Position numbers and translations under genes: made by a program
In this document: in pieces, positions 1 through 64,000 of the stretch
Position numbering within the stretch: position 1 is the stretch's first letter
Layout: every line of letters begins with the position of its first letter
Notes under the pieces: generated by a model
Seen by the model: the letters and a program-made list of their open reading frames with translations, nothing else
Databases searched by the model: none
Told to the model about the DNA's origin: nothing
Assembly: GCF_007279655.1 (NCBI RefSeq)
Contig: NZ_QKWN01000001.1
Coordinates: 558,001 to 622,000, forward strand
Length of the DNA stretch: 64,000 nt
Source: Robertkochia solimangrovi
GTDB lineage: Bacteria > Bacteroidota > Bacteroidia > Flavobacteriales > Flavobacteriaceae
Direction of reading: 5' to 3'

Positions 1-1
1 A

Positions 2-418
2 CAGCTGGCCAGGGATATCTCCGGGATAAGAACGCAATTGCTGGACATAGAGGAAGCACTTTCGGGTGAGACAAAAAGTACGGCCGGTGACAAGCATGAA
101 ACGGGAAGGGCTATGCTTCAGTTAGATCGTGAACAATTAGGGGAAAGGCTACTCAAAGCAGAGAAAGCACAACAAGAATTCGAACGATTATTGTATGGAT
201 CCGATCCGAAGGAGTTGTACATACGGCCTGGGAAACTGGTTTGTACCGACAAAGGCTATTTTTTTATCGGACCTCCCTTGGGGAAACTGAATATAGATGA
301 TGTTCACGTATTTGCGATCTCTCCGGGTTCTCCCTTAGCTATAGCATTCATGGGGAGAGGGGCTGGTGATCATTTAGATTTTCGGGAAACTATTTACCGG
401 ATCATTTCGGTTGATTAA
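2..418 (+). CDS. GreA/GreB-like small protein, 5'-truncated by window edge
   Basis: The reading frame is open from base 2 to a TAA at 416-418, so the gene starts left of the window; the first ATG inside is at 38. The remaining part carries the block ETKSTAGDKHETGRAM and a C-terminal beta-rich segment (AISPGSPLA, then FRE..YRI). I recognise this as a small flavobacterial family of about 150 residues that resembles the GreA/GreB transcript-cleavage-factor fold and is often mislabelled 3-oxoacyl-ACP synthase. Nothing supports the acyl-synthase name: no active-site Cys is visible. The role is inferred to be RNA-polymerase associated at best. Its 3' end overlaps the convergent ABC ATPase gene by 17 bases. 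Confidence 0.7.
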   Translation, partial: QLARDISGIRTQLLDIEEALSGETKSTAGDKHETGRAMLQLDREQLGERLLKAEKAQQEFERLLYGSDPKELYIRPGKLVCTDKGYFFIGPPLGKLNIDDVHVFAISPGSPLAIAFMGRGAGDHLDFRETIYRIISVD

Positions 419-1376
419 GACGGCTTTTGATCAGGGACGCATTAGCCGACAATTGTAATCGGGAGCCAGGCTCAACCGGAGCTTTTGTTTTGAACAATAT
501 CTTTTTTCGGCCACAATTTGCTTCCGTAAGGTAACCATTACCTTCGTAAAAGGACTGGCGTATAGTTACGGGGACTCCGCCGTTCTTCACAGCAAAAAGC
601 TCTTCTGGATATAAGAGTACCTTATCTTTAGGATCTCCTTCAAAATATTTCATGGAAATATCATTGACTTCACCGAAAAGTCCGGCCACATATTTATTCT
701 TCGGAAACTGATACAGGTTATAAGGAGTGTCCAGCGCTACGGGCTGGCCTTTTTTAAGTACAAGGGTGCGGTCTGAGTAGGATAAGCTATCGGTGTTTTC
801 ATGGGTTGCAACGATACAACTGATCTTATTTTCCCTCAGATAACTGAACAATTGCCTTCTGAGTTTGTTCTTTTTATTATTATCGATATTGCTGAATGGT
901 TCATCGAGCAATAACAGTTTTGGTTCTTTGGCTAACACTCTGGCCAGGGCGATACGTTGTTGTTGACCGCCGCTTAGTTCATTTGGTTTTTTGCCGGTAT
1001 GATCCTGCATGTCCACCAACTCCAGAAGTTCCTGTATACGCGCCTTTTTCTTTTTTAGATAGAAGTTGGAGAGGTATTTGCCGATATGTTCTTCAATGGT
1101 CAATGTATGCTGCAGGTCAAAATCCTGAGCCTGATATTTCATAAAGTCTTCTCCCGGAACCAGATGGTATAGCGGACCCAGAAGTTTCTCACCGTTCCAG
1201 GTTAGTTCACCTTGATCCACATGAAGTAATCCATAGATGATTTTAAGTAAGGTGCTTTTACCGGATCCGCTTTCACCGATGATCGAGAGCTGTTCTCCCG
1301 CCGTTAGTTCGAAGTTGATCTTGTGCAACACTCTGCGGTCATCATAACTAAAACTCAGATTGGAAACTTTCAGCAT
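402..1376 (-). CDS. ABC transporter ATP-binding protein
   Basis: A 324-residue ABC ATPase. Visible motifs are Walker A GESGSGKST (about residues 36-44), Q-loop region YQAQDFDL, signature LSGGQQQR, Walker B LLLLDEP and the switch His in ATHEN. After about residue 230 there is a beta-rich tail (LLYPEEL... VTIRQSFYEGNGYLTEA) like the TOBE/regulatory domain of importer ATPases. No permease lies beside it, so the substrate is unknown; PotA/CysA-like architecture is inferred only from the tail. The ATG at 1376 opens the canonical MLKVSNLSFSY start. It is convergent with the left-edge gene and is followed upstream by the prolyl oligopeptidase terminator. Confidence 0.85.
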   Translation of the reverse strand: MLKVSNLSFSYDDRRVLHKINFELTAGEQLSIIGESGSGKSTLLKIIYGLLHVDQGELTWNGEKLLGPLYHLVPGEDFMKYQAQDFDLQHTLTIEEHIGKYLSNFYLKKKKARIQELLELVDMQDHTGKKPNELSGGQQQRIALARVLAKEPKLLLLDEPFSNIDNNKKNKLRRQLFSYLRENKISCIVATHENTDSLSYSDRTLVLKKGQPVALDTPYNLYQFPKNKYVAGLFGEVNDISMKYFEGDPKDKVLLYPEELFAVKNGGVPVTIRQSFYEGNGYLTEANCGRKKILFKTKAPVEPGSRLQLSANASLIKSRLNQPK

Positions 1377-1480
1377 ATCTTGTAGAATAGATGCAATATT
1401 ACTAATATAATTATGAACAAACAGGATTCCTTCAGCAGTAAAACACGGCTAAAATTATTCTCCGGATTCTCTTTAAATTA

Positions 1481-1510
1481 AAAAGCCGCCTGATCATCAG
1501 GCGGCTTGCG
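1481..1510 (-). terminator. Rho-independent terminator of the prolyl oligopeptidase gene
   Basis: Perfect 12-bp inverted repeat (AAGCCGCCTGAT / ATCAGGCGGCTT, 1483-1494 and 1496-1507), flanked on the left by an A-rich run that reads as T-rich on the minus strand. It lies about 25 bases past the stop of the minus-strand peptidase gene. Confidence 0.8.
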
Positions 1511-1533
1511 CATATTTAAGTAAACCATCGGTT

Positions 1534-3693
1534 CTACCCTTTCAGCTTATTCAGAACTGCCTTATTAGGAAGTTCAGTATAACCCATATTGTAAAAGGTA
1601 AATCCGAAGATATCGGCATATTGCTCTATGGTCTTGCTTACGGGAGTTCCCGCACCATGACCGGCATTTGTTTCAATTCTGATAAGTACAGGGTTATCAC
1701 CTGCTTGTTTTTCCTGAAGTTCTGCTGCAAATTTAAAGCTGTGCGCCGGTACTACACGATCATCATGGTCACCGGTGGTCACCAGGGTTGCAGGATATAC
1801 GGTTCCTGCTTTAACATTATGCACCGGTGAATATCCTTTCAGATATTCGAACATTTCCTTGCTGTCTTCTGCAGTTCCGTAATCGTAGGCCCAGCCCGCA
1901 CCAGCGGTAAAGGTATGATAACGCAGCATATCCATGACGCCAACAGCAGGTAGGGCAACTTTCATCAGGTCCGGACGTTGTGTCATCGTCGCACCTACCA
2001 ATAATCCGCCATTTGAACCACCTCTGATGGCCAGATGTTCCGGATTGGTATAGTTTTCCTTAATCAGGTATTCTCCTGCAGCGATGAAATCATCGAATAC
2101 GTTTTGTTTTTGCATCTTAGTTCCTGCGATATGCCACTCTTGTCCATATTCACCACCTCCACGCAGATTCGGGACCGCATAGATTCCTCCCTGCTCCATC
2201 CAGACAGCCATAGCCGTACTGAAGGAAGGGGTGAGGCTGATGTTGAATCCGCCGTAACCGTAAAGGATGGTCGGATTCATTCCGTTGCGTTCAATTCCTT
2301 TTTTATACGTGATGATCATCGGTACTTTCGTACCGTCTTTAGAGTTGTAGAACACCTGTTCAGAAACATAGTCTTCACTATTGAAATCGATATCCGGCGT
2401 ATAATACACAGCAGAAGTTCCGGTTTCAGGGTCGTACGTATAAATACTTCCCGGATTGTGGTAATTGGTAAAGGAATAATAGAGTTCTGTGTCTTCCTTT
2501 TTACCGTTTATACTGCCTGCACTTCCAGCTCCTGGTAGTTCGATCTCACGGATCTTATTCCCGTCGTAATCATATTGGTAAACTTTGGATATAGCGTCGA
2601 CCATATATTCCGTAAAGAAATACCCGCCACCCTTGGAGGGAAGTAATACATTTTCGGTTTCAGGGATGAAATCTACCCAGTTTTCCGGTGACGGATCTGC
2701 GGCATCAACGGTCACGATCTTTTTATTCGGTGCATCCAGATTGGTGAGGATATATAATTTACTTCCCACATTTTCAAGAATAGAAGTGTCGCTGTCTGTG
2801 TCACCAACAATAGTGATCAGAGGTGCATTTTCCTGAGTCAGATCCTTTATGAATAGCTTGTTTCCGGTAGTGGAGATCGACGCTGTGATCACCAGATAGC
2901 GATCATCATTCGTTACATATCCACGTACATATCTGTGTTTTTCTTCCGGTGTTCCGCCAAAGACCACTTTGTCTTCGCTTTGTGGTGTGCCCAGTTTATG
3001 GTAATAGAGTTTATGTTGATCGGTTTTTGCCGATAACTGGCTGCCTTCAGGCTTGTCGTAGCTACTATAGTAGAGACCTTCCTCTCCTTTCCATGAAACT
3101 CCGCTAAACTTAGCATCCACGATAGTATCTTCAATGATCTCCTTTTTAACAGCGTCCATGATAATGATCTTACGCCAGTCACTTCCGCCTTCAGAAATGG
3201 AATAAGCAACGAGTTTACCGCTATTGGTAAAGCTCATGCCAGAAAGGGAGGTGGTACCGTCATCGGAAAACTTGTTGGGGTCAAGAAACACTTCCTCTAT
3301 TCCTTCAGCATCCTTTCTGTATACGACATATTGATTTTGAAGTCCGTTGTTCTTGCTGTAATAATAGAAGTCACCTTCCTTTCTTGGGGCGGTGATCTTT
3401 TCATAGTTCCATATTTGTTTTAAGCGGTCTTCCAGCTGTTGTCTGAAGGGTATCTTTTCAAGATAATTGAAGGTAACAGCATTCTCTTCTTTAACCCATT
3501 CAGCAGTTTCTTCAGACATATCGTCTTCCAGCCAGCGATACGGATCTTTTACTTCGGTGTCAAAATAGGTATTGACACTATCGGCTTTTTTAGTGGTAGG
3601 ATAGTTCAAGGTAATGGAATCTTTATTGGTTTCGGAATTACAAGCGGTGATGATCAGGCAAAGCCCCGAAAGTCCCATTAGTTTAGTTTTCAT
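1534..3693 (-). CDS. Prolyl oligopeptidase family (S9A) serine peptidase, lipoprotein
   Basis: A 719-residue protein with a lipoprotein signal ([18 protein letters not shown]; Cys18), so it is expected in the envelope rather than the cytosol. An N-terminal segment typical of the family ([15 protein letters not shown]) leads into a beta-propeller-sized middle region and a C-terminal alpha/beta hydrolase domain. The catalytic triad is visible: Ser560 in GGSNGG, Asp644 in DHDDRV and His679 in AGHGAG. Length matches the family (about 700). It should cleave peptides after proline. It stands alone with its own terminator. Confidence 0.95.
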
Positions 3694-3842
3694 GGTTGAT
3701 TTTTGCTTAAAAATAAGGATTAGAATGTTAGAGTAACGTTAAAACTGACAAATCAGCGTATTATAGAAGAAGATGTGATGATTTTACACTTTGAAGCATA
3801 TAAAATTAGTGGAAATTCAATGCGAATACGGTGAGGTTTGAA

Positions 3843-3980
3843 ATGACTGGGATTACTATCAGTGGAACCTCAATGGCTACTCCACATGCTGCTGGAGTGC
3901 TGTTATTGGGAAATCCCGGAACTGACGGGACGGTTTCCGGTGACCCTGATGGTAATCCCGATCTGATCATCGTTCATTGA
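3843..3980 (+). pseudogene. Relic of a subtilase (S8) C-terminal fragment
   Basis: A 45-codon open stretch reads TISGTSMATPHAAGVLLL, the signature around the catalytic Ser of subtilisin-like proteases, then an acidic Gly/Pro tail (GDPDGNPD) and a TGA stop. Immediately upstream in frame is a TGA (3838-3840), and no other part of a protease is recognisable in the 3694-4043 gap. It is most likely the surviving 3' end of a deleted subtilase gene. The motif identification is firm; the deletion history is inference. Confidence 0.65.
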
Positions 3981-3993
3981 TCTGTTATAAAAT

Positions 3994-4023
3994 AGCAAAG
4001 GGGACCCGATGGTCCCCTTTGCT
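3994..4023 (-). terminator. Hairpin terminator downstream of asd
   Basis: A perfect 13-bp stem (AGCAAAGGGGACC, 3994-4006; partner 4011-4023) with a CGAT loop, 20 bases beyond the asd stop. An A/T-rich stretch flanks both sides, so it may also stop transcripts from the left. Confidence 0.85.
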
Positions 4024-4043
4024 TATATATATAACTAACAGAT

Positions 4044-5030
4044 CTAAACCAATTCGTTGGCTACAAGATATTCTGCGATCTGAATCGCGTTAGTAGCAGC
4101 ACCTTTTCTTAAGTTATCAGCTACAACCCACATATTCAGTGTGTTTGGTTGTGATTCGTCTCTTCTGATACGACCTACAAAAACATCGTTCTTCCCTTCT
4201 GCATAAATCGGCATCGGATAGGTATTGGTCTCCGGATTGTCCTGAACCGTAACCCCCGGGGTTTGATTAAGAATGCTTCGAACTTCGTTCAGATCGAAAT
4301 CTTCACTAAACTGTACGTTGATCGATTCACTATGTCCACCAACTACTGGTATACGTACGGCAGTTGCAGTTACCTGAATCGCTGGATCTACGATCTTCTT
4401 GGTTTCTTTAACCAGTTTCATTTCCTCTTTGGTATATCCGTTTTCTTCGAACACATCACAATGCGGTAACGCATTTCTGTGGATCTGATAAGGATAGGCC
4501 ATTTCACCCTGAGTTCCGGTATATTCATTTTCCAGTTGGGTCACCGCTTTAACACCGGTTCCGGTGATCGACTGGTAAGTCGATACGACAACGCGCTCAA
4601 CCCCATATCTTTTGTGTAAAGGAGCCAGAGCCAGTACCATTTGAATGGTTGAACAGTTCGGGTTTGCGATGATCTTATCGTCAGCGGTCAGCTGATCAGC
4701 GTTGATCTCAGGAACTACCAGTTTTTTATCGGGATCCATTCTCCAGGCAGAAGAATTGTCGATTACAGTGGTTCCTGCTGCAGCAAATTTTGGTGCCCAT
4801 TCCAGGGAAGTACCTCCACCTGCTGAAAACAGGGCAATGTCTGGTTTCGCCGCAACTGCAGCTTCAAGACCGATCACCTTATAGGTGCTTCCGTTAAATT
4901 CGATCTCCTTTCCTACTGATCGCTCAGAGGCTACAGGAATTAATTCGGTTACAGGGAAATTTCTTTCCGCAAGTACTTTTCTCATTACCTCGCCAACCAT
5001 TCCGGTTGCTCCAACTACGGCTACTCTCAT
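4044..5030 (-). CDS. asd: Aspartate-semialdehyde dehydrogenase
   Basis: A 328-residue NADP-dependent enzyme converting aspartyl-4-phosphate to aspartate semialdehyde, the branch point to lysine/diaminopimelate, threonine and methionine. The N-terminal dinucleotide-binding loop GATGMVGEVM, the nucleophile Cys126 in NPNCSTIQ and the base His233 in GGHSES are all present. Length and motifs match the bacterial family. It is a single gene with a strong terminator and a long AT-rich upstream gap (5031-5534). Confidence 0.97.
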   Translation of the reverse strand: MRVAVVGATGMVGEVMRKVLAERNFPVTELIPVASERSVGKEIEFNGSTYKVIGLEAAVAAKPDIALFSAGGGTSLEWAPKFAAAGTTVIDNSSAWRMDPDKKLVVPEINADQLTADDKIIANPNCSTIQMVLALAPLHKRYGVERVVVSTYQSITGTGVKAVTQLENEYTGTQGEMAYPYQIHRNALPHCDVFEENGYTKEEMKLVKETKKIVDPAIQVTATAVRIPVVGGHSESINVQFSEDFDLNEVRSILNQTPGVTVQDNPETNTYPMPIYAEGKNDVFVGRIRRDESQPNTLNMWVVADNLRKGAATNAIQIAEYLVANELV

Positions 5031-5293
5031 ATTCTAAATTTTAAAACTCCCGCAAAATTAAGCTTTTCCTTAAGTCTGTCAATAAAAAAGATATTTATTA
5101 ATTAAAAAATAACACAATGTTATAAATATAACAACTTGTGTGAAAATATACTATTGTGTCGTTTATTCTCCGATTGTGGATTCTGGGAGGGATATTCCGA
5201 TACATTTAGAATTGATGAATGTCAAACTTAAATTATTGGGGTTATTATGCTCGGTTACTGGTTCCTGTAAAAGTTACAGGCTGTTACTTATAT

Positions 5294-5323
5294 TAAAAAA
5301 AGAACCACCTTTTCGGGGTGGTT
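5294..5323 (-). terminator. Hairpin terminator, probably for rsmI
   Basis: AACCACC (5303-5309) pairs with GGTGGTT (5317-5323). On the minus strand the stem is followed by a run of T (the A-run at 5295-5301), as expected for stopping leftward transcription out of rsmI. Confidence 0.6.
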
Positions 5324-5449
5324 TAGTTAAACATTTCGTGTAGCGGATGTTCTGACGCTCAGAAAATATCTTGAATAATTTTATTTCGTTTTGGATCCCT
5401 ATTCTGGGATGGTATAAAGATAGGTAAAATTTTATCTGCTGATGCATAG

Positions 5450-5510
5450 GGAAGTGATGATACTGCTCCAGATTTCTCGGGACACCTTCGGCAATGGCGG
5501 AATAAGTTTC
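5450..5510. repeat. Dispersed intergenic repeat, copy 1
   Basis: The text GAAGTGATGATACTGCTCC followed by GATTTCTCGGGACACCTT closely matches 14401-14460 (GAAGTGACGATCCCGCTCC, GATTTCTCGGGACACCTT). A more diverged inverted copy lies at 33311-33361. All three are in gaps between genes. Confidence 0.6.
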
Positions 5511-5534
5511 CGTTTGGCATTCTGTCAGGTTAAT

Positions 5535-6236
5535 TTATAGGAAATTATTTTTTTCCTTTTTAACCGCGGGTTTTCCGCCGATAACTACCACAAATTCACC
5601 TCTGGGAGCGTGGTGAGTGAAGTGATCCAACACTTCCTGAAGACTTCCTCTGACGGTTTCTTCATGTAATTTGGACAGTTCACGGGAAACGCTCACCGGT
5701 CGTTCAGATCCGAAATAAGTGATAAAGTTTTCCAGGGTCTTCAACAGTTTGTGGGGAGATTCATAAAAAATCATTGTCCTAGCCTCATCAGCAAGCTCAG
5801 TAAGCCGCGTTTGCCTCCCTTTTTTGACGGGAAGAAATCCTTCAAAGAGAAATCGATCATTGGGGAGTCCGCTGTTCACCAGGGCAGGCACAAATGCCGT
5901 GGCACCCGGAAGGCACTCTACATCAACACCCGCTTCCACACATGCGCGAACCAACAGAAAGCCGGGATCAGAAATAGCAGGAGTACCCGCATCACTAATC
6001 AGGGCAACGGTGGTACCTTCCTGGATTCTTCTGACGATCTGCTCCACCGTTCGATGTTCGTTATGCATATGATGACTCTGCATCGGAGTAGATATCTCCA
6101 GATGTTTTAGCAACTTTCCGCTGTTGCGCGTATCTTCTGCTAAGATCAGATCGGCTTCCTTCAGGATACGGATCGCTCTGAGGGTGATATCTTCTAAGTT
6201 TCCGATGGGTGTGGGTACGACAAATAATTTAGACAT
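5535..6236 (-). CDS. rsmI: 16S rRNA 2'-O-ribose methyltransferase RsmI
   Basis: A 233-residue SAM-dependent methyltransferase of the tetrapyrrole-methylase fold that modifies C1402 of 16S rRNA in the decoding centre. Diagnostic pieces are VVPTPIGNLEDITLRA at the N-terminus, LILAEDTRNSGKLL, the glycine-rich GTPAISDPG and CLPGATAFVPALVNSGL. It is somewhat shorter than the about 280-residue proteobacterial form because the C-terminal extension is short, as is usual in this phylum. It lies 41 bases beyond the unrelated downstream-facing hypothetical gene on the same strand. Confidence 0.95.
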   Translation of the reverse strand: MSKLFVVPTPIGNLEDITLRAIRILKEADLILAEDTRNSGKLLKHLEISTPMQSHHMHNEHRTVEQIVRRIQEGTTVALISDAGTPAISDPGFLLVRACVEAGVDVECLPGATAFVPALVNSGLPNDRFLFEGFLPVKKGRQTRLTELADEARTMIFYESPHKLLKTLENFITYFGSERPVSVSRELSKLHEETVRGSLQEVLDHFTHHAPRGEFVVVIGGKPAVKKEKNNFL

Positions 6237-6277
6237 GCTGCAAAAATAATATCATCCGACAGCGGGGCGAAAGATTT

Positions 6278-6985
6278 TTAGGAAAACTTCTTTTCTACGA
6301 TCTGCATGAAGCGCACCTCATAATCTTCTTTGCCTTCCCAGCCATTATGGTCAGGGCGTACCATATCACGAATGAATGCATCCGCTTCGGAATAATCCTC
6401 CATCGTATTGATCTGCGAGATCACACGGGTATAATCATCGGCATTTCCGTCGAACAGATGCTTGATGAAAGCGATCTTATCATTGAGTCCGATATGAAGA
6501 CCCGGATTTAACCGATCGTTCAGGGAACGTATCTTCTCTGCAACGTTATTTCCGGAAAGAGAAGTCATATCAGGGGTTACCGTATCCATGTCACGTTTAA
6601 CAAAGGTGGGCTCTGTTGTAAAATCAGCCAAAATATCATCCAGTGATTCTTCTGCTTCTTCTTCCGGCATTTCACTGATCATATCTTTAATGGTATCCAT
6701 CACCGGAGTGATCAGGTTATCCTCATGCGGATTATTCTCCGGGATATCACTGTTTCCGCTCAGTACGGAATTCGCCAACTCTTCAAAACGTTCCCCAACT
6801 TCACTTTTTTCCGGAGCGGAAGGCATGATCAGCTCTCCAAACTGACCTTCCACGAATTTAAGAAGTGTGAGGTTCTCGTAAAGCTTTCTGGCTTCAAGTT
6901 GCATTTGGGCAAGATCATCGGTGCCATCCATTTGCACAATTTTCTGTGCCAGTCGCTTCAGATCTGCTTCAAGTTTCTTTCTCAT
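6278..6985 (-). CDS. Conserved flavobacterial protein of unknown function
   Basis: A 235-residue soluble protein without signal peptide or membrane segment. Residues 1-75 are helical and charged; residues about 75-150 are acidic and low in complexity (EMPEEEAEESLDDIL). The C-terminal 80 residues (KIRSLNDRLNPGLHIGLNDKIAF ... RPDHNGWEGKEDYEVRFMQIVE) look like the conserved core. I have the impression that this core recurs in Bacteroidota genomes but know no function for it. It sits directly upstream of rsmI on the same strand (41-base gap), so co-transcription is possible. Confidence 0.75.
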   Translation of the reverse strand: MRKKLEADLKRLAQKIVQMDGTDDLAQMQLEARKLYENLTLLKFVEGQFGELIMPSAPEKSEVGERFEELANSVLSGNSDIPENNPHEDNLITPVMDTIKDMISEMPEEEAEESLDDILADFTTEPTFVKRDMDTVTPDMTSLSGNNVAEKIRSLNDRLNPGLHIGLNDKIAFIKHLFDGNADDYTRVISQINTMEDYSEADAFIRDMVRPDHNGWEGKEDYEVRFMQIVEKKFS

Positions 6986-7248
6986 GATTACTTTTATTTA
7001 AGTCCGGTCACTTTCCGGAGCAATTTTTTGGTCCTAAAACGAGATATAAGATAAAAAATAATCTTTAAACAGGTAAAGTTCCTGAGATTAAAGATGTGAA
7101 AATACGGGGAACTCTCCTTAGTTCCAAATCCGTTATTTCCATGGTGTAATTTAATTCGGAATTCATTTACACCGACCAGAATTTATTGCTTAAGTTTGTT
7201 AAATTCATAACGGAAGATTTAATTAATTGTTACACAGGCCGAAAAAGC

Positions 7249-7902
7249 ATGTTTCTCGAAAATACGGTAAATCATAAAGAGCAGTTTGGGTGGATTGAAG
7301 TAATATGTGGTTCGATGTTCTCGGGAAAGACCGAGGAATTGATCCGCCGTTTGAGACGTGCACAGTTTGCAAGACAAAAAGTTGAGATCTTCAAACCGGC
7401 CATCGATATTCGCTATGATGATGAGATGGTGGTATCGCACGACTCCAATGAGATCCGATCCACACCAGTACCTGCAGCGGCTAATATCCGACTTCTGGCA
7501 GACGGATGCGATGTGATCGGAATCGATGAAGCACAATTCTTCGATGATGAAATTATTTCGGTTTGTAATGACCTCGCCAATAAAGGGATTCGCGTGATCG
7601 TTGCAGGACTCGACATGGATTTTAAAGGGAATCCCTTTGGTCCCATGCCGGCTTTGATGGCCACCGCAGAATATGTAACCAAAGTTCATGCGGTTTGTAC
7701 CCGTACCGGAAACCTCGCTAATTATAGCTTCAGAAAATCGAATAACGAGAAGCTCGTAATGCTGGGAGAAACGGAAGAATATGAGCCACTGAGCCGTGCA
7801 GCTTTTTACAAAGCCATGTTAAGAGAAAAGGTGAACAAGATGGAAGTCAATGAACCCAAAGAGGTTTCAACCAAGGACCAGACGAAACACAACGATGAAT
7901 AA
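7249..7902 (+). CDS. tdk: Thymidine kinase (type II)
   Basis: A 217-residue enzyme that phosphorylates thymidine to dTMP in salvage. The ATG at 7249 (MFLENTVN) is preferred over the upstream 7186 because it gives the usual family N-terminus. P-loop GSMFSGKT is at 21-28, and the catalytic Glu is in IDEAQFFDD. The lasso region [14 protein letters not shown] keeps one Cys of the zinc site usually found in type II kinases; the CxxC pairs are not visible. The gene overlaps alr by 8 bases, so the two are co-transcribed and probably translationally coupled. Confidence 0.95.
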
Positions 7903-9019
7903 GGCCAGGGAAACCGTGCTCGAGATCGATCTTGGAGCACTGGAACATAATTACAAATACCTCCGATCGAAACTCAATTCCGAAACCCGTTTTCTTTCGG
8001 TGGTTAAAGCCTATGCCTACGGAAGTGAAGTTCAGGGAGTGGCCAAGAGACTGGAAGCACTGGGAACCGACTATTTCGCCGTTGCCTATACCTCCGAAGG
8101 AATCACTCTCAGAGAAGCAGGTATTACCAGGCCGATACTGGTACTGCATCCCTTGCCGGCACATTTCGAAGATATCATTCGGTATAACCTTGAGCCTAGC
8201 TTATATAATAAATATGTGCTCAATGAATTCATCAGGTCTGCCAGAAAATTACATTGCAGTGAGTATCCCGTGCATATCAAGATCAATACCGGATTAAACC
8301 GACTCGGATTCTGGGAGAATGACACTGACCTGATTACGGAAGAACTGGAGCATGCTCCTGAACTTAAGATTCGTTCCATCTTCTCGCATTTGGCGGCATC
8401 TGAAGATAAGAATGAAAGAGAATTCACTCTCGGACAAATAAACAGTTTTAAAAATACGGCTGCACGTCTGATCAAAAAACTCGGCTATAAACCTTTGTTA
8501 CATCAGCTGAATACCTCAGGTATTCTCAATTATACCCATGAGGCAGAATTCGATATGGTAAGAAGTGGTATCGGACTTTACGGATTCGGTAACGAAGCGA
8601 AATATGATCAGGAACTAAAACCTGTTGTAAGTCTTAAAAGTGTTATTTCTCAGATACATGATATTGAACCCGGTGAAAGTGTAGGGTACAACCGATCATT
8701 TATCGCCGACAGTTACCGAAGAACTGCCACCATTCCGGTTGGGCATGCCGACGGCATTACCCGAATCTACGGAAACCGAAAGGGCGAACTGAGTATTCAT
8801 GGGAAGAAAGCTCCTATCATTGGAAATGTCTGTATGGATATGCTGATGGTCGATATCACAGATATTCCGTGTTCGGAAGGTGATGAAGTCATCATATTTG
8901 GAGAAAGTCCAACCGCAGCAGAGTTTGCGGAAAGAGCCGGCACAATCAGCTACGAACTACTGACTGCGATATCTCAACGCGTAAAACGTGTTTTGATAAA
9001 TGAAACAACTTCGCCATAA
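7895..9019 (+). CDS. alr: Alanine racemase
   Basis: A 374-residue PLP enzyme making D-alanine for peptidoglycan. The PLP Lys is K38 in [10 protein letters not shown]; the second catalytic Tyr is in SVGYNRSF, and the [13 protein letters not shown] block of the C-terminal domain is present. The ATG at 7895 lies inside the tdk 3' end and gives the normal family length; the frame is open further upstream (to 7850), but that would only read through tdk. A short CCCT/AGGG hairpin follows the stop. Confidence 0.95.
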
Positions 9020-9409
9020 TACCCTGCGTAAGGGAGTTTCGTCACTTTTTTGTGCACAAGCGTACTTAAACCTTTAACTTCTCCAATGCCAGTTCCTTAT
9101 TGTAAAATACCCCAAATGGGGTATTGTTAGCTATTTAGCTAACCGTTATTTTAGCGCGGAGTCATGCCGTTGGCATAGCTTATGTATCAGGGAGGAGGAG
9201 ACGTTATTAAATGTTTCGCGTGTTTATCTCCGGCGGGGGGAGCCTTTATAGGTATTGTTCGGAAATAAACCTGAGCGAATTCATATACCGAGTGAATTCG
9301 CTCGTTGCCCTGATCTTTAACTTTCCTTTTTAAATCCTTTTTTCATAATCAGAACTGGAGATACCACTGAAAAAGATTGCGTATTTTTGTGGGGTAAAAT
9401 TCGGATTCT
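9020..9409. other. Gene-free spacer with four perfect inverted repeats
   Basis: No coding frame of note. It contains four perfect palindromes in 200 bases: 9106-9125 (AATACCCC/GGGGTATT, loop AAAT), immediately followed by 9126-9143 (GTTAGCTA/TAGCTAAC, loop TT), then 9164-9176 (ATGCC/GGCAT) and 9273-9303 (11-bp stem GAGCGAATTCA/TGAATTCGCTC, 9-base loop). None is followed by a T-run, so they are not ordinary terminators. They could be operators or a structured RNA. Confidence 0.7.
9382..9389 (+). promoter_or_regulatory. Bacteroidota -7 element upstream of the OsmC gene
   Basis: TATTTTTG matches the phylum consensus TAnnTTTG, 21 bases before the ATG at 9410. Confidence 0.6.
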
Positions 9410-9829
9410 ATGACAAACAAAGTAACGACTACCTGGGAAAAGAACATGCGATTTCATTCTACCAATCCCGCCGGTGAACTCTATATCGATGCTGGGCCGG
9501 ATGACGGAGGAGAAGGAAACGGACTCAGGCCTAAGGCGTTGATGCTGTCATCTCTCGCCGGATGTTCCGGGCTGGATGTTGCATCCCTCATCAAAAAGAT
9601 GAAACTCGAAGTCGATAATTTCAAGATCGAGATCATTGCTGAGCTCACCGATGAGCATCCAAAATATTATCATAAGGTAAGAGTAGAATACCATTTTTAT
9701 GGTTCACAATTGAATGAGAATAAGTTACAGCGTGCTGTTGACCTTTCGGTAAATACTTATTGTGGGGTCATGGAAATGTTTCGCAAATTCGCCGAGATGG
9801 ATATTGCTGTACAGTTCCATCACTCATAA
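9410..9829 (+). CDS. OsmC-family protein
   Basis: A 139-residue protein of the OsmC/Ohr peroxidase-like family. The two family cysteines are present: C52 in AGCSGLD and C118 in TYCGVM, with the intervening long helix and beta strands in family order. These proteins reduce organic or fatty-acid hydroperoxides using the Cys pair; the short YhfA-like form here has no proven substrate. It has its own TAnnTTTG promoter. The recJ start follows 46 bases later, so read-through into recJ is likely. Confidence 0.9.
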   Translation: MTNKVTTTWEKNMRFHSTNPAGELYIDAGPDDGGEGNGLRPKALMLSSLAGCSGLDVASLIKKMKLEVDNFKIEIIAELTDEHPKYYHKVRVEYHFYGSQLNENKLQRAVDLSVNTYCGVMEMFRKFAEMDIAVQFHHS

Positions 9830-9875
9830 ATCAGGTCATTCTCTAAACACCTCATTAATCGATAACCGAAGTGCT

Positions 9876-11570
9876 ATGCGATGGACTGTTAAACCTGTTC
9901 CCGATCAAAACCTTGTCGATACGCTCAATGCCGAACTCGGTGCAGGGGAGCTTGTGTCCAGGCTTTTGGTGCAAAGGGGAATAACGACCTTTGAGGAAGC
10001 ACGTCGTTTCTTCAGGCCTTCGCTCGATCAGTTACACGACCCATTTCTCATGAAAGATATGGATAAAGCCATAGTGCGTATCGAAGAGGCGATTCGTAAT
10101 GAGGAGAATATTCTGGTATTCGGAGATTATGATGTCGACGGTACTACTGCGGTATCACTTTTATATTCATTCCTGAGTAGTATCTATCCCAATGTTGCCT
10201 GTTATATTCCCGATCGTTATGAAGAAGGATATGGCGTTTCCATTCAGGGGATCGATTTTGCCGCCGATAATGATATTTCTCTGATCATCGCCCTGGATTG
10301 CGGGATCAAGGCTATCGATAAAGTGGCCTATGCCAAAGAAAAAGGGATCGACTTTATAATTGGAGACCATCACCGGCCGGGAGATCAACTTCCGGATGCG
10401 GTTGCCGTTCTGGATCCGAAACGCGAGGATTGTAATTATCCATATGATGAACTATGTGGTTGTGGCGTTGCCTTTAAGATCGTACAGGGATTAGGCGGGA
10501 AATTAGGACTGGGTATTGAAGACCTTATGCCCTATCTCGATCTGGTCGCTACCGCAATCGCTGCCGATATCGTTCCCATTACCGGGGAGAACCGCGTATT
10601 GGCATGGTACGGACTCCGAATAATCAATTCGTCTCCAAGACCGGGTATCAAAGCCCTGACCAATCAGATGCAACGGGAATTCACGATGACTGATGTGGTT
10701 TTTATCATCGCTCCGAGAATCAATGCTGCCGGTAGGATGAAACATGGTTTACACGCGGTCAACCTGATGATAGAGCAGGATCTTGATCAGGCAATGCAGT
10801 TCGCTGCTGAAATTGAGCAATACAATGCTGACCGAAAGGATCTCGATGAAAAGATCACACTGGAAGCTTTGGAACAGATCCGTGAAAAAAGTGAGGAAGA
10901 GCGCTATACGACGGTGGTCTATAATGAACTCTGGCATAAAGGAGTCATCGGGATTGTCGCTTCCAGGCTTACGGAAACCTATTACCGGCCAACCCTGGTT
11001 TTTACCAAAAGTGGGGATAAACTCGCCGCTTCGGCACGATCGGTAAAGGATTTCGATGTCTATAACGCACTGCAGGCTTGCGAAGATTTTATAGAACAAT
11101 TCGGCGGACATAAATACGCGGCAGGTCTTACCCTGCTGGAACAACAATACGAGGCTTTTAAGAAGAAGTTTGAAGAAGTCGTAGCGGAAACTATCGATAA
11201 ACGCTTGCTGACCCCGGAACTCTCTATAGATACCGTGATCGATTTTGAAGAAATCACCCCTAAATTCTATAGGATACTTAAACAATTTGCCCCTTTCGGA
11301 CCCGGAAATCCTTCGCCGGTTTTTATGACCACAGGATTACGTGATACCGGTTATGCAAAAGGAGTCGGTCAGGACGGGAAACACCTTAAGATCAAAGTTA
11401 CACAAAACGGATCCACAGCTATAGACGGCATTGGTTTCGGACTCGGTGATAAGCTACCCGATATCACAGGCAGGAATGTGTTTGCAGCGGCATACGCACT
11501 CGATGAGAATGAATGGCAAGGTCGCGTGAGTTTACAGCTTAAATTAAAGGATGTTCGTCTAGATTTCTGA
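9876..11570 (+). CDS. recJ: Single-stranded-DNA-specific 5'-3' exonuclease RecJ
   Basis: A 564-residue DHH-family exonuclease in RecF-pathway recombination and mismatch repair. Motif GDYDVDGT is at 83-90 and GDHHRPG at 163-169; further metal and phosphate-binding blocks are LDCGIK and APRINAAGRM, followed by the DHHA1-type FGGHKYAAGLTL and a C-terminal OB-like region (FGPGNPSPVF). The ATG at 9876 (MRWTVKPV) is chosen over the in-frame 9762 because the latter would overlap the OsmC gene by 68 bases and adds non-family residues. Confidence 0.95.
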   Translation: MRWTVKPVPDQNLVDTLNAELGAGELVSRLLVQRGITTFEEARRFFRPSLDQLHDPFLMKDMDKAIVRIEEAIRNEENILVFGDYDVDGTTAVSLLYSFLSSIYPNVACYIPDRYEEGYGVSIQGIDFAADNDISLIIALDCGIKAIDKVAYAKEKGIDFIIGDHHRPGDQLPDAVAVLDPKREDCNYPYDELCGCGVAFKIVQGLGGKLGLGIEDLMPYLDLVATAIAADIVPITGENRVLAWYGLRIINSSPRPGIKALTNQMQREFTMTDVVFIIAPRINAAGRMKHGLHAVNLMIEQDLDQAMQFAAEIEQYNADRKDLDEKITLEALEQIREKSEEERYTTVVYNELWHKGVIGIVASRLTETYYRPTLVFTKSGDKLAASARSVKDFDVYNALQACEDFIEQFGGHKYAAGLTLLEQQYEAFKKKFEEVVAETIDKRLLTPELSIDTVIDFEEITPKFYRILKQFAPFGPGNPSPVFMTTGLRDTGYAKGVGQDGKHLKIKVTQNGSTAIDGIGFGLGDKLPDITGRNVFAAAYALDENEWQGRVSLQLKLKDVRLDF

Positions 11571-11616
11571 CACACAATACATTATCTTTACATTTATAGT
11601 ATAAAAATTTTTGATT

Positions 11617-13737
11617 ATGCGATTTTTCTTGGTTGCCATTTCGTTATTCTTACTAGTTTCCTGTACTCAACAAGAGGAACTAAAAGAAACCTCAATCAAC
11701 TCCCCCGGAAATATAAATACTGTTGAATTCTTTATCGATGCCTCAGGGGTGCCTAAATACCGGGTAATCCATAAAGGGACAACCGTTATCGATACTTCAT
11801 CCCTGGGATTTGAATTCAAGGATATACCTGCTTTTAAAGGAGATTTTCGTATCGTTTCGATCGATTCCGGAAGTACTGATGAAGCCTGGAAAATGCCATG
11901 GGGTGAACAGTCGGAGGTGCGAAACCATTATAACGAACTGAAGGTCGATCTGGAAGAGACCCTTGAAAATGCAAGAAAATTAAATCTCGTCTTCCGGGTG
12001 TATGATGATGGAATCGGATTCCGGTATGAATTTCCGGAACAGGCACAAATGAACGAGGTAATCATCACTGATGAACTTACGAACTTCCAGCTCACCGTCG
12101 ATCATACGGCATGGTGGATTCCGGGAGACTGGGATATCTACGAACACTTGTATAATACTACCCGGGTTTCTGAGATCAATGCGATCAGCAAAAGGAATCA
12201 TCCGGATCTGGCCCAGACCTATATTCCGGAAAATGCGGTCAACACACCAGTGACTATGCGTTCACCTGGAGAACAGCCCTATTACCTGAGTTTTCATGAA
12301 GCGGAATTGCTCGATTATGCAGGGATGACGCTTAAGGTGAATAATGAAACACTGAACCTGGAAAGCGAATTGGTAGGGAGTGATATCACAGGATATAAGG
12401 TAAAAAGAAGTTTGCCTTTTCATACCCCCTGGCGTACCATTCAGATAGCCGACAAGGCTACAGAACTCATCGATTCCAAGCTCATTGTGAACCTGAACGA
12501 ACCCAATAAACTGGGTGATATTCCATGGTTCACTCCGATGAAGTATACCGGAATCTGGTGGGAAATGCATTTGGGGAAATCTTCCTGGGACTTTGCCCGT
12601 ACACAGGTTGCAGGGCAAACTTTCAGCATGGAAGATGCTTCCGGTACTCATGGAGCCACGACAGAGAATACCAAACATTATATCGATTTCTCCGCGAAGA
12701 ATAATATTGGAGGGGTATTAGTGGAAGGCTGGAATACCGGTTGGGAACATTGGATCGGTTTTGAAGATCGGGAAGGGGTATTCGATTTTGTTACTCCCTA
12801 TCCGGATTATGATCTTGAGGAGGTAGTGCGCTATGCCAAAGAAAAAGGGGTTCAGATCATTATGCATCATGAAACATCAGCAGCACCGAGAACTTATGAG
12901 AAACAATTAGATACTGCCTATGCACTCATGCAAAAGCTCGGAATTCATTCGGTAAAGTCTGGATATGTGGGGAAAATCATTCCCAAGGGAGAATATCATC
13001 ACGGCCAATGGATGGTCAATCATTATAATAATGCGGCTTTCAAAGCTGCCGATTATCAAATCGCCGTAAATGCTCATGAACCGATAAAAGCTACCGGATT
13101 GAGAAGAACGTATCCGAATATCATATCGCGGGAAGGGTTGCGTGGACAGGAATTCAATGCCTGGTCTTCCGATGGTGGTAATCCGCCGGAGCACCTGCCT
13201 ATTGTAGCTTTTACAAGAATGCTGGCGGGACCTATCGATTATACTCCCGGGATCTTTAATATTAAGCTGAGTCCATATAAACCTACGAGCCAGGTCAACA
13301 CCACGCTGGCTCAACAACTTGCCTTATATGTCGTAATTTATAGTCCGATTCAAATGGCAGCTGATCTTCCGGAGAATTACGAAGGAAACCCCGCTTTCGA
13401 ATTTATCAGGGATGTGGGAGTAGATTGGCAGAAAACGGTGGTCATCAATGGAGAACCTGGAGATTTTGTAACGATCGCAAGGAAGGAAAAAGGCACTGAG
13501 CATTGGTTCATGGGAAGTATCACCGATGAGAATGCCCGTGAAATATCTGTAAAACTCGATTTTCTGGATAAAGACGAATCCTATGAAGCGATTATCTATG
13601 CCGATGCGGAAGATGCTCATTGGGATAATAATCCAACCGCTTATAAGATCACCCAGCAGAAAGTGAACAGTGAAACCGTACTTGATTTGAAGTTGGCGCC
13701 CGGCGGAGGTGCTGCGATAAGTATAAAAAAGGAGTAA
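11617..13737 (+). CDS. Glycoside hydrolase family 97 (SusB-like alpha-glucosidase), lipoprotein
   Basis: A 706-residue protein with a lipobox signal (LFLLVSC) starting at the ATG 11617; a TTG six bases earlier is in frame but less likely. An N-terminal beta-sandwich is followed by the catalytic barrel with GVLVEGWNTGWE, IMHHETSA, NAHEPIKATGLRRTYPN and GLRGQEFNAW. The paired Glu residues in HHET and AHEP and the Gly (not Asp) in VKSGYVG fit the inverting GH97a subgroup, whose archetype SusB releases glucose from starch oligosaccharides at the cell envelope. There is no SusC/SusD pair nearby, so this is not part of a visible starch locus. Confidence 0.93.
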   Translation: MRFFLVAISLFLLVSCTQQEELKETSINSPGNINTVEFFIDASGVPKYRVIHKGTTVIDTSSLGFEFKDIPAFKGDFRIVSIDSGSTDEAWKMPWGEQSEVRNHYNELKVDLEETLENARKLNLVFRVYDDGIGFRYEFPEQAQMNEVIITDELTNFQLTVDHTAWWIPGDWDIYEHLYNTTRVSEINAISKRNHPDLAQTYIPENAVNTPVTMRSPGEQPYYLSFHEAELLDYAGMTLKVNNETLNLESELVGSDITGYKVKRSLPFHTPWRTIQIADKATELIDSKLIVNLNEPNKLGDIPWFTPMKYTGIWWEMHLGKSSWDFARTQVAGQTFSMEDASGTHGATTENTKHYIDFSAKNNIGGVLVEGWNTGWEHWIGFEDREGVFDFVTPYPDYDLEEVVRYAKEKGVQIIMHHETSAAPRTYEKQLDTAYALMQKLGIHSVKSGYVGKIIPKGEYHHGQWMVNHYNNAAFKAADYQIAVNAHEPIKATGLRRTYPNIISREGLRGQEFNAWSSDGGNPPEHLPIVAFTRMLAGPIDYTPGIFNIKLSPYKPTSQVNTTLAQQLALYVVIYSPIQMAADLPENYEGNPAFEFIRDVGVDWQKTVVINGEPGDFVTIARKEKGTEHWFMGSITDENAREISVKLDFLDKDESYEAIIYADAEDAHWDNNPTAYKITQQKVNSETVLDLKLAPGGGAAISIKKE

Positions 13738-13895
13738 CGATCACCTGCCTTCCTGACATCGCCGGCTCTGGGTAATAGGCTATGAATTCAATCAATTCTC
13801 AATTCTCAATTTTCAATCGGTTCTTATTCAATAACTCTGAACGGTTATATAAAAAGAAGGATTCATCGATTTGCAGCAATGGGAGTATTATTAAC

Positions 13896-13903
13896 TATCT
13901 TTG
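13896..13903 (+). promoter_or_regulatory. Promoter of queD
   Basis: TATCTTTG (TAnnTTTG) lies 17 bases before the queD ATG, with a TTTG at 13870-13873 spaced 22 bases upstream as a plausible -33 element. Confidence 0.6.
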
Positions 13904-13920
13904 CGAAAAATTTTAATTCG

Positions 13921-14373
13921 ATGGATAAGATCCGTATCACCAAGCAGTTCAATTTTGAAACCGGTCATGCTTTATATGGTTATGATGGGAAATGTCGTAA
14001 TGTTCACGGGCATAGCTATAAACTTTCAGTGACAGTGATCGGGACTCCCATTATGGATACTTCCAATGTAAAATACGGTATGGTGATCGATTTTGGTGAT
14101 CTTAAGCGGATCGTTAAGGAAGAGATCGTGGATAAGTTTGACCATGCCACCGTATTCAATAAGAACACACCTCATGTTGAACTTGCAAAGGAACTTTCTG
14201 ATCGTGGCCATAATGTAATCCTGGTAGAATATCAGCCGACCAGCGAGAATATGGTGATCGATTTCTCCGGAAAGATCATCGAACGCCTACCTGAAAACAT
14301 TCAACTACATTCGCTTAAATTACAGGAGACGGATACTTCCTTTGCGGAATGGTATGCTTCTGATAATATGTAA
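13921..14373 (+). CDS. queD: 6-pyruvoyl-tetrahydropterin synthase / 6-carboxytetrahydropterin synthase
   Basis: A 150-residue member of the PTPS/QueD family. Zinc ligands are H16 (ETGHAL), H29 and H31 (NVHGHSY), with the catalytic Cys25 just before (GKCRNVHGH) and a conserved Glu in the C-terminal ETDTSFAEW. In bacteria this enzyme usually makes 6-carboxytetrahydropterin for queuosine; a pterin role cannot be excluded from sequence. The ATG at 13921 gives the normal length; the in-frame ATG at 13879 would overlap the promoter. It is convergent with the LpxH-type gene. Confidence 0.9.
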   Translation: MDKIRITKQFNFETGHALYGYDGKCRNVHGHSYKLSVTVIGTPIMDTSNVKYGMVIDFGDLKRIVKEEIVDKFDHATVFNKNTPHVELAKELSDRGHNVILVEYQPTSENMVIDFSGKIIERLPENIQLHSLKLQETDTSFAEWYASDNM

Positions 14374-14400
14374 TATCCTTTTTGTTTGCTTGTACACTCG

Positions 14401-14460
14401 GAAGTGACGATCCCGCTCCTGATTTCTCGGGACACCTTTGGCGATGGATAAATTATGTGC
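14401..14460. repeat. Dispersed intergenic repeat, copy 2
   Basis: Matches the element at 5450-5510 over about 45 bases (GAAGTGA.GAT...GCTCC.GATTTCTCGGGACACCTT). It lies between queD and the LpxH-type gene, followed by AT-rich low-complexity text (TTCAATTTTCAATTATCC) of the type also seen at 13790-13815. Confidence 0.6.
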
Positions 14461-14652
14461 CGTTAGTTTCATTACAATGTTATCGGAAAGACAGCAGCGA
14501 AGCACCCTTCAATTTTCAATTATCCATTATCGATTGCATCTTAATTTAAAATGTACCCTATAATGAAGTAATAATCAAAAAGGGTTGTCTTCCGATATTA
14601 ATAAATTCATGTGCGGTAGGTGTACTACTGAAAAGGTGATCGAGTTGGGAAT

Positions 14653-15411
14653 TTATTTTTTGTATTCCAGTAATTCCATTTGGGTACCGTCGAAGACTCC
14701 GTAGGTATAATAATGGATCCAGTCACCCAGGTTGATGTACCTTGAATCGTTTTCCAGCGATATATCCAGAGGGAGGTGGCGGTGTCCGAATACGAAATAA
14801 TCGCGATGTTTTGTTTCCAGTTTACGTTTGCAATACTGAACGAGCCATTCCGCTTCCTCTCCCAGAAATTTGATGTCCTCATCACCTGAGATCAATTTGT
14901 TCTTTACGGAAAGATACTGAGCCAGACGTACCCCCAGATCGGGATGAAGCCAGCGGAAGAACCATTTAGCCACCGGATTGGTAAAGAGTTTCTTCATGCG
15001 TTTATAACCCTTGTCACCGGGACCGAGTCCGTCTCCGTGTCCGATGAAGAAAGACTTACCATTAAATTCAAATTCCTGAGGTTTATGAAAGACCGGAATA
15101 TTGAATTCCTCTTCGAAATAACCTTCCATCCAAAGGTCATGATTACCGACGAAATAGTAGACCGGAATTCCCGAATCGGTGATCTCGGCAAGTTTTCCCA
15201 GGGTTCGGGTAAATCCCTTGGGGACAACCGTTTTATATTCGAACCAAAAATCGAAAAGGTCTCCTAAAAGAAAGATCGCAGCTGCGTCCGATTTTATTTC
15301 GTCGAGCCAGGTAACGAATTTTTTTTCCCTCTCCGCACTCTCTTTACGGGTAGGTGCACCCAGGTGATTGTCTGAAGCAAAATAGATCTTCTTTCCTTCC
15401 GGTATCTCCAT
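14653..15411 (-). CDS. lpxH: UDP-2,3-diacylglucosamine diphosphatase (LpxH-type metallophosphoesterase)
   Basis: A 252-residue calcineurin-like phosphoesterase. The di-metal site is complete: D14 and H16 (SDNHLG), D51 (GDLFDFW), N90-H91 (GNHD), H125 (GHGDG), H209 and H211 (FGHRH). The overall pattern fits LpxH, which cleaves UDP-2,3-diacylglucosamine to lipid X in lipid A synthesis at the inner face of the membrane. The queD neighbour is, from memory, common in flavobacteria. The symbol is assigned by motif and context; a paralogous phosphoesterase cannot be fully excluded. Confidence 0.85.
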   Translation of the reverse strand: MEIPEGKKIYFASDNHLGAPTRKESAEREKKFVTWLDEIKSDAAAIFLLGDLFDFWFEYKTVVPKGFTRTLGKLAEITDSGIPVYYFVGNHDLWMEGYFEEEFNIPVFHKPQEFEFNGKSFFIGHGDGLGPGDKGYKRMKKLFTNPVAKWFFRWLHPDLGVRLAQYLSVKNKLISGDEDIKFLGEEAEWLVQYCKRKLETKHRDYFVFGHRHLPLDISLENDSRYINLGDWIHYYTYGVFDGTQMELLEYKK

Positions 15412-15594
15412 TCAATTGAATTTGGGTGTAAATATAGGTAAAAAGCGATTTAATGATGGTGGTCTGTTTAACGAGGCCATTCATAATGATGGAGATGAGG
15501 TGGTTGTAAAATAGTATATTTTAAGTGGTTAGGAGGTGTGTTTAAAATGTATTACCAGGTGAATGATTTTCTGAAATTATTCCGGTTTCTATTC

Positions 15595-15602
15595 TATATT
15601 TG
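15595..15602 (+). promoter_or_regulatory. -7 element of the 2OG oxygenase gene
   Basis: TATATTTG (TAnnTTTG), 18 bases before the ATG at 15621. Confidence 0.6.
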
Positions 15603-15620
15603 CGCACTTTTTGAAAATTA

Positions 15621-16271
15621 ATGACAGCCGAAGCGTTGTTTGAGCAAATGGACTTCCGGGAAGATCCTTTGCTGGAGAAGATGATTTCTGATATTTCAGA
15701 ATACCACTATAGTATCATCGATGATTTCTTTTCGGAGGAAGAGATCGCACTTTTCAGGACGAGTCTCCTTTCGAAATATGAAGAAGACCGATTTAAGAAA
15801 TCAGCAATTGGTGATCACTTCCATGAACAGATCAAAGCGGGTATTCGCGGAGATTTTATTCTTTGGATAAATGAACAAGAAGCCAGTGCGGCTGAAAAGC
15901 GATTCTTCGATCGTATCAATCATATGGTTTCCTATCTGAACCGAACCTGTTTTATGGGAATACTTCAAAAGGAATTTCACTATGCGTTATATCCTGAAGG
16001 TACTTTCTATAAGCGGCATCTGGATACCTTTCAGAACGATGACCGACGAAAACTGTCCATGGTCTGTTATCTGAACGATCATGACTGGAAGCTGGAGAAT
16101 GGAGGGGAATTGCGCATTTTCTTTGAGGAGAACGGCAAAGAATCTTTCACTGATATTTGTCCGATGCCTGGCCGTGTGGTGATCTTTGAAAGTCAGTTGC
16201 TGGAACATGAGGTTCGTACCGTACTGGCGTCTGAACGATTAAGCATTACCGGTTGGATGAAGACAAGGTAG
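15621..16271 (+). CDS. 2OG-Fe(II) oxygenase (prolyl-4-hydroxylase-like)
   Basis: A 216-residue protein with the double-stranded beta-helix signature: H133 and D135 (KRHLDTF), distal H196 (LLEHEV) and the 2-oxoglutarate-binding Arg206 (SERLSITGW). The KRHLDTF...NGGELRIFF layout is that of the bacterial prolyl hydroxylase group. The substrate is unknown; EF-Tu and small acids are known targets of relatives. It is a single gene with its own TAnnTTTG promoter, convergent with the next gene at a 1-base gap. Confidence 0.9.
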   Translation: MTAEALFEQMDFREDPLLEKMISDISEYHYSIIDDFFSEEEIALFRTSLLSKYEEDRFKKSAIGDHFHEQIKAGIRGDFILWINEQEASAAEKRFFDRINHMVSYLNRTCFMGILQKEFHYALYPEGTFYKRHLDTFQNDDRRKLSMVCYLNDHDWKLENGGELRIFFEENGKESFTDICPMPGRVVIFESQLLEHEVRTVLASERLSITGWMKTR

Positions 16272-16272
16272 A

Positions 16273-16995
16273 TCAGTCCTGATCTTCTATAAGCATATTT
16301 AAATATTGCATATAGTAGTTTCGTAACATGCGTTCTACCTGCGCCCTGTCTGTATTGGCATACAACATGCGGTTCTTTTCCGCTACATAGAAAATGAAGA
16401 GTCCGAATTTATCTTCCGGTACCTGCAGGGTTTCCAGAATGAAATTCCCATAATCTTCTTCAAGCATGGAGGCAGTATTCAGTTGGCGTTCAGCCTTCAG
16501 TTCTTTTTTGAGTGTTTTGGAGCGGCCACTGATCAAATTGATGATCGGATCGAGCGAGGCGCCACTGATAATCCCGGTAGCGACCTGTAGTGCGTTCCTT
16601 CCTTCGAAGGTTTCCTGATAAACCTTTCTTTCGGCCGGGGTCCGTATTTTGGCATGTTTATTCATAAATCCGGCAACTCCGGTAGTGTCTTTGACCACCG
16701 TAACGGCTTCAAGATCGATGGCATCTTTATTAAAATCGAATTCAAGCACCCCCGTTTTAAGTTCGTAGGCACCTACTTTATAGGTAAAGGGTTTTTCTCC
16801 TCTGGCGGCGATCATGAGTTCATCGCCATAAGCGGCGAGGATGAACCATTTACCATCTACATTAAAAGAAGGGGTGGACGTGGTCATATTGGCGGCTTCG
16901 AAATGATCGAAAGGGTCACCATCCCGGTACATTTTTAGCTGCAGACTGTCGCGTTGTTGGGCATAACCGGATACGGATATGAACAATAGGAACAA
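16273..16995 (-). CDS. Secreted protein of unknown function with a carboxypeptidase-regulatory-like segment
   Basis: 240 residues from the TTG at 16995. An N-terminal signal (FLLFISVSGYAQQ) points to export. Residues about 25-85 (FNVDGKWFILAAYGDEL ... LEAVTVVKD) resemble the transthyretin-like domain found at the front of TonB receptors, without a plug or barrel. The C-terminal half is helical and charged. No ATG exists between the upstream in-frame stop and 16995. An in-frame CTG at 17037 would give a fuller signal peptide (SIQNKTGRLSARWLFLLF), so the true start may be there. Function unknown. Confidence 0.65.
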   Translation of the reverse strand: MFLLFISVSGYAQQRDSLQLKMYRDGDPFDHFEAANMTTSTPSFNVDGKWFILAAYGDELMIAARGEKPFTYKVGAYELKTGVLEFDFNKDAIDLEAVTVVKDTTGVAGFMNKHAKIRTPAERKVYQETFEGRNALQVATGIISGASLDPIINLISGRSKTLKKELKAERQLNTASMLEEDYGNFILETLQVPEDKFGLFIFYVAEKNRMLYANTDRAQVERMLRNYYMQYLNMLIEDQD

Positions 16996-17324
16996 CCATC
17001 GTGCAGAAAGACGACCGGTTTTGTTCTGTATAGACAGAAGTCTGGTGTATTTTGATACAGAGGTTTCGATAATAGTCGGTTACAGTTTGAATCGTAAATA
17101 AAAAGATATAATGCAGAGGGTACAAATTGATTAACATTCCCTAAAGAAATATGGATTGAAATTGGCAAAATTTAACGCAATTCTGTATAAAAAGATCAAA
17201 ATTCTGATAAAAAATATCTGTCAGTAAAAATGTGTATTAAGGGGGTGTTAAATTTATAATCCAAAATACTGAAACATAGTATATTTGCAATGAAATTAAT
17301 TGATATTATTAAAACCGCAATATT
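16996..17324. other. AT-rich spacer with promoter for the 120-residue exported protein
   Basis: No gene seen other than a possible N-terminal extension of the minus-strand gene (to 17037). The right half is very AT-rich and ends in the TATATTTG promoter element at 17280-17287. Confidence 0.6.
17280..17287 (+). promoter_or_regulatory. -7 element of the 17325 gene
   Basis: TATATTTG (TAnnTTTG) 37 bases before the ATG at 17325. Confidence 0.55.
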
Positions 17325-17687
17325 ATGGTAAAAAAAGTGTCGATGTTTGCGATTATCGCAATGTTTGCAATTCCGATGTTTGCTATGAATACCAATCCGG
17401 ACTTGCCAGTTGTTACTGTAGGAGATGAGGTAACGATTAACACTCCTTCTTCTGTTGAATTTCAACATATCAAATTTCCAAAACGCAACCTGATGTTAAA
17501 GGCGGGAGCTATTCCAACTTTTAGCGGACTCCATGGAGAAACTGTAAGGGTAACGGATGTACAGACTACCGATAACGGTACCGTACTAACTGTTGAGCGT
17601 AAGAACGGAAACAAATTCTTTAATAAATATAAAAGCGTAAAAGTTCATTACGATAAAGCAATGGAAACCGGAGAGATCAGTTTCTAA
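17325..17687 (+). CDS. Small exported protein of unknown function
   Basis: 120 residues. An N-terminal signal (KKVSMFAIIAMFAIPMFA) is followed by a short acidic linker and a conserved-looking core: EFQHIKFPKRNLMLKAG, then TVLTVERKNGNKFFNKYKSV, ending in a basic, Tyr-rich strand. This looks like a small periplasmic or surface domain that I have seen in flavobacterial genomes without a function. It has a strong TAnnTTTG promoter. The 3' end overlaps the convergent enoyl-CoA hydratase gene by 11 bases. Confidence 0.7.
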   Translation: MVKKVSMFAIIAMFAIPMFAMNTNPDLPVVTVGDEVTINTPSSVEFQHIKFPKRNLMLKAGAIPTFSGLHGETVRVTDVQTTDNGTVLTVERKNGNKFFNKYKSVKVHYDKAMETGEISF

Positions 17688-18432
17688 ATTTTTTCAACGC
17701 ATTTAATGTAAATTCCGAGAGAACCAGCTTTCCTGAGATCGCAGCTCTTTCGGAGAGCAAATCCGACCAATTTTCGGTGCCGACCCACATTATCTTTTTC
17801 ATCTGCAATAGGGCATCAGGATTGTAGGAAGCTAAATTTGATGAAAGTATTTCCAATTCCTTATCCATTTCGGTAAGTGTTGGAAATACTTTTGCATATA
17901 GACCCTTTTCCTGAGCCCAATACGCCGTTTTCCATTCAGTAGGTGCCAGACTTAATTCCGCCAGTCCTGAAACTCCGATCTTTCGCTCCACCGCCGGAGC
18001 GATTACAAAAGGACCGATTCCGATAGACAGTTCTGAGAGTTTGATCGAAGCTGCTTCCGTAGCCATTACATAATCACAGGCCGCTGCGAGTCCGACACCA
18101 CCGCCAACGGTCTTCCCCTGAACCCTTCCGATAATGGGTTTCTTACAAACTCTCATCGCATTGAGTACACCGGCAAAGCCTTCAAAAAATAATTTGCCTT
18201 CCGCTTCATTACTCACGGCCAGTAATTCATCAAAGGAAGCTCCGGCACAAAATGCTTTTTCCCCTTCGCTTTTCAGTACCATGACTGAAACCTCCGGATT
18301 ATCCGAGCATTTATGGATCTCCTTTTCGAGTCGCTTCAAGAGTTCTGCCGGAAAAGAATTACTGGCCGGGTGTCCGAATTCCAGGGTTGCGATCCGATTT
18401 TCAATATGAGTGTAGAGACTGCCGTTGCTCAT
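17677..18432 (-). CDS. Enoyl-CoA hydratase/isomerase family protein
   Basis: A 251-residue crotonase-fold enzyme. The first oxyanion-hole segment is AFCAGASFDELL and the second is GGGVGLAAACDYVMA; the downstream KLSELSIGIGP carries the usual acidic residue position. It probably hydrates an enoyl-CoA in fatty or branched-chain acid breakdown; methylglutaconyl-CoA hydratase of leucine breakdown is a possibility but not proven. Its 5' leader contains nine perfect 7-bp tandem repeats (18435-18497) starting two bases upstream of the ATG, where a ribosome-binding site should be. Confidence 0.88.
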   Translation of the reverse strand: MSNGSLYTHIENRIATLEFGHPASNSFPAELLKRLEKEIHKCSDNPEVSVMVLKSEGEKAFCAGASFDELLAVSNEAEGKLFFEGFAGVLNAMRVCKKPIIGRVQGKTVGGGVGLAAACDYVMATEAASIKLSELSIGIGPFVIAPAVERKIGVSGLAELSLAPTEWKTAYWAQEKGLYAKVFPTLTEMDKELEILSSNLASYNPDALLQMKKIMWVGTENWSDLLSERAAISGKLVLSEFTLNALKKFRN

Positions 18433-18434
18433 GG

Positions 18435-18497
18435 GAATTTAGAATTTAGAATTTAGAATTTAGAATTTAGAATTTAGAATTTAGAATTTAGAATTTA
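18435..18497. repeat. Perfect tandem repeat, 9 x 7 bp (GAATTTA)
   Basis: Nine exact copies of GAATTTA (TAAATTC on the minus strand). The array begins directly upstream of the enoyl-CoA hydratase ATG (18432) and fills most of the gap to the MATE gene stop (18520). A 7-bp unit of this purity is prone to slipped-strand change in copy number. Confidence 0.95.
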
Positions 18498-18519
18498 TTA
18501 TAAGGATACAAGTTACGAT

Positions 18520-19860
18520 TTAGCGGTTAGATCCTTGTAAATATTTCTGCCGGAATTTGAATACGAGGGCTCCTCCGCGGATCAGCATCCAGACGAAGAA
18601 AGCGATCCAGATCGCGTAAAGTTGGAATCCGATACTGTCGAAGAACAGTAGGGTCGGCGTGAATCCGAGGAAGGTGGCTGCTAGCAGGACATTTCTCAGA
18701 TATTTCGCTTCTCCAAGGCCTTTAAAAATACCGTCGAACATAAATGCAATGGCATTCACGGGTTGCATGATCAATACGATCCAGAAGACGGAACTGAACA
18801 ATGCCAGTACAGCGGTATCTTTATTAAAGAGCCAACCGATATCGCGATAGAAAATACCGCAGACCGCTGCAAGTATCAGAGCGATAATGATGGAGTATTT
18901 GCTGATATCTACACTCAAAAGCCAGAGCCTTTTGTAATCTTTCGCACCGAGTAAACGTCCCGAGATCGCATTTCCAGCATTGGCATAACCGTCGATAAAG
19001 AAAGAAAAGAATAGCCAGATGTTCATCAGGATGCTCTGAGCGGCGATAAAGTTCTTGCCGTATCCTGTAGCATAGGCGTTGGCGAGGTAGATCGCAAAAT
19101 TCAGGGCTGCAGTTCGAATGAAGAGATTGAGACTCATCAAAAGCAGGTCTTTCATTCTCGGATTGATCTTTTTTCGGATATGAAAGCCAAACGGTGTTCG
19201 GGTGATATAGAAGTACAAGGCCATCATCAGCATGATCACCTGAGCGGAAACACTCGCCCATGCAGCTCCTTTTAAATGCATGGCAGGAATTAGGTCACTA
19301 TAGCCATAAACCAGGAGATAATCGAGGATCACATTGACCACTGCTCCGGAAAGGCTACACAGCATGGCCCAAAGGGTATTTTGCATGCCGCGAAAGACAC
19401 CAAAGATCGCAAAAGTGACAAGGGTTAAGGGGTATCCCAGCGCTCGTATCCGGTAATATTCCTCGGTGTAGTTCAGAATGATCCCCTCGGCATTATAGAG
19501 GCGGAAGATCTGTGCTGCGGCAAAGGCCGTCGAGAAATAGATGACAAGACTTAACAGGAAGTTAAACAGCAGCGCCTGAGGAACCAGTGTTTTGACTGCA
19601 TATAGCCGGTTAGCTCCCAAATGTTGAGATACAATGGAGGAGATTGCGGTTTTGGTCTGTGCGATGATCCAGATGATGGCCGAGAGAAAGGATCCAACGA
19701 TACCCGCCGCAGCCAATGCTTCCACCGGATGATCATCTACATTGCCGATCACAGCGATATCGGTTAGGGAGATGAGGGGTTCGGCGATGCCCGCGATAAT
19801 AGCAGGTATGGCGAGCTTATTTATTTCAAGGAAGGAAACTTTTGTCTGTTGCTTCATCAA
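18520..19860 (-). CDS. MATE family efflux transporter
   Basis: A 446-residue inner-membrane protein with about 12 hydrophobic segments in two halves. The N-terminal pattern LAIPAIIAGIAEPLISLTDIAVIGN matches MATE helix 1, and the RALGYPLTLVTFAIFGVFRGMQNT block matches the conserved mid-domain. Predicted to export cationic drugs or metabolites using Na+ or H+. The DinF-like subgroup is a guess. It lies 21 bases from the GNAT gene on the same strand, so the two may be co-transcribed. Confidence 0.92.
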   Translation of the reverse strand: MMKQQTKVSFLEINKLAIPAIIAGIAEPLISLTDIAVIGNVDDHPVEALAAAGIVGSFLSAIIWIIAQTKTAISSIVSQHLGANRLYAVKTLVPQALLFNFLLSLVIYFSTAFAAAQIFRLYNAEGIILNYTEEYYRIRALGYPLTLVTFAIFGVFRGMQNTLWAMLCSLSGAVVNVILDYLLVYGYSDLIPAMHLKGAAWASVSAQVIMLMMALYFYITRTPFGFHIRKKINPRMKDLLLMSLNLFIRTAALNFAIYLANAYATGYGKNFIAAQSILMNIWLFFSFFIDGYANAGNAISGRLLGAKDYKRLWLLSVDISKYSIIIALILAAVCGIFYRDIGWLFNKDTAVLALFSSVFWIVLIMQPVNAIAFMFDGIFKGLGEAKYLRNVLLAATFLGFTPTLLFFDSIGFQLYAIWIAFFVWMLIRGGALVFKFRQKYLQGSNR

Positions 19861-19881
19861 ACCGGAATGTGATTTTTGAAA

Positions 19882-20397
19882 TTATTCAGAGGATTGCAAA
19901 ACTAATTCATAACAATGGAACGGGTGTTCGCTTTGCTGCGGAAAATAAACTGGCGCCAGTCGTTGATATCCCCTTTGTTCATAGAATCGCATATTTCCCT
20001 GATTTTTAGAAAAAGTATCGAGTCTTACAGACGCTGCGTCGTTTTCCCTAGCCAGGCTTTCGGCAAAGGACATCATGCGTTGGGCATGTCCCATTTTCTG
20101 AAAATCAGGATGGACCGCAAGTCGGTGGATATAATAATTGTTTTTATCGGGTGTCAGCCATTCGATCTCATTATAGAATTCATCTTTGAGTTTTGAGATG
20201 ACCACACAGCCGATAATGATATTGTTATCTTCCAGAACATAGAGTTCTTCTCGCTCGATATCTTTGAGGAAGGCCTCTTTTGACGGGTAATTATCGGTCC
20301 ATTGAATGATTCCTTTAGTCCGCATATGACGGTCGCAGGCCCGGGCGATCTCCAGGAGTCGGTCGATTTCTTTCGTTAATGCAATACGTACTATCAT
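19882..20397 (-). CDS. GNAT family N-acetyltransferase
   Basis: 171 residues from the ATG at 20397 (MIVRIALTKE). The frame is open further to 20502, but that extension crosses the divergent Usp gene start and is not family-like. Acetyl-CoA binding motif A is HRLAVHPDFQKMGHAQRMM, followed by DAASVRLDTFSKNQGNMRFYEQRGYQ, the usual C-terminal strand-helix. Acceptor unknown. It shares a 55-base divergent promoter region with the universal stress protein gene. Confidence 0.88.
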   Translation of the reverse strand: MIVRIALTKEIDRLLEIARACDRHMRTKGIIQWTDNYPSKEAFLKDIEREELYVLEDNNIIIGCVVISKLKDEFYNEIEWLTPDKNNYYIHRLAVHPDFQKMGHAQRMMSFAESLARENDAASVRLDTFSKNQGNMRFYEQRGYQRLAPVYFPQQSEHPFHCYELVLQSSE

Positions 20398-20423
20398 TTG
20401 TAGTAAAACTTTTTCATTACTTT

Positions 20424-20434
20424 TATTTCGTAAA
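20424..20434 (+). promoter_or_regulatory. Shared TATTTCGTAAA element upstream of the first Usp gene
   Basis: TATTTCGTAAA lies 29 bases before the ATG at 20453. The same 11 bases occur 34 bases before the second Usp gene (34792-34802). It is probably a -7 region variant of TAnnTTTG. Confidence 0.45.
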
Positions 20435-20452
20435 AATAAGACGAAGTAAATT

Positions 20453-21250
20453 ATGAAGCACATTCTGGTTCCCATTGGCACATCAAAAAATTCTGTGAAC
20501 ACACTGCAATATGCTGTAGATCTAGCCAGTAAGTTCGGTTCAGATATCTATGTAATGCAGGCATTCACGTTGATCTCAAAGGCTGGTTCCATGGCCAGTA
20601 TCGAGCAAAAAGTGGTGGAGACCAGTCACCGGCAACTGGAAGAGGTGATTGCGGGGGTAGACCGAAAGGGTGTGAAGATTAAGGTTGCTACGTATAACGG
20701 GAGTCCGGTAGATGGCGTTAAAGCGATCGATAAGGAATTCGGAATCGACCTGATCGTGCTGGAACCGAAGAGTAATGATATCCGGGAGGAGGTATTTCTC
20801 GGAAGTACTTCGGGCAGCATCGTCAAGAGAACCAACATTCCGGCACTTATCGTACCGGAAGGGAATACATTTAAAAATTATAAGTCGGCATTGGTAGCCT
20901 TCAAGTCTGGAATCGTGCGAAACAAAACCTTATTGAATCCGTTAAGAGATATGAAGGAGATGTTCGGACTGACCTTGAACTTATTGTTGGTGAAGACACC
21001 GAACTATTCTCAAAATGACCTGAGGGTAGATCCGGCATTGATGGACCTGAGTTCAAATATACAGATCACGGAGAACACGACCACGTTTGAGGGGGTATTG
21101 GAACACTTCCAGCAGCACAATCCGGAAATTTTGGTAGTCTTCAGAAGAAAACGCGGATTTTTTGCGAAACTTTGGGAAAAAAATATAATTTTGAAGCGCG
21201 AATTCAGATGTTCGATACCACTATTGGTTTTAAGCGTTAAGAAGTACTGA
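20453..21250 (+). CDS. Universal stress protein, tandem domain
   Basis: 265 residues containing two Usp-like halves. The first (1-145) starts KHILVPIGTSKNSVNTLQYA and has the nucleotide-binding pattern LGSTSGSIVKRTNIPALIVP. The second (about 150-265) is more diverged and lacks that loop. Cytosolic; Usp proteins bind ATP or AMP and act in stress survival, but no target can be read from the sequence. It is divergent from the GNAT gene. The tRNA-Ala gene begins 16 bases after the stop. Confidence 0.88.
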   Translation: MKHILVPIGTSKNSVNTLQYAVDLASKFGSDIYVMQAFTLISKAGSMASIEQKVVETSHRQLEEVIAGVDRKGVKIKVATYNGSPVDGVKAIDKEFGIDLIVLEPKSNDIREEVFLGSTSGSIVKRTNIPALIVPEGNTFKNYKSALVAFKSGIVRNKTLLNPLRDMKEMFGLTLNLLLVKTPNYSQNDLRVDPALMDLSSNIQITENTTTFEGVLEHFQQHNPEILVVFRRKRGFFAKLWEKNIILKREFRCSIPLLVLSVKKY

Positions 21251-21266
21251 TGACCGCGGTCATTTT

Positions 21267-21340
<74 letters not shown>

Positions 21341-21363
21341 CGAATAGGATACCAAAACAAACC

Positions 21364-21402
21364 AAAATCCCGCAAACCTCCAGTATTTACGGGATTTTTA
21401 TT
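21364..21402 (+). terminator. Terminator just inside the island, after tRNA-Ala
   Basis: AAAATCCCG (21364-21372) pairs with CGGGATTTT (21390-21398), followed by a T-rich stretch. It replaces the tRNA's displaced terminator at 29014. A second hairpin (AAAAAGGG/CCCTTTTT, 21439-21466) with a T/A tail follows. Confidence 0.65.
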
Positions 21403-21410
21403 TTTTAGGA

Positions 21411-21440
21411 TATCAAATAATACCAAATAATATCAAATAA
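21411..21440. repeat. Three 10-bp tandem units near attL, possible integrase arm sites
   Basis: TATCAAATAA, TACCAAATAA and TATCAAATAA in direct succession; related text (ATACCAAAACAAACCAAAA) lies at 21349-21367. Short direct repeats inside the att site next to the recombinase gene are the usual arrangement of arm-type binding sites. Confidence 0.5.
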
Positions 21441-21592
21441 AAAGGGGCATATTCGGTACCCTTTTTATTTTCTTAAAAATCGCCCACTCGAAATGCGAAA
21501 ACCCCTGATTTTATTGGCTCTCACAGAAATCCTTTAACATTTGTTAACGCTGATTTTTATATTTTTAAGGGGCACATAAAGGGTGCAATTCT

Positions 21593-21947
21593 ATGAGTAA
21601 TGTTATATCAGTAATATTTTACATTAAAAGAGCCCGGATAAATTCCAAGGGGCTGTGTCTGGTTATATGTAGAATTACCTATGACGGGAGACGATCTGAA
21701 TTCAGTACTGGAAAGTATGTGGAGCCTGATAAATGGAACCCCAACGACAGAACAAGTCAACATTACCGACCAAGTCACCTACCAAGTTGAAGCCATGTCT
21801 ATAAGTATAAACTCAAGAGAATTCAATAGGGCAGCGTTTGTTGTAAGCGAACAAAAAATTTTATGTATACCACTTAGAAACTCTAAAATTAATAAAAGAG
21901 AAATGGAGGAATGCGTTAGGTTATATATATTTGCTGTAAGACATTAA
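21593..21947 (+). pseudogene. Broken tyrosine recombinase (integrase) gene
   Basis: From the ATG at 21593, the first 45 residues read like the arm-binding N-terminus of Bacteroidota site-specific recombinases: ISVIFYIKRARINSKGLCLV, then ITYDGRRSEFSTG and VEPDKWN. The frame then meets a stop at 21790. A +1 shift continues openly from 21681 to 21947 (EAMSISINSREFNRA) but soon loses resemblance, and no catalytic R-H-R-Y domain is present before mcrB. The full gene is about 400 codons, so over two thirds is missing. Confidence 0.7.
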
Positions 21948-22066
21948 GACTCCCCTACCCAAATCTACAAAAATTAGCTACAGAAAACTGTTCTCCAACA
22001 GGCTGAGGCTTTGTCTGAATTTTGGAATAGTTCAATTTGTAGATATTATTAAAAATTATTTTCAAA

Positions 22067-24637
22067 ATGCATAATAATTCAAATGTTCTTGAACAGTTTT
22101 TAGAAAAGTGGCCCTTGGAGAAATTGCCGGATATGACACTCGAAGAGTATACAAATCTCGATAAAAACTCTTTTTGTTATTGGGTAGAAGCTGAAACCGA
22201 AGATCTGGGAAGTATTTGGGGAGGTTCTTCTTATAAATTTGGGATTTATAAACGACAAGGCTCAAAAAATGATAGTAGAAGGGGTTATTTAACAGATGGG
22301 GAATATTCATGGGTAGGAAAATATGGTCAGAATAGTAAGGATGCTTTTAACACTATAAAACATTACATTATTCAAATTGCAGAATTTGCTACGCAGGGAT
22401 CCATTAAAGAAATTGATACCATAGATTTAGGAGATGCCTTTAAATGGAAGATTGCATTTTTATATTCCAATGAGCAGATCATACCTATCTATAAAAAGGA
22501 AGCACTTATACGAGAAGCCGAAAGAAATGGACTCTCAACCGATGCATCACTTGGGGAATTACATACCGCATTAATCACTCAGAAAGGATATAACGAATCT
22601 ATTTACGACTATTCAAATAGAATATGGAATACGTATGCCAGGGAAAATGATTTAAACTCTCAATATCCGGAAAACAATAAAACACAACGGAAATATTGGT
22701 TATACTCTCCAGGTCGAAAGGCCAGGTTTTGGGATAAGTATTACAATGATGGTATTATGGGGTTGGGATGGAATGAATTGGGAGATCTTAGAAGGTATAA
22801 TTCCAAGGAAGATATTGTTTCCAAACTACAGGAGCTGCAGCAAACGGATAGTTCTAAAAAAAATGATGCGGCGGCAAATTTTGATTTCTTAAAAAATATG
22901 TCTGTTGGAGATGTTGTTATTGCAAAGAAAGGCCGAAAAGAATACTTAGGATATGGGTACGTTACTTCAGACTATTATTATGATGAAACTTCAAAAGATC
23001 ATAAATCGTTAAGAAAAGTAAATTGGATAAAAAAGGGAATTTGGACCGAAGAAAATACAGATATTATTGTAAAAACCTTAACTGATTATACACGGTATCC
23101 TGAAACTATCGACAGAATTAAAAGCATCATCGGAATAGAAGATGATAAACATGTGAAAATTAAGATCCCCAGAATGAATAAATCTCCTTTAAATTCAATT
23201 TTGTATGGCCCTCCAGGCACAGGTAAGACCTACAATACTATCAATAAGACATTAGAACTTTTCGATGAAGATTTAACCGGACTAAGTCGGGCGGATATAA
23301 AAGCGAAATTCGAAGAAAAGATATCCCAAAACAGGATCGTCTTCACAACCTTTCATCAAAGTATGACCTATGAAGATTTTGTAGAAGGCATAAAACCTGT
23401 GGAGCCACAAAAGGAAGGAGATCCGGTTATATATAAAATTGAACAAGGAATCTTTCAAAAACTATGTGTTGAAGCTACATTTTCATTAGCCAAGGAAAAT
23501 GAGTCAGTTACCACTGAGAAAGTCTTGGACTTTTCTCTAGCTTTCGACGAATTTGTTGCTACGATTCAGGATAGACTATCTACTAATGAGGAAGTGGAAC
23601 TGGAAACTAAAAACGGAGGGAAGGTAATTGTTGATGGAATCTCCCAACAAGATAACATCCTTATCAAACATCCCGGAAAAGATAATACTTATCCCGTATC
23701 CAAACAGCGATTGTCTAAAATACATGCTGCATTCCCTGACCTGAATGAAATAAATAATATTGATCAGCAATTCCGGTCAGTAATTGGTGGAAGTAATTCA
23801 ACTGCAAACTGGGCGGTTCTGAACGCTATACGAAATAGTAATGCGATTAATAATAATAAAAAAACGGATCAGGAATATAAATGGGAAGATAAAATTGAAG
23901 TCGTTAATTCGTTAAAAAAGGTCGACTTTAAAGGAAAAAACGGGGAACCTTTTGTAATAATCATTGACGAAATAAACCGTGGGAATGTCTCCCAAATCTT
24001 TGGAGAATTGATCACCCTTATAGAAGAAGATAAACGTTTGGGTAATCCTGAAGCTATTCAAGTACAGCTTCCCTACAGTAAAGAAATGTTCGGTGTTCCT
24101 CCCAATGTATATATAATTGGAACCATGAATACGGCAGATCGAAGCGTTGAAGCCTTAGACACTGCCTTAAGAAGAAGATTCAGTTTTATTGAAATGCCAC
24201 CCATTCCGGATTTAATTAGAATCGAAGGAAAGGTTCCTAACGGAATCATCCCTGATCACAATATTGATCTTACGACACTTTTAGAAACGATCAACAATCG
24301 TATAGAAAAGCTGTTAGATAAAGATCATATGATCGGACATAGCTATTTTCTAACCGTAAATAATCTGGAAAGCTTAAAATTGGCATTCCAAAACAAGATT
24401 CTTCCCTTACTTCAAGAATACTTTTTTGGAGATTATGGTAAAATTGGTTTGGTAATAGGATCCGGATTCTTCGACATCCGAAATGAGCAAGATGAAGAGA
24501 ACATATTTGCTCATTTCGATGATTACGATGTAAGTATGTTAAATTCAAGAAAAGTGTATAGACTTAAAAATATCATTCAAATGAGCGATCAAAATTTTGT
24601 TGAGGCTTTGAATCTATTACAAGGGAAAGATATTTAA
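22067..24637 (+). CDS. mcrB: McrB-type 5-methylcytosine restriction GTPase with EVE-like reader domain
   Basis: 856 residues. Residues 1-160 form an unassigned N-terminal domain (DLGSIWGGSSYKFGIYK). Residues about 209-345 look like an EVE/PUA-type modified-base reader (KYWLYSPGRKARFWDKYY; MSVGDVVIAKKG). From about 370 there is an AAA+ GTPase: Walker A GPPGTGKT (381-388), Walker B FVIIIDEINRGN (629-640) and the McrB-specific MNTADRS (from 687), then the Arg-rich LRRRFSF. McrB reads modified cytosine in DNA and powers translocation; cleavage needs McrC, encoded next with no gap. It is the main defence cargo of the island. Confidence 0.93.
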   Translation: MHNNSNVLEQFLEKWPLEKLPDMTLEEYTNLDKNSFCYWVEAETEDLGSIWGGSSYKFGIYKRQGSKNDSRRGYLTDGEYSWVGKYGQNSKDAFNTIKHYIIQIAEFATQGSIKEIDTIDLGDAFKWKIAFLYSNEQIIPIYKKEALIREAERNGLSTDASLGELHTALITQKGYNESIYDYSNRIWNTYARENDLNSQYPENNKTQRKYWLYSPGRKARFWDKYYNDGIMGLGWNELGDLRRYNSKEDIVSKLQELQQTDSSKKNDAAANFDFLKNMSVGDVVIAKKGRKEYLGYGYVTSDYYYDETSKDHKSLRKVNWIKKGIWTEENTDIIVKTLTDYTRYPETIDRIKSIIGIEDDKHVKIKIPRMNKSPLNSILYGPPGTGKTYNTINKTLELFDEDLTGLSRADIKAKFEEKISQNRIVFTTFHQSMTYEDFVEGIKPVEPQKEGDPVIYKIEQGIFQKLCVEATFSLAKENESVTTEKVLDFSLAFDEFVATIQDRLSTNEEVELETKNGGKVIVDGISQQDNILIKHPGKDNTYPVSKQRLSKIHAAFPDLNEINNIDQQFRSVIGGSNSTANWAVLNAIRNSNAINNNKKTDQEYKWEDKIEVVNSLKKVDFKGKNGEPFVIIIDEINRGNVSQIFGELITLIEEDKRLGNPEAIQVQLPYSKEMFGVPPNVYIIGTMNTADRSVEALDTALRRRFSFIEMPPIPDLIRIEGKVPNGIIPDHNIDLTTLLETINNRIEKLLDKDHMIGHSYFLTVNNLESLKLAFQNKILPLLQEYFFGDYGKIGLVIGSGFFDIRNEQDEENIFAHFDDYDVSMLNSRKVYRLKNIIQMSDQNFVEALNLLQGKDI

Positions 24638-25912
24638 TTGAAACAGAACCCGGAACATATTACCGTTTTTGAGCATGAGACTTTGCGAATTGACCGCGGT
24701 GATCAACGTCTCACAAAAGTACAGTTAGAGGCTTTACAATTGTTCTATGGCGAAAATGGAGTCCCCTACTATTCACTAATCCACCATGGTGTCCGCTTCA
24801 ATGAATATGTTGGTGTAATTCAATTAGGTAATTTAGTCATTGAAGTCCTTCCAAAAGCGGATAAGTCGAATCCGAACGATGAGAGGGTTAAATTTTCCTG
24901 GAGAAATGTGCTGATTTCCATGCTCCATGCTGTGGGAATCTTAGATATACACGCCCCTAGCAACAGTAATTTAAACTTACGGCAAAATTCTATCCTAGAT
25001 CTCTACTTTGAACTCTACATTCGTGAAGTAGAATATTTACAACATCGTGGACTCATAAAAAAGTACCGAAAAACGGAAGGAAATAGAAACGCATTAAAGG
25101 GAAGTATTCAATTTGCAAAACACTTAAACCAAAACCTGGTTCGTCAAGAACGGTTTTATGTAAAACACTCTACCTACGATAAGGAGCATGTTATTCACGC
25201 TATTCTTTTTAAAGCTTTGAAGTTATTGAGCTACATCAATACCAATATACATCTGAAAAGTAGATTAGGAGCATCATTATTGAACTTTCCGGAGCAGAAT
25301 GATATCAAAATAACTGAATCGGTTTTTGATAGAATAGCATTTGATCGTAAAGCAGAACCGTACAGAAATGCATTGGAAATTGCAAAGCTACTTCTTCTAA
25401 ATTACCATCCGGATGTAAACCGGGGCACCAACAATGTATTGGCATTGATGTTCGATATGAACATGCTGTGGGAGCAATTTGTTTTTATAAGCTTACGAAA
25501 GCATAAGGCAAGTACCACCAGTATTGCTGCTCAAAACACCAGGAATTTTTGGAAACCTCTATTAGGATACCATAGTAAAATGAAGCCCGATATTGTTATT
25601 AATAAAGATTCCGACAATTGCATTGTTTTAGATACAAAATGGAAAAATTTAAGCGGATATAATCCTTCTCCGGAAGACCTCAGGCAGATGTTTGTTTACC
25701 TAAAGTATTATAAAGCAAAGCGGGTTGCTCTATTATATCCCGGAACAGAGAATACTTCAAATTCAGGTTTTTACTATGACCATAATAGAATTAAATCAAA
25801 TGAATTAGGGGAGGAAGAGTGTGCTGTAATTTCTATCGGAGTTGATGTGTGTATTAAGAAATGGCAGTTAAGGATTTTTGAGAGTATTGAAAATTGGTGT
25901 CAAATTTTATAA
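24638..25912 (+). CDS. mcrC: McrC-type restriction endonuclease subunit
   Basis: 424 residues starting with a TTG that directly abuts the mcrB TAA; no ATG is near, so translation is probably coupled. The N-terminal part (LVIEVLPKADKS, then an insertion through the GTPase-ring contact region) matches McrC. The C-terminal PD-(D/E)xK nuclease has D318 (MKPDIVI), D332 and K334 (VLDTKW). It binds the McrB hexamer, stimulates GTP hydrolysis and cuts DNA between modified sites. Confidence 0.93.
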   Translation: MKQNPEHITVFEHETLRIDRGDQRLTKVQLEALQLFYGENGVPYYSLIHHGVRFNEYVGVIQLGNLVIEVLPKADKSNPNDERVKFSWRNVLISMLHAVGILDIHAPSNSNLNLRQNSILDLYFELYIREVEYLQHRGLIKKYRKTEGNRNALKGSIQFAKHLNQNLVRQERFYVKHSTYDKEHVIHAILFKALKLLSYINTNIHLKSRLGASLLNFPEQNDIKITESVFDRIAFDRKAEPYRNALEIAKLLLLNYHPDVNRGTNNVLALMFDMNMLWEQFVFISLRKHKASTTSIAAQNTRNFWKPLLGYHSKMKPDIVINKDSDNCIVLDTKWKNLSGYNPSPEDLRQMFVYLKYYKAKRVALLYPGTENTSNSGFYYDHNRIKSNELGEEECAVISIGVDVCIKKWQLRIFESIENWCQIL

Positions 25913-26106
25913 AATAAGGTATATCCCACTTAATTGAGGAATTTCAGACCTTGTTATATTAATTCAGTTTTGGGTTGATTTTTTACTGCTCATAGACTTA
26001 ACATTTATATCAATATATGTAATAAAGGCTGTTTGCTTTGCTTTGTATTTATTAAATCACAGCTAAATAAACGCACTGAAAATCAATAATATACATTATA
26101 GTTTAG

Positions 26107-26114
26107 TATTTTTG
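26107..26114 (+). promoter_or_regulatory. -7 element of the island lipoprotein gene
   Basis: TATTTTTG (TAnnTTTG), 55 bases before the ATG at 26169. This indicates that the lipoprotein has its own transcription start, separate from mcrBC. Confidence 0.5.
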
Positions 26115-26168
26115 TGTTTAAGATTTGTTGACCAACAAATAGAACTTAATTATTTAAATACTTGAAAA

Positions 26169-26966
26169 ATGAAAGGAGTTGAAAAATTTTCAGTTCTTGC
26201 CCTATTTTATGTGTTATTTTTATCATGTCAGGATGAATTACCGAATCCATCTGAAGATCTTTTAGTAGGTACAATTACTTTAGATTTAAAACTTGAGATT
26301 GTTTCCCAAGCATCGCCCTGGTCCACCAAAGCAACAAAGGGAATGGCATATGCTTTGGACTGTTCATTTCCGGATCCACCAACTGTAGTGGTTCCCGAAG
26401 TTTTCAATGTTCAATTTTTTATTCCAGGAGAGAGTGAACCGGCTTATGAGTTTACAGGTTTTGAATCTTTTAGACTGAATACTTTTCAGGTTGTTTTGCG
26501 CGAGTATGAAATTATAATTCAGACCGAACCCGTGGGTTTACCTGAATATACAAGTTCTTCAATGTATTTTTATACGAAGACAACTCATGACTTTAGTAAG
26601 GAAACCTTTTTGGGATTGACAGTAAAACCGTTTCAATCTCTGGTGGTGGTTGCAAAAAATAATCTTGCTGGAGGTCCTACTTTTGATTTATTTGATACCA
26701 ATGGAGATGTTTTAACAGTTGGAGTTTTTAAAGATTTAGAAATGTATGAAGAAGAATATGTTGGTTTATATGTTGGTGACATTAATGGGAGGGTAGGAAG
26801 CATGTTGATTTCATTTACTGATTATGATGGTGTTGACAGAAGGTATACCTTAGAAGACTTAGAACCTGCTGTTATGTATCGGGTGTTGTTCTGTCCCGAT
26901 CCTTCTATGGGGATCTATATTGATAAAGATATTTTCGAAAATGTAGTTGATGTCATTATTGAATAG
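26169..26966 (+). CDS. Island lipoprotein of unknown function
   Basis: 265 residues. The signal ends in a lipobox (VLFLSC, Cys19). The mature part has the feel of the Bacteroidota DUF4493-type surface lipoproteins: GTITLDLKLEI at the start, a Lys-Ala linker (STKATKGMAY), then beta-rich repeats with YEIIIQTEPVGLPEYTSS and a C-terminal sandwich. It is presumably anchored in the outer membrane. The family assignment is tentative. An envelope protein beside a restriction system could be unrelated cargo. Confidence 0.6.
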   Translation: MKGVEKFSVLALFYVLFLSCQDELPNPSEDLLVGTITLDLKLEIVSQASPWSTKATKGMAYALDCSFPDPPTVVVPEVFNVQFFIPGESEPAYEFTGFESFRLNTFQVVLREYEIIIQTEPVGLPEYTSSSMYFYTKTTHDFSKETFLGLTVKPFQSLVVVAKNNLAGGPTFDLFDTNGDVLTVGVFKDLEMYEEEYVGLYVGDINGRVGSMLISFTDYDGVDRRYTLEDLEPAVMYRVLFCPDPSMGIYIDKDIFENVVDVIIE

Positions 26967-27072
26967 TATTTATGATATTATATATGAAAATTTTATTGAT
27001 GAAAAAACGGACGAAATCAACCAAAGAACTATTAGTAGATTTACCATAACCAAGTGTATATTATCATAATTA

Positions 27073-27174
27073 ATGTCCACAACCTCAGAGTCGATAACAT
27101 TTGACGGTTCCATGGCTAAACTATTGCCCATTAAAGGGAATACCGAAAAATGTCTTAAAAGGAATTCGATATAA
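27073..27174 (+). other. Possible tiny ORF or relic in the island
   Basis: An ATG-started frame of 33 codons (starts MSTTSESITFDGSMAKLLPI) between the lipoprotein and the minus-strand Cys-motif gene. The composition looks protein-like, but there is no clear ribosome-binding site. It may be the remaining N-terminus of a deleted gene. Not recognised. Confidence 0.25.
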
Positions 27175-27215
27175 TTTCTAAGACCTAATCAGTAGATTAA
27201 TTGATAAATATTATT

Positions 27216-28157
27216 TTAAAACGGGAGGTGATCAGTAGGGTCTTCGATATCATCCGTTAGCATGAGGTCAATGAGATCACTTCTGGTAGCCGAACCGTCG
27301 CAAACGGGACAAGGGTGAAAGTTTAATTTCTCCAGAAGTTCCAAATCCAGGCTTAATTCCGGATTGTAACATAATCGATGATACTGGAAGATCAAATCCG
27401 TAATCGGTTCTAAATAATCGTCTGATTTTCTAAATAAGAAATTACTCAGGTGATTTGGGATTTTATAATCTCGAGCGTAAATTATTTTAATACCTCGTAA
27501 ATCATTTCTACGGCTATTTTCCCAGAATTTGTTGTCATCCGGATATTTATCAATAAATTTTTGACCTTCTTTTACCAGTTTTTTTATTGCTTTATCCACT
27601 TCGGCAATGGACGTAATATTTTCATATGTTGCGTAGGTATACATCGGTTTTACAAATACCTTTAATTTTTGGGTGATTTCCCAGTCATCCTTAAGCAGTC
27701 TCTGAAATTCTTCAGTATTGTTAAAGTAAAGGTCATAATATTCTTTAAACCACAATTTAAACAGCCTGACTTGTCTTCTTTGTTTTATAAGTTTCTGCTC
27801 ACAACTAAGAGTTTTGTTTCTATCGGTAGGATATGAAAATTTTATAGTATCCGGAACACCAATCAGAGGTAATTTGAAATTCAGAATCTCACAATTTTTA
27901 TCGGTATGAAAAAGAAGCTTTTTTTCATCCTCAATTATACACGGAGACTGAAGATCATGCACTTCAGGACTATAATAATATGAATAATAAAAACGGGTGT
28001 TCAATAGCAGATATTTCCATTTTAGACAGTTTTCGATATTATTTTCCTCAAGTATGGGGATATGGTTTTTATAATAGTGAAAGTTTGGATAATTAAAATG
28101 TTTGCGGGAAGAGTATTTAAAAATGAATTTGAAATCAGCTTCCTTTATATAAGGCAT
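27216..28157 (-). CDS. Island protein of unknown function with CPxC motif and SSB-like C-terminal tip
   Basis: 313 residues, soluble, no signal. It is rich in Tyr, Lys, Phe and Asp. The N-terminal half is Tyr/Phe-rich (NTRFYYSYYYSPEV), the middle is helical with KRRQVRLFKLWFKEYYDLYF, and the C-terminus has a zinc-finger-like CPVC (FHPCPVCDG). The last residues DPTDHLPF resemble the acidic Pro-Phe tip of single-stranded-DNA-binding protein. It is encoded opposite to mcrBC. I do not recognise the family. The AT-rich codon use matches the island rather than the core genome. Confidence 0.6.
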   Translation of the reverse strand: MPYIKEADFKFIFKYSSRKHFNYPNFHYYKNHIPILEENNIENCLKWKYLLLNTRFYYSYYYSPEVHDLQSPCIIEDEKKLLFHTDKNCEILNFKLPLIGVPDTIKFSYPTDRNKTLSCEQKLIKQRRQVRLFKLWFKEYYDLYFNNTEEFQRLLKDDWEITQKLKVFVKPMYTYATYENITSIAEVDKAIKKLVKEGQKFIDKYPDDNKFWENSRRNDLRGIKIIYARDYKIPNHLSNFLFRKSDDYLEPITDLIFQYHRLCYNPELSLDLELLEKLNFHPCPVCDGSATRSDLIDLMLTDDIEDPTDHLPF

Positions 28158-28431
28158 TTGGAGTCGGTTTAGGTAAGTATCTGTTCTATCTTGATCTGAA
28201 GTTAAGATATAATAATCAGATCAATTTTTTTTGTCAAAATGGTTGATAAATATAAAATCTGGGAATTAAAACTAAAAAGCGGATTTGTTAAGATCTGTGG
28301 AAGATTATCGAGTTCAATTCCGGGGTTTAAAATATATTGAAAAGTGAGGATTCCCGTAAATATTTAAAAATATTTTTATTTAAATTTATTGGGTTTATTT
28401 TCTGAAACATTAATCTTTAATTGTAAATCTG

Positions 28432-28614
28432 ATGAGTGATAATACACCTGGCAGGAAACTTACTCTTTATGAAAAATCTCAAATTATGAAGACGTTTAAA
28501 CGTTCTCCTGAATTCAGGGCAAAATGGGAACCGATACTAAAAGCTGCCGCTGAGCGGGCAAAGATGATTTCGGAAGAAAATAATCAAATTGACCATGATA
28601 GTAATATCAAATAA
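28432..28614 (+). CDS. Small island protein, 60 residues
   Basis: A charged, probably all-helical protein (RKLTLYEKSQIMKTFKRSP, then KAAAERAKMISEE). No signal or membrane segment. It is followed 26 bases later by the 49-residue ORF on the same strand, and both are close to attR. No homologue recognised; the regular spacing and protein-like composition support a real gene. Confidence 0.5.
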   Translation: MSDNTPGRKLTLYEKSQIMKTFKRSPEFRAKWEPILKAAAERAKMISEENNQIDHDSNIK

Positions 28615-28640
28615 TTTCTTAGAATCCAAATCCAATATAT

Positions 28641-28790
28641 ATGAAAGACGAATTAGTTAAAATTACTGTACCGGATAAGCCAACCATATCACGTTGCATA
28701 GGTATTCCCATTGAAGTTTGCTTAAAACCTCGAATTTTCGATCCTAAAAGTAAGAGTGATAATCAATCCGGAATTGATTTACCATTTTAA
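28641..28790 (+). CDS. Small island protein, 49 residues, ending in SSB-like tip
   Basis: ATG to TAA, 49 codons: MKDELVKITVPDKP at the start and GIDLPF at the very end. The end matches the Asp-hydrophobic-Pro-Phe pattern with which SSB recruits repair proteins, and echoes the DHLPF end of the divergent neighbour at 27216. It is likely a pair with the 60-residue ORF upstream. Function unknown. Confidence 0.4.
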   Translation: MKDELVKITVPDKPTISRCIGIPIEVCLKPRIFDPKSKSDNQSGIDLPF

Positions 28791-28977
28791 AAGATTAAAA
28801 TATTTATGCCTGTCGACTTACTGTTTAAGGTCAGTATTTAATGATTTTTCGGATTTCATTGAAGGGGAAGAGCTGTTTAAACGTTAAAAAATGTTAAAAA
28901 GGGGGCTATGCGGGGGGCTTTGAATTTGGGATCCTTGGGAGGGCCTTTAAAGGCTCAAAAAATCAGATTTTGGATAG

Positions 28978-28992
28978 TCCCATCTTCTCCAC
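28978..28992 (+). repeat. attR
   Basis: TCCCATCTTCTCCAC, identical to the tRNA-Ala 3' end copy at 21327-21341. It is not preceded by tRNA-like sequence, so it is the duplicated half-site. Confidence 0.88.
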
Positions 28993-29013
28993 AACTTACA
29001 GTTAAGAGAGCAA

Positions 29014-29043
29014 AGTGCGGGTATTAAGTCCGCACTTTTTTTA
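29014..29043 (+). terminator. Terminator, probably the original one for tRNA-Ala
   Basis: AGTGCGG (29014-29020) pairs with CCGCACT (29030-29036), followed by seven T. It lies 22 bases past attR, with no gene in between, at the distance expected for the tRNA before the island inserted. Confidence 0.75.
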
Positions 29044-29420
29044 TGCAGTTTTGTGAGCGAAGTGCTCAGTTCAAAGTGCCGTTTGACTTATTAAGTACTA
29101 ACCAACCGCTCTCACACTCGCTCTGTATCCCATTGTACCCATTCCGATCACTTTATAGTTAATTGGTAAAGCCTTTAATTGATCTTTCTGATTAGTTTGG
29201 TTTGAAAAGGGGAATGCATGTTTGAATTTCAGAAACTTATGGTGTATAGGTAAGTATTAGTCTTCAAATGATGATTGTAATTTGTAAATAACAAATTTCA
29301 GAACGTGAAGTTATATCGTAAACGTGAGAGCGCTCAGAAAATATAACTCATTATACATTAGTATAGTGTTAACGGATCGATCGTAATAAAAATCATACTT
29401 TCACTAAAATACACGTTGAC

Positions 29421-29633
29421 ATGAAATCAAGATTTATTTCCTCTATTTTTTTACTAACGATTATTGTTATGGGTAGTTGTGTCCAGGGTGATAACGGACA
29501 ACAATTGGATAATGATGATCAACAGATAGAATTAAATGCATTTGTAGCTCCTGAAACCAATTTGCTTCAAATTTCTACTATTGAAAATGAACCATTAGAA
29601 TTTTCGGATGTTATTATTGGTAAAAGTTTTTGA
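29421..29633 (+). CDS. Small lipoprotein of unknown function
   Basis: 70 residues. A signal peptide with lipobox VMGSC (Cys20) is followed by a short polar, Asn/Asp/Gln-rich mature chain without Cys or repeats. Probably a small envelope lipoprotein. No family recognised. Confidence 0.55.
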   Translation: MKSRFISSIFLLTIIVMGSCVQGDNGQQLDNDDQQIELNAFVAPETNLLQISTIENEPLEFSDVIIGKSF

Positions 29634-29758
29634 TTAACCTTAATTAATTCACATTAAACCTGTTGATTAAATTATTTTTGCTAGTAGTTATCTCAAAATT
29701 CCTTTCGTATCTGTAGACTATTCATTTAAATATAGATTATAACAGGTATAATTAAAAA

Positions 29759-30301
29759 TTAAATCGATGCCTGATACGCCTCAAGGATCCAGGCCTTTAA
29801 TTCCGGGTCGATTTCACTGAGGTCTGTTACCTGTACTCTATGTGTACACATGGTGCCGAACGGACCAGAATTTTCAAGTCTTGCAGTCGTGGGTTTGTCC
29901 TTGAGCTTAAAGCCGAGATCGATCCTGGATTTAGTAGCGGGTTTGATCAACAGGAATTGTCTTTTCCGGATAATACTGACACTTCCTTTTTTAGGTGTTA
30001 TGGTCACATCAGTCCCCAGAGCCTTGACAATTTCTATCAGCTTTTGATAGATCGGTATCAGTGCTTCTTTTCCCTTATATTGTGCCTCCACCAAATCTTC
30101 CGAAGAGTGATCTTCTTCCTTAGAAAGGGTTACGATCATATTGGCGAACCCGTGTGTCACCCCATGTTCCGATTTGAGATAGCTGACACCTTCAGAGTGC
30201 TTTGCAAAGGACTTATTCTTTAGGATCGACTTCCATTCTTCTAAGGATTTGCCGGTCTTTGCTGGCATATTTTCGATCATAGTTTGAAGTGCTTTGTCCA
30301 T
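29759..30301 (-). CDS. DUF4287/DUF5655 domain protein
   Basis: A 180-residue soluble protein. The N-terminal about 60 residues (MPAKTGKSLEEWKSIL ... EGVSYLKSEHGVTHGFANMIV) are the DUF4287 pattern. Residues about 75-175 (GKEALIPIYQKLIEIVKALG... ITPKKGSVSIIRKRQFLLIKP) are DUF5655, whose members resemble nucleic-acid-modification accessory domains. The function is unproven. It is the first of four minus-strand genes to 32123. Confidence 0.8.
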   Translation of the reverse strand: MDKALQTMIENMPAKTGKSLEEWKSILKNKSFAKHSEGVSYLKSEHGVTHGFANMIVTLSKEEDHSSEDLVEAQYKGKEALIPIYQKLIEIVKALGTDVTITPKKGSVSIIRKRQFLLIKPATKSRIDLGFKLKDKPTTARLENSGPFGTMCTHRVQVTDLSEIDPELKAWILEAYQASI

Positions 30302-30345
30302 AATTTTGATTTATAATACAGGTGCAACTGAAGTATATCAACAAT

Positions 30346-30912
30346 TTAATGCTTTAAATTGGTATTGATGCTTTCCTGAATCTTTTTCTTCTCTTTTCTG
30401 GTCAACCATTTTATGATGATTGTGGTGTTTGTAAGAAGCAGATATCCCAGAATTATGTTGAGTCCGGCAATGGTCCAATTAAAATAATCCTGAGTTCGGC
30501 CAAAGAATAGTTCATTCATCAGATTACTACTATCCCTAGAGACCTTACTTTTAAAGGCAAGGAAGCAAAAATGCAGAAATACAGGAGCATAGTCAATGAT
30601 CAGGAATCCCCCAATGAGTATCAGAGCTAATTGGAGTATATTTTCTTTGTTGAAATTTCCTAATTCTATTCGGTTATCGTCAAATCCCTGATCGAGTTTC
30701 AAGGCATTGATGATACGATCAGATTTTTGGATCAGGAATGTAAATATGAGAACAAGGAATATTATAATACCGAATATCCACAATAATGAAACCGGTTTAA
30801 AATCTATAAATATGTATCCCATATTGGCTGGGACAAAGACAAAAGCAGTAAATATTAATGCGTAAAGTCCAAATAGTTTAATAAGGATTCGAAAGAAGTC
30901 TTTTTTTGTCAT
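30346..30912 (-). CDS. Membrane protein of unknown function
   Basis: 188 residues with four hydrophobic stretches (about 10-30, 40-62, 93-115 and 145-165) and a strongly basic C-terminus (KWLTRKEKKKIQESI). Inner-membrane location inferred. No family recognised. 44 bases separate it from the DUF4287 gene on the same strand. Confidence 0.65.
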   Translation of the reverse strand: MTKKDFFRILIKLFGLYALIFTAFVFVPANMGYIFIDFKPVSLLWIFGIIIFLVLIFTFLIQKSDRIINALKLDQGFDDNRIELGNFNKENILQLALILIGGFLIIDYAPVFLHFCFLAFKSKVSRDSSNLMNELFFGRTQDYFNWTIAGLNIILGYLLLTNTTIIIKWLTRKEKKKIQESINTNLKH

Positions 30913-31014
30913 AGGATAGTCTTATAAGTCCGGATAAACTCGAGAGGATTCAAAAAATACAATTTAAGAATGTTATCAATATTATCGTGAATAGTACATA
31001 GCGGGTAACAAATC

Positions 31015-31557
31015 TCAAAATTTTAATTGTTTATGCTGATTATAAGCCTCCAAGACCGTCTTTTCAAGGTCCCTAAAGTTGATCTTTAGGGTCGTGGAAA
31101 TAATAGAAATTGGAGATCCATAGGATTCGTAATTGGTCTTCATCGCTCGTTTGGCAACCATACCCTTTGCGCGTTCTATATATTTCTCGGGTTTATCTGT
31201 TTCCAGGATCAACATTCGGGTCTTGACGATTTCCAGGGTATGTATTTCGGTGATATCTTCCCAGGCTATGAGTCCGACACTCGTGGCATTAGAATTATCC
31301 GTGATCCCTTTTTCATCGATGATAAGTCCTGCATTTTTATCAAAAAGTTTCTTGACAATAAATATCAGACAGAGTCCGAAGAATAAAACAGCGGCAATAC
31401 CTGCAGTTATGATCACAGGCTTTTTCCCCAGAATACCACGCATATAAACTTCGGGATTGAGTATGAAATGGATGCCAAGGCTTACAAATAGGATACAGCC
31501 GAGTATTTGCAGTAAAATTTTGTTCCTGCTCAAGGGGATTACTATTTTATCATTCAT
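31015..31557 (-). CDS. STM3941-like membrane protein
   Basis: 180 residues: two N-terminal membrane helices (LLQILGCILFVSLGIHFIL; ITAGIAAVLFFGLCLIFIV), then a PH-like beta-rich domain (GLIIDEKGITDNSNATSVGLIAWEDI) and a short Tyr-Glu tail. This layout is that of the STM3941 group of unknown function. The ATG overlaps the upstream LRR lipoprotein stop as ATGA, so the two are translationally coupled. Confidence 0.7.
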   Translation of the reverse strand: MNDKIVIPLSRNKILLQILGCILFVSLGIHFILNPEVYMRGILGKKPVIITAGIAAVLFFGLCLIFIVKKLFDKNAGLIIDEKGITDNSNATSVGLIAWEDITEIHTLEIVKTRMLILETDKPEKYIERAKGMVAKRAMKTNYESYGSPISIISTTLKINFRDLEKTVLEAYNQHKQLKF

Positions 31558-32117
31558 GGTGCAATATATTCATTGGGTTTTTCAGGATTGATCGTCAGTT
31601 CGGGGAGTGCCTGCTTCAAGGTAGCCAGGTCTGCTTCCGTTACCGTATTGCCTTCAACGGTCAGAAAACGCAGTTTATTTAACTGCGTTAGTTTATCTAC
31701 TTCTTCCGATAGGATCAATTGGTTTGAGCCGAGATCCAACGACTCCAGATTTGAGAGTTTATCGAAGTCTTCCGGCAGCGTTTTTAAATTCAGTAGCTCC
31801 AGTGCAAGATCTTCCAGTAAAGTCAGTTGTGTGATTTCATCGGGAAGTTCCTGTGTCGGCTGTGATTTCATCCGTTCGATCAATACATGATGAGGCGGAT
31901 AGATCGACCATCCTTTACTGCTTCCTATGGCGCTTATACTGAGTTTTTTAATTTTTTTCAATTGAGTTATTTCCTTCGGCACAGCAGTTAATCCGTATTC
32001 TTCTAAAGAAATAAAAACAGTCTCCTCTTCCGATAGGGAGGCGAATAATGGTTCCTCCCGATCTTTCTCCTGAGTGCAACCAGTCAGCAACCATAAAAAT
32101 AAGATCCATTTTTTCAT
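31554..32117 (-). CDS. Leucine-rich-repeat lipoprotein
   Basis: 187 residues from the ATG at 32117 (a TTG at 32123 is in frame). Signal with lipobox LLTGC (Cys15). The mature chain holds about five LRR turns with the pattern LP.EI..L..L..L.L...L (for instance LPDEITQLTLLEDLALE and KLSNLESLDLGSNQL), a fold usually used for protein binding at the cell surface. Partner unknown. Coupled to the STM3941-like gene by a 4-base overlap. Confidence 0.8.
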   Translation of the reverse strand: MKKWILFLWLLTGCTQEKDREEPLFASLSEEETVFISLEEYGLTAVPKEITQLKKIKKLSISAIGSSKGWSIYPPHHVLIERMKSQPTQELPDEITQLTLLEDLALELLNLKTLPEDFDKLSNLESLDLGSNQLILSEEVDKLTQLNKLRFLTVEGNTVTEADLATLKQALPELTINPEKPNEYIAP

Positions 32118-32216
32118 AGTCAATGTTTTGAGTTAAAATTGAAGGGGGGAGGAAACTTTGCTATAAATGTAATAAAATTCGGATAATGGAAAGTCGGGTA
32201 GAAATTAATTTATCTA

Positions 32217-32280
32217 GGTCTGCTGGCGCACGAAGATGCTCGAGTGACCTGTGGTGAAAGTGTTCTTCGCGGGCTCAGGT
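32217..32280. repeat. Dispersed intergenic repeat, second family, copy 1
   Basis: GGTCTGCTGGCG and GCTGTGGTGAAA/CTGTGGTGAAAGTGTTCTTC are shared with 61518-61645, where an inverted repeat is inserted in the middle. Located between the LRR lipoprotein and DUF808 genes. Confidence 0.55.
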
Positions 32281-32404
32281 TTTTTGGGACTTCGCGAACT
32301 CAGATTTTTATTGGGGTTACAGAAAAACAGGTGATAATTTTTAATTTTTCATTTCGTTTCATGAAAATCGAACTTATCTTGCCGTTAAATTTTTATACGA
32401 TTCT

Positions 32405-33280
32405 ATGGCATCAGGATTTTTTGCGTTACTCGATGATATTGCATCCCTAATGGATGATGTTGCGGTCTTGGGAAAAGTGGCCGGCAAGAAAACCGCCGGA
32501 ATATTGGGTGATGACCTCGCGGTCAATGCAGAAAAAGCCTCCGGATTTATGTCGTCGCGTGAAATACCAGTACTATGGGCGATAACCAAAGGATCTCTTC
32601 TTAATAAATTGATCATTCTGCCTATAGCCTTCCTCCTGAGTGCTTTTGTTCCTGCTGTGATCACATTTATTTTGATATTGGGCGGACTCTATCTTGCGTA
32701 TGAGGGGGCGGAAAAGATCTATGAGTTCTTTGTGCCTCACGCTCATAAGACTGAAAAAATATCCATTAAGGATCTCAGTGAGGAGGCAATTTTGAAACAT
32801 GAAAAAGAAAAAGTGAAAGCTGCGATTGTAACCGATTTTATTCTTTCCATCGAGATTGTTATCATCGCTTTGGGTACGGTGACCGGAGAGCCCTTATTGA
32901 ACCAGATCATTGTGGTTTCTCTTATTGCACTGGTAGCAACGGTTGGGGTATACGGAATCGTGGCACTGATCGTTCGTATGGACGAATTCGGAAAAGCTTT
33001 GATCGATCTGAACGAGGAAACAAATAGCTTTTCTGACAAGGTTGGACGCATATTGGTAAAAGCCCTTCCCAAAGTGATCAAAGCACTTTCAATTATTGGA
33101 ACGATCGCTTTATTATTGGTGTCCGGAGGGATATTCTCACACAATATTCATTTCCTCCACGGACTGTTTGAAAGTATTCCCGCATTCATCGTGGAGTTCA
33201 TGCTCGGACTCGTAATTGGTTTTATAGTGTTTCTTCTAATCAGCCTGGTGAAAAAGCTTTTTAAGAAGAAAGATCACTGA
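32405..33280 (+). CDS. DUF808 family membrane protein (YedI-like)
   Basis: 291 residues. The N-terminal soluble region MASGFFALLDDIASLMDDVA, then KKTAGILGDDLAVNAEKASGF, is the hallmark of DUF808. Around six membrane helices follow, and a basic C-terminus (KKLFKKKDH) ends the chain. It is an inner-membrane protein of unknown function, with E. coli YedI as a relative. No operon partner. Confidence 0.9.
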   Translation: MASGFFALLDDIASLMDDVAVLGKVAGKKTAGILGDDLAVNAEKASGFMSSREIPVLWAITKGSLLNKLIILPIAFLLSAFVPAVITFILILGGLYLAYEGAEKIYEFFVPHAHKTEKISIKDLSEEAILKHEKEKVKAAIVTDFILSIEIVIIALGTVTGEPLLNQIIVVSLIALVATVGVYGIVALIVRMDEFGKALIDLNEETNSFSDKVGRILVKALPKVIKALSIIGTIALLLVSGGIFSHNIHFLHGLFESIPAFIVEFMLGLVIGFIVFLLISLVKKLFKKKDH

Positions 33281-33310
33281 TTATCCGTATTAATAGCACC
33301 ATCACTCGAC

Positions 33311-33361
33311 GTTGCCGCAGTCAGGAGTCCCGTCACCTATCGGGAGCAGGATTGTCACTTT
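33311..33361. repeat. Dispersed intergenic repeat, copy 3 (inverted, diverged)
   Basis: Reverse complement reads AAGTGACAATCCTGCTCC...CGGGAC, resembling the copies at 5450 and 14401. Lies between DUF808 and DUF4256 genes. Confidence 0.45.
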
Positions 33362-33395
33362 ATATTGCGTAAGCAGACTTAATCACTAAAGAATT

Positions 33396-33956
33396 TCAAA
33401 GCTCAAGTCGTCCTCTAAATCCTCTCGCCGCATAGTAAGAATCGGCGCCATTGTGATAGATGAAAACGCGGTTATATCTTCGGTCGCCAAAAACAGCCCC
33501 ACCACGGGATCTGACCGATTCGGGTGTTTCCAGCCAACTCGACGTTTTAAGGTCAAAGGTTTCTAAAGTTTGTAGTTTAAAGTATTGCTTTTCGGTCAAT
33601 ACCTGGATTCCCATTGTAGCGGCCATATCCTGAACACTGTTCTGAGGTTTATGAGCCTTTCGGGATTCCAACGCTTTTCGGTCGTAACAAAGGCTTCGTC
33701 TTCCTGACGGACTCTCCCGGGAACAATCGGTATAGATGTATCGATTCGTTTCTTTTTCATATCCCGTTACATCCGGTTCTCCACCGCTGCTTTCCATTTC
33801 ATTAAGCGACCATAATTTTTCTGGATTTTGAAGTAGTCGAACTTCGATCTCGTTCCATGAAAGTTCCGGGTGCCGGAAGGTATTTTCATAAAACCGTTTT
33901 TCCAGGATATGCAGGAGGTTGGTAGTCTCTTCTTTTGTCAGGGATTTTGATTCCAT
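33396..33956 (-). CDS. DUF4256 domain protein
   Basis: 186 residues, soluble. Family pattern: LLHILEKRFYENTFRHPELSW, GGEPDVTGY, YIYTDCSRESPSGRRSLCYD, then MGIQVLTEKQYFKLQTLETFD and the end RYNRVFIYHNGADSYYAARGFRG. The family covers nearly the whole chain and has no known function. Single gene, convergent with DUF808. Confidence 0.88.
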   Translation of the reverse strand: MESKSLTKEETTNLLHILEKRFYENTFRHPELSWNEIEVRLLQNPEKLWSLNEMESSGGEPDVTGYEKETNRYIYTDCSRESPSGRRSLCYDRKALESRKAHKPQNSVQDMAATMGIQVLTEKQYFKLQTLETFDLKTSSWLETPESVRSRGGAVFGDRRYNRVFIYHNGADSYYAARGFRGRLEL

Positions 33957-34293
33957 CGCAATCGTCTTAGATTTAACGTACTGAGATCAAGATACCCTAA
34001 AAATTGTAGAACTCAGTCAACGGAAAGCAGTTTTCTGTAATCAATGAATACATCAAAAGTTCAAGCTTCCTAATTTAGGTTTGGTCACGGGCTACAGGTT
34101 GCACTCTTAAATGGGGATGCAGTGAAACAGTAAAGCAGTGAAGAAGTGATATAGTAAACAGTTCTCTGTCTTCTGTCTTCTGTTCTCCGTTTTCTGTGAA
34201 AAGTGCAGGTATTTAGTTCTTCTGTCACCACCAGGTAGCCGTACTTCTCCAAATAAGCACGGCTACAGGGTAAGGTAGTTAACTGAAGAAAAT
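33957..34293. other. Gene-free spacer with low-complexity repeat text
   Basis: Contains a run of CAGTGAAACAGTAAAGCAGTGAAG/TTCTGTCTTCTGT type sequence (34121-34200), also found at 36826-36880 and 61717-61790, and an 8-bp inverted repeat (GTAGCCGT/ACGGCTAC, 34235-34266). No gene seen. Confidence 0.55.
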
Positions 34294-34694
34294 TTATTGT
34301 GGTTTCACCGAAAAGAAGGTTTCTCCAGCACCTCCTTCTCCGTTAACATTGCCTCTGGTATTGTCATCGGGAGTAAAGAAATAGATAGGACTCCCTAAGA
34401 ATGAAAGTTGTGGACCCAGATTGTTTTCTCTTTTCAGGTAGCTGAAATCTTCTGGATCCAAAGAAGAAGGCAGAGCCAGGCTCATCGATGCTTTTAGGGG
34501 TGGCCATACTTCCGCGCAGCCACCGGAACAATTACTGATGTTGTTCCCGTCATTTACGGAACGGTAGGGACTGACCCCTTTGTCATCGGTAAGATAGATG
34601 ACCGGATCTTCTCCTTCTGTTGATGATTGGCGACCTAATAGTAGGGTGTAATCGGGTTTTGCAATGTGGAAAAGTCCGCCTTTCCCGTCTCCTT
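34294..34694 (-). pseudogene. 5'-truncated COG4315-like secreted/lipoprotein repeat gene
   Basis: The open frame runs from just after a TAA at about 34697 down to the stop at 34294, but the first ATG is only at 34485. Upstream of that ATG the frame still encodes family-like protein: VIYLTDDKGVSPYR and NCSGGCAEVWPPL, then FFTPDDNTRGNVNGEG. This is the Yx(F/W)xxD repeat lipoprotein pattern (COG4315-like) around its paired Cys. The signal peptide and true start are missing, so the gene has lost its 5' end and is probably inactive. Confidence 0.6.
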
Positions 34695-34791
34695 ATATCT
34701 TTTTGAGATATGGAAATTGATCTTAAATATTGAGACTTTTAGTATGAAAACGGTGACATATTACCAGTTACATACTTGTTTTAAGTGGCTG

Positions 34792-34802
34792 TATTTCGTA
34801 AA
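34792..34802 (+). promoter_or_regulatory. Shared TATTTCGTAAA element upstream of the second Usp gene
   Basis: Identical to the 11 bases at 20424-20434 upstream of the first Usp gene. Lies 34 bases before the ATG at 34826. Confidence 0.45.
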
Positions 34803-34825
34803 TTACGGAGTAAATTATACGAGTC

Positions 34826-35668
34826 ATGAAGAAGGTAATTGTCGCAACGAATTTTATGCCGGAATCTATTAATGCACTTCATTATGCAGCCGGTTTAGCA
34901 CAGGAGCAGAATTATGAATTGATCCTTTTTTATCTTTACAATCCTTCCATCCATGCGATTAATGCAAGGATTTCCATGAGCTCCATGGAACGATTGTTCT
35001 CCCATAATGAAGAAAAGCTGATCGCTTTGGGAAAAGAGATTATCGAAATGTATAATGTCCGGTTGCAAACGCATTTTGCTACCGGTGATTTTTTTGAAGA
35101 ACTAGAGTTATGTATCAATGCTTTTGATGCAGATCTTGTCGTAATGGGAATGGCGCAGAAATCTATCGAACAGGACATTTTAGGAAATACTACCACAGCC
35201 GCCATTAAAAGGTTAAAAGTTCCGTTACTTGCGATACCAGTAACCGCAAAATATCAAGGAATTAAGAACATTCTCTTTACTGTCGATGTATTTCGCTGTC
35301 TTCATAAACGTGCGCTTAATCGAATCAGAGAAGTCGCGAAGGATTTTGGCGCTGTCGTAGAAGTTTTCCATGTCAAGGAAGAGATCAGGAAGATTCAAGA
35401 GTCCCGGATCGGCAGAGAACTGATCGAGGAGGAAATGAACGATGTTTCCTATTTCTATAAAAATATCGAATCTCCGGAGATCGTAAAAGCTATTCGTGAG
35501 GAGATACGGGAAAGCAATTCAGACTTGCTCATAATGATCCCATTGAAATATGGTTTCTGGGATTCATTGGTGCATCGCAGTAAAACGAAGATCATGGCAG
35601 CAGGAGCTAAGATTCCTTTGTTGTCTTTACCGGCCGTTCGTTATATGCGTGAAACTCAAATTGCCTAG
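34826..35668 (+). CDS. Universal stress protein, tandem domain
   Basis: 280 residues in two Usp halves. The first begins KVIVATNFMPESINALHYAAGLA and has the nucleotide loop LGNTTTAAIKRLKVPLLAIP. The second (from about 148, IKNILFTVDVFR) is diverged and ends LVHRSKTKIMAAGAKIPLLSL. It is a paralogue of the 20453 gene and shares its promoter element. It is followed by a convergent SpoIIAA-like gene; this neighbourhood looks stress-related. Confidence 0.88.
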   Translation: MKKVIVATNFMPESINALHYAAGLAQEQNYELILFYLYNPSIHAINARISMSSMERLFSHNEEKLIALGKEIIEMYNVRLQTHFATGDFFEELELCINAFDADLVVMGMAQKSIEQDILGNTTTAAIKRLKVPLLAIPVTAKYQGIKNILFTVDVFRCLHKRALNRIREVAKDFGAVVEVFHVKEEIRKIQESRIGRELIEEEMNDVSYFYKNIESPEIVKAIREEIRESNSDLLIMIPLKYGFWDSLVHRSKTKIMAAGAKIPLLSLPAVRYMRETQIA

Positions 35669-35682
35669 TTTCAGTTCGTTTT

Positions 35683-36060
35683 TCATGAAACAAACTCCAT
35701 AGCCTCTTTCATTTGAGAGACATCGAAATATCGCTCGTACCGACCTTCACTGGCACGGGCAAAGAACAAGTTGTCGATAGGCACCAATGCTTTAATAATA
35801 TTGGAATGGGCAACGATCGCGAGATGTCCCATTTTTTTGTAATTCCTGAGACTCCATAAAATGTCTTCCATAAATGCTTTGGTACTGGAATGGCTTATTT
35901 TTAGCTCATCGAGTTTTACCAGGACATTTACCTGATCAAAACCTTCTTCCAGTTTAGCATGGAAGAATTTCTGTGCCAGTTTCTCATCATTTTCTGTAAA
36001 GCCGTCTATCACTTCGATGGCTAGCGTATTTCCTTTAAAAGTTTGCAATTGTCCTATCAT
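35683..36060 (-). CDS. SpoIIAA-like (STAS-fold) protein
   Basis: 125 residues. The segments IEVIDGFTENDEKLAQKFF, VNVLVKLDELKISHSS and LAIVAHSNIIKALVPIDNLFF give the SpoIIAA-like alpha/beta pattern of small cytosolic proteins. These may bind lipids or act as anti-anti-sigma-like adaptors, but no conserved phosphorylatable Ser can be named here. Located 55 bases from DUF1398 on the same strand. Confidence 0.75.
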   Translation of the reverse strand: MIGQLQTFKGNTLAIEVIDGFTENDEKLAQKFFHAKLEEGFDQVNVLVKLDELKISHSSTKAFMEDILWSLRNYKKMGHLAIVAHSNIIKALVPIDNLFFARASEGRYERYFDVSQMKEAMEFVS

Positions 36061-36115
36061 AATATGTCATTTTTATCGGATGAAAATGAAGAACAAGCGT
36101 TGTGGGAGGAAAGCG

Positions 36116-36514
36116 TTATTCCGGGATCGACTCGCAGAAGATCGCATTCCCATCGCTGTCATAATAAGTGCAGGTAAGTTGTCGAAGTTCGACGACCCAT
36201 TTTTCGATCCCCGATCGGGCACAGTCCTTGCAAAATCGGAAATAATCTGTTTCCCCGGATTGATGTGCCTTCAGGTTATTCAGGAAACTTTCTTTATTGG
36301 ATTCTGCAGCGATATGGAGATCTTCATGCAGGGGCGGACTAAAAAGTTCATAATGATCTGAACCGTAATAGATGGTCTGGTTGTCTTTAACCCGGGTTTC
36401 AAAGGCGATAACCCCTATTTTCCGGATTTCCCTGATATATTCAGGAAAATCTTTACCAGAACGAACTTTGGCAAGTGCAGCGGTGATCTCATCCAACGTA
36501 AACATGGTCTTCAT
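36116..36514 (-). CDS. DUF1398 family protein
   Basis: 132 residues. Family pattern FTLDEITAALAKVRSGKDFPEYI, GVIAFETRV.. TIYYGSDHYEL, then QSGETDYFRFCKDCARSGIEKW. These small soluble proteins are widespread in bacteria and some phages, without known biochemistry. Two Cys (CKDC) are typical. Probably co-transcribed with the SpoIIAA-like gene. Confidence 0.85.
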   Translation of the reverse strand: MKTMFTLDEITAALAKVRSGKDFPEYIREIRKIGVIAFETRVKDNQTIYYGSDHYELFSPPLHEDLHIAAESNKESFLNNLKAHQSGETDYFRFCKDCARSGIEKWVVELRQLTCTYYDSDGNAIFCESIPE

Positions 36515-36886
36515 TCCATTAATGACTCTAAGGTACTTAATAAAATAATGATCATGAAGTTAAAATTCTTCATTTTGGTTCTCCTTTCCAATTCCAATTC
36601 ATTACCCCGACCCTAAAGGGTGGGATTGGAGGTTTTGAAAAGGGAAAAAGTCTTTCCCTCGGCTCCCTTTAGGGCTGGGGTCAAGCGAGGGGAAAGGGCG
36701 ATGTGATTTGTATTTTCCAATTCCAATTCATTACCCCGACCCAAAAGGGTGGAATTGGATAATTTTAGAAGGGTGCAATGTTTGCCTCGGCTTCCTTTAG
36801 AGCTTGAGCCAAGTAAGAGAAGCAGGGAAGTAGGAAGACAGAAAAGCAGTAAACGGAGAACAGTCTACTGCTTTTCTGTTCACGGT
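36515..36886. other. Gene-free spacer with two REP-like elements
   Basis: Two diverged copies of an about 110-bp unit start at 36585 and 36714 (offset 129). Each begins TTTCCAATTCCAATTCATT and carries an inverted repeat. Low-complexity CAGTAAAC text follows at 36826-36880. No coding sequence. Confidence 0.75.
36585..36815. repeat. REP-like inverted-repeat element, two tandem copies
   Basis: Copy 1 has arms CCCCGACCCTAAAGGG (36605-36620) and CCCTTTAGGGCTGGGG (36665-36680), complementary at 14 of 16 positions. Copy 2 (from 36714) has the left arm CCCCGACCCAAAAGGG (36734-36749) and a decayed right arm. The 29-base start of each copy is identical. Confidence 0.8.
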
Positions 36887-37612
36887 TTATTTTCTTCTTC
36901 CGAATAAACGGAGTAGGTAGAGGAAGAGGTTGATGAAATCCAGATAAAGTGTAAGGGCTCCTAAAATAGATTCCTTTTTATCTTCATCAGTTCCTTCGTT
37001 ACCAATGATATTCATATTCTTGATCTTCTGGGTGTCATAGGCTATCAATGCTACGAATATCAGTACGCCTGCATAGGTAGTGATCCAGTACAACATTTCA
37101 TTCTGAAAGAAAAAATTGACCACCGACGCGATGATGAGTCCGATCAATCCCATAAAGGCTAAGTTGCCGATAGTGGTAAGGTCTGTTTTGGTGTAATAAC
37201 CGTATATGCTCATGACTCCGAACGTACCGGCTGTGACCGCAAAGGTTGTGGTTAGCGAAGCACTGGTGAAAACTAAGAAAATTACTGAAAGGGTTAAACC
37301 GTTTAGTGCAGCATATCCCATAAACATGATAATAGCGGTATCTGCTGATATCTTGTTGATACGGGCAGCAATGAATCCAACACATAGGATTTCTGCAAAC
37401 AGGAGTGCGTAAAAGACGATTCTGTTTCCAAAGATAAATTCAACTATCTCCGGAGTTATGGAAACACCATAGGCAATGCTCCCGGTGAGTAATAACGCAC
37501 CTGACATCCAGGCATAAACCCGTGACATAAAGTTTGCTTGTTCGATCTTGATCTGTTCCTCGGTAAATTGACGAGAAACTGTTTCTTCCTGCGGTAGTTC
37601 AGGTATTTGCAT
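36887..37612 (-). CDS. Bax inhibitor-1/YccA family membrane protein
   Basis: 241 residues, seven hydrophobic helices after a short cytosolic N-terminus. Family markers: QANFMSRVYAWMSGALLLTG, IFMGYAALNGLTLSVIF and the C-terminal LIAYDTQKIKNM, then LGALTLYLDFINLFLYLLR. The conserved Asp pair that gates Ca2+ leak in BI-1 proteins is in YDTQ and YLDF. Bacterial relatives interact with the FtsH protease system. It is a single gene 16 bases after the 156-residue exported protein gene. Confidence 0.92.
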   Translation of the reverse strand: MQIPELPQEETVSRQFTEEQIKIEQANFMSRVYAWMSGALLLTGSIAYGVSITPEIVEFIFGNRIVFYALLFAEILCVGFIAARINKISADTAIIMFMGYAALNGLTLSVIFLVFTSASLTTTFAVTAGTFGVMSIYGYYTKTDLTTIGNLAFMGLIGLIIASVVNFFFQNEMLYWITTYAGVLIFVALIAYDTQKIKNMNIIGNEGTDEDKKESILGALTLYLDFINLFLYLLRLFGRRK

Positions 37613-37628
37613 AGTATAGTGGTAAAAA

Positions 37629-38099
37629 TTAGGATTTACGGTTTTTCAGGATTTTTTTGATAGATCGTGAAGGGTTGATGTTATTCTTTGGATCGGCACA
37701 GTAATCGACCAGTAATTTTTCAGATCTCTTATAGATTTCTTTACCTGATAGTTCGAGATCCGGATTATCTAAAACAGTCTTGGTCATGGCCGCCATATAC
37801 AAACCGAGCAGTTCATCATTTCCTTTGGTGAGATCCATGGCATCTTTGCTGATATCGAAGGTATAATCCGGAGTGCCCTGCATCCAGTTGATTATAAAAC
37901 TAACGGCTCTGTAGCGATTGGCCTTTTTGTAATCGGCGGGGTTTTTAAAGAGAAAATTGGCACATTCCAGAACGAGGTCGCTATTGTCGTTATAGCTTTC
38001 GGCTGAGTTGAATTTTATGTCCTGAATGATCTCGAAATTTTGTGCTGTCATTCCGGTAAAAAGGAAGCAGCAAAGTAGTATTAATATGTATTTACACAT
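37629..38099 (-). CDS. Exported protein of unknown function
   Basis: 156 residues with a cleavable signal (ILILLCCFLFTGMTAQ). The mature protein is helical (FNSAESYNDNSDLVLECANFLF, then NRYRAVSFIINWMQGTPDY). I recall similar small periplasmic proteins in flavobacteria but know no function. Same strand as BI-1 at a 16-base gap. Confidence 0.65.
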   Translation of the reverse strand: MCKYILILLCCFLFTGMTAQNFEIIQDIKFNSAESYNDNSDLVLECANFLFKNPADYKKANRYRAVSFIINWMQGTPDYTFDISKDAMDLTKGNDELLGLYMAAMTKTVLDNPDLELSGKEIYKRSEKLLVDYCADPKNNINPSRSIKKILKNRKS

Positions 38100-38170
38100 G
38101 ATAAATTAGATTGAACATTGTTATTTTTTAATGTTCGGGGGAGTGGTTAAATGTAGGAAAATATTTTAGT

Positions 38171-39202
38171 TTAACCACACCAGTGAAATAATTTGATGTA
38201 GTGATATTGGCCTTGCTTTAACCCGGCACATTTCTCATGACCCCTTTCGTCTTTTTTCTCTTTCTCCTGGAATGTAGGTAGTCCTATTTCAGCCCTGCGA
38301 CGGTTGATAGCTTCGAACTGCGTGGAATCTTTCGAGTACATCCATTGATTGTAGAATTTCTCTTCACCAGTCTTATGGGATCCATATTGTGCCTGGAAGT
38401 CCATAATAGAGGCGTAATGTTCAGGTACAAGGTTTCCTTTTTTAACTTCTTTGTTTAACAGGGCATTGTATCGTTCCGTTTTTGGCCGGGAATAATAATG
38501 CAACAGAACAAGCTTAGCGGTATTATTTACGAATGCCCATCGGAAAGCATCATTGGGAACATATCCAACCGGATCAGATCCTAATTTGCGTTCTCCCGGA
38601 TATCCGTATTGTTCTATTAGAGGCATGAGTTGTTCTTCTACGAGATGGCTTACAATACTGTCATAGATCTGCTCATATTCTTTTTCTCGTTCCGGGTGTT
38701 TTTTCGGCATGGTTTCTAAATAATATACCTTCCATTTTTGATCTTTAATAGCAATTTTACCTATAGTGTCATATAAGAATTTATCGATCTGTGCAGCATA
38801 GGCATCTTTGTTTTCCAGATAGGTCTGTTCGAGATATTCATAAAGGTGCTCTTCTTGTATAAATGAATTCAACAGCGAATCCTTTTCCAGGTATTCAGGT
38901 TTTAATCCGGATCGGAAGGCGATTCCTGAAAGATCTTTGAAATGCAAAGGGTCTTTTAACATGGCGGAAACCTGAAGGGAGGTATAACAATGATTGGTGA
39001 GTGGCCTTTTGGTGAGTTTAAAGGCTTCGTCATAATAATGCTGTGCCTCTCCGATCTTTTCGTTTAGTATACTGCTTTCGGCTTTATTGATGATCCGGGT
39101 ATATTCTATATAATCGGGCGCTGCAGTAATCGTGATTTCAGGTTGCGGTTCTGTGATATTTATGATCCTGAAAAGGTAAATAATTAGATAAAAGTATATC
39201 AT
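38171..39202 (-). CDS. DUF6624-like protein with N-terminal anchor
   Basis: 343 residues. A hydrophobic N-terminus (IYFYLIIYLFRIINI) acts as signal or anchor. The middle region is TPR-like and helical (KAESSILNEKIGEAQHYYDEAF). Residues about 190-290 (LIEQYGYPGERKLG, then AFRWAFVNNTAKLVLLHYYS) match the DUF6624 idea, a family of unknown biochemistry. The C-terminus (HWCG) is odd and may extend beyond the family end. Confidence 0.6.
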   Translation of the reverse strand: MIYFYLIIYLFRIINITEPQPEITITAAPDYIEYTRIINKAESSILNEKIGEAQHYYDEAFKLTKRPLTNHCYTSLQVSAMLKDPLHFKDLSGIAFRSGLKPEYLEKDSLLNSFIQEEHLYEYLEQTYLENKDAYAAQIDKFLYDTIGKIAIKDQKWKVYYLETMPKKHPEREKEYEQIYDSIVSHLVEEQLMPLIEQYGYPGERKLGSDPVGYVPNDAFRWAFVNNTAKLVLLHYYSRPKTERYNALLNKEVKKGNLVPEHYASIMDFQAQYGSHKTGEEKFYNQWMYSKDSTQFEAINRRRAEIGLPTFQEKEKKDERGHEKCAGLKQGQYHYIKLFHWCG

Positions 39203-39244
39203 GCTTTCCGTGTTTTTGGTTTTGTTGTTATGGGATTCAGGGCT

Positions 39245-39970
39245 TTATAGATCTTCCAGTTTGAACCGCACCAGTATTTTATATTCCATTTTGATTTTTC
39301 CGAATTCAATCAAAGGCTGTGACGCCCGACTTCCATAAATGGCAGCATTACCTCTTATGGTAATGGCATTCGAGATACCCATCATATTTCCCTCATACAC
39401 ATTGGTATCACCATTCTCCCGGATGAAGATCGCCTTTCCGGTCTTTTGTCCGATTGCGGAAGTAAGCTTTTCCGCTTTATTCTTAGCGGCTTTTATCGCT
39501 TCGATCTTCACTTCTTCACGGAATTTTTCAATTTCGGAATGGGAGATTCTTGAAACGGTACAATTAGAGATGTTATTTTCAGACAACGCCTTGATGATCT
39601 CCCCGGCGGTTGCTGCGTCCTTAACCTCTATTTCATATTCTTTTTGTGTGAATACGTCCGATTTTCCGATCCAATAGTTCTTGAAGTTACTATTGATGTC
39701 CTTGATACTGAGCGCTTCGTCAACATCTATTTCCAGATTTTGCAGCACATTGACCAAATAACGTTCTGATTCCTGAAGCGATTGTTTTCCTTTACGCTCT
39801 TCTTCGTCTATAATGACTTTGAGAAAGATCTCATCAGGAATGATCTCCATCTCTGAAGTTCCGGTGACCTCGATATAATTCTCATCGATAAAGTTCTTTT
39901 CCTGGAAAGGTTTTGCAAGCATAAAGCTAACCTGTAAGATCAGCGCAAGGGTGATTATTGTTTTTTTCAT
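39245..39970 (-). CDS. SIMPL domain (DUF541) exported protein
   Basis: 241 residues. Signal peptide (LALILQVSFMLA), then the SIMPL signature VTGTSEMEIIPDEIFLKVII and the long helix ALSENNISNCTVSRISHSEI, followed by KIEAIKAAKNKAEKLTSAIGQKTG. SIMPL proteins are periplasmic, form rings, and are linked to oxidative-stress tolerance in some bacteria. It is upstream of the DUF6624-like gene on the same strand. Confidence 0.85.
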   Translation of the reverse strand: MKKTIITLALILQVSFMLAKPFQEKNFIDENYIEVTGTSEMEIIPDEIFLKVIIDEEERKGKQSLQESERYLVNVLQNLEIDVDEALSIKDINSNFKNYWIGKSDVFTQKEYEIEVKDAATAGEIIKALSENNISNCTVSRISHSEIEKFREEVKIEAIKAAKNKAEKLTSAIGQKTGKAIFIRENGDTNVYEGNMMGISNAITIRGNAAIYGSRASQPLIEFGKIKMEYKILVRFKLEDL

Positions 39971-40102
39971 AAAATGTAGGAATAGTCTTGATTTCCTCTA
40001 ATTTAGAAAATAACTTTGAAATGCATGTATCCCTTCGATCACAGCATAAACATCACCTAATATTTCCTTACTTTGTACTGCTAATATTTAATCGATATTC
40101 CA

Positions 40103-41452
40103 TTGAATCGTCTTCTTTATAAACTAAGCCTTGGATTTGTATTGACCGGTTTGCTATTAATATCCTGCCAGCGATCCGCCCCTTTATATTCCAAATACCA
40201 TATTCCAGACATTTCAGTTTCTGACAGTTTGCGAATCTATGCAATGAATGGTGACTTGATCAGGGTGCTTCCGGTTAATTCAGAGGCCATCTTTGAAGAC
40301 AGTATTCCTGAATTTATTACAATACATGCTTTTAATGGCGGTCCTGGATATTTTGCGTTAAACGTTCCCGGGGTGGATAAAAAAATCGGGATCGGGAAGG
40401 ATTCTTTAGTACATACCGAAAACATTGCCGACTCTTTGCTCAATGCTTTGGATAATGGAACCTTAAAATTTCTGAATCAACACTATGGTACTTTAAGAGG
40501 TTTTAAGTCGGCGGACTCACTTAAGCGCTTCATGGATGAATTCATAGAGGAACGCGATCAGGATCTTGAAACGTATTCAGGAAGGATCTCAGCTGATGAA
40601 TTTAAAATGCTAAGCTATTATAATCATTATCGTATATACACTTTTATGATACTGCATATGGGGATGGCGGTCAGGAATTTGGATCCGTCAGATCCCTATT
40701 TCGACATGATTCGTGATATCCCTGAATATGGTCCCGGGATACGTTCGCTACCGGTGCTTACACTTATAGCTTATAAGATCAGGTATGTACGTCAGTTTGG
40801 AAAGATCGTAGATGTGGGTTCTTTTCTTGATTATGTGGGGAGGCTTGGAAAGGATCGATCGGAAAACGATTTTATGAAGGCCATCGCCATTGAGGAGATC
40901 GTTAAGCATCCGGAGGTATGGCCTGAGGAAAATGTGATGCTGACTTCGGGAGTATTTCATGGAATCATGCGAACGGAAGTAGATAACCCGTATTACAATA
41001 CTATGCTGGATGCCTATTTTCGTTTTAAGAAATTAGAGGCAGGGGCTGTTGCAAGAAATTTTAAAGGGGTTGATCGCCATGGTGATACCATTCAATTAAA
41101 GGATCTTAAAGGCAAAATTCTGTTGATCGATCTCTGGGCTACCTGGTGTGCTCCTTGTCTCCGGGAAAGACCGAATGTTTTGGAACTTGCCAATACTTAC
41201 AAAGATGATCCCGATGTCGCTGTGATAACGATCTCTCTTGACGCTAAAAAGGAGAATTGGGAGAATTTCTTAGAAAACAATTCGGTCAATCCTGATTATG
41301 AGATCCTGATTGAGAACGGAATGGATCTTGATTTTGGTGAAAATTATTCGGTTAGTACTATTCCCAGGTATATGGTCATCGATAAAGAAGGAAAAATCCT
41401 GGAAGGGTATCTCGATACTCCGGAAGATTTTCAAAGGCTTTTGGAAAATTAG
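40103..41452 (+). CDS. TlpA-family thiol-disulfide protein, lipoprotein
   Basis: 449 residues from a TTG. Lipobox signal VLTGLLLISC (Cys22). Residues about 25-310 are a helical region of unknown role (many Asp/Glu, DFLDYVGRLGKDRSEND); residues about 310-449 are the redoxin domain with the active-site CxxC in ATWCAPC (LIDLWATWCAPCLRERP). It should act in the periplasm or on the outer-membrane face as a thiol oxidoreductase. A second TlpA and a DsbD-alpha domain lie 1-2 kb downstream. Confidence 0.88.
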   Translation: MNRLLYKLSLGFVLTGLLLISCQRSAPLYSKYHIPDISVSDSLRIYAMNGDLIRVLPVNSEAIFEDSIPEFITIHAFNGGPGYFALNVPGVDKKIGIGKDSLVHTENIADSLLNALDNGTLKFLNQHYGTLRGFKSADSLKRFMDEFIEERDQDLETYSGRISADEFKMLSYYNHYRIYTFMILHMGMAVRNLDPSDPYFDMIRDIPEYGPGIRSLPVLTLIAYKIRYVRQFGKIVDVGSFLDYVGRLGKDRSENDFMKAIAIEEIVKHPEVWPEENVMLTSGVFHGIMRTEVDNPYYNTMLDAYFRFKKLEAGAVARNFKGVDRHGDTIQLKDLKGKILLIDLWATWCAPCLRERPNVLELANTYKDDPDVAVITISLDAKKENWENFLENNSVNPDYEILIENGMDLDFGENYSVSTIPRYMVIDKEGKILEGYLDTPEDFQRLLEN

Positions 41453-41461
41453 CGTTCCTGA

Positions 41462-42286
41462 TCATTTTATCAGGGCTATAATTCGCAAGGGGCCGCCACT
41501 GCCTCCTTTGATCTTCATCGGTAGCGCAAATACCTCAAAATTCGTGTCGGGAATATCTTCAAGCCTGGTTAGGTTTTCAAAGACTGGAATATTGGCGCCC
41601 AGCAGGATCACGTGGGTTTTGAAATATTCAGATTGCCCGTAGTCAATACTCGGTGTATCGATGCCCACTGCTTTAACATTTCGATTTTGAATAAGCCAGA
41701 TTGCCGCTTCCGGAGACAATCCGGGAAAATGCAAATCTTTGACAGCGTCAGGTCCTTTCGCAGCGGTGCCGAGATATTTTTTAGGGTCAGGATAATATTT
41801 TGAATGTCCGGTTTGTAAGAGTACGATACTATGCTGTGGAATTTGAATCCCGTTTTTAACCTCCCAGGATCTGAGGTCATCCTCACTGATCAAATAATCT
41901 GGATCATCCGCCGCCGCTGCAGTAACGTCGATCTTTATGGCCGGCCCGATCAGATGATCAAGTGGGATCTCATCGGTGGATTGTCCCGATTCAGAAAAAT
42001 GAATGGGAGCATCAAGATGCGTACCCCCATGTTCCGCAGCACTGAAATTGTTGGCAGCATAATAATACCCCTTTTCGGTCATTCCCTTGAAAACAGAGTC
42101 CAGGTGAAACTCTTCTGCGGTCACCCAGTACACGGTTTCAGATGAGAATGAATGCGAAAGGTCGACATATTTTGCTGAGGTAGAGGCCTCGGGTCCAACC
42201 GTATTAGAACCCTGGTGTGTTTTTGAATTTTGATTGCAAGCTGTAAGGAACAGCCAGCACAAAAGAGGGAGGACTACTTTCATCAT
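41462..42286 (-). CDS. Cyclase/kynurenine-formamidase-like hydrolase, lipoprotein
   Basis: 274 residues. Lipobox signal (LCWLFLTAC, Cys17), then the cyclase-family pattern VDLSHSFSSETVYW, the metal-binding HGGTHLDAPIHF and the C-terminal GIDTPSIDYG. The HxxxHLDxP motif holds the metal ligands, as in arylformamidase and related amide hydrolases. An exported lipoprotein form is unusual for a kynurenine enzyme, so the substrate is open. Convergent with the first TlpA gene at a 9-base gap. Confidence 0.85.
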   Translation of the reverse strand: MMKVVLPLLCWLFLTACNQNSKTHQGSNTVGPEASTSAKYVDLSHSFSSETVYWVTAEEFHLDSVFKGMTEKGYYYAANNFSAAEHGGTHLDAPIHFSESGQSTDEIPLDHLIGPAIKIDVTAAAADDPDYLISEDDLRSWEVKNGIQIPQHSIVLLQTGHSKYYPDPKKYLGTAAKGPDAVKDLHFPGLSPEAAIWLIQNRNVKAVGIDTPSIDYGQSEYFKTHVILLGANIPVFENLTRLEDIPDTNFEVFALPMKIKGGSGGPLRIIALIK

Positions 42287-42473
42287 TTAGGCTATCGAAT
42301 TTAACATCTGACTTTACAGTAATTTATTGAATTTTAATTTGATGTCAAATTAAATCAGTTCATACGAATATAAAATCGGATGATGGGTATCGTTTGTTAA
42401 TTTAGAGATTTAAATAGCATAAGTCGCTGACATACAGTATCTTTAGAGATTAGTCTAACTAATTAAGTTTCTG

Positions 42474-43028
42474 ATGAAAAGCGTAGTTTTAGGCATCTTC
42501 CTGCTCTTGATGGGAAGTTGGGATCTGGCTGCTCAGAATAGGGTTGCGGCAGATATGTCGGTTAAAGCCCCGGATTTTACGCTTTCCGATCTTAAAGGAA
42601 ACCAAGTAAGTCTGTCTGATTATGCAGGCAAGTACCTAGTGATCCATATCGCTACTACCTGGTGTCCCTTTTGTAATGCGGAGGCACCTTATCTGGAGGG
42701 ATTATTTCAAAAATATAGGGATCGGAATGTTGAGGCGCTCATCATTGATGTAAAGGAACCGAAAGCGTTGGTTGTGGAAAGATTGCAGCAACGTTTCAAT
42801 TTCAGTTTTCCTTTATTACTGGATGAGGATGGAAGTGTTGCAGCGAGTTTTGCACCTGATAACGTTTTACCCGATCTGGCCAGAGATGAAGTGATGCTGG
42901 CTTCCAATCTACTTATTGATCCTGAGGGCAGGATTCAGTATATGTCATTGCTCGATTCTAAAAACTTTGATGCAAAACTTGTTGATCTGCAGGAAAAACT
43001 TGAATTGTTGTTGAATGATGATGAATAA
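42474..43028 (+). CDS. TlpA-like periplasmic thiol-disulfide protein
   Basis: 184 residues. Signal peptide (LGIFLLLMGSWDLAAQ), AhpC/TSA-type thioredoxin fold, active site TTWCPFCNAE. The VKAPDFTLSDLKGNQVSLSDYAGKYLV pattern is the TlpA/ResA N-terminus. It overlaps the DsbD-alpha-like gene by 14 bases, so the two are one operon and probably pass electrons between each other. Confidence 0.92.
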   Translation: MKSVVLGIFLLLMGSWDLAAQNRVAADMSVKAPDFTLSDLKGNQVSLSDYAGKYLVIHIATTWCPFCNAEAPYLEGLFQKYRDRNVEALIIDVKEPKALVVERLQQRFNFSFPLLLDEDGSVAASFAPDNVLPDLARDEVMLASNLLIDPEGRIQYMSLLDSKNFDAKLVDLQEKLELLLNDDE

Positions 43029-43458
43029 ATGGTTAATTATTTTTTTTCTGCTGATCTCGTTTCAGCAAACACTACAGCCTGTTTCCTTTTCTTCGGCGGA
43101 ATCAGAGTCCAATGGTGATGGAGTCCTTGTATATTTACGATTTTCTATTGCTCCGGGCTTTCATCTTCAATCCGATCGCCCTCCGAATCCTGGCCTTATT
43201 CCTACGTCTGTAGAACTCGATCTTCCTGAGGGTATCTATATTCAGAGAATCGATTTTCCGGATGCAGAAGAATTTTTACTTGCCGGTACCTCCGAGCCTT
43301 TATATGTATTTTCCAATGAACTGGAAGTGGTGATCCGACTTGTGAGTTCAGGTTCAGTTGATTATCCGGAAACAGTTCATGGCAAACTGAATTTTCAGCC
43401 TTGCGATGACATGAAATGCTATTATCCCCGAGAACTATTTTTTGAATCCGGGATCTGA
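43015..43458 (+). CDS. Stand-alone DsbD N-terminal (alpha) domain-like protein
   Basis: 147 residues with a signal (IIFFLLISFQQ); three ATGs in a row (43015, 43018, 43021) leave the exact start open. The mature part matches the periplasmic DsbD alpha domain: FHLQSDRPPNPGLIPTSVEL, then a beta sandwich and the redox pair FQPCDDMKC (Cys-x5-Cys). A classic DsbD would continue into a membrane and gamma domain; here only alpha is encoded. Coupled to the TlpA-like gene. Confidence 0.8.
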   Translation: MMMNKWLIIFFLLISFQQTLQPVSFSSAESESNGDGVLVYLRFSIAPGFHLQSDRPPNPGLIPTSVELDLPEGIYIQRIDFPDAEEFLLAGTSEPLYVFSNELEVVIRLVSSGSVDYPETVHGKLNFQPCDDMKCYYPRELFFESGI

Positions 43459-43480
43459 AAATTAACGGTTTGGAATATAA

Positions 43481-44281
43481 TTATATGAGTCCGTCCATGA
43501 GACATTTCACCACAAGTTCTGTCGTATTGGAAGAACCGGTTTTGTTCAACATATTATAACGATGCGTTCGGATAGTATTGTAAGAAAGGTTCAGCTGATT
43601 GGCTATCTCCTCTGCTTTTAATCCTTTAGCTAATAATTTAATGATCTCCTTTTCCCGTTTTGACAGCATTGCGGTAGTATTCTCCTGCTTACGTTCCCTG
43701 CTTAACCGGGGATCGAATTTTCCGGAAGATACGTCTACATTGAGATAGGATGGTTCTCCGGTTAGACTTATAAAAGAAATGGTATTCTTATGTATCGGAT
43801 GTAAATGTCCGATATCACTATTACTGATAAAGGCATGTCGAATAAAACCATCTTCATTAAGAGTCAGACCAGAAGTCGTATGCAACATAAGCCTTAAATT
43901 GTTATTACCGTCAATGATCTGGAAAGTGTAAATGGCTTTATAATGAAGTCGTTGCGATGGTTGCAAAAAATTGCATAGGAAATCCTGCTTTACGGCCTCC
44001 TTGAGTTTGAGTATTTCGAGATCCTCCTCACTGTGTAGTTCCAGAAGTTTCTTTAAGGTGATGTCTTTGGTTGAAACGTTGAAAAGTGAGGTCACGGCAG
44101 GAGAAATGAATTCGATCCGGAGGTCATAGAGATTAACTACATAGAAGTAAGCAGAATTAGGGGTAAAGAGATCTGCCATCTTAGCTAAGAGAGGTTTTTC
44201 GCTAAATGGCAAAAATTCTGCAATACGATCAGAATATCCCGATTTCAGGACATACTCTATGTCGGAAATATGATCCACCAT
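43481..44281 (-). CDS. LuxR-family regulator with PAS-like sensor domain
   Basis: 266 residues. Residues about 35-170 look like a PAS fold (YFYVVNLYDLRIEFISPAVTSLFNV). The C-terminal 60 residues form the LuxR/GerE helix-turn-helix: LSKREKEIIKLLAKGLKAEEIANQLNLSYNTIRTHRYNMLNKTG. The ligand is unknown. It is separated from the minus-strand TonB receptor by about 300 bases. It may regulate that receptor or the thiol genes opposite; neither is shown. Confidence 0.9.
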   Translation of the reverse strand: MVDHISDIEYVLKSGYSDRIAEFLPFSEKPLLAKMADLFTPNSAYFYVVNLYDLRIEFISPAVTSLFNVSTKDITLKKLLELHSEEDLEILKLKEAVKQDFLCNFLQPSQRLHYKAIYTFQIIDGNNNLRLMLHTTSGLTLNEDGFIRHAFISNSDIGHLHPIHKNTISFISLTGEPSYLNVDVSSGKFDPRLSRERKQENTTAMLSKREKEIIKLLAKGLKAEEIANQLNLSYNTIRTHRYNMLNKTGSSNTTELVVKCLMDGLI

Positions 44282-44548
44282 AGTGTTTAGTAAAAGCTTA
44301 GTTAGGTTGACGGTGAAGGTATAAAAAAAGGTGTCAGAAGTGCACCAAGAATATGTTAATTATTTCGAATCCGAGGGAAATTACGCATAAAAGCGTATTG
44401 TTTCTATGGGTTTTCTTGGGCATCTTTGGGATGCTTATTAGAATTCGGGTAAAACCGAATATTTAGGCTATGACTTGGCCGGATTGAACGCCCGGCTTGA
44501 TTATTCTCGTGGGAACCAACCTATTCCTGCTACATTAAATTATTAAAT

Positions 44549-44576
44549 AAAAGGCTGCCCAAACGGGCAGCCTTTT
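44549..44576 (-). terminator. Terminator of the TonB receptor gene
   Basis: Perfect 12-bp stem AAAAGGCTGCCC/GGGCAGCCTTTT with loop AAAC, immediately after the receptor stop on the minus strand, ending in a T-rich tail. Confidence 0.85.
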
Positions 44577-44578
44577 CA

Positions 44579-46807
44579 TTACAACTGTATGGTGATCCTT
44601 CCCCGGATCGAAAAGGGAGTTCCCGGGATAAAGTGAATCTCGTCCACGGGTTCCGTTTCATTCCATAATCGAGTTTCAGTCGCAAATTGCGTTTCTTTCC
44701 ATTCCGTATCAAAAAGGTTTTCCACAATAATACCGAAATTCCATTTTCTAAGCTGGTACCCAATATTCAAATCGGTCACGAAATACCCTGCCGCTTTAAT
44801 GGAATTATCTTCATTTGCAGGTCTGTCTTTTACATACCGGTAATTGATATTGCCGGAAAAATCACCCAGATTCATGACCGAGATTCCTCCTGTGGAAGTT
44901 AATTCCGGCGCCAGTGGAATAAAGTCTTCTCCGGAAGGCTCATCGATCGCTCTGGCATGCGCATAGTTAACGTCCGCATTCAGAAATAGCCAGTCCGTTG
45001 CCTGATATTTAAGACCGAGATCCAGTCCGTATCTTCGGGTTTTGCCCCCCGGTTCAACGATACCAGCGTCGCCTACATACACGAATTCCTGATCAAGAAA
45101 GAGGCTCCAAAGCGCAGCATTGATCACCCAATTCTTTCCTGGTTTAAAGATCGTTCCAAGATCCGCACCATAAGCAGTGGGTAAGATTTCCCGGTCGGTA
45201 GTCGTAACTACTCTGGAGTCATTCGAATGGAAACCAATTCCGGATTTCAGATAAACCTGAAGATCTTCATTAGATCGGTAAATGATGCTGAATTTCGGAC
45301 TCACCTTTGCTGCAATTTCAGAAGCGGGATCATAAGCTTCCGTAAGAAGATCGTCATAATTAAAATTGAAATAATCAAGTCTGATTCCTGCATCAAAGGT
45401 GAATTTACCAGTGATATAGCCAATACCGCCAAAACCATACGCATTGAACTCATCGATATTTCCATAAGCCATCCGCTCCAGAAGCTCGGTTCTGTTTCTG
45501 GTATGGGAAAGTTCCACTTCATTTACATCATCATACCGAAATCCTATCCCTGCATGATATTTTAACTGATTGTCGGAATTCTTTAAATTGATGATCTCGT
45601 CATATCTACTTTCCATGCCCATCAATAATCGATCTTCTCGTTGTTTTATCTGGTCTCCGTTTACCGGATCTTCCAGAAAGAATGTGAAATTTGAATACAG
45701 ATCAAAATCGTATGCTGTCACAAATGCCTTTGAAGTAAGGCTACTGTAATCATCGAATTCTTTACGGTGATTGACCAGTATATTTTGGCGGCTTGTTTCT
45801 CCCCCTTCGGTATCATCGATAGCGCCAAACCTGCTTATACTACCATTCTCCACTGCTCGTTGCGGGATTTGTCCGCTGGCGTCCCATTTGCTTTGAAAGT
45901 GGGATAGTGTTAGCATGAGCTCCTGCCCGTTATGATCGTTGAACGTATAACGACTCATCATATTTATCCTGTTGAAATTTTGTGGAGAATCGAAGTAGCC
46001 ATCGGTTAGCAACAGCTCGCCTGCAAAGTATGCTTTATGCTTGTCTTCATCCAGTAACCGGGTCATGCCAACCAGTCGATAGGTGTTGAACATTCCGGTT
46101 TCTACACTTATTCGATTCGCCTCGATCGACTTTTTGAGGTTCATATTTACATATCCGGCTGTGGTAAAATTACCTTTATCCGTATAATAGCTGCCTTTTC
46201 CATAATCCAAATCTTCAATAGTTTCCGGTATTATAAAGTGAAGGTCTGAATATCCCTGCCCGTGTGCATGTGATACCATGTTCACCGGCAATCCGTCAAC
46301 ACTTAGGTTGATATCAGTTCCATGATCGATATCGAAGCCTCTCAGGAATATTTGTTCGGCTTTTCCACCACCGGCATGTTGCCCTATGATAAGGCCCGGA
46401 ACCTTTCTCAGGATCTCTTGGGAAGATCTTACCGGATTCAGTTGTACATCGATGTTGGTCAGGGAACTGAGTTCATTAACCTTAGAAGTTAATACGATCT
46501 GATCTAAGGCGATATCAGATTCGGTCAATTGAAGAGTAACGGACGTTTCAAGGTCCTTTTCGGTTACATTGTACTGCATGGGTTCGTAACCGAGGTTATG
46601 AATGCGGAGCACATCGTTCACGCTGGTTTTTTTTAAGGTAAAGAATCCGCTGGCGTTGGTATAGGCATAAGTGCCGCTTTGGGTATTGATAATGCTTACC
46701 CCTTCAAGAGGTTTACCTTGCAAATTCTTTACAACTCCGGTTAGCTCGTGTGCCTGTAAGTGGAGGGCACAGCAGAGCATAACCAGACTAATGATCAATC
46801 TTGTCAT
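44579..46807 (-). CDS. TonB-dependent outer-membrane receptor
   Basis: 742 residues. Signal, then a carboxypeptidase-regulatory-like domain (TGVVKNLQGKPLEGVSIIN), a plug (LTNIDVQLNPVRSSQEILRKVPG; DGLPVNMVSH) and a 22-strand-type barrel ending in an aromatic-rich C-terminus (FSIRGRITIQL). The compact size and the His-rich neighbour suggest metal or metal-chelate uptake rather than polysaccharide import, with no SusD present. The upstream gene (46894-47382) is on the same strand at an 86-base gap. Confidence 0.93.
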   Translation of the reverse strand: MTRLIISLVMLCCALHLQAHELTGVVKNLQGKPLEGVSIINTQSGTYAYTNASGFFTLKKTSVNDVLRIHNLGYEPMQYNVTEKDLETSVTLQLTESDIALDQIVLTSKVNELSSLTNIDVQLNPVRSSQEILRKVPGLIIGQHAGGGKAEQIFLRGFDIDHGTDINLSVDGLPVNMVSHAHGQGYSDLHFIIPETIEDLDYGKGSYYTDKGNFTTAGYVNMNLKKSIEANRISVETGMFNTYRLVGMTRLLDEDKHKAYFAGELLLTDGYFDSPQNFNRINMMSRYTFNDHNGQELMLTLSHFQSKWDASGQIPQRAVENGSISRFGAIDDTEGGETSRQNILVNHRKEFDDYSSLTSKAFVTAYDFDLYSNFTFFLEDPVNGDQIKQREDRLLMGMESRYDEIINLKNSDNQLKYHAGIGFRYDDVNEVELSHTRNRTELLERMAYGNIDEFNAYGFGGIGYITGKFTFDAGIRLDYFNFNYDDLLTEAYDPASEIAAKVSPKFSIIYRSNEDLQVYLKSGIGFHSNDSRVVTTTDREILPTAYGADLGTIFKPGKNWVINAALWSLFLDQEFVYVGDAGIVEPGGKTRRYGLDLGLKYQATDWLFLNADVNYAHARAIDEPSGEDFIPLAPELTSTGGISVMNLGDFSGNINYRYVKDRPANEDNSIKAAGYFVTDLNIGYQLRKWNFGIIVENLFDTEWKETQFATETRLWNETEPVDEIHFIPGTPFSIRGRITIQL

Positions 46808-46893
46808 TTCGTTTTATTTTAGGGTGTAGCCATGCAACCCGCAGCAATAAAATGAATTGTTTGCGTGGTTACCTGGAAAAAAATTATAAGTCT

Positions 46894-47382
46894 TTATGAG
46901 TTTGTGAAGAAGATCGGGGGTTTGAGCAGGGTATTATTTACATTCAATGGACTCATGTTATGAGGGCCAAAGTTTTCAGGACCCTGTTTTCTGATGAGCG
47001 TCAAGATTATAGAAGTCTCCGGAAGCAAATGCTTGTCCAGAATATTAGAAGACTCTTTCTTTAATGGAGTGTCGGGAGTCTCAGACTCCAATGAATCAGT
47101 CAGTGCTTTAAGCAATTCATGATCGTGCGAAGGTTGGTGGGCATGAGTGTCATGATGATCATGTTCCTGAGATTCAGCATGATGATGCGTTTCATTGCCT
47201 GCAGAGTGTTCATGGTCTGTGAAATGGTGACCTGAATTGAAGTTTCTGCTCAGTATATGAGAAATTTCATGCAATATTTCACCAGCAAGATGACCGTTCG
47301 GAAGAAGTATGTAGATCATGCTCCAACAGATCACCAAAAGGCGGGCGAGAGGTGTTAAAATATTGCTTTTTATAAATACCAA
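46894..47382 (-). CDS. His-rich exported/anchored protein, likely metal-binding
   Basis: 162 residues from a TTG (47382); a hydrophobic N-terminus (LARLLVICWSMIYILLP) can serve as anchor. The middle is an obvious metal-binding stretch with many His: GHHFTDHEHSAGNETHHHAE, then HDHHDTHAHQPSHDHE. Such His-rich proteins sit beside TonB receptors in Bacteroidota metal loci (zinc, copper, nickel or cobalt). The metal is not determined. It is the gene upstream of the TonB receptor and probably co-transcribed with it. Confidence 0.75.
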   Translation of the reverse strand: MVFIKSNILTPLARLLVICWSMIYILLPNGHLAGEILHEISHILSRNFNSGHHFTDHEHSAGNETHHHAESQEHDHHDTHAHQPSHDHELLKALTDSLESETPDTPLKKESSNILDKHLLPETSIILTLIRKQGPENFGPHNMSPLNVNNTLLKPPIFFTNS

Positions 47383-47438
47383 AGAAACGTTATTTAGGTG
47401 TTCTTTTCAATATATACGAAAAAACCTTGGTCCGGGTT

Positions 47439-48437
47439 TTATAATTTTTCCATAGTGCAGGGGATCTTTTCGATTTTGGTGCCAAGATTAAGGATTCCTG
47501 ACCCGGTTTGTGCAATAGGGTTAATGTTTTTTGCGATCACGATCCCATTTTCAGGAGCAAAGAACTCTTTGGTTTTTTCGCCGAAGATATTTCTGACTTC
47601 TGCGATCTTTTCGCCTTTGGCAACCGTTTGCATAAGTTCAGGGAATACGGTTAAAATACCTCCTTCATTAGAGCGTACCCATTGAGAACTTTTACATAGC
47701 CAGGTATAATCCAGCGGACACGTTGGGACATATTCGGTCATCCCGATGAAAGACATCAGGTTATGAATCCCGGCGATGGCATCTTTAACTACCTCAGGCT
47801 GGAATCTCATGGGATCCTTGATCTCGAGCGTCAGTGATTTTATTCCCAGAGAGGAAGCGTGGCCTCTCAGACTTTGCTCGTCTGGTGTGCTGTGAAGAAT
47901 CGCCTCCGGACTTTGCAGTACTGCGAGTTGGCGGGTGACACTATCATTGATATCGGCACGTATATGCCAGCAATTCTCTTTGCCAAAACCTGTGGTGTGT
48001 AAATCGAGAAAGTAATCGAAATGTTTAACCACCCTTTCGATAAGGCGGTTGACATAGATACTGCTCGGAATTCCAGTTTCAGAACCCGGGGCCTGACGAT
48101 TGAGATCGAAATCATCATTGAAACGACGCTGACCTAATAAGACACCGGGAACATTGGCGACCAGAATACCGATCACAGTCCCATTGATCTGTGGTGCTTC
48201 ACCGATTTCACGAAATAATTTCTGGATCACGTTGATCCCGTTCAATTCGTTACCATGTAAGGCTGCATTTAAACCCAGTACGGGTCCGTCTTCGGTTCCT
48301 CTTGCAATAAGCATGGGAATACGTATCGGTTCGCCGATACCGTTATTGATGATGTGTAACCAGAATTTGGAAACCTTTCCCTTTGGAAATTGTGAAAGGT
48401 CGAATGCTTTATCAGATTTAATAGCATTATACATCAT
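47439..48437 (-). CDS. Succinylglutamate desuccinylase/aspartoacylase family protein
   Basis: 332 residues, M14-like zinc carboxypeptidase fold. The zinc ligands are in LHGNELNGI (His-x2-Glu) and the distal LDLHTTGF, with the substrate Arg-type NVPGVLLGQRRFNDDFDLNR between them. Members remove acyl or peptide groups from amino acids or peptides; the substrate is not clear here, and related proteins act on carboxypeptidase-type amides. No neighbour suggests a pathway. Confidence 0.88.
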   Translation of the reverse strand: MMYNAIKSDKAFDLSQFPKGKVSKFWLHIINNGIGEPIRIPMLIARGTEDGPVLGLNAALHGNELNGINVIQKLFREIGEAPQINGTVIGILVANVPGVLLGQRRFNDDFDLNRQAPGSETGIPSSIYVNRLIERVVKHFDYFLDLHTTGFGKENCWHIRADINDSVTRQLAVLQSPEAILHSTPDEQSLRGHASSLGIKSLTLEIKDPMRFQPEVVKDAIAGIHNLMSFIGMTEYVPTCPLDYTWLCKSSQWVRSNEGGILTVFPELMQTVAKGEKIAEVRNIFGEKTKEFFAPENGIVIAKNINPIAQTGSGILNLGTKIEKIPCTMEKL

Positions 48438-48773
48438 AGTAGCGGGATTTCTTGCTGTTTTTATAAACCGCCAAATTTAAGCTTTTTACGAAAGCAAAAT
48501 TTAGGTACTTAGAGAATTAACAAGTTGTTTTTGCCTGTAATAGAATTGATGGAAATCTATGCTCAGAAAAATAAGAATGATATTGATCAAAGCGTTAAAC
48601 AGCAATAAAAATCAGAAGCGTATTCTGTGTAAGTGGAGAATATGTAAATATTTTTGTAAGTAAATTTCTGTTTAATTATCTTCGGCTGACCAAAAAAAAT
48701 CAAAATTTGTTGGTATTTTTTCGGTGATCGTCAAAATTGAATATTAAATAACCCTAAATATAGATAATACCGT
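48438..48773. other. AT-rich spacer, nothing recognised
   Basis: About 340 bases, strongly AT-rich toward the right end, with no gene and no clear repeat. It presumably carries the promoters for the AstE-like gene (leftward) and the TM2 operon (rightward). Confidence 0.5.
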
Positions 48774-49112
48774 ATGGAATCAAGTAAAGTGGACATGTTT
48801 ATCATGTCGAATAATAAGTATTTTGAAAGTCATCAGGTAGCCGGCATACGTGAACAACTTCTTGGAATGGATGAAAGCAAATGGCCGATTTTACAAACAC
48901 AACAGTTTAAAGATCCGACTACAAGTTTGATCGTTTCCCTGTTTGCAGGAAATTTAGGCATCGATCGTTTTATGATCGGGGATACCGGTCTGGGGATTGG
49001 TAAATTACTTACCTGTGGTGGTTTTGGTCTGTGGGCCATTATCGATTGGTTCATGATTATGGGAGCAACTCGTGAGCGCAATTTCGAAAAATTGCAATTG
49101 GCCATCGCCTGA
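48774..49112 (+). CDS. TM2 domain membrane protein
   Basis: 112 residues. The TM2 domain is explicit: SLIVSLFAGNLGIDRFMIGDTGLGIGKLL with the conserved DRF, then GGFGLWAIIDWFMIMG. The N-terminal 45 residues are soluble and unassigned. The stop shares one base with the DUF2752 start (TGATG at 49110-49114). This is the first gene of a four-gene coupled operon to 50768. Function unknown. Confidence 0.9.
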   Translation: MESSKVDMFIMSNNKYFESHQVAGIREQLLGMDESKWPILQTQQFKDPTTSLIVSLFAGNLGIDRFMIGDTGLGIGKLLTCGGFGLWAIIDWFMIMGATRERNFEKLQLAIA

Positions 49113-49528
49113 TGAGTCTTTCCCGAACAGGATTATACGCGACTGTTCTTTTAGCCTGTTCGGGAGGCTTTGCATGGTTATATTTTAACCATAGAAGTCC
49201 GGAATCCGATGGTCTTCTGTTTCCGGGATGCATCTTCAAAAAGATCACTTCTTATCCTTGTCCTTCCTGTGGAACGACAAGAGCTGTTCAGTTATTACAG
49301 GATGGAGAGCCTTTGAATTCTATTTTGATGAATCCTTTCGGGATCATTGTTGCAGGCCTGATGATCGTGTTGCCTGTTTGGGTCCTGGTGGATCTTTTTT
49401 CAAACGGCAGTAGTTTCCTGCGATTTTATGAAAAGATCGAGTTTAAACTTAAAAATCGAAAAATAGCCATCTTCCTGATCATTCTCGTTTTGTTGAATTG
49501 GGGGTGGAACCTATACAAGAACGTATGA
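49112..49528 (+). CDS. DUF2752 membrane protein
   Basis: 138 residues with about three membrane helices. The family heart is PGCIFKKITSYPCPSCGTTRAVQLL, with the CPSCGTTR block that defines DUF2752, followed by NPFGIIVAGLMIVLP. The Cys residues could bind metal or heme, but this is not known. Second gene of the TM2 operon; its stop overlaps the next ATG by four bases. Confidence 0.9.
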   Translation: MSLSRTGLYATVLLACSGGFAWLYFNHRSPESDGLLFPGCIFKKITSYPCPSCGTTRAVQLLQDGEPLNSILMNPFGIIVAGLMIVLPVWVLVDLFSNGSSFLRFYEKIEFKLKNRKIAIFLIILVLLNWGWNLYKNV

Positions 49529-49962
49529 TACATCTCAGAACCTTTGAATATGTCCCGGGTGAGCACGAAGCGGAAAAAGCTTCGAATAGCTATCTGATGT
49601 CGTTGGTGGCACTGATTGCAGGTTTACCTTTGCCAATAGTTAATCTTTTCGCCACTTTAATCTTTTTTATGGGGAATCGTAAAAGTACATATTTTGTGCG
49701 CTGGCATTGTATGCAGGCACTTTTGTCTCAGTTCTCTTTGTTGTTTATCAATAGTTTCGGGTTTTGGTGGACTATGGGACTCATCTTTGGGAAAGAGGAA
49801 ATAAGTGATCGCTATATCGCTTACATGATAGCGTTATTCCTCTTTAATCTGATGGAATTTATCGCAACGATTTACACGGCGATCAAGACGAGAAAAGGAG
49901 TGCACGTAGAGTGGTTCTTTTATGGGAGCCTTGCCAATCAATTAATCAAACCGAGATCATGA
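49525..49962 (+). CDS. DUF4870-like membrane protein
   Basis: 145 residues from the ATG at 49525 (MIHLRTFEYVPGEHEAEKA); the frame opens at 49498 but that would lie inside DUF2752. Three or four helices (YLMSLVALIAGLPLPIVNLFATLIFF; YFVRWHCMQALLSQFSLLF). Layout and the HCMQAL region resemble DUF4870. Stop overlaps the M48 start by four bases (ATGA). Confidence 0.7.
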   Translation: MIHLRTFEYVPGEHEAEKASNSYLMSLVALIAGLPLPIVNLFATLIFFMGNRKSTYFVRWHCMQALLSQFSLLFINSFGFWWTMGLIFGKEEISDRYIAYMIALFLFNLMEFIATIYTAIKTRKGVHVEWFFYGSLANQLIKPRS

Positions 49963-50768
49963 ACAAAGTATTTATCCAGGGGATTATAAGTATTAGCTCC
50001 TTTTTTATAGTATGGTTGCTGCTTTCTGCAGTGTCATGGACAGAAATTTTCAGTGTTGAAGAGAACAGGAATGCCACGGAAGTGCGTTTGGGCAAAATGA
50101 TGATCGATGACATTCGCGATAAATATGAAATCGAAGAAGAACAATTTGTTGTTCGGTCAGTCGATTCACTCGTTTATGAACTTTGTCGGGTAAACCATAT
50201 TGATTCGGCCTCCGTGAAGGTTTATGTTGTAAAAACCAGTGAAGTGAATGCCTATGCGTTACCAGATGGAAACCTGGTCATCAATTCCGGGTTGATAGCT
50301 CGGGTAGAGCAGGAAGATGAACTCGCCGGAGTGATCTGCCATGAACTCGGGCATATCCAGCTTAATCATGTGATGCATAAACTGATCAAGGAAATGGGAT
50401 TATCGGTAATTGTGGGGTTGACAACCGGAGGAGCTGGAAACGATGTGTTGGTACAGTCCGGAAAGATCCTTTCGTCTTCTGCTTTTGACAGGACCATGGA
50501 GAAGGAAGCAGATCTTACTGCAGTTACGTATTTAACCGAAGCAGAAATATCTCCCGAAGGCCTTGCTAATTTTTTATACAAACTTGCTGATTATCCCGGG
50601 AATGGGAATATCCTGAAGTCATGGGTAAGTACCCATCCTGAACTTAAAGAGCGCGCTGAATATATTATCAACTCCATGAATGATGAGGTGAAGCATACGA
50701 AGCAAATATTGGACCCTGCAACGTTCTCCGAGCTTAAAAGAAGAGTTACAGGACAGTTGGAGGAGTAA
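49959..50768 (+). CDS. M48 family metalloprotease, membrane-anchored
   Basis: 269 residues. An N-terminal membrane helix (IISISSFFIVWLLLSAV) tethers a periplasm-side or cytosol-side catalytic domain with the zinc motif HELGHIQLNH and the downstream EKEADLTAVTYL. The compact form resembles HtpX/Oma1-like quality-control proteases. The end of the TM2 operon suggests the three upstream membrane proteins are partners or substrates (inference). The ATG at 49959 gives the usual start MNKVFIQG. Confidence 0.9.
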   Translation: MNKVFIQGIISISSFFIVWLLLSAVSWTEIFSVEENRNATEVRLGKMMIDDIRDKYEIEEEQFVVRSVDSLVYELCRVNHIDSASVKVYVVKTSEVNAYALPDGNLVINSGLIARVEQEDELAGVICHELGHIQLNHVMHKLIKEMGLSVIVGLTTGGAGNDVLVQSGKILSSSAFDRTMEKEADLTAVTYLTEAEISPEGLANFLYKLADYPGNGNILKSWVSTHPELKERAEYIINSMNDEVKHTKQILDPATFSELKRRVTGQLEE

Positions 50769-50773
50769 TTATG

Positions 50774-50974
50774 CTACTGATTTTTTCGATATTGATTGAT
50801 ACTTAGAAGGATCATCAGTATCAGAATGGGATATATAATGAATCTGTCGATCCTTAACACCGGATCTGATGCGGGCAAACCTGCCTCCCAGTATTGAACC
50901 GCGATCTCCCAAACCAAATAGCCCAGAATCGCGATCACTGTAAACATCTGTAATTTGGTGGGTTCTTTCATCAA
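50774..50974 (-). CDS. Small membrane protein, 66 residues
   Basis: Two membrane helices (FTVIAILGYLVWEIAVQYW; FIIYPILILMILLSI) and a charged tail. Convergent with the M48 gene, five bases after its stop. No family recognised. Confidence 0.6.
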   Translation of the reverse strand: MMKEPTKLQMFTVIAILGYLVWEIAVQYWEAGLPASDPVLRIDRFIIYPILILMILLSINQYRKNQ

Positions 50975-51049
50975 AGAAGTGTTAAATAGTTGATATACAA
51001 GTTAATAAATATTAATTTATTTTGATATTATCCCAATGATTCGTACATT

Positions 51050-51137
51050 TTTTAAGCAGGAAAGCAGTGAATGCTTTATGTTATGACGGTCCCCGCTTTC
51101 CTGCATAAAAGAGTCGTGTAATCGACTCTTTTATTTT
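51050..51137 (+). ncRNA. Candidate small RNA / structured leader
   Basis: A gene-free stretch with two nested stems followed by a terminator. GCAGGAAAGC (51056-51065) pairs with GCTTTCCTGC (51095-51104); part of it can instead form AAAGCA/TGCTTT (51061-51077). A perfect stem AAAAGAGTCG/CGACTCTTTT (51107-51132) with a T-rich tail follows. It lies between two divergent genes and may be an independent small RNA or a leader of the SDR gene at 51207. Confidence 0.35.
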
Positions 51138-51206
51138 AAGAAAATAATAACGAAACTTACTTTTCCTTTCTCTGTATCCCCGTTATCTTTAAGTAAAAAA
51201 TCAACA

Positions 51207-51920
51207 ATGACAGATCAAAATAAGGTGGCCTATATTACAGGAGGCACCAAAGGAATTGGATATGGAGTAGCAAAAGTACTCCTGGAGGCAGGTTATAATG
51301 TAGCGATCAGTGGTAGGGATAAAACCACGGCCGAAAAAGCTGCATTGGATCTGAATAATGACGCTGACAGGGTTCTGGGTCTTGGATCAGATGTTACAAA
51401 CCTCAAAGATGAGGAGGCTGCGGTGGCATCGATTTTGGCAAAATGGGGAAGGCTTGATGTTGTGCTGGCAAATGCCGGACTAGGACATTTTGCTCCGGTT
51501 GATCAATTGGAACCTGAAAAATGGCATCAGATGATCGATACGAACCTCAATGGAGTTTTCCATACGCTGAAAGCATCAGTGGATGCGTTGAAAGATTCTA
51601 AAGGGTACTATATCACACTTGCCAGTCTTGCTGGAACGAATTTTTTTCCAACAGCATCAGGTTATAATGCCACCAAGTTTGGGGTTGTCGGGTTTACACA
51701 AGCTGCAATGCTCGATCTTCGTCAGTACGACATCAAAGTGAGTACAATCATGCCCGGATCGGTGGCTTCGCATTTTAATGATCATACACCTTCTGATGAT
51801 GATGCCTGGAAGATTCAGCCTGAAGATATCGGGGAATTGGTTCTGGACTTGCTCAACATGCATCCTCGAACACTGCCCAGCAAGATAGAAGTTCGGCCTA
51901 CGCGACCAGATAAAAAATAG
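51207..51920 (+). CDS. Short-chain dehydrogenase/reductase (SDR)
   Basis: 237 residues. NAD(P)-binding TGGTKGIGYGVA at the N-terminus, NAG in ANAGLGHF, the catalytic Ser/Tyr/Lys in ASLAG and YNATK. Classical SDR; substrate unknown. The C-terminal MHPRTLPSKIEVRPT is typical of the clade related to 3-oxoacyl-ACP-reductase-like and broad-range SDRs. It converges on the alpha/beta hydrolase gene. Confidence 0.92.
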   Translation: MTDQNKVAYITGGTKGIGYGVAKVLLEAGYNVAISGRDKTTAEKAALDLNNDADRVLGLGSDVTNLKDEEAAVASILAKWGRLDVVLANAGLGHFAPVDQLEPEKWHQMIDTNLNGVFHTLKASVDALKDSKGYYITLASLAGTNFFPTASGYNATKFGVVGFTQAAMLDLRQYDIKVSTIMPGSVASHFNDHTPSDDDAWKIQPEDIGELVLDLLNMHPRTLPSKIEVRPTRPDKK

Positions 51921-51929
51921 TGATGCTTA

Positions 51930-52778
51930 TTATTTCTCCAGTATAAAAGAGATCGAAGCTTCTGCGACCTTTGTGAAATCGTCCGGAAGCTTTTTTTCTT
52001 CCCATGGATGTATTCCTCCGAAAACATGATCTCCTCCGGAAATGGTTAGTAAACGGCCATCCTTCAGCCATTCTTCAAGTTTATGTGCTTCGGTAATGTT
52101 GACCGTTGGATCGGCATCTCCATGGACTACCAAAACCGGAATATTCAGATTTTTTGTAGCGGCTTCAATACTGAATCGAGCTTCATTTGCAATGAAATCT
52201 TCGTAAAACTGGTAAAAGTGAGGTAATTGTTGCCGGGTTCGTGTATTCTCAATATGGATGACTCCATTCGCCTTCCAGTAAGCCAGGGCCTTCTCATCGG
52301 CAAATCTTGATTTAAAGTCACAAACACTTGCCCAGGTGATTACTTTACGGATTCTGGAATCTTCAGAAGCACCGATGAGGGTAATACCACCTCCTCTCGA
52401 ATGTCCGATAAGGTTTATATTGGAAAGGTCGGTATTTGGGCGAAGTGGAAATTCCTCACTATGAACCCAGTCAGTGACCATTGCAAGATCGTTCAGTTCC
52501 CTGCTGAAATTATTAAGTCCGAATCCTTCTGTATCGGGAAAATCTTCAGAACTTCCCGGAATAAAACCATTGTGGGAAAAGTCGAATTTGACGAAACAGA
52601 TACCACACTCAGCGAATTGACGTGCAGCCATGTCCCAGTAACCCCAGTCTTTAAATCCTTTGTATCCATGACAGAAAATGACGATGGGTTGATTTTCTTT
52701 AGACGGATCACAATAAATATCAGCTGAAACCGGTCTTTGCTCCTTTGCATTCAGCAGATGATTTCTGATTATTTCCAT
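51930..52778 (-). CDS. Alpha/beta hydrolase
   Basis: 282 residues from the ATG at 52778 (MEIIRNHLL); the frame is open to 52829 but that overlaps addB. Nucleophile elbow GHSRGGG, acid in VHGDADPTV and His in SGGDHVFGG. It is a cytosolic hydrolase of the dienelactone/BAAT-like group; substrate unknown. The start is two bases from the addB stop, so translation is likely coupled. Confidence 0.9.
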   Translation of the reverse strand: MEIIRNHLLNAKEQRPVSADIYCDPSKENQPIVIFCHGYKGFKDWGYWDMAARQFAECGICFVKFDFSHNGFIPGSSEDFPDTEGFGLNNFSRELNDLAMVTDWVHSEEFPLRPNTDLSNINLIGHSRGGGITLIGASEDSRIRKVITWASVCDFKSRFADEKALAYWKANGVIHIENTRTRQQLPHFYQFYEDFIANEARFSIEAATKNLNIPVLVVHGDADPTVNITEAHKLEEWLKDGRLLTISGGDHVFGGIHPWEEKKLPDDFTKVAEASISFILEK

Positions 52779-52779
52779 A

Positions 52780-55551
52780 CTATGCAATGATTTTAGCTTC
52801 AAAGTTACGATGCGGATCGCAAATTTCACGAATCAGTTCGAATAGTTTTTCCTCGAAAAGTTCGAGTACTTCACGGTTGATGGCGGGATCATTCTTTTGC
52901 GATCGTGGAGCTGGCTTTAAGCCGAATTGCATGAAACCACTACTCAGATTCTTAAATGAAATGATGCCGCCTCTAACTTCTGGATATTTGAGAACCATTT
53001 CTTTTCTCATATAAGCATAGCACAATACCTGAAAAGCTTTACTGTATTTATAATCTTCAATGAGTTCATTCCAATCATGGATATGAACGTCTGACGGATT
53101 TACCTTTCCGGTTTTATAATCGATGATACGAATAACCCCGTCTTCTTCCTCGACACGATCTACCTTGCCTCTTAGTACCACAGGGAAATCAAGTCCGGGT
53201 ACGTTTAGGGGTACTTTCATATCGGTTTCTATTTCGAGAATGCGTATTTGTTTTCCTTCTTTCAGCCGGTTGGATTCCATATCCAGAAAGTTCTCAACAT
53301 AACGACGGCAAACATGGAAACTGATCAGATTCTTACCTCGTAATTGAGAGGGGTCTATATAGGTTTTAAAGAATTGTTCCTGGAGGATCTGAATCATATC
53401 GGCTCTCATTTTCTGAATATCCTCAGCGATCAGTAAGCGTCCCGTAATCGGCTTATACAGAAGTTCAAGAGTATCATGAACTATCGTTCCCATAGTGTTG
53501 GCGGCGATCGATTCTTCAACCGCCTCGGCCTCATTGATTTTCAGGATACTTTGTCGATAGAAATCCATGGGATTTCTCACAAAATTACTTAATGAAGATG
53601 GTGAGAAACCTCTGTTTGCCAGGGCGCGTAATGCCTCCATGAGGGTGTTAGATTTGGAAATATGCTCCGGTACCGCTTCTTCAGGATAGATTTCCGGAGC
53701 CGCGACCATCTCGGTGATCGTATGTGTTTCGGGATGTCTGGCTAAGATTTGCTGGATGAAACGACTTTTTTCCCCTCCATCCAGTGTATTAACTTCCGTA
53801 TTGTATAAAAGATAAATCGTGGAGGCACGTTGTAATAGTCGGTAGAAATGGTAGGTGTATACCGCATCCTTTTCTTTATACGTTGGTAGTCCGTAGGCAA
53901 CCTTGATATCAAAAGGGATAAACGAATTATTTGATTTACCTGCCGGTAAAATGCCCTCGTTCACAGAACTGATGATCACAGTATCGAAGTCCAGATTTCT
54001 ACTTTCGAGCATACCCATTAGTTGAAGTCCCTCCAGGGGCTCACCTTTGAAATCTACTGTTTCTCTGCTCATCAGATCATGGAAAAGTTTTTTTAAGGTC
54101 TTTACTGAAGAAATGCTGTTGTATTGTTGCTGGTAGGTCAGTAATTGATTGAACAGTTCGTAGAATCGGAATAAATATTCCAGAAAGACCGGATTCCGTG
54201 TTTCCTCCATACCATACAGGTATTTTAGCTTTAAAGTCCATGTAAGGCAATTCATGATCAACGCTGTAGGATTGATTTTGTAATGATCCGGAAAGAGCAG
54301 ATTCAGGTATTCGGTAAAGGTTTCTTCTTTAGAGAACTGCAACAGTTCATTTTGTTTCAGGAATAACAGGTTATTTTTTTGCAGATGAACTGTGATGTCG
54401 TTTAATATGCCTGAATCCTTAAAAGCGAATTGAACTATGGGGTTGGTGATGATGGTCATCACATCTCTGTGATTCCAGGATCCATCATTGGGTTTGGTCC
54501 ATGCTTCGATCAAATTACCAAAATGCGATGCGAACGGAGTGAGATTAAGCGGGAATCCACCGGTGACATTTACCTTTTCTATCTGGTCGGGTATGGCGTT
54601 GAGTAATGGCGTTCGAATTTGTTCATTACCCATAATAACCGCAATGTCATTAACACTGCCGGAAGGTAGACCAGAAAGCAATTCTCCTATATACTTCGCT
54701 TGTGGGACAGTTCCCGGAATACCAGTAATTTTAATTTGCTTTGGCTTACTGAAATTATCGAGTACATAATTAAACGGCTGTCCCTGAAAGTATTTCCATC
54801 CTGAGCGTATTTTTCGTAGAAATAATCCGGCGTCATGTTCCTTATCATTGATGAAAAAAGAATCGGTGTCCCAGTAGGCTTTGGATTGGGTTGTGGATAG
54901 AATTTCTTCAATGATAAGACTTTCTGCATTATTCAGTGCATTAAAGCCGATAAAATAATGAGGTGTGTCTCCATGCGCCTGGAGGTAGAATTCGAGTTGT
55001 ATCGTTGCTTCGCGGTAAAGCATACCCTGATAGCCAAGTCCTTTGGCTTGCAAGTGTTCGTTGAGGAGGAAGTAGAGTTCCTTTAATCTTTTCCAGAAAG
55101 CGAGATAATTTAATTGCAGGGGTGTTTTTTCCGGGGAGCTTGCCCAATGGAACTGATCGATCTCCTTGATCTGGAATAGATGATCGAATAGGGTGTCCGG
55201 GTCTACGAGGTATCTGTCGATCTCATTGAAATCCTGTATCATGGTTTGGGCCCAGGTACTAAAAACAAAGAGATCATCTTGCTCCTCTTTAGGGGTTATA
55301 GATCTGTATGCTTCGTAGAATTCAAATAGCAGGCGGACATTATTAATGCTTTTAAGGGTGGAGATCTCCTCGATGAATTCTTCAATGCTGAAAAGCTTCG
55401 GTGCGAAGCTTGCTTTGGTGAGGATTTGCTGCAGTTCATGTTTCAGGAAGGCTCCTGATCTTTTACTGGGAACTATAAGGATAATATCGCCGAGGTTATC
55501 GGGGTGATTTTGATAGATCTCTTCTATAACTTCAGCAAGGAATGATTTCAT
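52780..55551 (-). CDS. addB: AddB-like PD-(D/E)xK nuclease/helicase-like subunit
   Basis: 923 residues. The N-terminus IILIVPSKRSGAFLKHELQ is the degenerate helicase motif of AddB. The middle contains FDTVIISSVNEGILPAGKSN. The C-terminal nuclease is LRGKVDRVEE..IRIIDYKTGKV. The partner AddA is encoded at 58330-61449, with ompA and kbl in between, an arrangement I know from flavobacteria. Together they form a double-strand-break processing enzyme analogous to RecBCD. Assigned addB on architecture. Confidence 0.88.
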   Translation of the reverse strand: MKSFLAEVIEEIYQNHPDNLGDIILIVPSKRSGAFLKHELQQILTKASFAPKLFSIEEFIEEISTLKSINNVRLLFEFYEAYRSITPKEEQDDLFVFSTWAQTMIQDFNEIDRYLVDPDTLFDHLFQIKEIDQFHWASSPEKTPLQLNYLAFWKRLKELYFLLNEHLQAKGLGYQGMLYREATIQLEFYLQAHGDTPHYFIGFNALNNAESLIIEEILSTTQSKAYWDTDSFFINDKEHDAGLFLRKIRSGWKYFQGQPFNYVLDNFSKPKQIKITGIPGTVPQAKYIGELLSGLPSGSVNDIAVIMGNEQIRTPLLNAIPDQIEKVNVTGGFPLNLTPFASHFGNLIEAWTKPNDGSWNHRDVMTIITNPIVQFAFKDSGILNDITVHLQKNNLLFLKQNELLQFSKEETFTEYLNLLFPDHYKINPTALIMNCLTWTLKLKYLYGMEETRNPVFLEYLFRFYELFNQLLTYQQQYNSISSVKTLKKLFHDLMSRETVDFKGEPLEGLQLMGMLESRNLDFDTVIISSVNEGILPAGKSNNSFIPFDIKVAYGLPTYKEKDAVYTYHFYRLLQRASTIYLLYNTEVNTLDGGEKSRFIQQILARHPETHTITEMVAAPEIYPEEAVPEHISKSNTLMEALRALANRGFSPSSLSNFVRNPMDFYRQSILKINEAEAVEESIAANTMGTIVHDTLELLYKPITGRLLIAEDIQKMRADMIQILQEQFFKTYIDPSQLRGKNLISFHVCRRYVENFLDMESNRLKEGKQIRILEIETDMKVPLNVPGLDFPVVLRGKVDRVEEEDGVIRIIDYKTGKVNPSDVHIHDWNELIEDYKYSKAFQVLCYAYMRKEMVLKYPEVRGGIISFKNLSSGFMQFGLKPAPRSQKNDPAINREVLELFEEKLFELIREICDPHRNFEAKIIA

Positions 55552-55586
55552 GAGGTCGTAATTATAAGCAGTGCTTAAAAATAAAA

Positions 55587-55614
55587 AAAACGCTCCGGAT
55601 TTCCGGAGCGTTTT
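55587..55614 (-). terminator. Terminator of ompA
   Basis: Perfect stem AAAACGCTCCGGA/TCCGGAGCGTTTT with a TT loop, and a T-rich tail on the minus strand, between ompA and addB. Confidence 0.85.
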
Positions 55615-55637
55615 CTATATGATTTGACCTCTTAAAA

Positions 55638-56999
55638 TTATTCTTTAACGAGGTTGATCTCTACACGTCTGTTTTGACGTCTACCATCTCTGGTAGCATT
55701 AGAAGCGATTGGTTTAGTCTCACCGTATCCTTCAGAAGTTAATCTGTCAGATGCGATTCCGTGAGATTCAAGGTATGCTTCAACTGCATTAGCTCTTTCT
55801 TTAGAGAGTCTCATGTTAAGAGCATCAGATCCTGAACTGTCAGTGTGACCTTCGATGTGGAACTTAGAGTTTGGATACTGAGTAAGGATAGCGATGATAT
55901 CACCAAGAACTTTTTCAGAGTCAGCTTTGATAGATGACTTACCTATATCGAACAGGATGGTTTTCGCATATTCGTTAAGGGCTTTCTGAACTTCCTCAGT
56001 TACTTCAGGACATCCGTTGTTGGCTACAGTTCCTACTTTGTCCGGACAAAGATCATCTTTATCTGGAATTCCGTCACCGTCTCTGTCTGGCCAAGGACAA
56101 CCATTGTTTTCAGCTGGTCCTGCTTCGTTAGGACATTCGTCTTTGTTATCTGGAACTCCGTCACCATCTGAATCAGGACATCCGTTGAATTCTTTAAGAC
56201 CAGGAACTTCAGGACAATCGTCTAAGTTATCTGGAACTCCGTCACCGTCTGAATCAGGACAACCATTGAACTCAAGCGGACCTGCTTCGTTAGGACAAGC
56301 ATCTTTAGAATCTTCGATACCGTCACCATCTGAATCAGGACAACCGTTGAAAGCTGCAAGTCCTGCTACTTCTGGACAAGCATCATCTTTGTCATAGATT
56401 CCGTCACCGTCAGTGTCAGTTCCTCCGAAACGGATAGAAAGACCTGCAAGATGCTGGAAGTGTGGTACACCATAATCTTCAAAAGCATGCTTGTAAGTAG
56501 ACTGGATGTTAAGACCAAGATTTTCAGTAAACCAGAAATTGAAACCAAGACCTCCGTTAAGAGTTCCGGCACCGATTTCATCGATCCAGGTATAACCACC
56601 ACCGATCTCGATATAAGGCTCAATAGTAGTACCCTGAACAAAGGTATACTTGATGGTACCGTCTACTGCATAGTGCGACAGATCATCAGCATCCATATCA
56701 CCTAACTTGTCAATTTTGTTTAGTGATCCTCTGATTCCAACAGAAAAACCGTCTCCAACGTAACGAGAAACCGCTACTGTTGAAATAGATGGAAGAATGT
56801 TCCAGTGGTCACTTACGTTAAAATACTCATCAAACCATGTTCCGGCATATGACTTGTCTGAATTAGTTGGATAAACGTCGATTGCGTTCGCTCCGAAACT
56901 CACTTGCCAGGGATTGTTCTTGTCCTGAGCATTTATGCTGCTTAGTCCGGTAAACAGCAGACAAGCAACTAATAATTTGCTGAGATGTTTCATGTTCAA
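55638..56999 (-). CDS. OmpA-family outer-membrane protein with thrombospondin type-3 repeats
   Basis: 453 residues. Signal ([18 protein letters not shown]), an N-terminal eight-stranded barrel region to about residue 195, five calcium-binding TSP3-like repeats (each DxDGDGxxDxxDxCP, about 196-330), and a C-terminal peptidoglycan-binding OmpA domain ([44 protein letters not shown]). It links the outer membrane to the cell wall; the Cys-rich calcium repeats stiffen the linker. This fusion is a common major outer-membrane protein form in Bacteroidota. Confidence 0.95.
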
Positions 57000-57102
57000 T
57001 TATTTAATTTTAAGTGTTAATTTAATAACAAATGTAAGTCGTTACAACTTATTAACAAAAACAATTGTATAATTTTTTGGTAATTTCAGAAATATATATG
57101 GG

Positions 57103-58296
57103 TTAAACAAGTCCGAGTTCCCTTCCAACTTCTGTAAATGCAACTATCGCTTTATCAAGGTGTTGCTGTGTGTGGGCTGCGGATAATTGTACTCGAATGC
57201 GCGCTTTGTTTTTCGGAACTACCGGGTAGAAAAACCCTATCACATAGATACCTTTTTTCAACAATTTGTCAGCCATTATTTGTGAAAGTTTGGCATCATA
57301 GAGCATAACCGGTACAATCGCCGAATCACCGTCAATTATCTCAAAACCAGCACTTTTCATGCCTTTTTTGAAATATTCGGTATTCCATTCAAGTTTGTCT
57401 CGTAACGATGTATCTTCTGACAGCATATCGAAAACTTTAATCGATGCACCGACGATTGCGGGAGCTAATGAGTTCGAAAACAAATAGGGTCGTGAACGTT
57501 GTCTTAAGATTTCGATGATCTCTTTTTTACCGGTCGTATAACCTCCCATCGCTCCGCCAAGAGCTTTTCCAAGAGTACCGGTAATGATGTCAATTCGGCC
57601 CATCACGTCTTTTTCCTCTAATGTCCCTCTACCGGTTTCGCCTATAAAACCAGCTGCATGGCACTCATCGATCATAACCATTGCATCATATTGATCGGCG
57701 AGGTCACAGATCTTATCCAGCGGAGCAACCAGACCATCCATCGAAAATACCCCATCTGTAACGATGATCTTGAATCTTGCCCCGTCAGCATTCGCTTGTT
57801 TTAACTGAGCTTCAAGATCTTCCATGTTGCTGTTCTCATAACGGTATCTTTTTGCTTTACAAAGGCGAACTCCGTCGATAATTGAGGCATGATTGAGCGA
57901 GTCCGAAATGATCGCATCCTCAGCGGTTAAAAGGGGTTCAAATACACCTCCGTTAGCGTCGAATGCCGCCGCATATAGAATCGTATCTTCGGTCCCGTAA
58001 AAGTCTGCAATCTTTTGCTCAAGTTCCTTGTGAATATCTTGAGTTCCACATATAAAGCGTACCGAAGACATTCCGAATCCATGTGTGTCCATGGCATCCT
58101 TGGCTGCCTGTATCACTTCCGGATGAGAGGAAAGTCCGAGGTAGTTATTCGCACAGAAATTGATCACTCTTTCGCCGGTTGAGATTGTTATTTCGGCACC
58201 TTGTGGAGAAGTGATGATCCTTTCTTTCTTGTAAAGACCTGCTTCTTTTATTTCCTGGAGTTCTTTTTCCAGATGTTGCTTGATATTACCGTACAT
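57103..58296 (-). CDS. kbl: Glycine C-acetyltransferase (2-amino-3-ketobutyrate CoA ligase)
   Basis: 397 residues, PLP-dependent alpha-oxoamine synthase. N-terminal [15 protein letters not shown], the PLP-binding Lys in [15 protein letters not shown] and His in [10 protein letters not shown]. Converts 2-amino-3-ketobutyrate and CoA to glycine and acetyl-CoA in threonine breakdown. No threonine dehydrogenase lies next to it. Strong family match and full length. Confidence 0.95.
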
Positions 58297-58329
58297 AAAT
58301 GTTTTTTTACAAAGGTAATAAACATAAAA

Positions 58330-61300
58330 CTACAGGCATTCCTGAACTGAAATTTCCGTGTCGATATAAACCAAAAGTTTGTCTGCGATCTCATACCCCA
58401 TGCTTTTTAGGGTTTCCGCATAACGGCTGACTTGCAAGTGATGATTTGTATGAGGAGATCCGGTTTTGTAATCGATGATGCTTACGCGCCCTTTTGCGAT
58501 GACAAATCGATCCGGGATCAGGATCTGACCTTCTTTGCTGATCAACTCTCTTTCGTTATAACTTTTTACGTCGCTGTTATAAAGATGTTTTAACTTAGGG
58601 TGATTGAGTACTCCTGTGAGGAATTCGATGGTCTCTTCCATCTCATCCGATCTGATCTTTCCACTGTGAAGCGCCTCTTCCACGATCATATCGATGTCTT
58701 CCGGTCTGTGAATTCCGGAAAGCAGCTGGTGGTAGAGTAAACCTTTGTCGATCGCACTTTGTTGTACACTTCCCCATAATGAACCAGCTCTTGTGACCAT
58801 TTCGAAACGATGATGAAGTCCGGCATTGCTTATAAAAGGGATTCCGGCAGGAGGAACTGCTACCTTTCTGTTGAGGTGATCTGCGCTGACTTTAGGTACT
58901 CCGATCTCATAGGTGAGTTTTCCCTCTTCCCAAAGGGAAATGCTTTTAAGATAATTGATGAGAAGCCCGGAATAGGTATTGGTTCTTTCAATTCCCTTTG
59001 TATCCAGATCAAGATTTCCAAGTATATACAGCCGTTCAACAGGTCTTGTGAGCGCCACATAGAAAATATTGAAACTATCCAGTTCCAGATGTTCGCGATG
59101 TGATGTATAAAGTGCCGCTCCATACGCGTTAAGATTTTCAAGATCCTTGTTCAGGCTGATCAGGGCATTCGATATCCCATAGGCTTCTTTATTTACGGGA
59201 AACCAGGTCAATGAGGCTTTATCATGGTAAATATCATTGTTGGCAAACGGATAGATCACTATTGGAAATTCCAGTCCTTTTGACTTATGGATCGTCATGA
59301 TCTGAACCGCTCCACTATGCTGCGGTGGGTTGATACTCCATTTGTTATTATGCTGTTCCCAATGATCGATAAAATTGCTTAGGTCACTATTGTCAGATTC
59401 CGTGAATTCGAGAGCCTTGTCTAGAAAAGTCTGAAGATAGGCTCCGGATTCGTTTTGCAACTGAAAGCTGTCGACTGCATATTCCAGTGCATTGTAAAAA
59501 GGTAGCTGCACAAAAGTTCCTGTCTCGAATCCATAGGGTTCAAAGATCTTCTGCGGATGTTCAGTGCGATCCTTCAGGTACATGTGCCGGTCCTGAGCAT
59601 CCTCTTTTGAGGCGGCGTACCATGCAAGGCGAAACCTGTTTTCCCGATCTTCCGGGTTTACAAAATAACGGATCAGATCTGTCAGGAAATTCACGGCCGG
59701 GTTATGCTTTAATAACAACGACTCTGCAGAAATCACCGGAATAGATTCATTATTCAGGTGTGTAGCCAGACTAACCCCTTGTTGATTGGTTCTGCAAAGA
59801 ATACAGATATCACCATAAGGGTATCCCTGAGCTTTAAGGTCATTGATTATATCGGTGGTTCGCATGCAAAAATCTTCGGTGGTACTGGCATCTTTTTCAA
59901 GAAACGTCATGCTGATAAATCCACCTGGTTTTTCATTGGTTTCCTGTGAACTATAACGATGAAAAAGTTCCCGATAGGAATCGTTAGTAATAAATTGCGA
60001 AGCGTGAACAAAGAAGCCATTATTGAAATTAACGATAGTATCATGACTTCGGTAGTTTACAGGGAGGTTGGCTACCTCTGGCAGGAGTTGAAACGGACTC
60101 TTTTTTTGGTAGAGGTCTATGAATTGTTCAGCCTTCCCGCCTCTCCAGCGATATATGGCTTGTTTGGCATCTCCAACGATCAACAGACTACCCTGTTTTC
60201 CTCCAACAGCTTCTGTTTCCAGTGCATTCGAAATCAAGGGTTGCATATTTTGCCATTGCATGGCCGAAGTGTCCTGAAATTCATCGATAAAATAGTTTCT
60301 GTATTTTTCTCCGAGACGTTCATATATAAAGGGGGCGGGTTGATCGGCGATCGCTTCACTGATAAGCTTGTTGAAGTCTGAGATCAACACCTGACTCCGG
60401 TCTTCTTTGATCATTTCAATTTCTTTTTGCATAGCTCCTAAAAGAGCCAGCGGCGTAAGGTTCCTGTAGAAATTGACCGAAAATTTTCGTTGTGCCATTC
60501 CTTGTTGAACCAATTGCAGGCATTCGGCAATTGCCGGACGTAAACCGTCGATGGTGGCAGCTTTATCAGGAGCCAGCGTCTTATTGTATATCGACGCATT
60601 TTCCGGGTCCCCAACCCATGCCGCCGAACTGGTCGCATTCATGTCTCCATCGGCTATTTTCCTGAAATAATTGGGAAGCGTACTCCGGGTAAAATCAGTG
60701 AATTCAAGTCCGTTCTCAACAAATTTCTCAAGAAGACCCTGAGCCGCACCGGAGATCATGGATTCAATGTCTTTGACCGAATTGAGGAGCTTTTTTTTCA
60801 ATGCTATCAAATGGTCTGAATCGGTTTCCTGAAGTTCTTTAAGAATTTCGGTATCGGTTTCCCGTATCAGAAGTTGTCCGATCTTTCGAAGGTCACCGGA
60901 TACATCCCAGCTTTTGTCTTCATCAGCCTTTTCCAGTGAATATTCGATGAGAGCATTACTGATGAACTCGTCTTCTCCGGTTCTGTAGATCAGATTATCG
61001 ATGGCTTCATTCAATAAACTTTCTGTATCGAGAACCACTTCGAAATTTGAAGGTAATTTAAGGTCATGTGCAAATGTTCGCAACAACCGATGATTGAACT
61101 TATCGATGGTAACGATATCGAAGAAGGCATAATTGTGTAAAATGCGATGCAGGACATTCTGTGAGCGAAGGTGTAGTGTTTCCTTGCTTACTGCCAGTTC
61201 TTCACTTAACTGGATGAACATCGGGTCTTCACTTTCAAGGATTCCGGGAGTAGCGAAATTGCTTAGATTTTTCAACACACGTTCCTTCATTTCCGTTACG

Positions 61301-61449
61301 GCTTTGTTCGTGAAGGTGATCGCGAGTATTTGTTTGAACTGATCGGTATAGGAAGAGGCAAGTAGCAGCGACAGATACTGCTTTACCAGAGTGTATGTCT
61401 TTCCTGCTCCGGCCGAGGCGTTGTAGATCTTGAAAGCTGGTTTATTCAA
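58330..61449 (-). CDS. addA: AddA-like UvrD-family helicase-nuclease
   Basis: 1039 residues. Walker A NASAGAGKTYTL at the N-terminus, IDEFQDTSAMQW (motif II region), GDAKQAIYRWRGG, VALTRPVERLYIL, TIHKSKGLEFPIV, and a C-terminal RecB-like nuclease domain (VSIIDYKTGSPH). Processes double-strand breaks with AddB (52780-55551). It lies 34 bases from kbl on the same strand. Confidence 0.92.
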   Translation of the reverse strand: MNKPAFKIYNASAGAGKTYTLVKQYLSLLLASSYTDQFKQILAITFTNKAVTEMKERVLKNLSNFATPGILESEDPMFIQLSEELAVSKETLHLRSQNVLHRILHNYAFFDIVTIDKFNHRLLRTFAHDLKLPSNFEVVLDTESLLNEAIDNLIYRTGEDEFISNALIEYSLEKADEDKSWDVSGDLRKIGQLLIRETDTEILKELQETDSDHLIALKKKLLNSVKDIESMISGAAQGLLEKFVENGLEFTDFTRSTLPNYFRKIADGDMNATSSAAWVGDPENASIYNKTLAPDKAATIDGLRPAIAECLQLVQQGMAQRKFSVNFYRNLTPLALLGAMQKEIEMIKEDRSQVLISDFNKLISEAIADQPAPFIYERLGEKYRNYFIDEFQDTSAMQWQNMQPLISNALETEAVGGKQGSLLIVGDAKQAIYRWRGGKAEQFIDLYQKKSPFQLLPEVANLPVNYRSHDTIVNFNNGFFVHASQFITNDSYRELFHRYSSQETNEKPGGFISMTFLEKDASTTEDFCMRTTDIINDLKAQGYPYGDICILCRTNQQGVSLATHLNNESIPVISAESLLLKHNPAVNFLTDLIRYFVNPEDRENRFRLAWYAASKEDAQDRHMYLKDRTEHPQKIFEPYGFETGTFVQLPFYNALEYAVDSFQLQNESGAYLQTFLDKALEFTESDNSDLSNFIDHWEQHNNKWSINPPQHSGAVQIMTIHKSKGLEFPIVIYPFANNDIYHDKASLTWFPVNKEAYGISNALISLNKDLENLNAYGAALYTSHREHLELDSFNIFYVALTRPVERLYILGNLDLDTKGIERTNTYSGLLINYLKSISLWEEGKLTYEIGVPKVSADHLNRKVAVPPAGIPFISNAGLHHRFEMVTRAGSLWGSVQQSAIDKGLLYHQLLSGIHRPEDIDMIVEEALHSGKIRSDEMEETIEFLTGVLNHPKLKHLYNSDVKSYNERELISKEGQILIPDRFVIAKGRVSIIDYKTGSPHTNHHLQVSRYAETLKSMGYEIADKLLVYIDTEISVQECL

Positions 61450-61517
61450 TGCTTTTCGTTTTACTGCAAAGTAATAATTCTCGTTTAGTTTTTCATGGGT
61501 GTCCGGTTAAAATATTC

Positions 61518-61645
61518 TGGTCTGCTGGCGTACAGGAAAGTGTCGATCCTGACTACCGCAGGCCAAAGGCGGGATCGACACTATTTATGGACTTTAGCCC
61601 ATAATGCTAGCGTGAGCTGTGGTGAAAATGTCTTCTTAGGCTCAG
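61518..61645. repeat. Dispersed intergenic repeat, second family, copy 2
   Basis: Shares GGTCTGCTGGCG and CTGTGGTGAAAATGTCTTCTTAGGCTCAG-like text with 32217-32280; a palindrome is inserted between the two parts. Confidence 0.5.
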
Positions 61646-61906
61646 TTATTGAATGTATTCTCGTAGTATAAAAAGTGAGGGTCTGCTTTTAGAATTATGG
61701 AATTTTCCCCGGACAGCAATGCAGTATACAGTGAAGCAGTAAATAGTGAAGCAGTAAGCTTTAAGCTGTATGCTGTTTTCTGTTACCTGTTACCTTGTAA
61801 CGTGTCACCCTGTAACATAAATCCTTAATCCATAATCCATTTTCCGTAGCCCATGTAATATCCAGTTCTTAACAAATTATTATCATGATTTGTTTAAGTT
61901 TATGTG

Positions 61907-61914
61907 TAAATTTG
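61907..61914 (+). promoter_or_regulatory. -7 element of sod
   Basis: TAAATTTG (TAnnTTTG), 36 bases before the ATG at 61951. Confidence 0.55.
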
Positions 61915-61950
61915 AGTAACAGATTTTATTAACCAAAAAATTAATACAAA

Positions 61951-62559
61951 ATGGCATTTGAATTACCAAAACTTCCATATGCATATGATGCGCTGGAGCC
62001 GAATATCGACGCCCGTACTATGGAGATCCACCATACTAAACACCACAGCGGATATACTACAAAACTCAATGGAGCGGTTGAAGGAACTGATCTGGCTGGT
62101 AAAAGTATCGAAGAGATCCTGAAAGGACTTGATATGAGCAATGGAGCCGTTCGTAATAATGGAGGCGGATATTATAACCATAACCTTTTCTGGGAGGTGA
62201 TGTCTCCTGATGGAGGAGGTAAGCCATCGGGTGAACTGGCAGAAGCGATCGATGCTGCTTTCGGATCATTCGATAGTTTTAAAACAGAATTTTCTAACGC
62301 AGCTGCAACCCGATTCGGTTCCGGATGGGCTTGGTTGTGTGTTCATAAAGGAGGTAAACTTGAAGTTTGCTCTACACCAAATCAGGATAACCCCTTAATG
62401 CCCGGAGTTGGGTGTGAAGGTTTTCCTGTTCTCGGAATTGATGTTTGGGAACACGCGTATTATCTAAACTACCAGAACAGAAGACCTGATTATATCGAAT
62501 CATTCTTCAATGTTATAAACTGGAGTAAGGTTGCTGAACTTTATGCAGCGAATAAATAA
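61951..62559 (+). CDS. sodA: Superoxide dismutase, Fe/Mn type
   Basis: 202 residues. N-terminal [15 protein letters not shown]; metal ligands His in MEIHHTKHH and [13 protein letters not shown], Asp and His in DVWEHAYYL. The features QDNPL and [10 protein letters not shown] lean toward the Mn form, but Fe versus Mn cannot be settled by sequence. Removes superoxide in the cytosol. Followed by a strong terminator. Confidence 0.95.
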
Positions 62560-62583
62560 GAGATAGTTGTAAAAAACGCAATG

Positions 62584-62612
62584 AAAAAGGCGCCATTTGG
62601 CGCCTTTTTTTG
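62584..62612 (+). terminator. Terminator of sod
   Basis: AAAAAGGCGCC pairs with GGCGCCTTTTT around an ATTT loop, followed by a T-run, 24 bases after the sod stop. Confidence 0.9.
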
Positions 62613-62696
62613 TGTTTATTGTTTAAGGAGGTTTTCTTCTGGGTATAATTTCATTATTTTAATTAGACCCCTCTGAAGAAAACGAATTATCGTTAT

Positions 62697-63290
62697 TTAA
62701 CGATTTGGTTTGTTCAGGTGTTGCAGATAGAGATCGAACTGAATATCGATCTCATCTTTCACCTTGATCATACCCATTACCTTGGTCGGAGGTTCGATTC
62801 CGTAATCATTGAGGTCAACCATCAGACTACCGGTTACGTGATAATCAGCTTGCTTATCGACCTTAACCGGGATCTCATACGTATTCGATTTATCTACGAT
62901 CTCGATCTCTACGGTTGCGGTGAAATCGTTGGGAGTAGCCTGATCTCCATCCAGCTTTTTAAGTTCAAGTGTGATATACGGATGCTCTTCTGTTCGTAGT
63001 AATTTATGAAAGTCCTTGTTGATGGCCTTACCTCCACAATCAAAGTTCTTATTGTTCAGGATCAGGGTGGCCGCATCGAATTTCACATGTTTTCCATGTC
63101 CGTGATATGCTATCCGGTGTGGATCGCTGAGATCAGCGATGTCATAATCACAGGTGAAGGTATTCACGTTGGTCTTTCCGACGATCCTAAGGGTACTTTT
63201 GGAGGTGATCCCTACCACTACCGTATTTACAGTGTCAGATCCGAATGACAATAATGTTAATGAAACCAGAAGAACTAAGAGCCTTTTCAT
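62697..63290 (-). CDS. YceI family periplasmic protein
   Basis: 197 residues with a signal peptide (LLVLLVSLTLLSFG). The YceI lipocalin-like fold is marked by TSKSTLRIVGKTNVNTFTCDYD, then RIAYHGHGKHVKFDAATL and the C-terminal IKVKDEIDIQFDLYL. YceI proteins bind isoprenoid or lipid ligands in the periplasm. It is transcribed in the same direction as the porin at the right edge, downstream of it. Confidence 0.85.
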   Translation of the reverse strand: MKRLLVLLVSLTLLSFGSDTVNTVVVGITSKSTLRIVGKTNVNTFTCDYDIADLSDPHRIAYHGHGKHVKFDAATLILNNKNFDCGGKAINKDFHKLLRTEEHPYITLELKKLDGDQATPNDFTATVEIEIVDKSNTYEIPVKVDKQADYHVTGSLMVDLNDYGIEPPTKVMGMIKVKDEIDIQFDLYLQHLNKPNR

Positions 63291-63328
63291 CTTTGAAATT
63301 TTTATAGAATTTACAAATTCAAAAAGAA

Positions 63329-63371
63329 AAAGACAAGCCTGATTATCATTAAGATACCGGGCCTGTCTTCT
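63329..63371 (-). terminator. Terminator of the edge porin
   Basis: Imperfect stem AGACAAGCC...GGCCTGTCT with a T-rich tail on the minus strand, between the porin stop (63407) and the YceI start (63290). Confidence 0.5.
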
Positions 63372-63406
63372 TCACCATGTCAAATTAAAATAGATTCTTT
63401 TTTCGT

Positions 63407-64000
63407 TTAGAATGCGATTACCGCCTCAGCCATCAGACCGTTGAATTTACCGTCGTCAAAGATGCTGGAGCTGTTGAATCCGTCATATTTCTGAGTTACG
63501 TATTCCACTTTCATCAGTACGTTTTTAGTCATGAACCATCCCGCTGCCAGTTGGAATCTGTTGATGTCGATATCATCACCACTTGCTTCTTCATTGTTTA
63601 CCACGTTGTAACGACCACCTACGTAGAAATCTTCATTGTTACCGAATCTGTAGATTGCCTCACCCGCGAACTGAGTTGCATTTCTTCTGTCTGTTTCACT
63701 ATTTGCTCTACCGCTTACGAACTCCAGGGTTCCAAAAAGTTCAAGTCCGCCAAATTTTACATAAGGGTTGAACATTAAAGCAGTGATTGAGTTTCTGAAG
63801 TTAGGGTTATAGCGACCAGATCTGAAATTGCTGCTTGATGAGGCATCAGTTGGTTCGAGAACAAGATAGTATCTTGATCCTGCACGGTCACCACTGTACA
63901 GATAAGCGTTTGGTACTTGTCCTGTGGTATAGATAGATCCTGTTAATCTGAAACGTGTTCCGTTGCTGAATACATTGTCGTATCCGAGTTTGGCAAGGAA
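63407..64000 (-). CDS. Outer-membrane porin-like protein, 5'-truncated by window edge
   Basis: 198 residues of the C-terminal part; the frame is open to the right edge of the window (FLAKLGYDNVFSNGTRFRLTG at the start of the visible part). Alternating hydrophobic/polar strands (GWFMTKNVLMKVEYVTQKY) and a terminal Phe (LMAEAVIAF) are typical of outer-membrane barrels. A phosphate-selective or general porin is possible; the family cannot be fixed from this part. Confidence 0.75.
   Translation of the reverse strand, partial: FLAKLGYDNVFSNGTRFRLTGSIYTTGQVPNAYLYSGDRAGSRYYLVLEPTDASSSSNFRSGRYNPNFRNSITALMFNPYVKFGGLELFGTLEFVSGRANSETDRRNATQFAGEAIYRFGNNEDFYVGGRYNVVNNEEASGDDIDINRFQLAAGWFMTKNVLMKVEYVTQKYDGFNSSSIFDDGKFNGLMAEAVIAF

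Follow-up and report, generated by a model that had tools for sequence, protein, structure and literature searches.

Does the DNA that follows the tRNA-Ala(GGC) gene of Robertkochia solimangrovi represent a genomic island and, if so, where does it end and what kind of element left it behind? Here we examine this question in a 64,000-nucleotide stretch of the genome (contig NZ_QKWN01000001.1, positions 558,001 to 622,000; hereafter the window), in which this tRNA gene is the only one detected. We find that positions 21342–28992 very likely represent a no longer mobile remnant, with McrBC as cargo, of an element whose tyrosine integrase recombined it into the 3′ end of the tRNA gene.

Islands of the kind seen in this marine bacterium are already well known. 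In the Islander catalogue (PMC4383910), an island lies between a whole tRNA gene and a displaced 3′ fragment of that gene, downstream and in the same orientation, and an integrase open reading frame (ORF) is required. The window island shares the tRNA gene and the same-orientation downstream fragment; its length of 7.65 kb is inside the 2–200 kb Islander range, and the distal fragment does not fall within a conserved protein domain, as the definition asks. Only an N-terminal integrase remnant of about 50 homologous codons is left, with which the island would probably be missed by the filter. The 10K genomic island of Riemerella anatipestifer at tRNA-Arg, for which integration and excision were shown experimentally (PMC6764341), resembles the window island in its flavobacterial host, small size, tRNA-adjacent position, integrase beside the tRNA gene, and direct repeats, and differs in its 53-bp repeat and working integrase; McrBC is not mentioned in the main text of that paper. 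No earlier description of the window island was found in the open-licence literature accessible to us, and the terms “genomic island”, “McrBC”, “integrase” and “restriction” are all absent from the main text of PMC9690682. The features of the locus are collected in the table.

Table. Features of the tRNA-Ala(GGC) locus, in window coordinates
Feature	Position	Strand	Evidence
Usp-family gene, commonly found to the left of the tRNA gene in the family	20453..21250	+	PF00582, E 4.5e-20
tRNA-Ala(GGC), putative integration target	21267..21341	+	ARAGORN; Rfam tRNA 62.3 bits
Proximal core repeat (tRNA-side att copy)	21327..21341	+	exact 15-mer
Post-tRNA terminator-like hairpin stretch, homologous to that of G144	21342..21400	+	fold -9.6 kcal/mol, z -2.0
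Left arm-type-like motif, AAAGG-N5-ATTCGG	21441..21456	+	0 mismatches; ends 115 nt past tRNA end
Truncated tyrosine integrase, 62-codon open stretch, catalytic part gone	21593..21778	+	Arm-DNA-bind_5, PF17293, E 9.5e-10
mcrB-like gene, 856 aa	22067..24637	+	AAA_5, E 3.1e-16
mcrC-like gene, 424 aa, TTG start	24638..25912	+	PF10117, E 2.2e-54
265-aa ORF, lipoprotein-like (N-terminus, by eye)	26169..26966	+	no credible Pfam/NCBIfam/PADLOC match
313-aa orphan ORF	27216..28157	-	no credible Pfam match
60-aa ORF	28432..28614	+	no Pfam/NCBIfam/PADLOC match
49-aa ORF	28641..28790	+	no Pfam/NCBIfam/PADLOC match
Right arm-type-like motif	28898..28913	+	1 mismatch; ends 79 nt before repeat end
Distal core repeat, presumed displaced 3′ end of the host tRNA gene	28978..28992	+	exact 15-mer
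Terminator-like hairpin past distal repeat	29007..29042	+	fold of 28993-29045: -13.5 kcal/mol, z -2.7
SDR gene, next to the tRNA gene on its right in two relatives	51207..51920	+	Joostella L103, G025

The sequence TCCCATCTTCTCCAC occurs exactly at the 3′ end of the tRNA gene and again at the distal site, both copies on the same strand. A reading of the locus from its sequence only had already noted this recurrence and described the repeat as the last 14 bases of the tRNA plus one, which agrees with the tRNA end placed by Rfam at 21340. At up to two mismatches the window holds two copies against 0.19 expected, a count reached in 1 of 100 shuffles, and at up to one mismatch the island ends are the sole two sites in the whole 4,407,270-bp genome, where the reversed control pattern gave no match; a third core copy was thus absent from window and genome at these respective thresholds. 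Direct repeats in 21200–52000, judged from the largest 20 of 58 families, were short and chance-like except for one local pair. The distal copy lies outside all ORFs of at least 80 aa. The ends claimed by the sequence-only reading are recognisable, but not “to the base”, as precision extends only to within the 15-bp repeat.

Both copies are followed by a terminator-like hairpin. On the left, where the order Usp then tRNA-Ala is recurrent across many family genomes, the DNA after the tRNA gene aligns with the post-tRNA DNA of G144, the closest tRNA-Ala element among relatives, at 71% over 361 bp. On the right, the hairpin past the distal repeat is probably the original terminator of the tRNA gene; visual inspection showed the same repeat-then-hairpin layout at the distal ends of four related elements.

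Base composition sets the island apart in part. Its GC content is 0.340, a value as low or lower in 2 of 60 stretches of equal length from the same genome (partly overlapping, and drawn from 20 sampled 20-kb pieces). The AT-rich character and compositional break at the repeats that had been proposed hold for raw GC on the left, where the drop is sharp, and for third codon positions at the distal repeat (GC3 of 0.25–0.35 in the four larger island genes vs 0.483 in the first gene past it), but the raw GC break is blurred on the right, staying at 0.34–0.37 until about 31 kb. The suggested check on codon use yielded no foreign mark, as a codon-likelihood score did not separate the island genes.

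The recombinase remnant reported by the sequence-only reading is borne out by its Pfam match. About 50 homologous codons are kept out of about 405, and no further integrase piece gave a significant match in 21342–29760. The best homolog is a full-length 405-aa integrase in G144, residues 1–50 of which match the remnant at 64%; that match begins 251 nt past a tRNA-Ala(GGC) whose last 20 bases are identical to those of the window tRNA. Here the remnant begins 252 nt after the tRNA gene, on the same strand, as is typical of the family (about 200–300 nt). Among the 29 best homolog loci, 25 have a same-strand tRNA gene within 500 nt upstream, two more have one within 1000 nt, and two have none.

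Short motifs resembling arm-type sites are found at both ends. The left motif lies at 116 nt in G144, at 115 nt in G287 and G247, and at 152 nt in G209 and G179, and was found in neither G379 nor G313. The right motif region shares 20 of 21 bases with the arm region of G144 (E 2.5e-4), and the right spacing is 79–80 nt in five of the six related elements whose far end is known (147 nt in G313), a comparison in which the motif was defined after viewing the sequences, the window among them, and in which G379 matches it only at two mismatches. The spacing pair of the window, 115/79 nt, is the same as in G287 and G247. The motif by itself was dropped as evidence because it is not rare (8 matches at 7 sites in the 64 kb at up to one mismatch, vs 3.8 expected), and position and spacing were used instead.

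The related elements of the Flavobacteriaceae have different targets, namely tRNA-Ala (G144), tRNA-Ser (G287, G247), tRNA-Met (G209, G379, G313), and tRNA-Asn (G179). Like the window island, they carry an Arm-DNA-bind_5-type integrase about 200–300 nt past the tRNA gene, and all except G144 end distally in a repeat of the tRNA tail or in a further tRNA copy; the window island likewise ends in a tail repeat. When nine further homologous loci were extended, five ended in a repeat (17–32 nt) that copies the tail of their own tRNA, in four cases with a hairpin after it by eye; the other four showed no tail repeat at the far end, two of them reaching contig ends. In G144, no distal tail repeat of at least 12 nt was present within the 55 kb fetched beyond it. 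The window island is smaller than these elements (18.7–30.7 kb in the five with both ends), its integrase is truncated, and it holds no trace of the AAA_24 and DUF3871 core genes. Homologs of these genes link G209, G179, G379, and G313; none linking them to G287 or G247 was found, so this core is not universal.

Pfam matches and motifs confirm the previously noted mcrBC in the island. In E. coli K-12, McrB, an AAA+ protein bearing the MNTADRS motif, precedes McrC, which has a PD-D-x-K pattern. The same arrangement is found here, with GPPGTGKT, DEINR, and MNTADRS in McrB and a PD...D-T-K pattern, as in PD-(D/E)xK nucleases, in McrC. The window McrB is longer than that of K-12, its N-terminal part resembling the PADLOC models PD-T4-1 (residues 9–202, E 4.8e-28) and PDC-S02 (residues 210–325, E 4.5e-15), and both proteins score under the NCBIfam equivalog cut-offs (118.6 vs 637 bits for McrB, 78.6 vs 338 for McrC). 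Both reading frames are open and the operon is apparently intact; judged from sequence, it most likely provides modification-dependent (type IV) restriction against incoming DNA. No homolog of the 313-aa orphan was found in the 396 remaining genomes of the 397 from the family, and no match among plasmids, phages or viral contigs, so that a mobile source for it was not found; against NCBIfam the orphan gave a sub-threshold match alone (E 0.017, set aside), and a single-sequence structure prediction was uninformative (mean pLDDT 32.8). None of the seven island ORFs showed Pfam signs of an integrative conjugative element or prophage (relaxase, conjugation or phage structural genes). The four closest McrB relatives (G251, G156, G011, G107) have no tRNA gene within the 19–20 kb around each, and among ten regions fetched a tRNA gene occurs in one only (L181, tRNA-Ser). 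A more distant McrB relative, G313, was found to lie in a tRNA-Met element after its stretch was extended; its McrBC is flanked by two tRNA-Met copies that lie 23.8 kb from each other, with 60-nt identity.

An empty site, with tRNA-Ala running straight into the flank at 28993, had been predicted and was not found in any relative examined: 28993–29758 had no DNA match in any of the 32 regions fetched, of which 21 contain tRNA-Ala(GGC). The tRNA-to-SDR interval is 29.9 kb here vs 168 bp in Joostella atrarenae (L103) and 112 bp in G025, which represent two other genera. Because the tRNA gene adjoins the SDR gene in these two genomes, the DNA from 28993 to about 47–51 kb is also missing there, and the island therefore lies within a longer variable interval. 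Four other genomes of the genus, with about 66–69% identity in matched DNA, have different sequence after the tRNA gene; their pieces matching 28960–33980 and 33900–48500 are located elsewhere, except for a gene at 47.4–48.5 kb that lies near the tRNA gene in G001–G003. Two pieces of the tRNA–SDR interval of G001 occur elsewhere in the R. solimangrovi genome, and the comparison of sequences points to a rearranged interval. Relatives with repeats around other sequence, which the sequence-only reading had named as counting against it, do exist in 2 of 12 tRNA loci (G030 and G036), but their repeats carry their own tRNA sequence, which suggests that the site has been re-used and does not tell against an island at this locus.

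That the repeats pair by chance within ordinary local AT-rich variation is extremely improbable: equally AT-rich stretches do occur in this genome, but the 15-mer is confined to two places in 4.41 Mb, the integrase remnant is at its typical position, and the motif spacing is matched at both ends. Far more plausible, if still somewhat short of an even chance, is a history of multiple events, in which a larger, older element either gained mcrBC or the right-hand orphan genes or kept them while other parts were deleted. The larger size of the five two-ended related elements, the loss of most of the integrase, and the orphan genes, which have no counterpart in those five, are consistent with this; low GC3 throughout the four larger genes, McrBC cargo in another such element (G313), and the retention of both ends argue for a simpler history. 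The claim that everything inside was acquired as a unit is in any case overstated, as the integrase is mostly lost and other pieces may have been lost or gained.

It is unlikely that successive elements at tRNA-Ala built a composite, with the true island reaching from 21342 to about 47–51 kb and 28978 marking a junction inside a tandem array. The length of the tRNA–SDR interval relative to G025 and Joostella would suit such an array, as would the re-use of the site, seen in the other genes past the tRNA gene in genus members and in the tail repeats of relatives, and the ORFs of at least 100 aa from 29.7–47.4 kb, which have no relative beside tRNA-Ala(GGC) in the 32 regions, apart from a Usp paralog at 34826 that matches the Usp gene itself. 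Against it, a third tail copy is absent from the window at up to two mismatches, a Pfam scan found no integrase in the 25 main ORFs of 29.7–50.8 kb, GC and GC3 there are mostly host-like, and several of these ORFs have homologs elsewhere in genus chromosomes. The reading of the two repeats as the island ends is supported, with the integrase remnant, the terminators, the arm-like motif spacing, and GC3 in agreement. Counting against the favoured reading are the failure to find an empty site in relatives, the missing integrase ORF and AAA_24/DUF3871 genes, the lack of a distal tail repeat in G144 and in four of the nine further loci, the motif's frequency and the poor fit of G379 and G313 to it, and the codon-likelihood score.

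For the integrase element at tRNA-Ala(GGC) that we favour, we infer a direction of exchange and an order of decay from the layout of its ends. The element would have supplied the tRNA 3′ end now found at 21327–21341, together with the terminator after it, while the 3′ end and terminator that the host gene originally had would have been displaced to 28978–29042. The integrase gene, adjoining the tRNA gene as in relatives, would then have been cut off after about 50 codons, with the arm-type-like motifs retained at both ends, and excision by the island's own integrase would no longer be possible. The retained, apparently intact mcrBC operon would most likely still restrict incoming DNA.

Tentatively, and we consider this rather doubtful, the island may be a relic of a Flavobacteriaceae-wide and apparently unnamed class of tRNA-targeting elements, with a shared integrase lineage, fixed end architecture, and subgroups re-targeted to other tRNA genes with swapped cargo. 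The architecture of such a class might possibly comprise, at one end, the tRNA tail, a terminator, and an arm motif located 115 or 152 nt inward, and, at the opposite end, an arm motif 79–80 nt ahead of the tail; these elements may be satellites. If the class is real, its end signature would place dead islands to within the repeat despite integrase decay. The 79–80 nt motif-to-tail spacing could be used to find decayed defence islands without an integrase, which integrase-dependent finders would probably overlook. At this locus, an observation of two repeats has become a well-tested island boundary, and the sequence after tRNA-Ala(GGC) emerges as a repeatedly altered site in the Flavobacteriaceae.

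The exact 15-mer TCCCATCTTCTCCAC ends the tRNA-Ala(GGC) gene at 21327-21341 and recurs on the same plus strand at 28978-28992. These are its only matches at up to one mismatch in the whole genome (4,407,270 bp in 23 contigs; Robertkochia solimangrovi is reported in PMC9690682 with 23 contigs, 4,407,290 bp and 40.72% G+C), and the reversed control gave none. At up to two mismatches, 0.19 matches are expected in the window, and two were reached by 1 of 100 shuffles. The sequence-only reading had taken this pair as the ends of a genomic island, and that claim is borne out by the uniqueness of the 15-mer to both ends and by several further lines of evidence: both the island (21342-28992, 7.65 kb) and the ends assigned to it are real.

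Features at the tRNA-proximal end of the island (window coordinates)
Feature	Position	Description	Profile match
tRNA-Ala(GGC)	21267-21341		
Integrase remnant	21593-21778	62-codon open stretch	PF17293 Arm-DNA-bind_5, E 9.5e-10

Matches to the integrase remnant at E <=1e-6 were found in 106 of 397 family genomes, our own counted. The best homolog, in the relative G144 (62% over 52 residues; in a second comparison, 64% over 50), is an ORF of 405 aa in which Arm, SAM-like and catalytic domains are all present. Its match begins 251 nt past a tRNA-Ala(GGC) that shares its final 20 bases with the window tRNA, for which the corresponding distance is 252 nt. Among the 29 best homolog loci, which were those fetched, a same-strand tRNA (Ala, Met, Pro, Asn, Ser, Arg, Leu or Asp) lies upstream within 500 nt in 25 and within 1000 nt in 27, with none in the other two. 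When the integrases of G144 and G209 were aligned to 21342-29760, their first ~50 residues alone matched, the sole other piece having an E of 0.74; judging from these alignments, the catalytic part of the window integrase is lost. Four contigs of the congeneric G002 (C61, region L182; C71, region L226; C63; C64) gave equal-score matches to the remnant, one of them also carrying an mcrB-like gene, and probably represent a repeated mobile element.

A 450-bp query from the G144 tRNA start aligned to 21353-21712 (71% over 361 bp, E 4e-46), taking in the terminator 3' of the tRNA, and also matched 28896-28916 (20/21 bases, E 2.5e-4) and, amid weaker chance-like matches, the distal 15-mer (E 0.011). 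No tail repeat of at least 12 nt was found in the G144 downstream DNA examined. Nine more homologous loci were extended, and five of them (G209, G287, G247, G179 and G379) carry a repeat of their own tRNA tail, 17-32 nt long and 18.7-30.7 kb off; none was found in the available DNA of G330, G211, G283 and G113, the last two curtailed by contig ends. By eye, a terminator-like hairpin directly follows the tail repeat in four of the five, the displayed stretch of G247 stopping too early to judge.

The loose motif AAAGG-N5/6-ATTCGG, drawn up only after inspecting these sequences, ends on the near side 115 nt past the tRNA in the window, G287 and G247, 116 nt in G144, and 152 nt in G209 and G179; at up to two mismatches it is absent there in G379 and G313. 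Its far-side copy stops 79 nt before the end of the tRNA tail in the window, G287, G247 and G379 (the last with two mismatches) and 80 nt before it in G209 and G179. The motif alone is common (8 matches at 7 sites in 64 kb, versus 3.8 in 20 Markov shuffles); 6 of 63,983 plus-strand positions fit it at up to one mismatch, which puts the odds of a fit at any one particular spacing at about 1 in 10,000. Arm-type sites are known for such integrases, and AAAGG-N5/6-ATTCGG is a candidate for that role. Of these observations, the only one that may be new is the end signature, with its fixed spacing, in elements across Flavobacteriaceae.

A hairpin with T behind it forms just past the distal repeat (28993-29045: -13.5 kcal/mol, z -2.7). 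The hairpin now 3' of the window tRNA is weaker and different (-9.6, z -2.0; G144 counterpart -13.8). Hairpins directly 3' of tRNA-Ala measure -15.9 in Joostella and -21.5 in G025. These values fit a host terminator that was displaced to the far end, with the near end carrying a terminator from the element. For tRNA-targeting tyrosine integrases, the Islander paper (PMC4383910) describes an attP that carries the tRNA 3' end, so that the tRNA stays complete on integration and its former 3' end is shifted away. The present element would likewise have integrated at the 3' end of tRNA-Ala via its own attP copy, leaving the tRNA intact and the old 3' end displaced, and would then have lost most of its integrase, a course of events with which the measurements at both ends agree. 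The kind of island is known, and this specimen is decayed.

Island GC is 0.340, a value as low in 2 of 60 same-length, partly overlapping stretches of the own genome. Against 229 own-genome ORFs, the GC3 percentiles are 3.5 for mcrB, 10.9 for mcrC, 1.3 for the 265-aa ORF and 7.0 for the 313-aa ORF, and past the distal repeat 93.0 for the DUF5655 gene, 25.8 for the next and 74.2 for the one after. Raw GC stays low up to ~31 kb (0.311 in non-coding 28993-29758, 0.339 in the gene at 30349). A codon-likelihood score did not mark the island genes as foreign (percentiles 27-99), and no support is taken from it.

In many relatives the order is Usp gene, tRNA-Ala, a variable gap, then the SDR, hydrolase and other genes found in the window from 51207 onwards. 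Compared with 29.9 kb in the own genome, the tRNA-SDR gap of G025 (L093) measures 112 bp and that of Joostella atrarenae (L103) 168 bp; it is ~2.2 kb for G002, 5.4 kb for G034, 8.2 kb for G003 and 9.8 kb for G001. The tRNA of G004 is separated by ~9.8 kb from the homolog of window 48774. An empty site, predicted to read from tRNA-Ala straight into the 28993 flank, was not found. Across 32 regions, of which 21 contain tRNA-Ala(GGC), the DNA of 28993-29758 had no match, and ORFs of at least 100 aa from 21.3-47.4 kb had no relatives at E <=1e-4 except for DUF5655 (three regions, all without tRNA-Ala(GGC)), a Usp paralog (matching the Usp genes themselves) and a cyclase gene (one weak match, 29%, to a region that lacks the tRNA); the genomes compared therefore do not display such a site. 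The genes at 29.7-47.4 kb are mostly host-like in GC3, include no recombinase by Pfam scan, in some cases have homologs elsewhere in chromosomes of the genus, and look like the separate, older history of a hotspot. Between tRNA and SDR, the relatives examined likewise lack the ~22 kb to the right of the island (28993-51206), which represent a hotspot or a rearranged segment.

Own tail repeats occur at 2 of 12 relatives' tRNA-Ala loci (downstream lengths unequal): G030 (19 nt at +142, 12 nt at +1513) and G036 (14 nt at +7011). The tRNA-Ala of G036 (L091) lies ~12.8 kb from Usp, on the opposite strand and ~0.1 kb from the SDR gene, possibly through an inversion at the same site. An AstE/AspA-type gene (47439-48437), left of the TM2-M48 cluster in the window and between SDR and hydrolase in G001-G003, marks a local rearrangement.

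Both mcrBC frames are open, with GPPGTGKT, DEINR and MNTADRS in McrB (856 aa) and PD...D-T-K in McrC; the NCBIfam McrB and McrC equivalogs matched with scores under their cut-offs. Before its AAA+ domain, the McrB N-terminus (window 22067-23040) holds PD-T4-1-like and PDC-S02-like regions (PADLOC PD-T4-1 at residues 9-202, E 4.8e-28; PDC-S02 at 210-325). McrB matches at E <=1e-30 occur in 45 of 397 family genomes, our own counted; ten regions were fetched and that of G313 was extended. There (C1; L224/L225/L227, reversed), a tRNA-Met is followed 175 nt on by an integrase of the same kind as the window remnant, by McrBC (47% and 41% identical to the window proteins) and, 23.8 kb away, by a second tRNA-Met copy, so McrBC is cargo of such elements elsewhere too. 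Both tRNA-Met copies are near-complete, and the far-side motif, at 147 nt, does not keep to the 79-80 rule. The 313-aa ORF had no relative in other family genomes, plasmids, phages or viral contigs. The remaining fixed locus would likely serve the cell in restricting modified foreign DNA. Elements at tRNA-Met/Asn (L192, L200, L202, L224) share an AAA_24 ATPase, a DUF3871 protein (both named by Pfam on the G209 copies) and a small 114-132-aa protein.

Elsewhere in the window, short dispersed repeats at 32204-32316 and 33292-33378 flank a DUF808 gene (32405-33280) and occur at at least 16 and at least 5 other genome places, respectively (40 of 68 candidates scored); a scan of the window together with 400 kb sampled from the own genome gave only three more copies. 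The two types adjoin each other on opposite strands at three places (C7, C20, C14), in the manner of a REP/BIME-type unit. Two 60-nt direct copies at 36585-36773, 88% alike with starts 129 bp apart, are intergenic between a DUF1398 gene and a Bax1-I gene.
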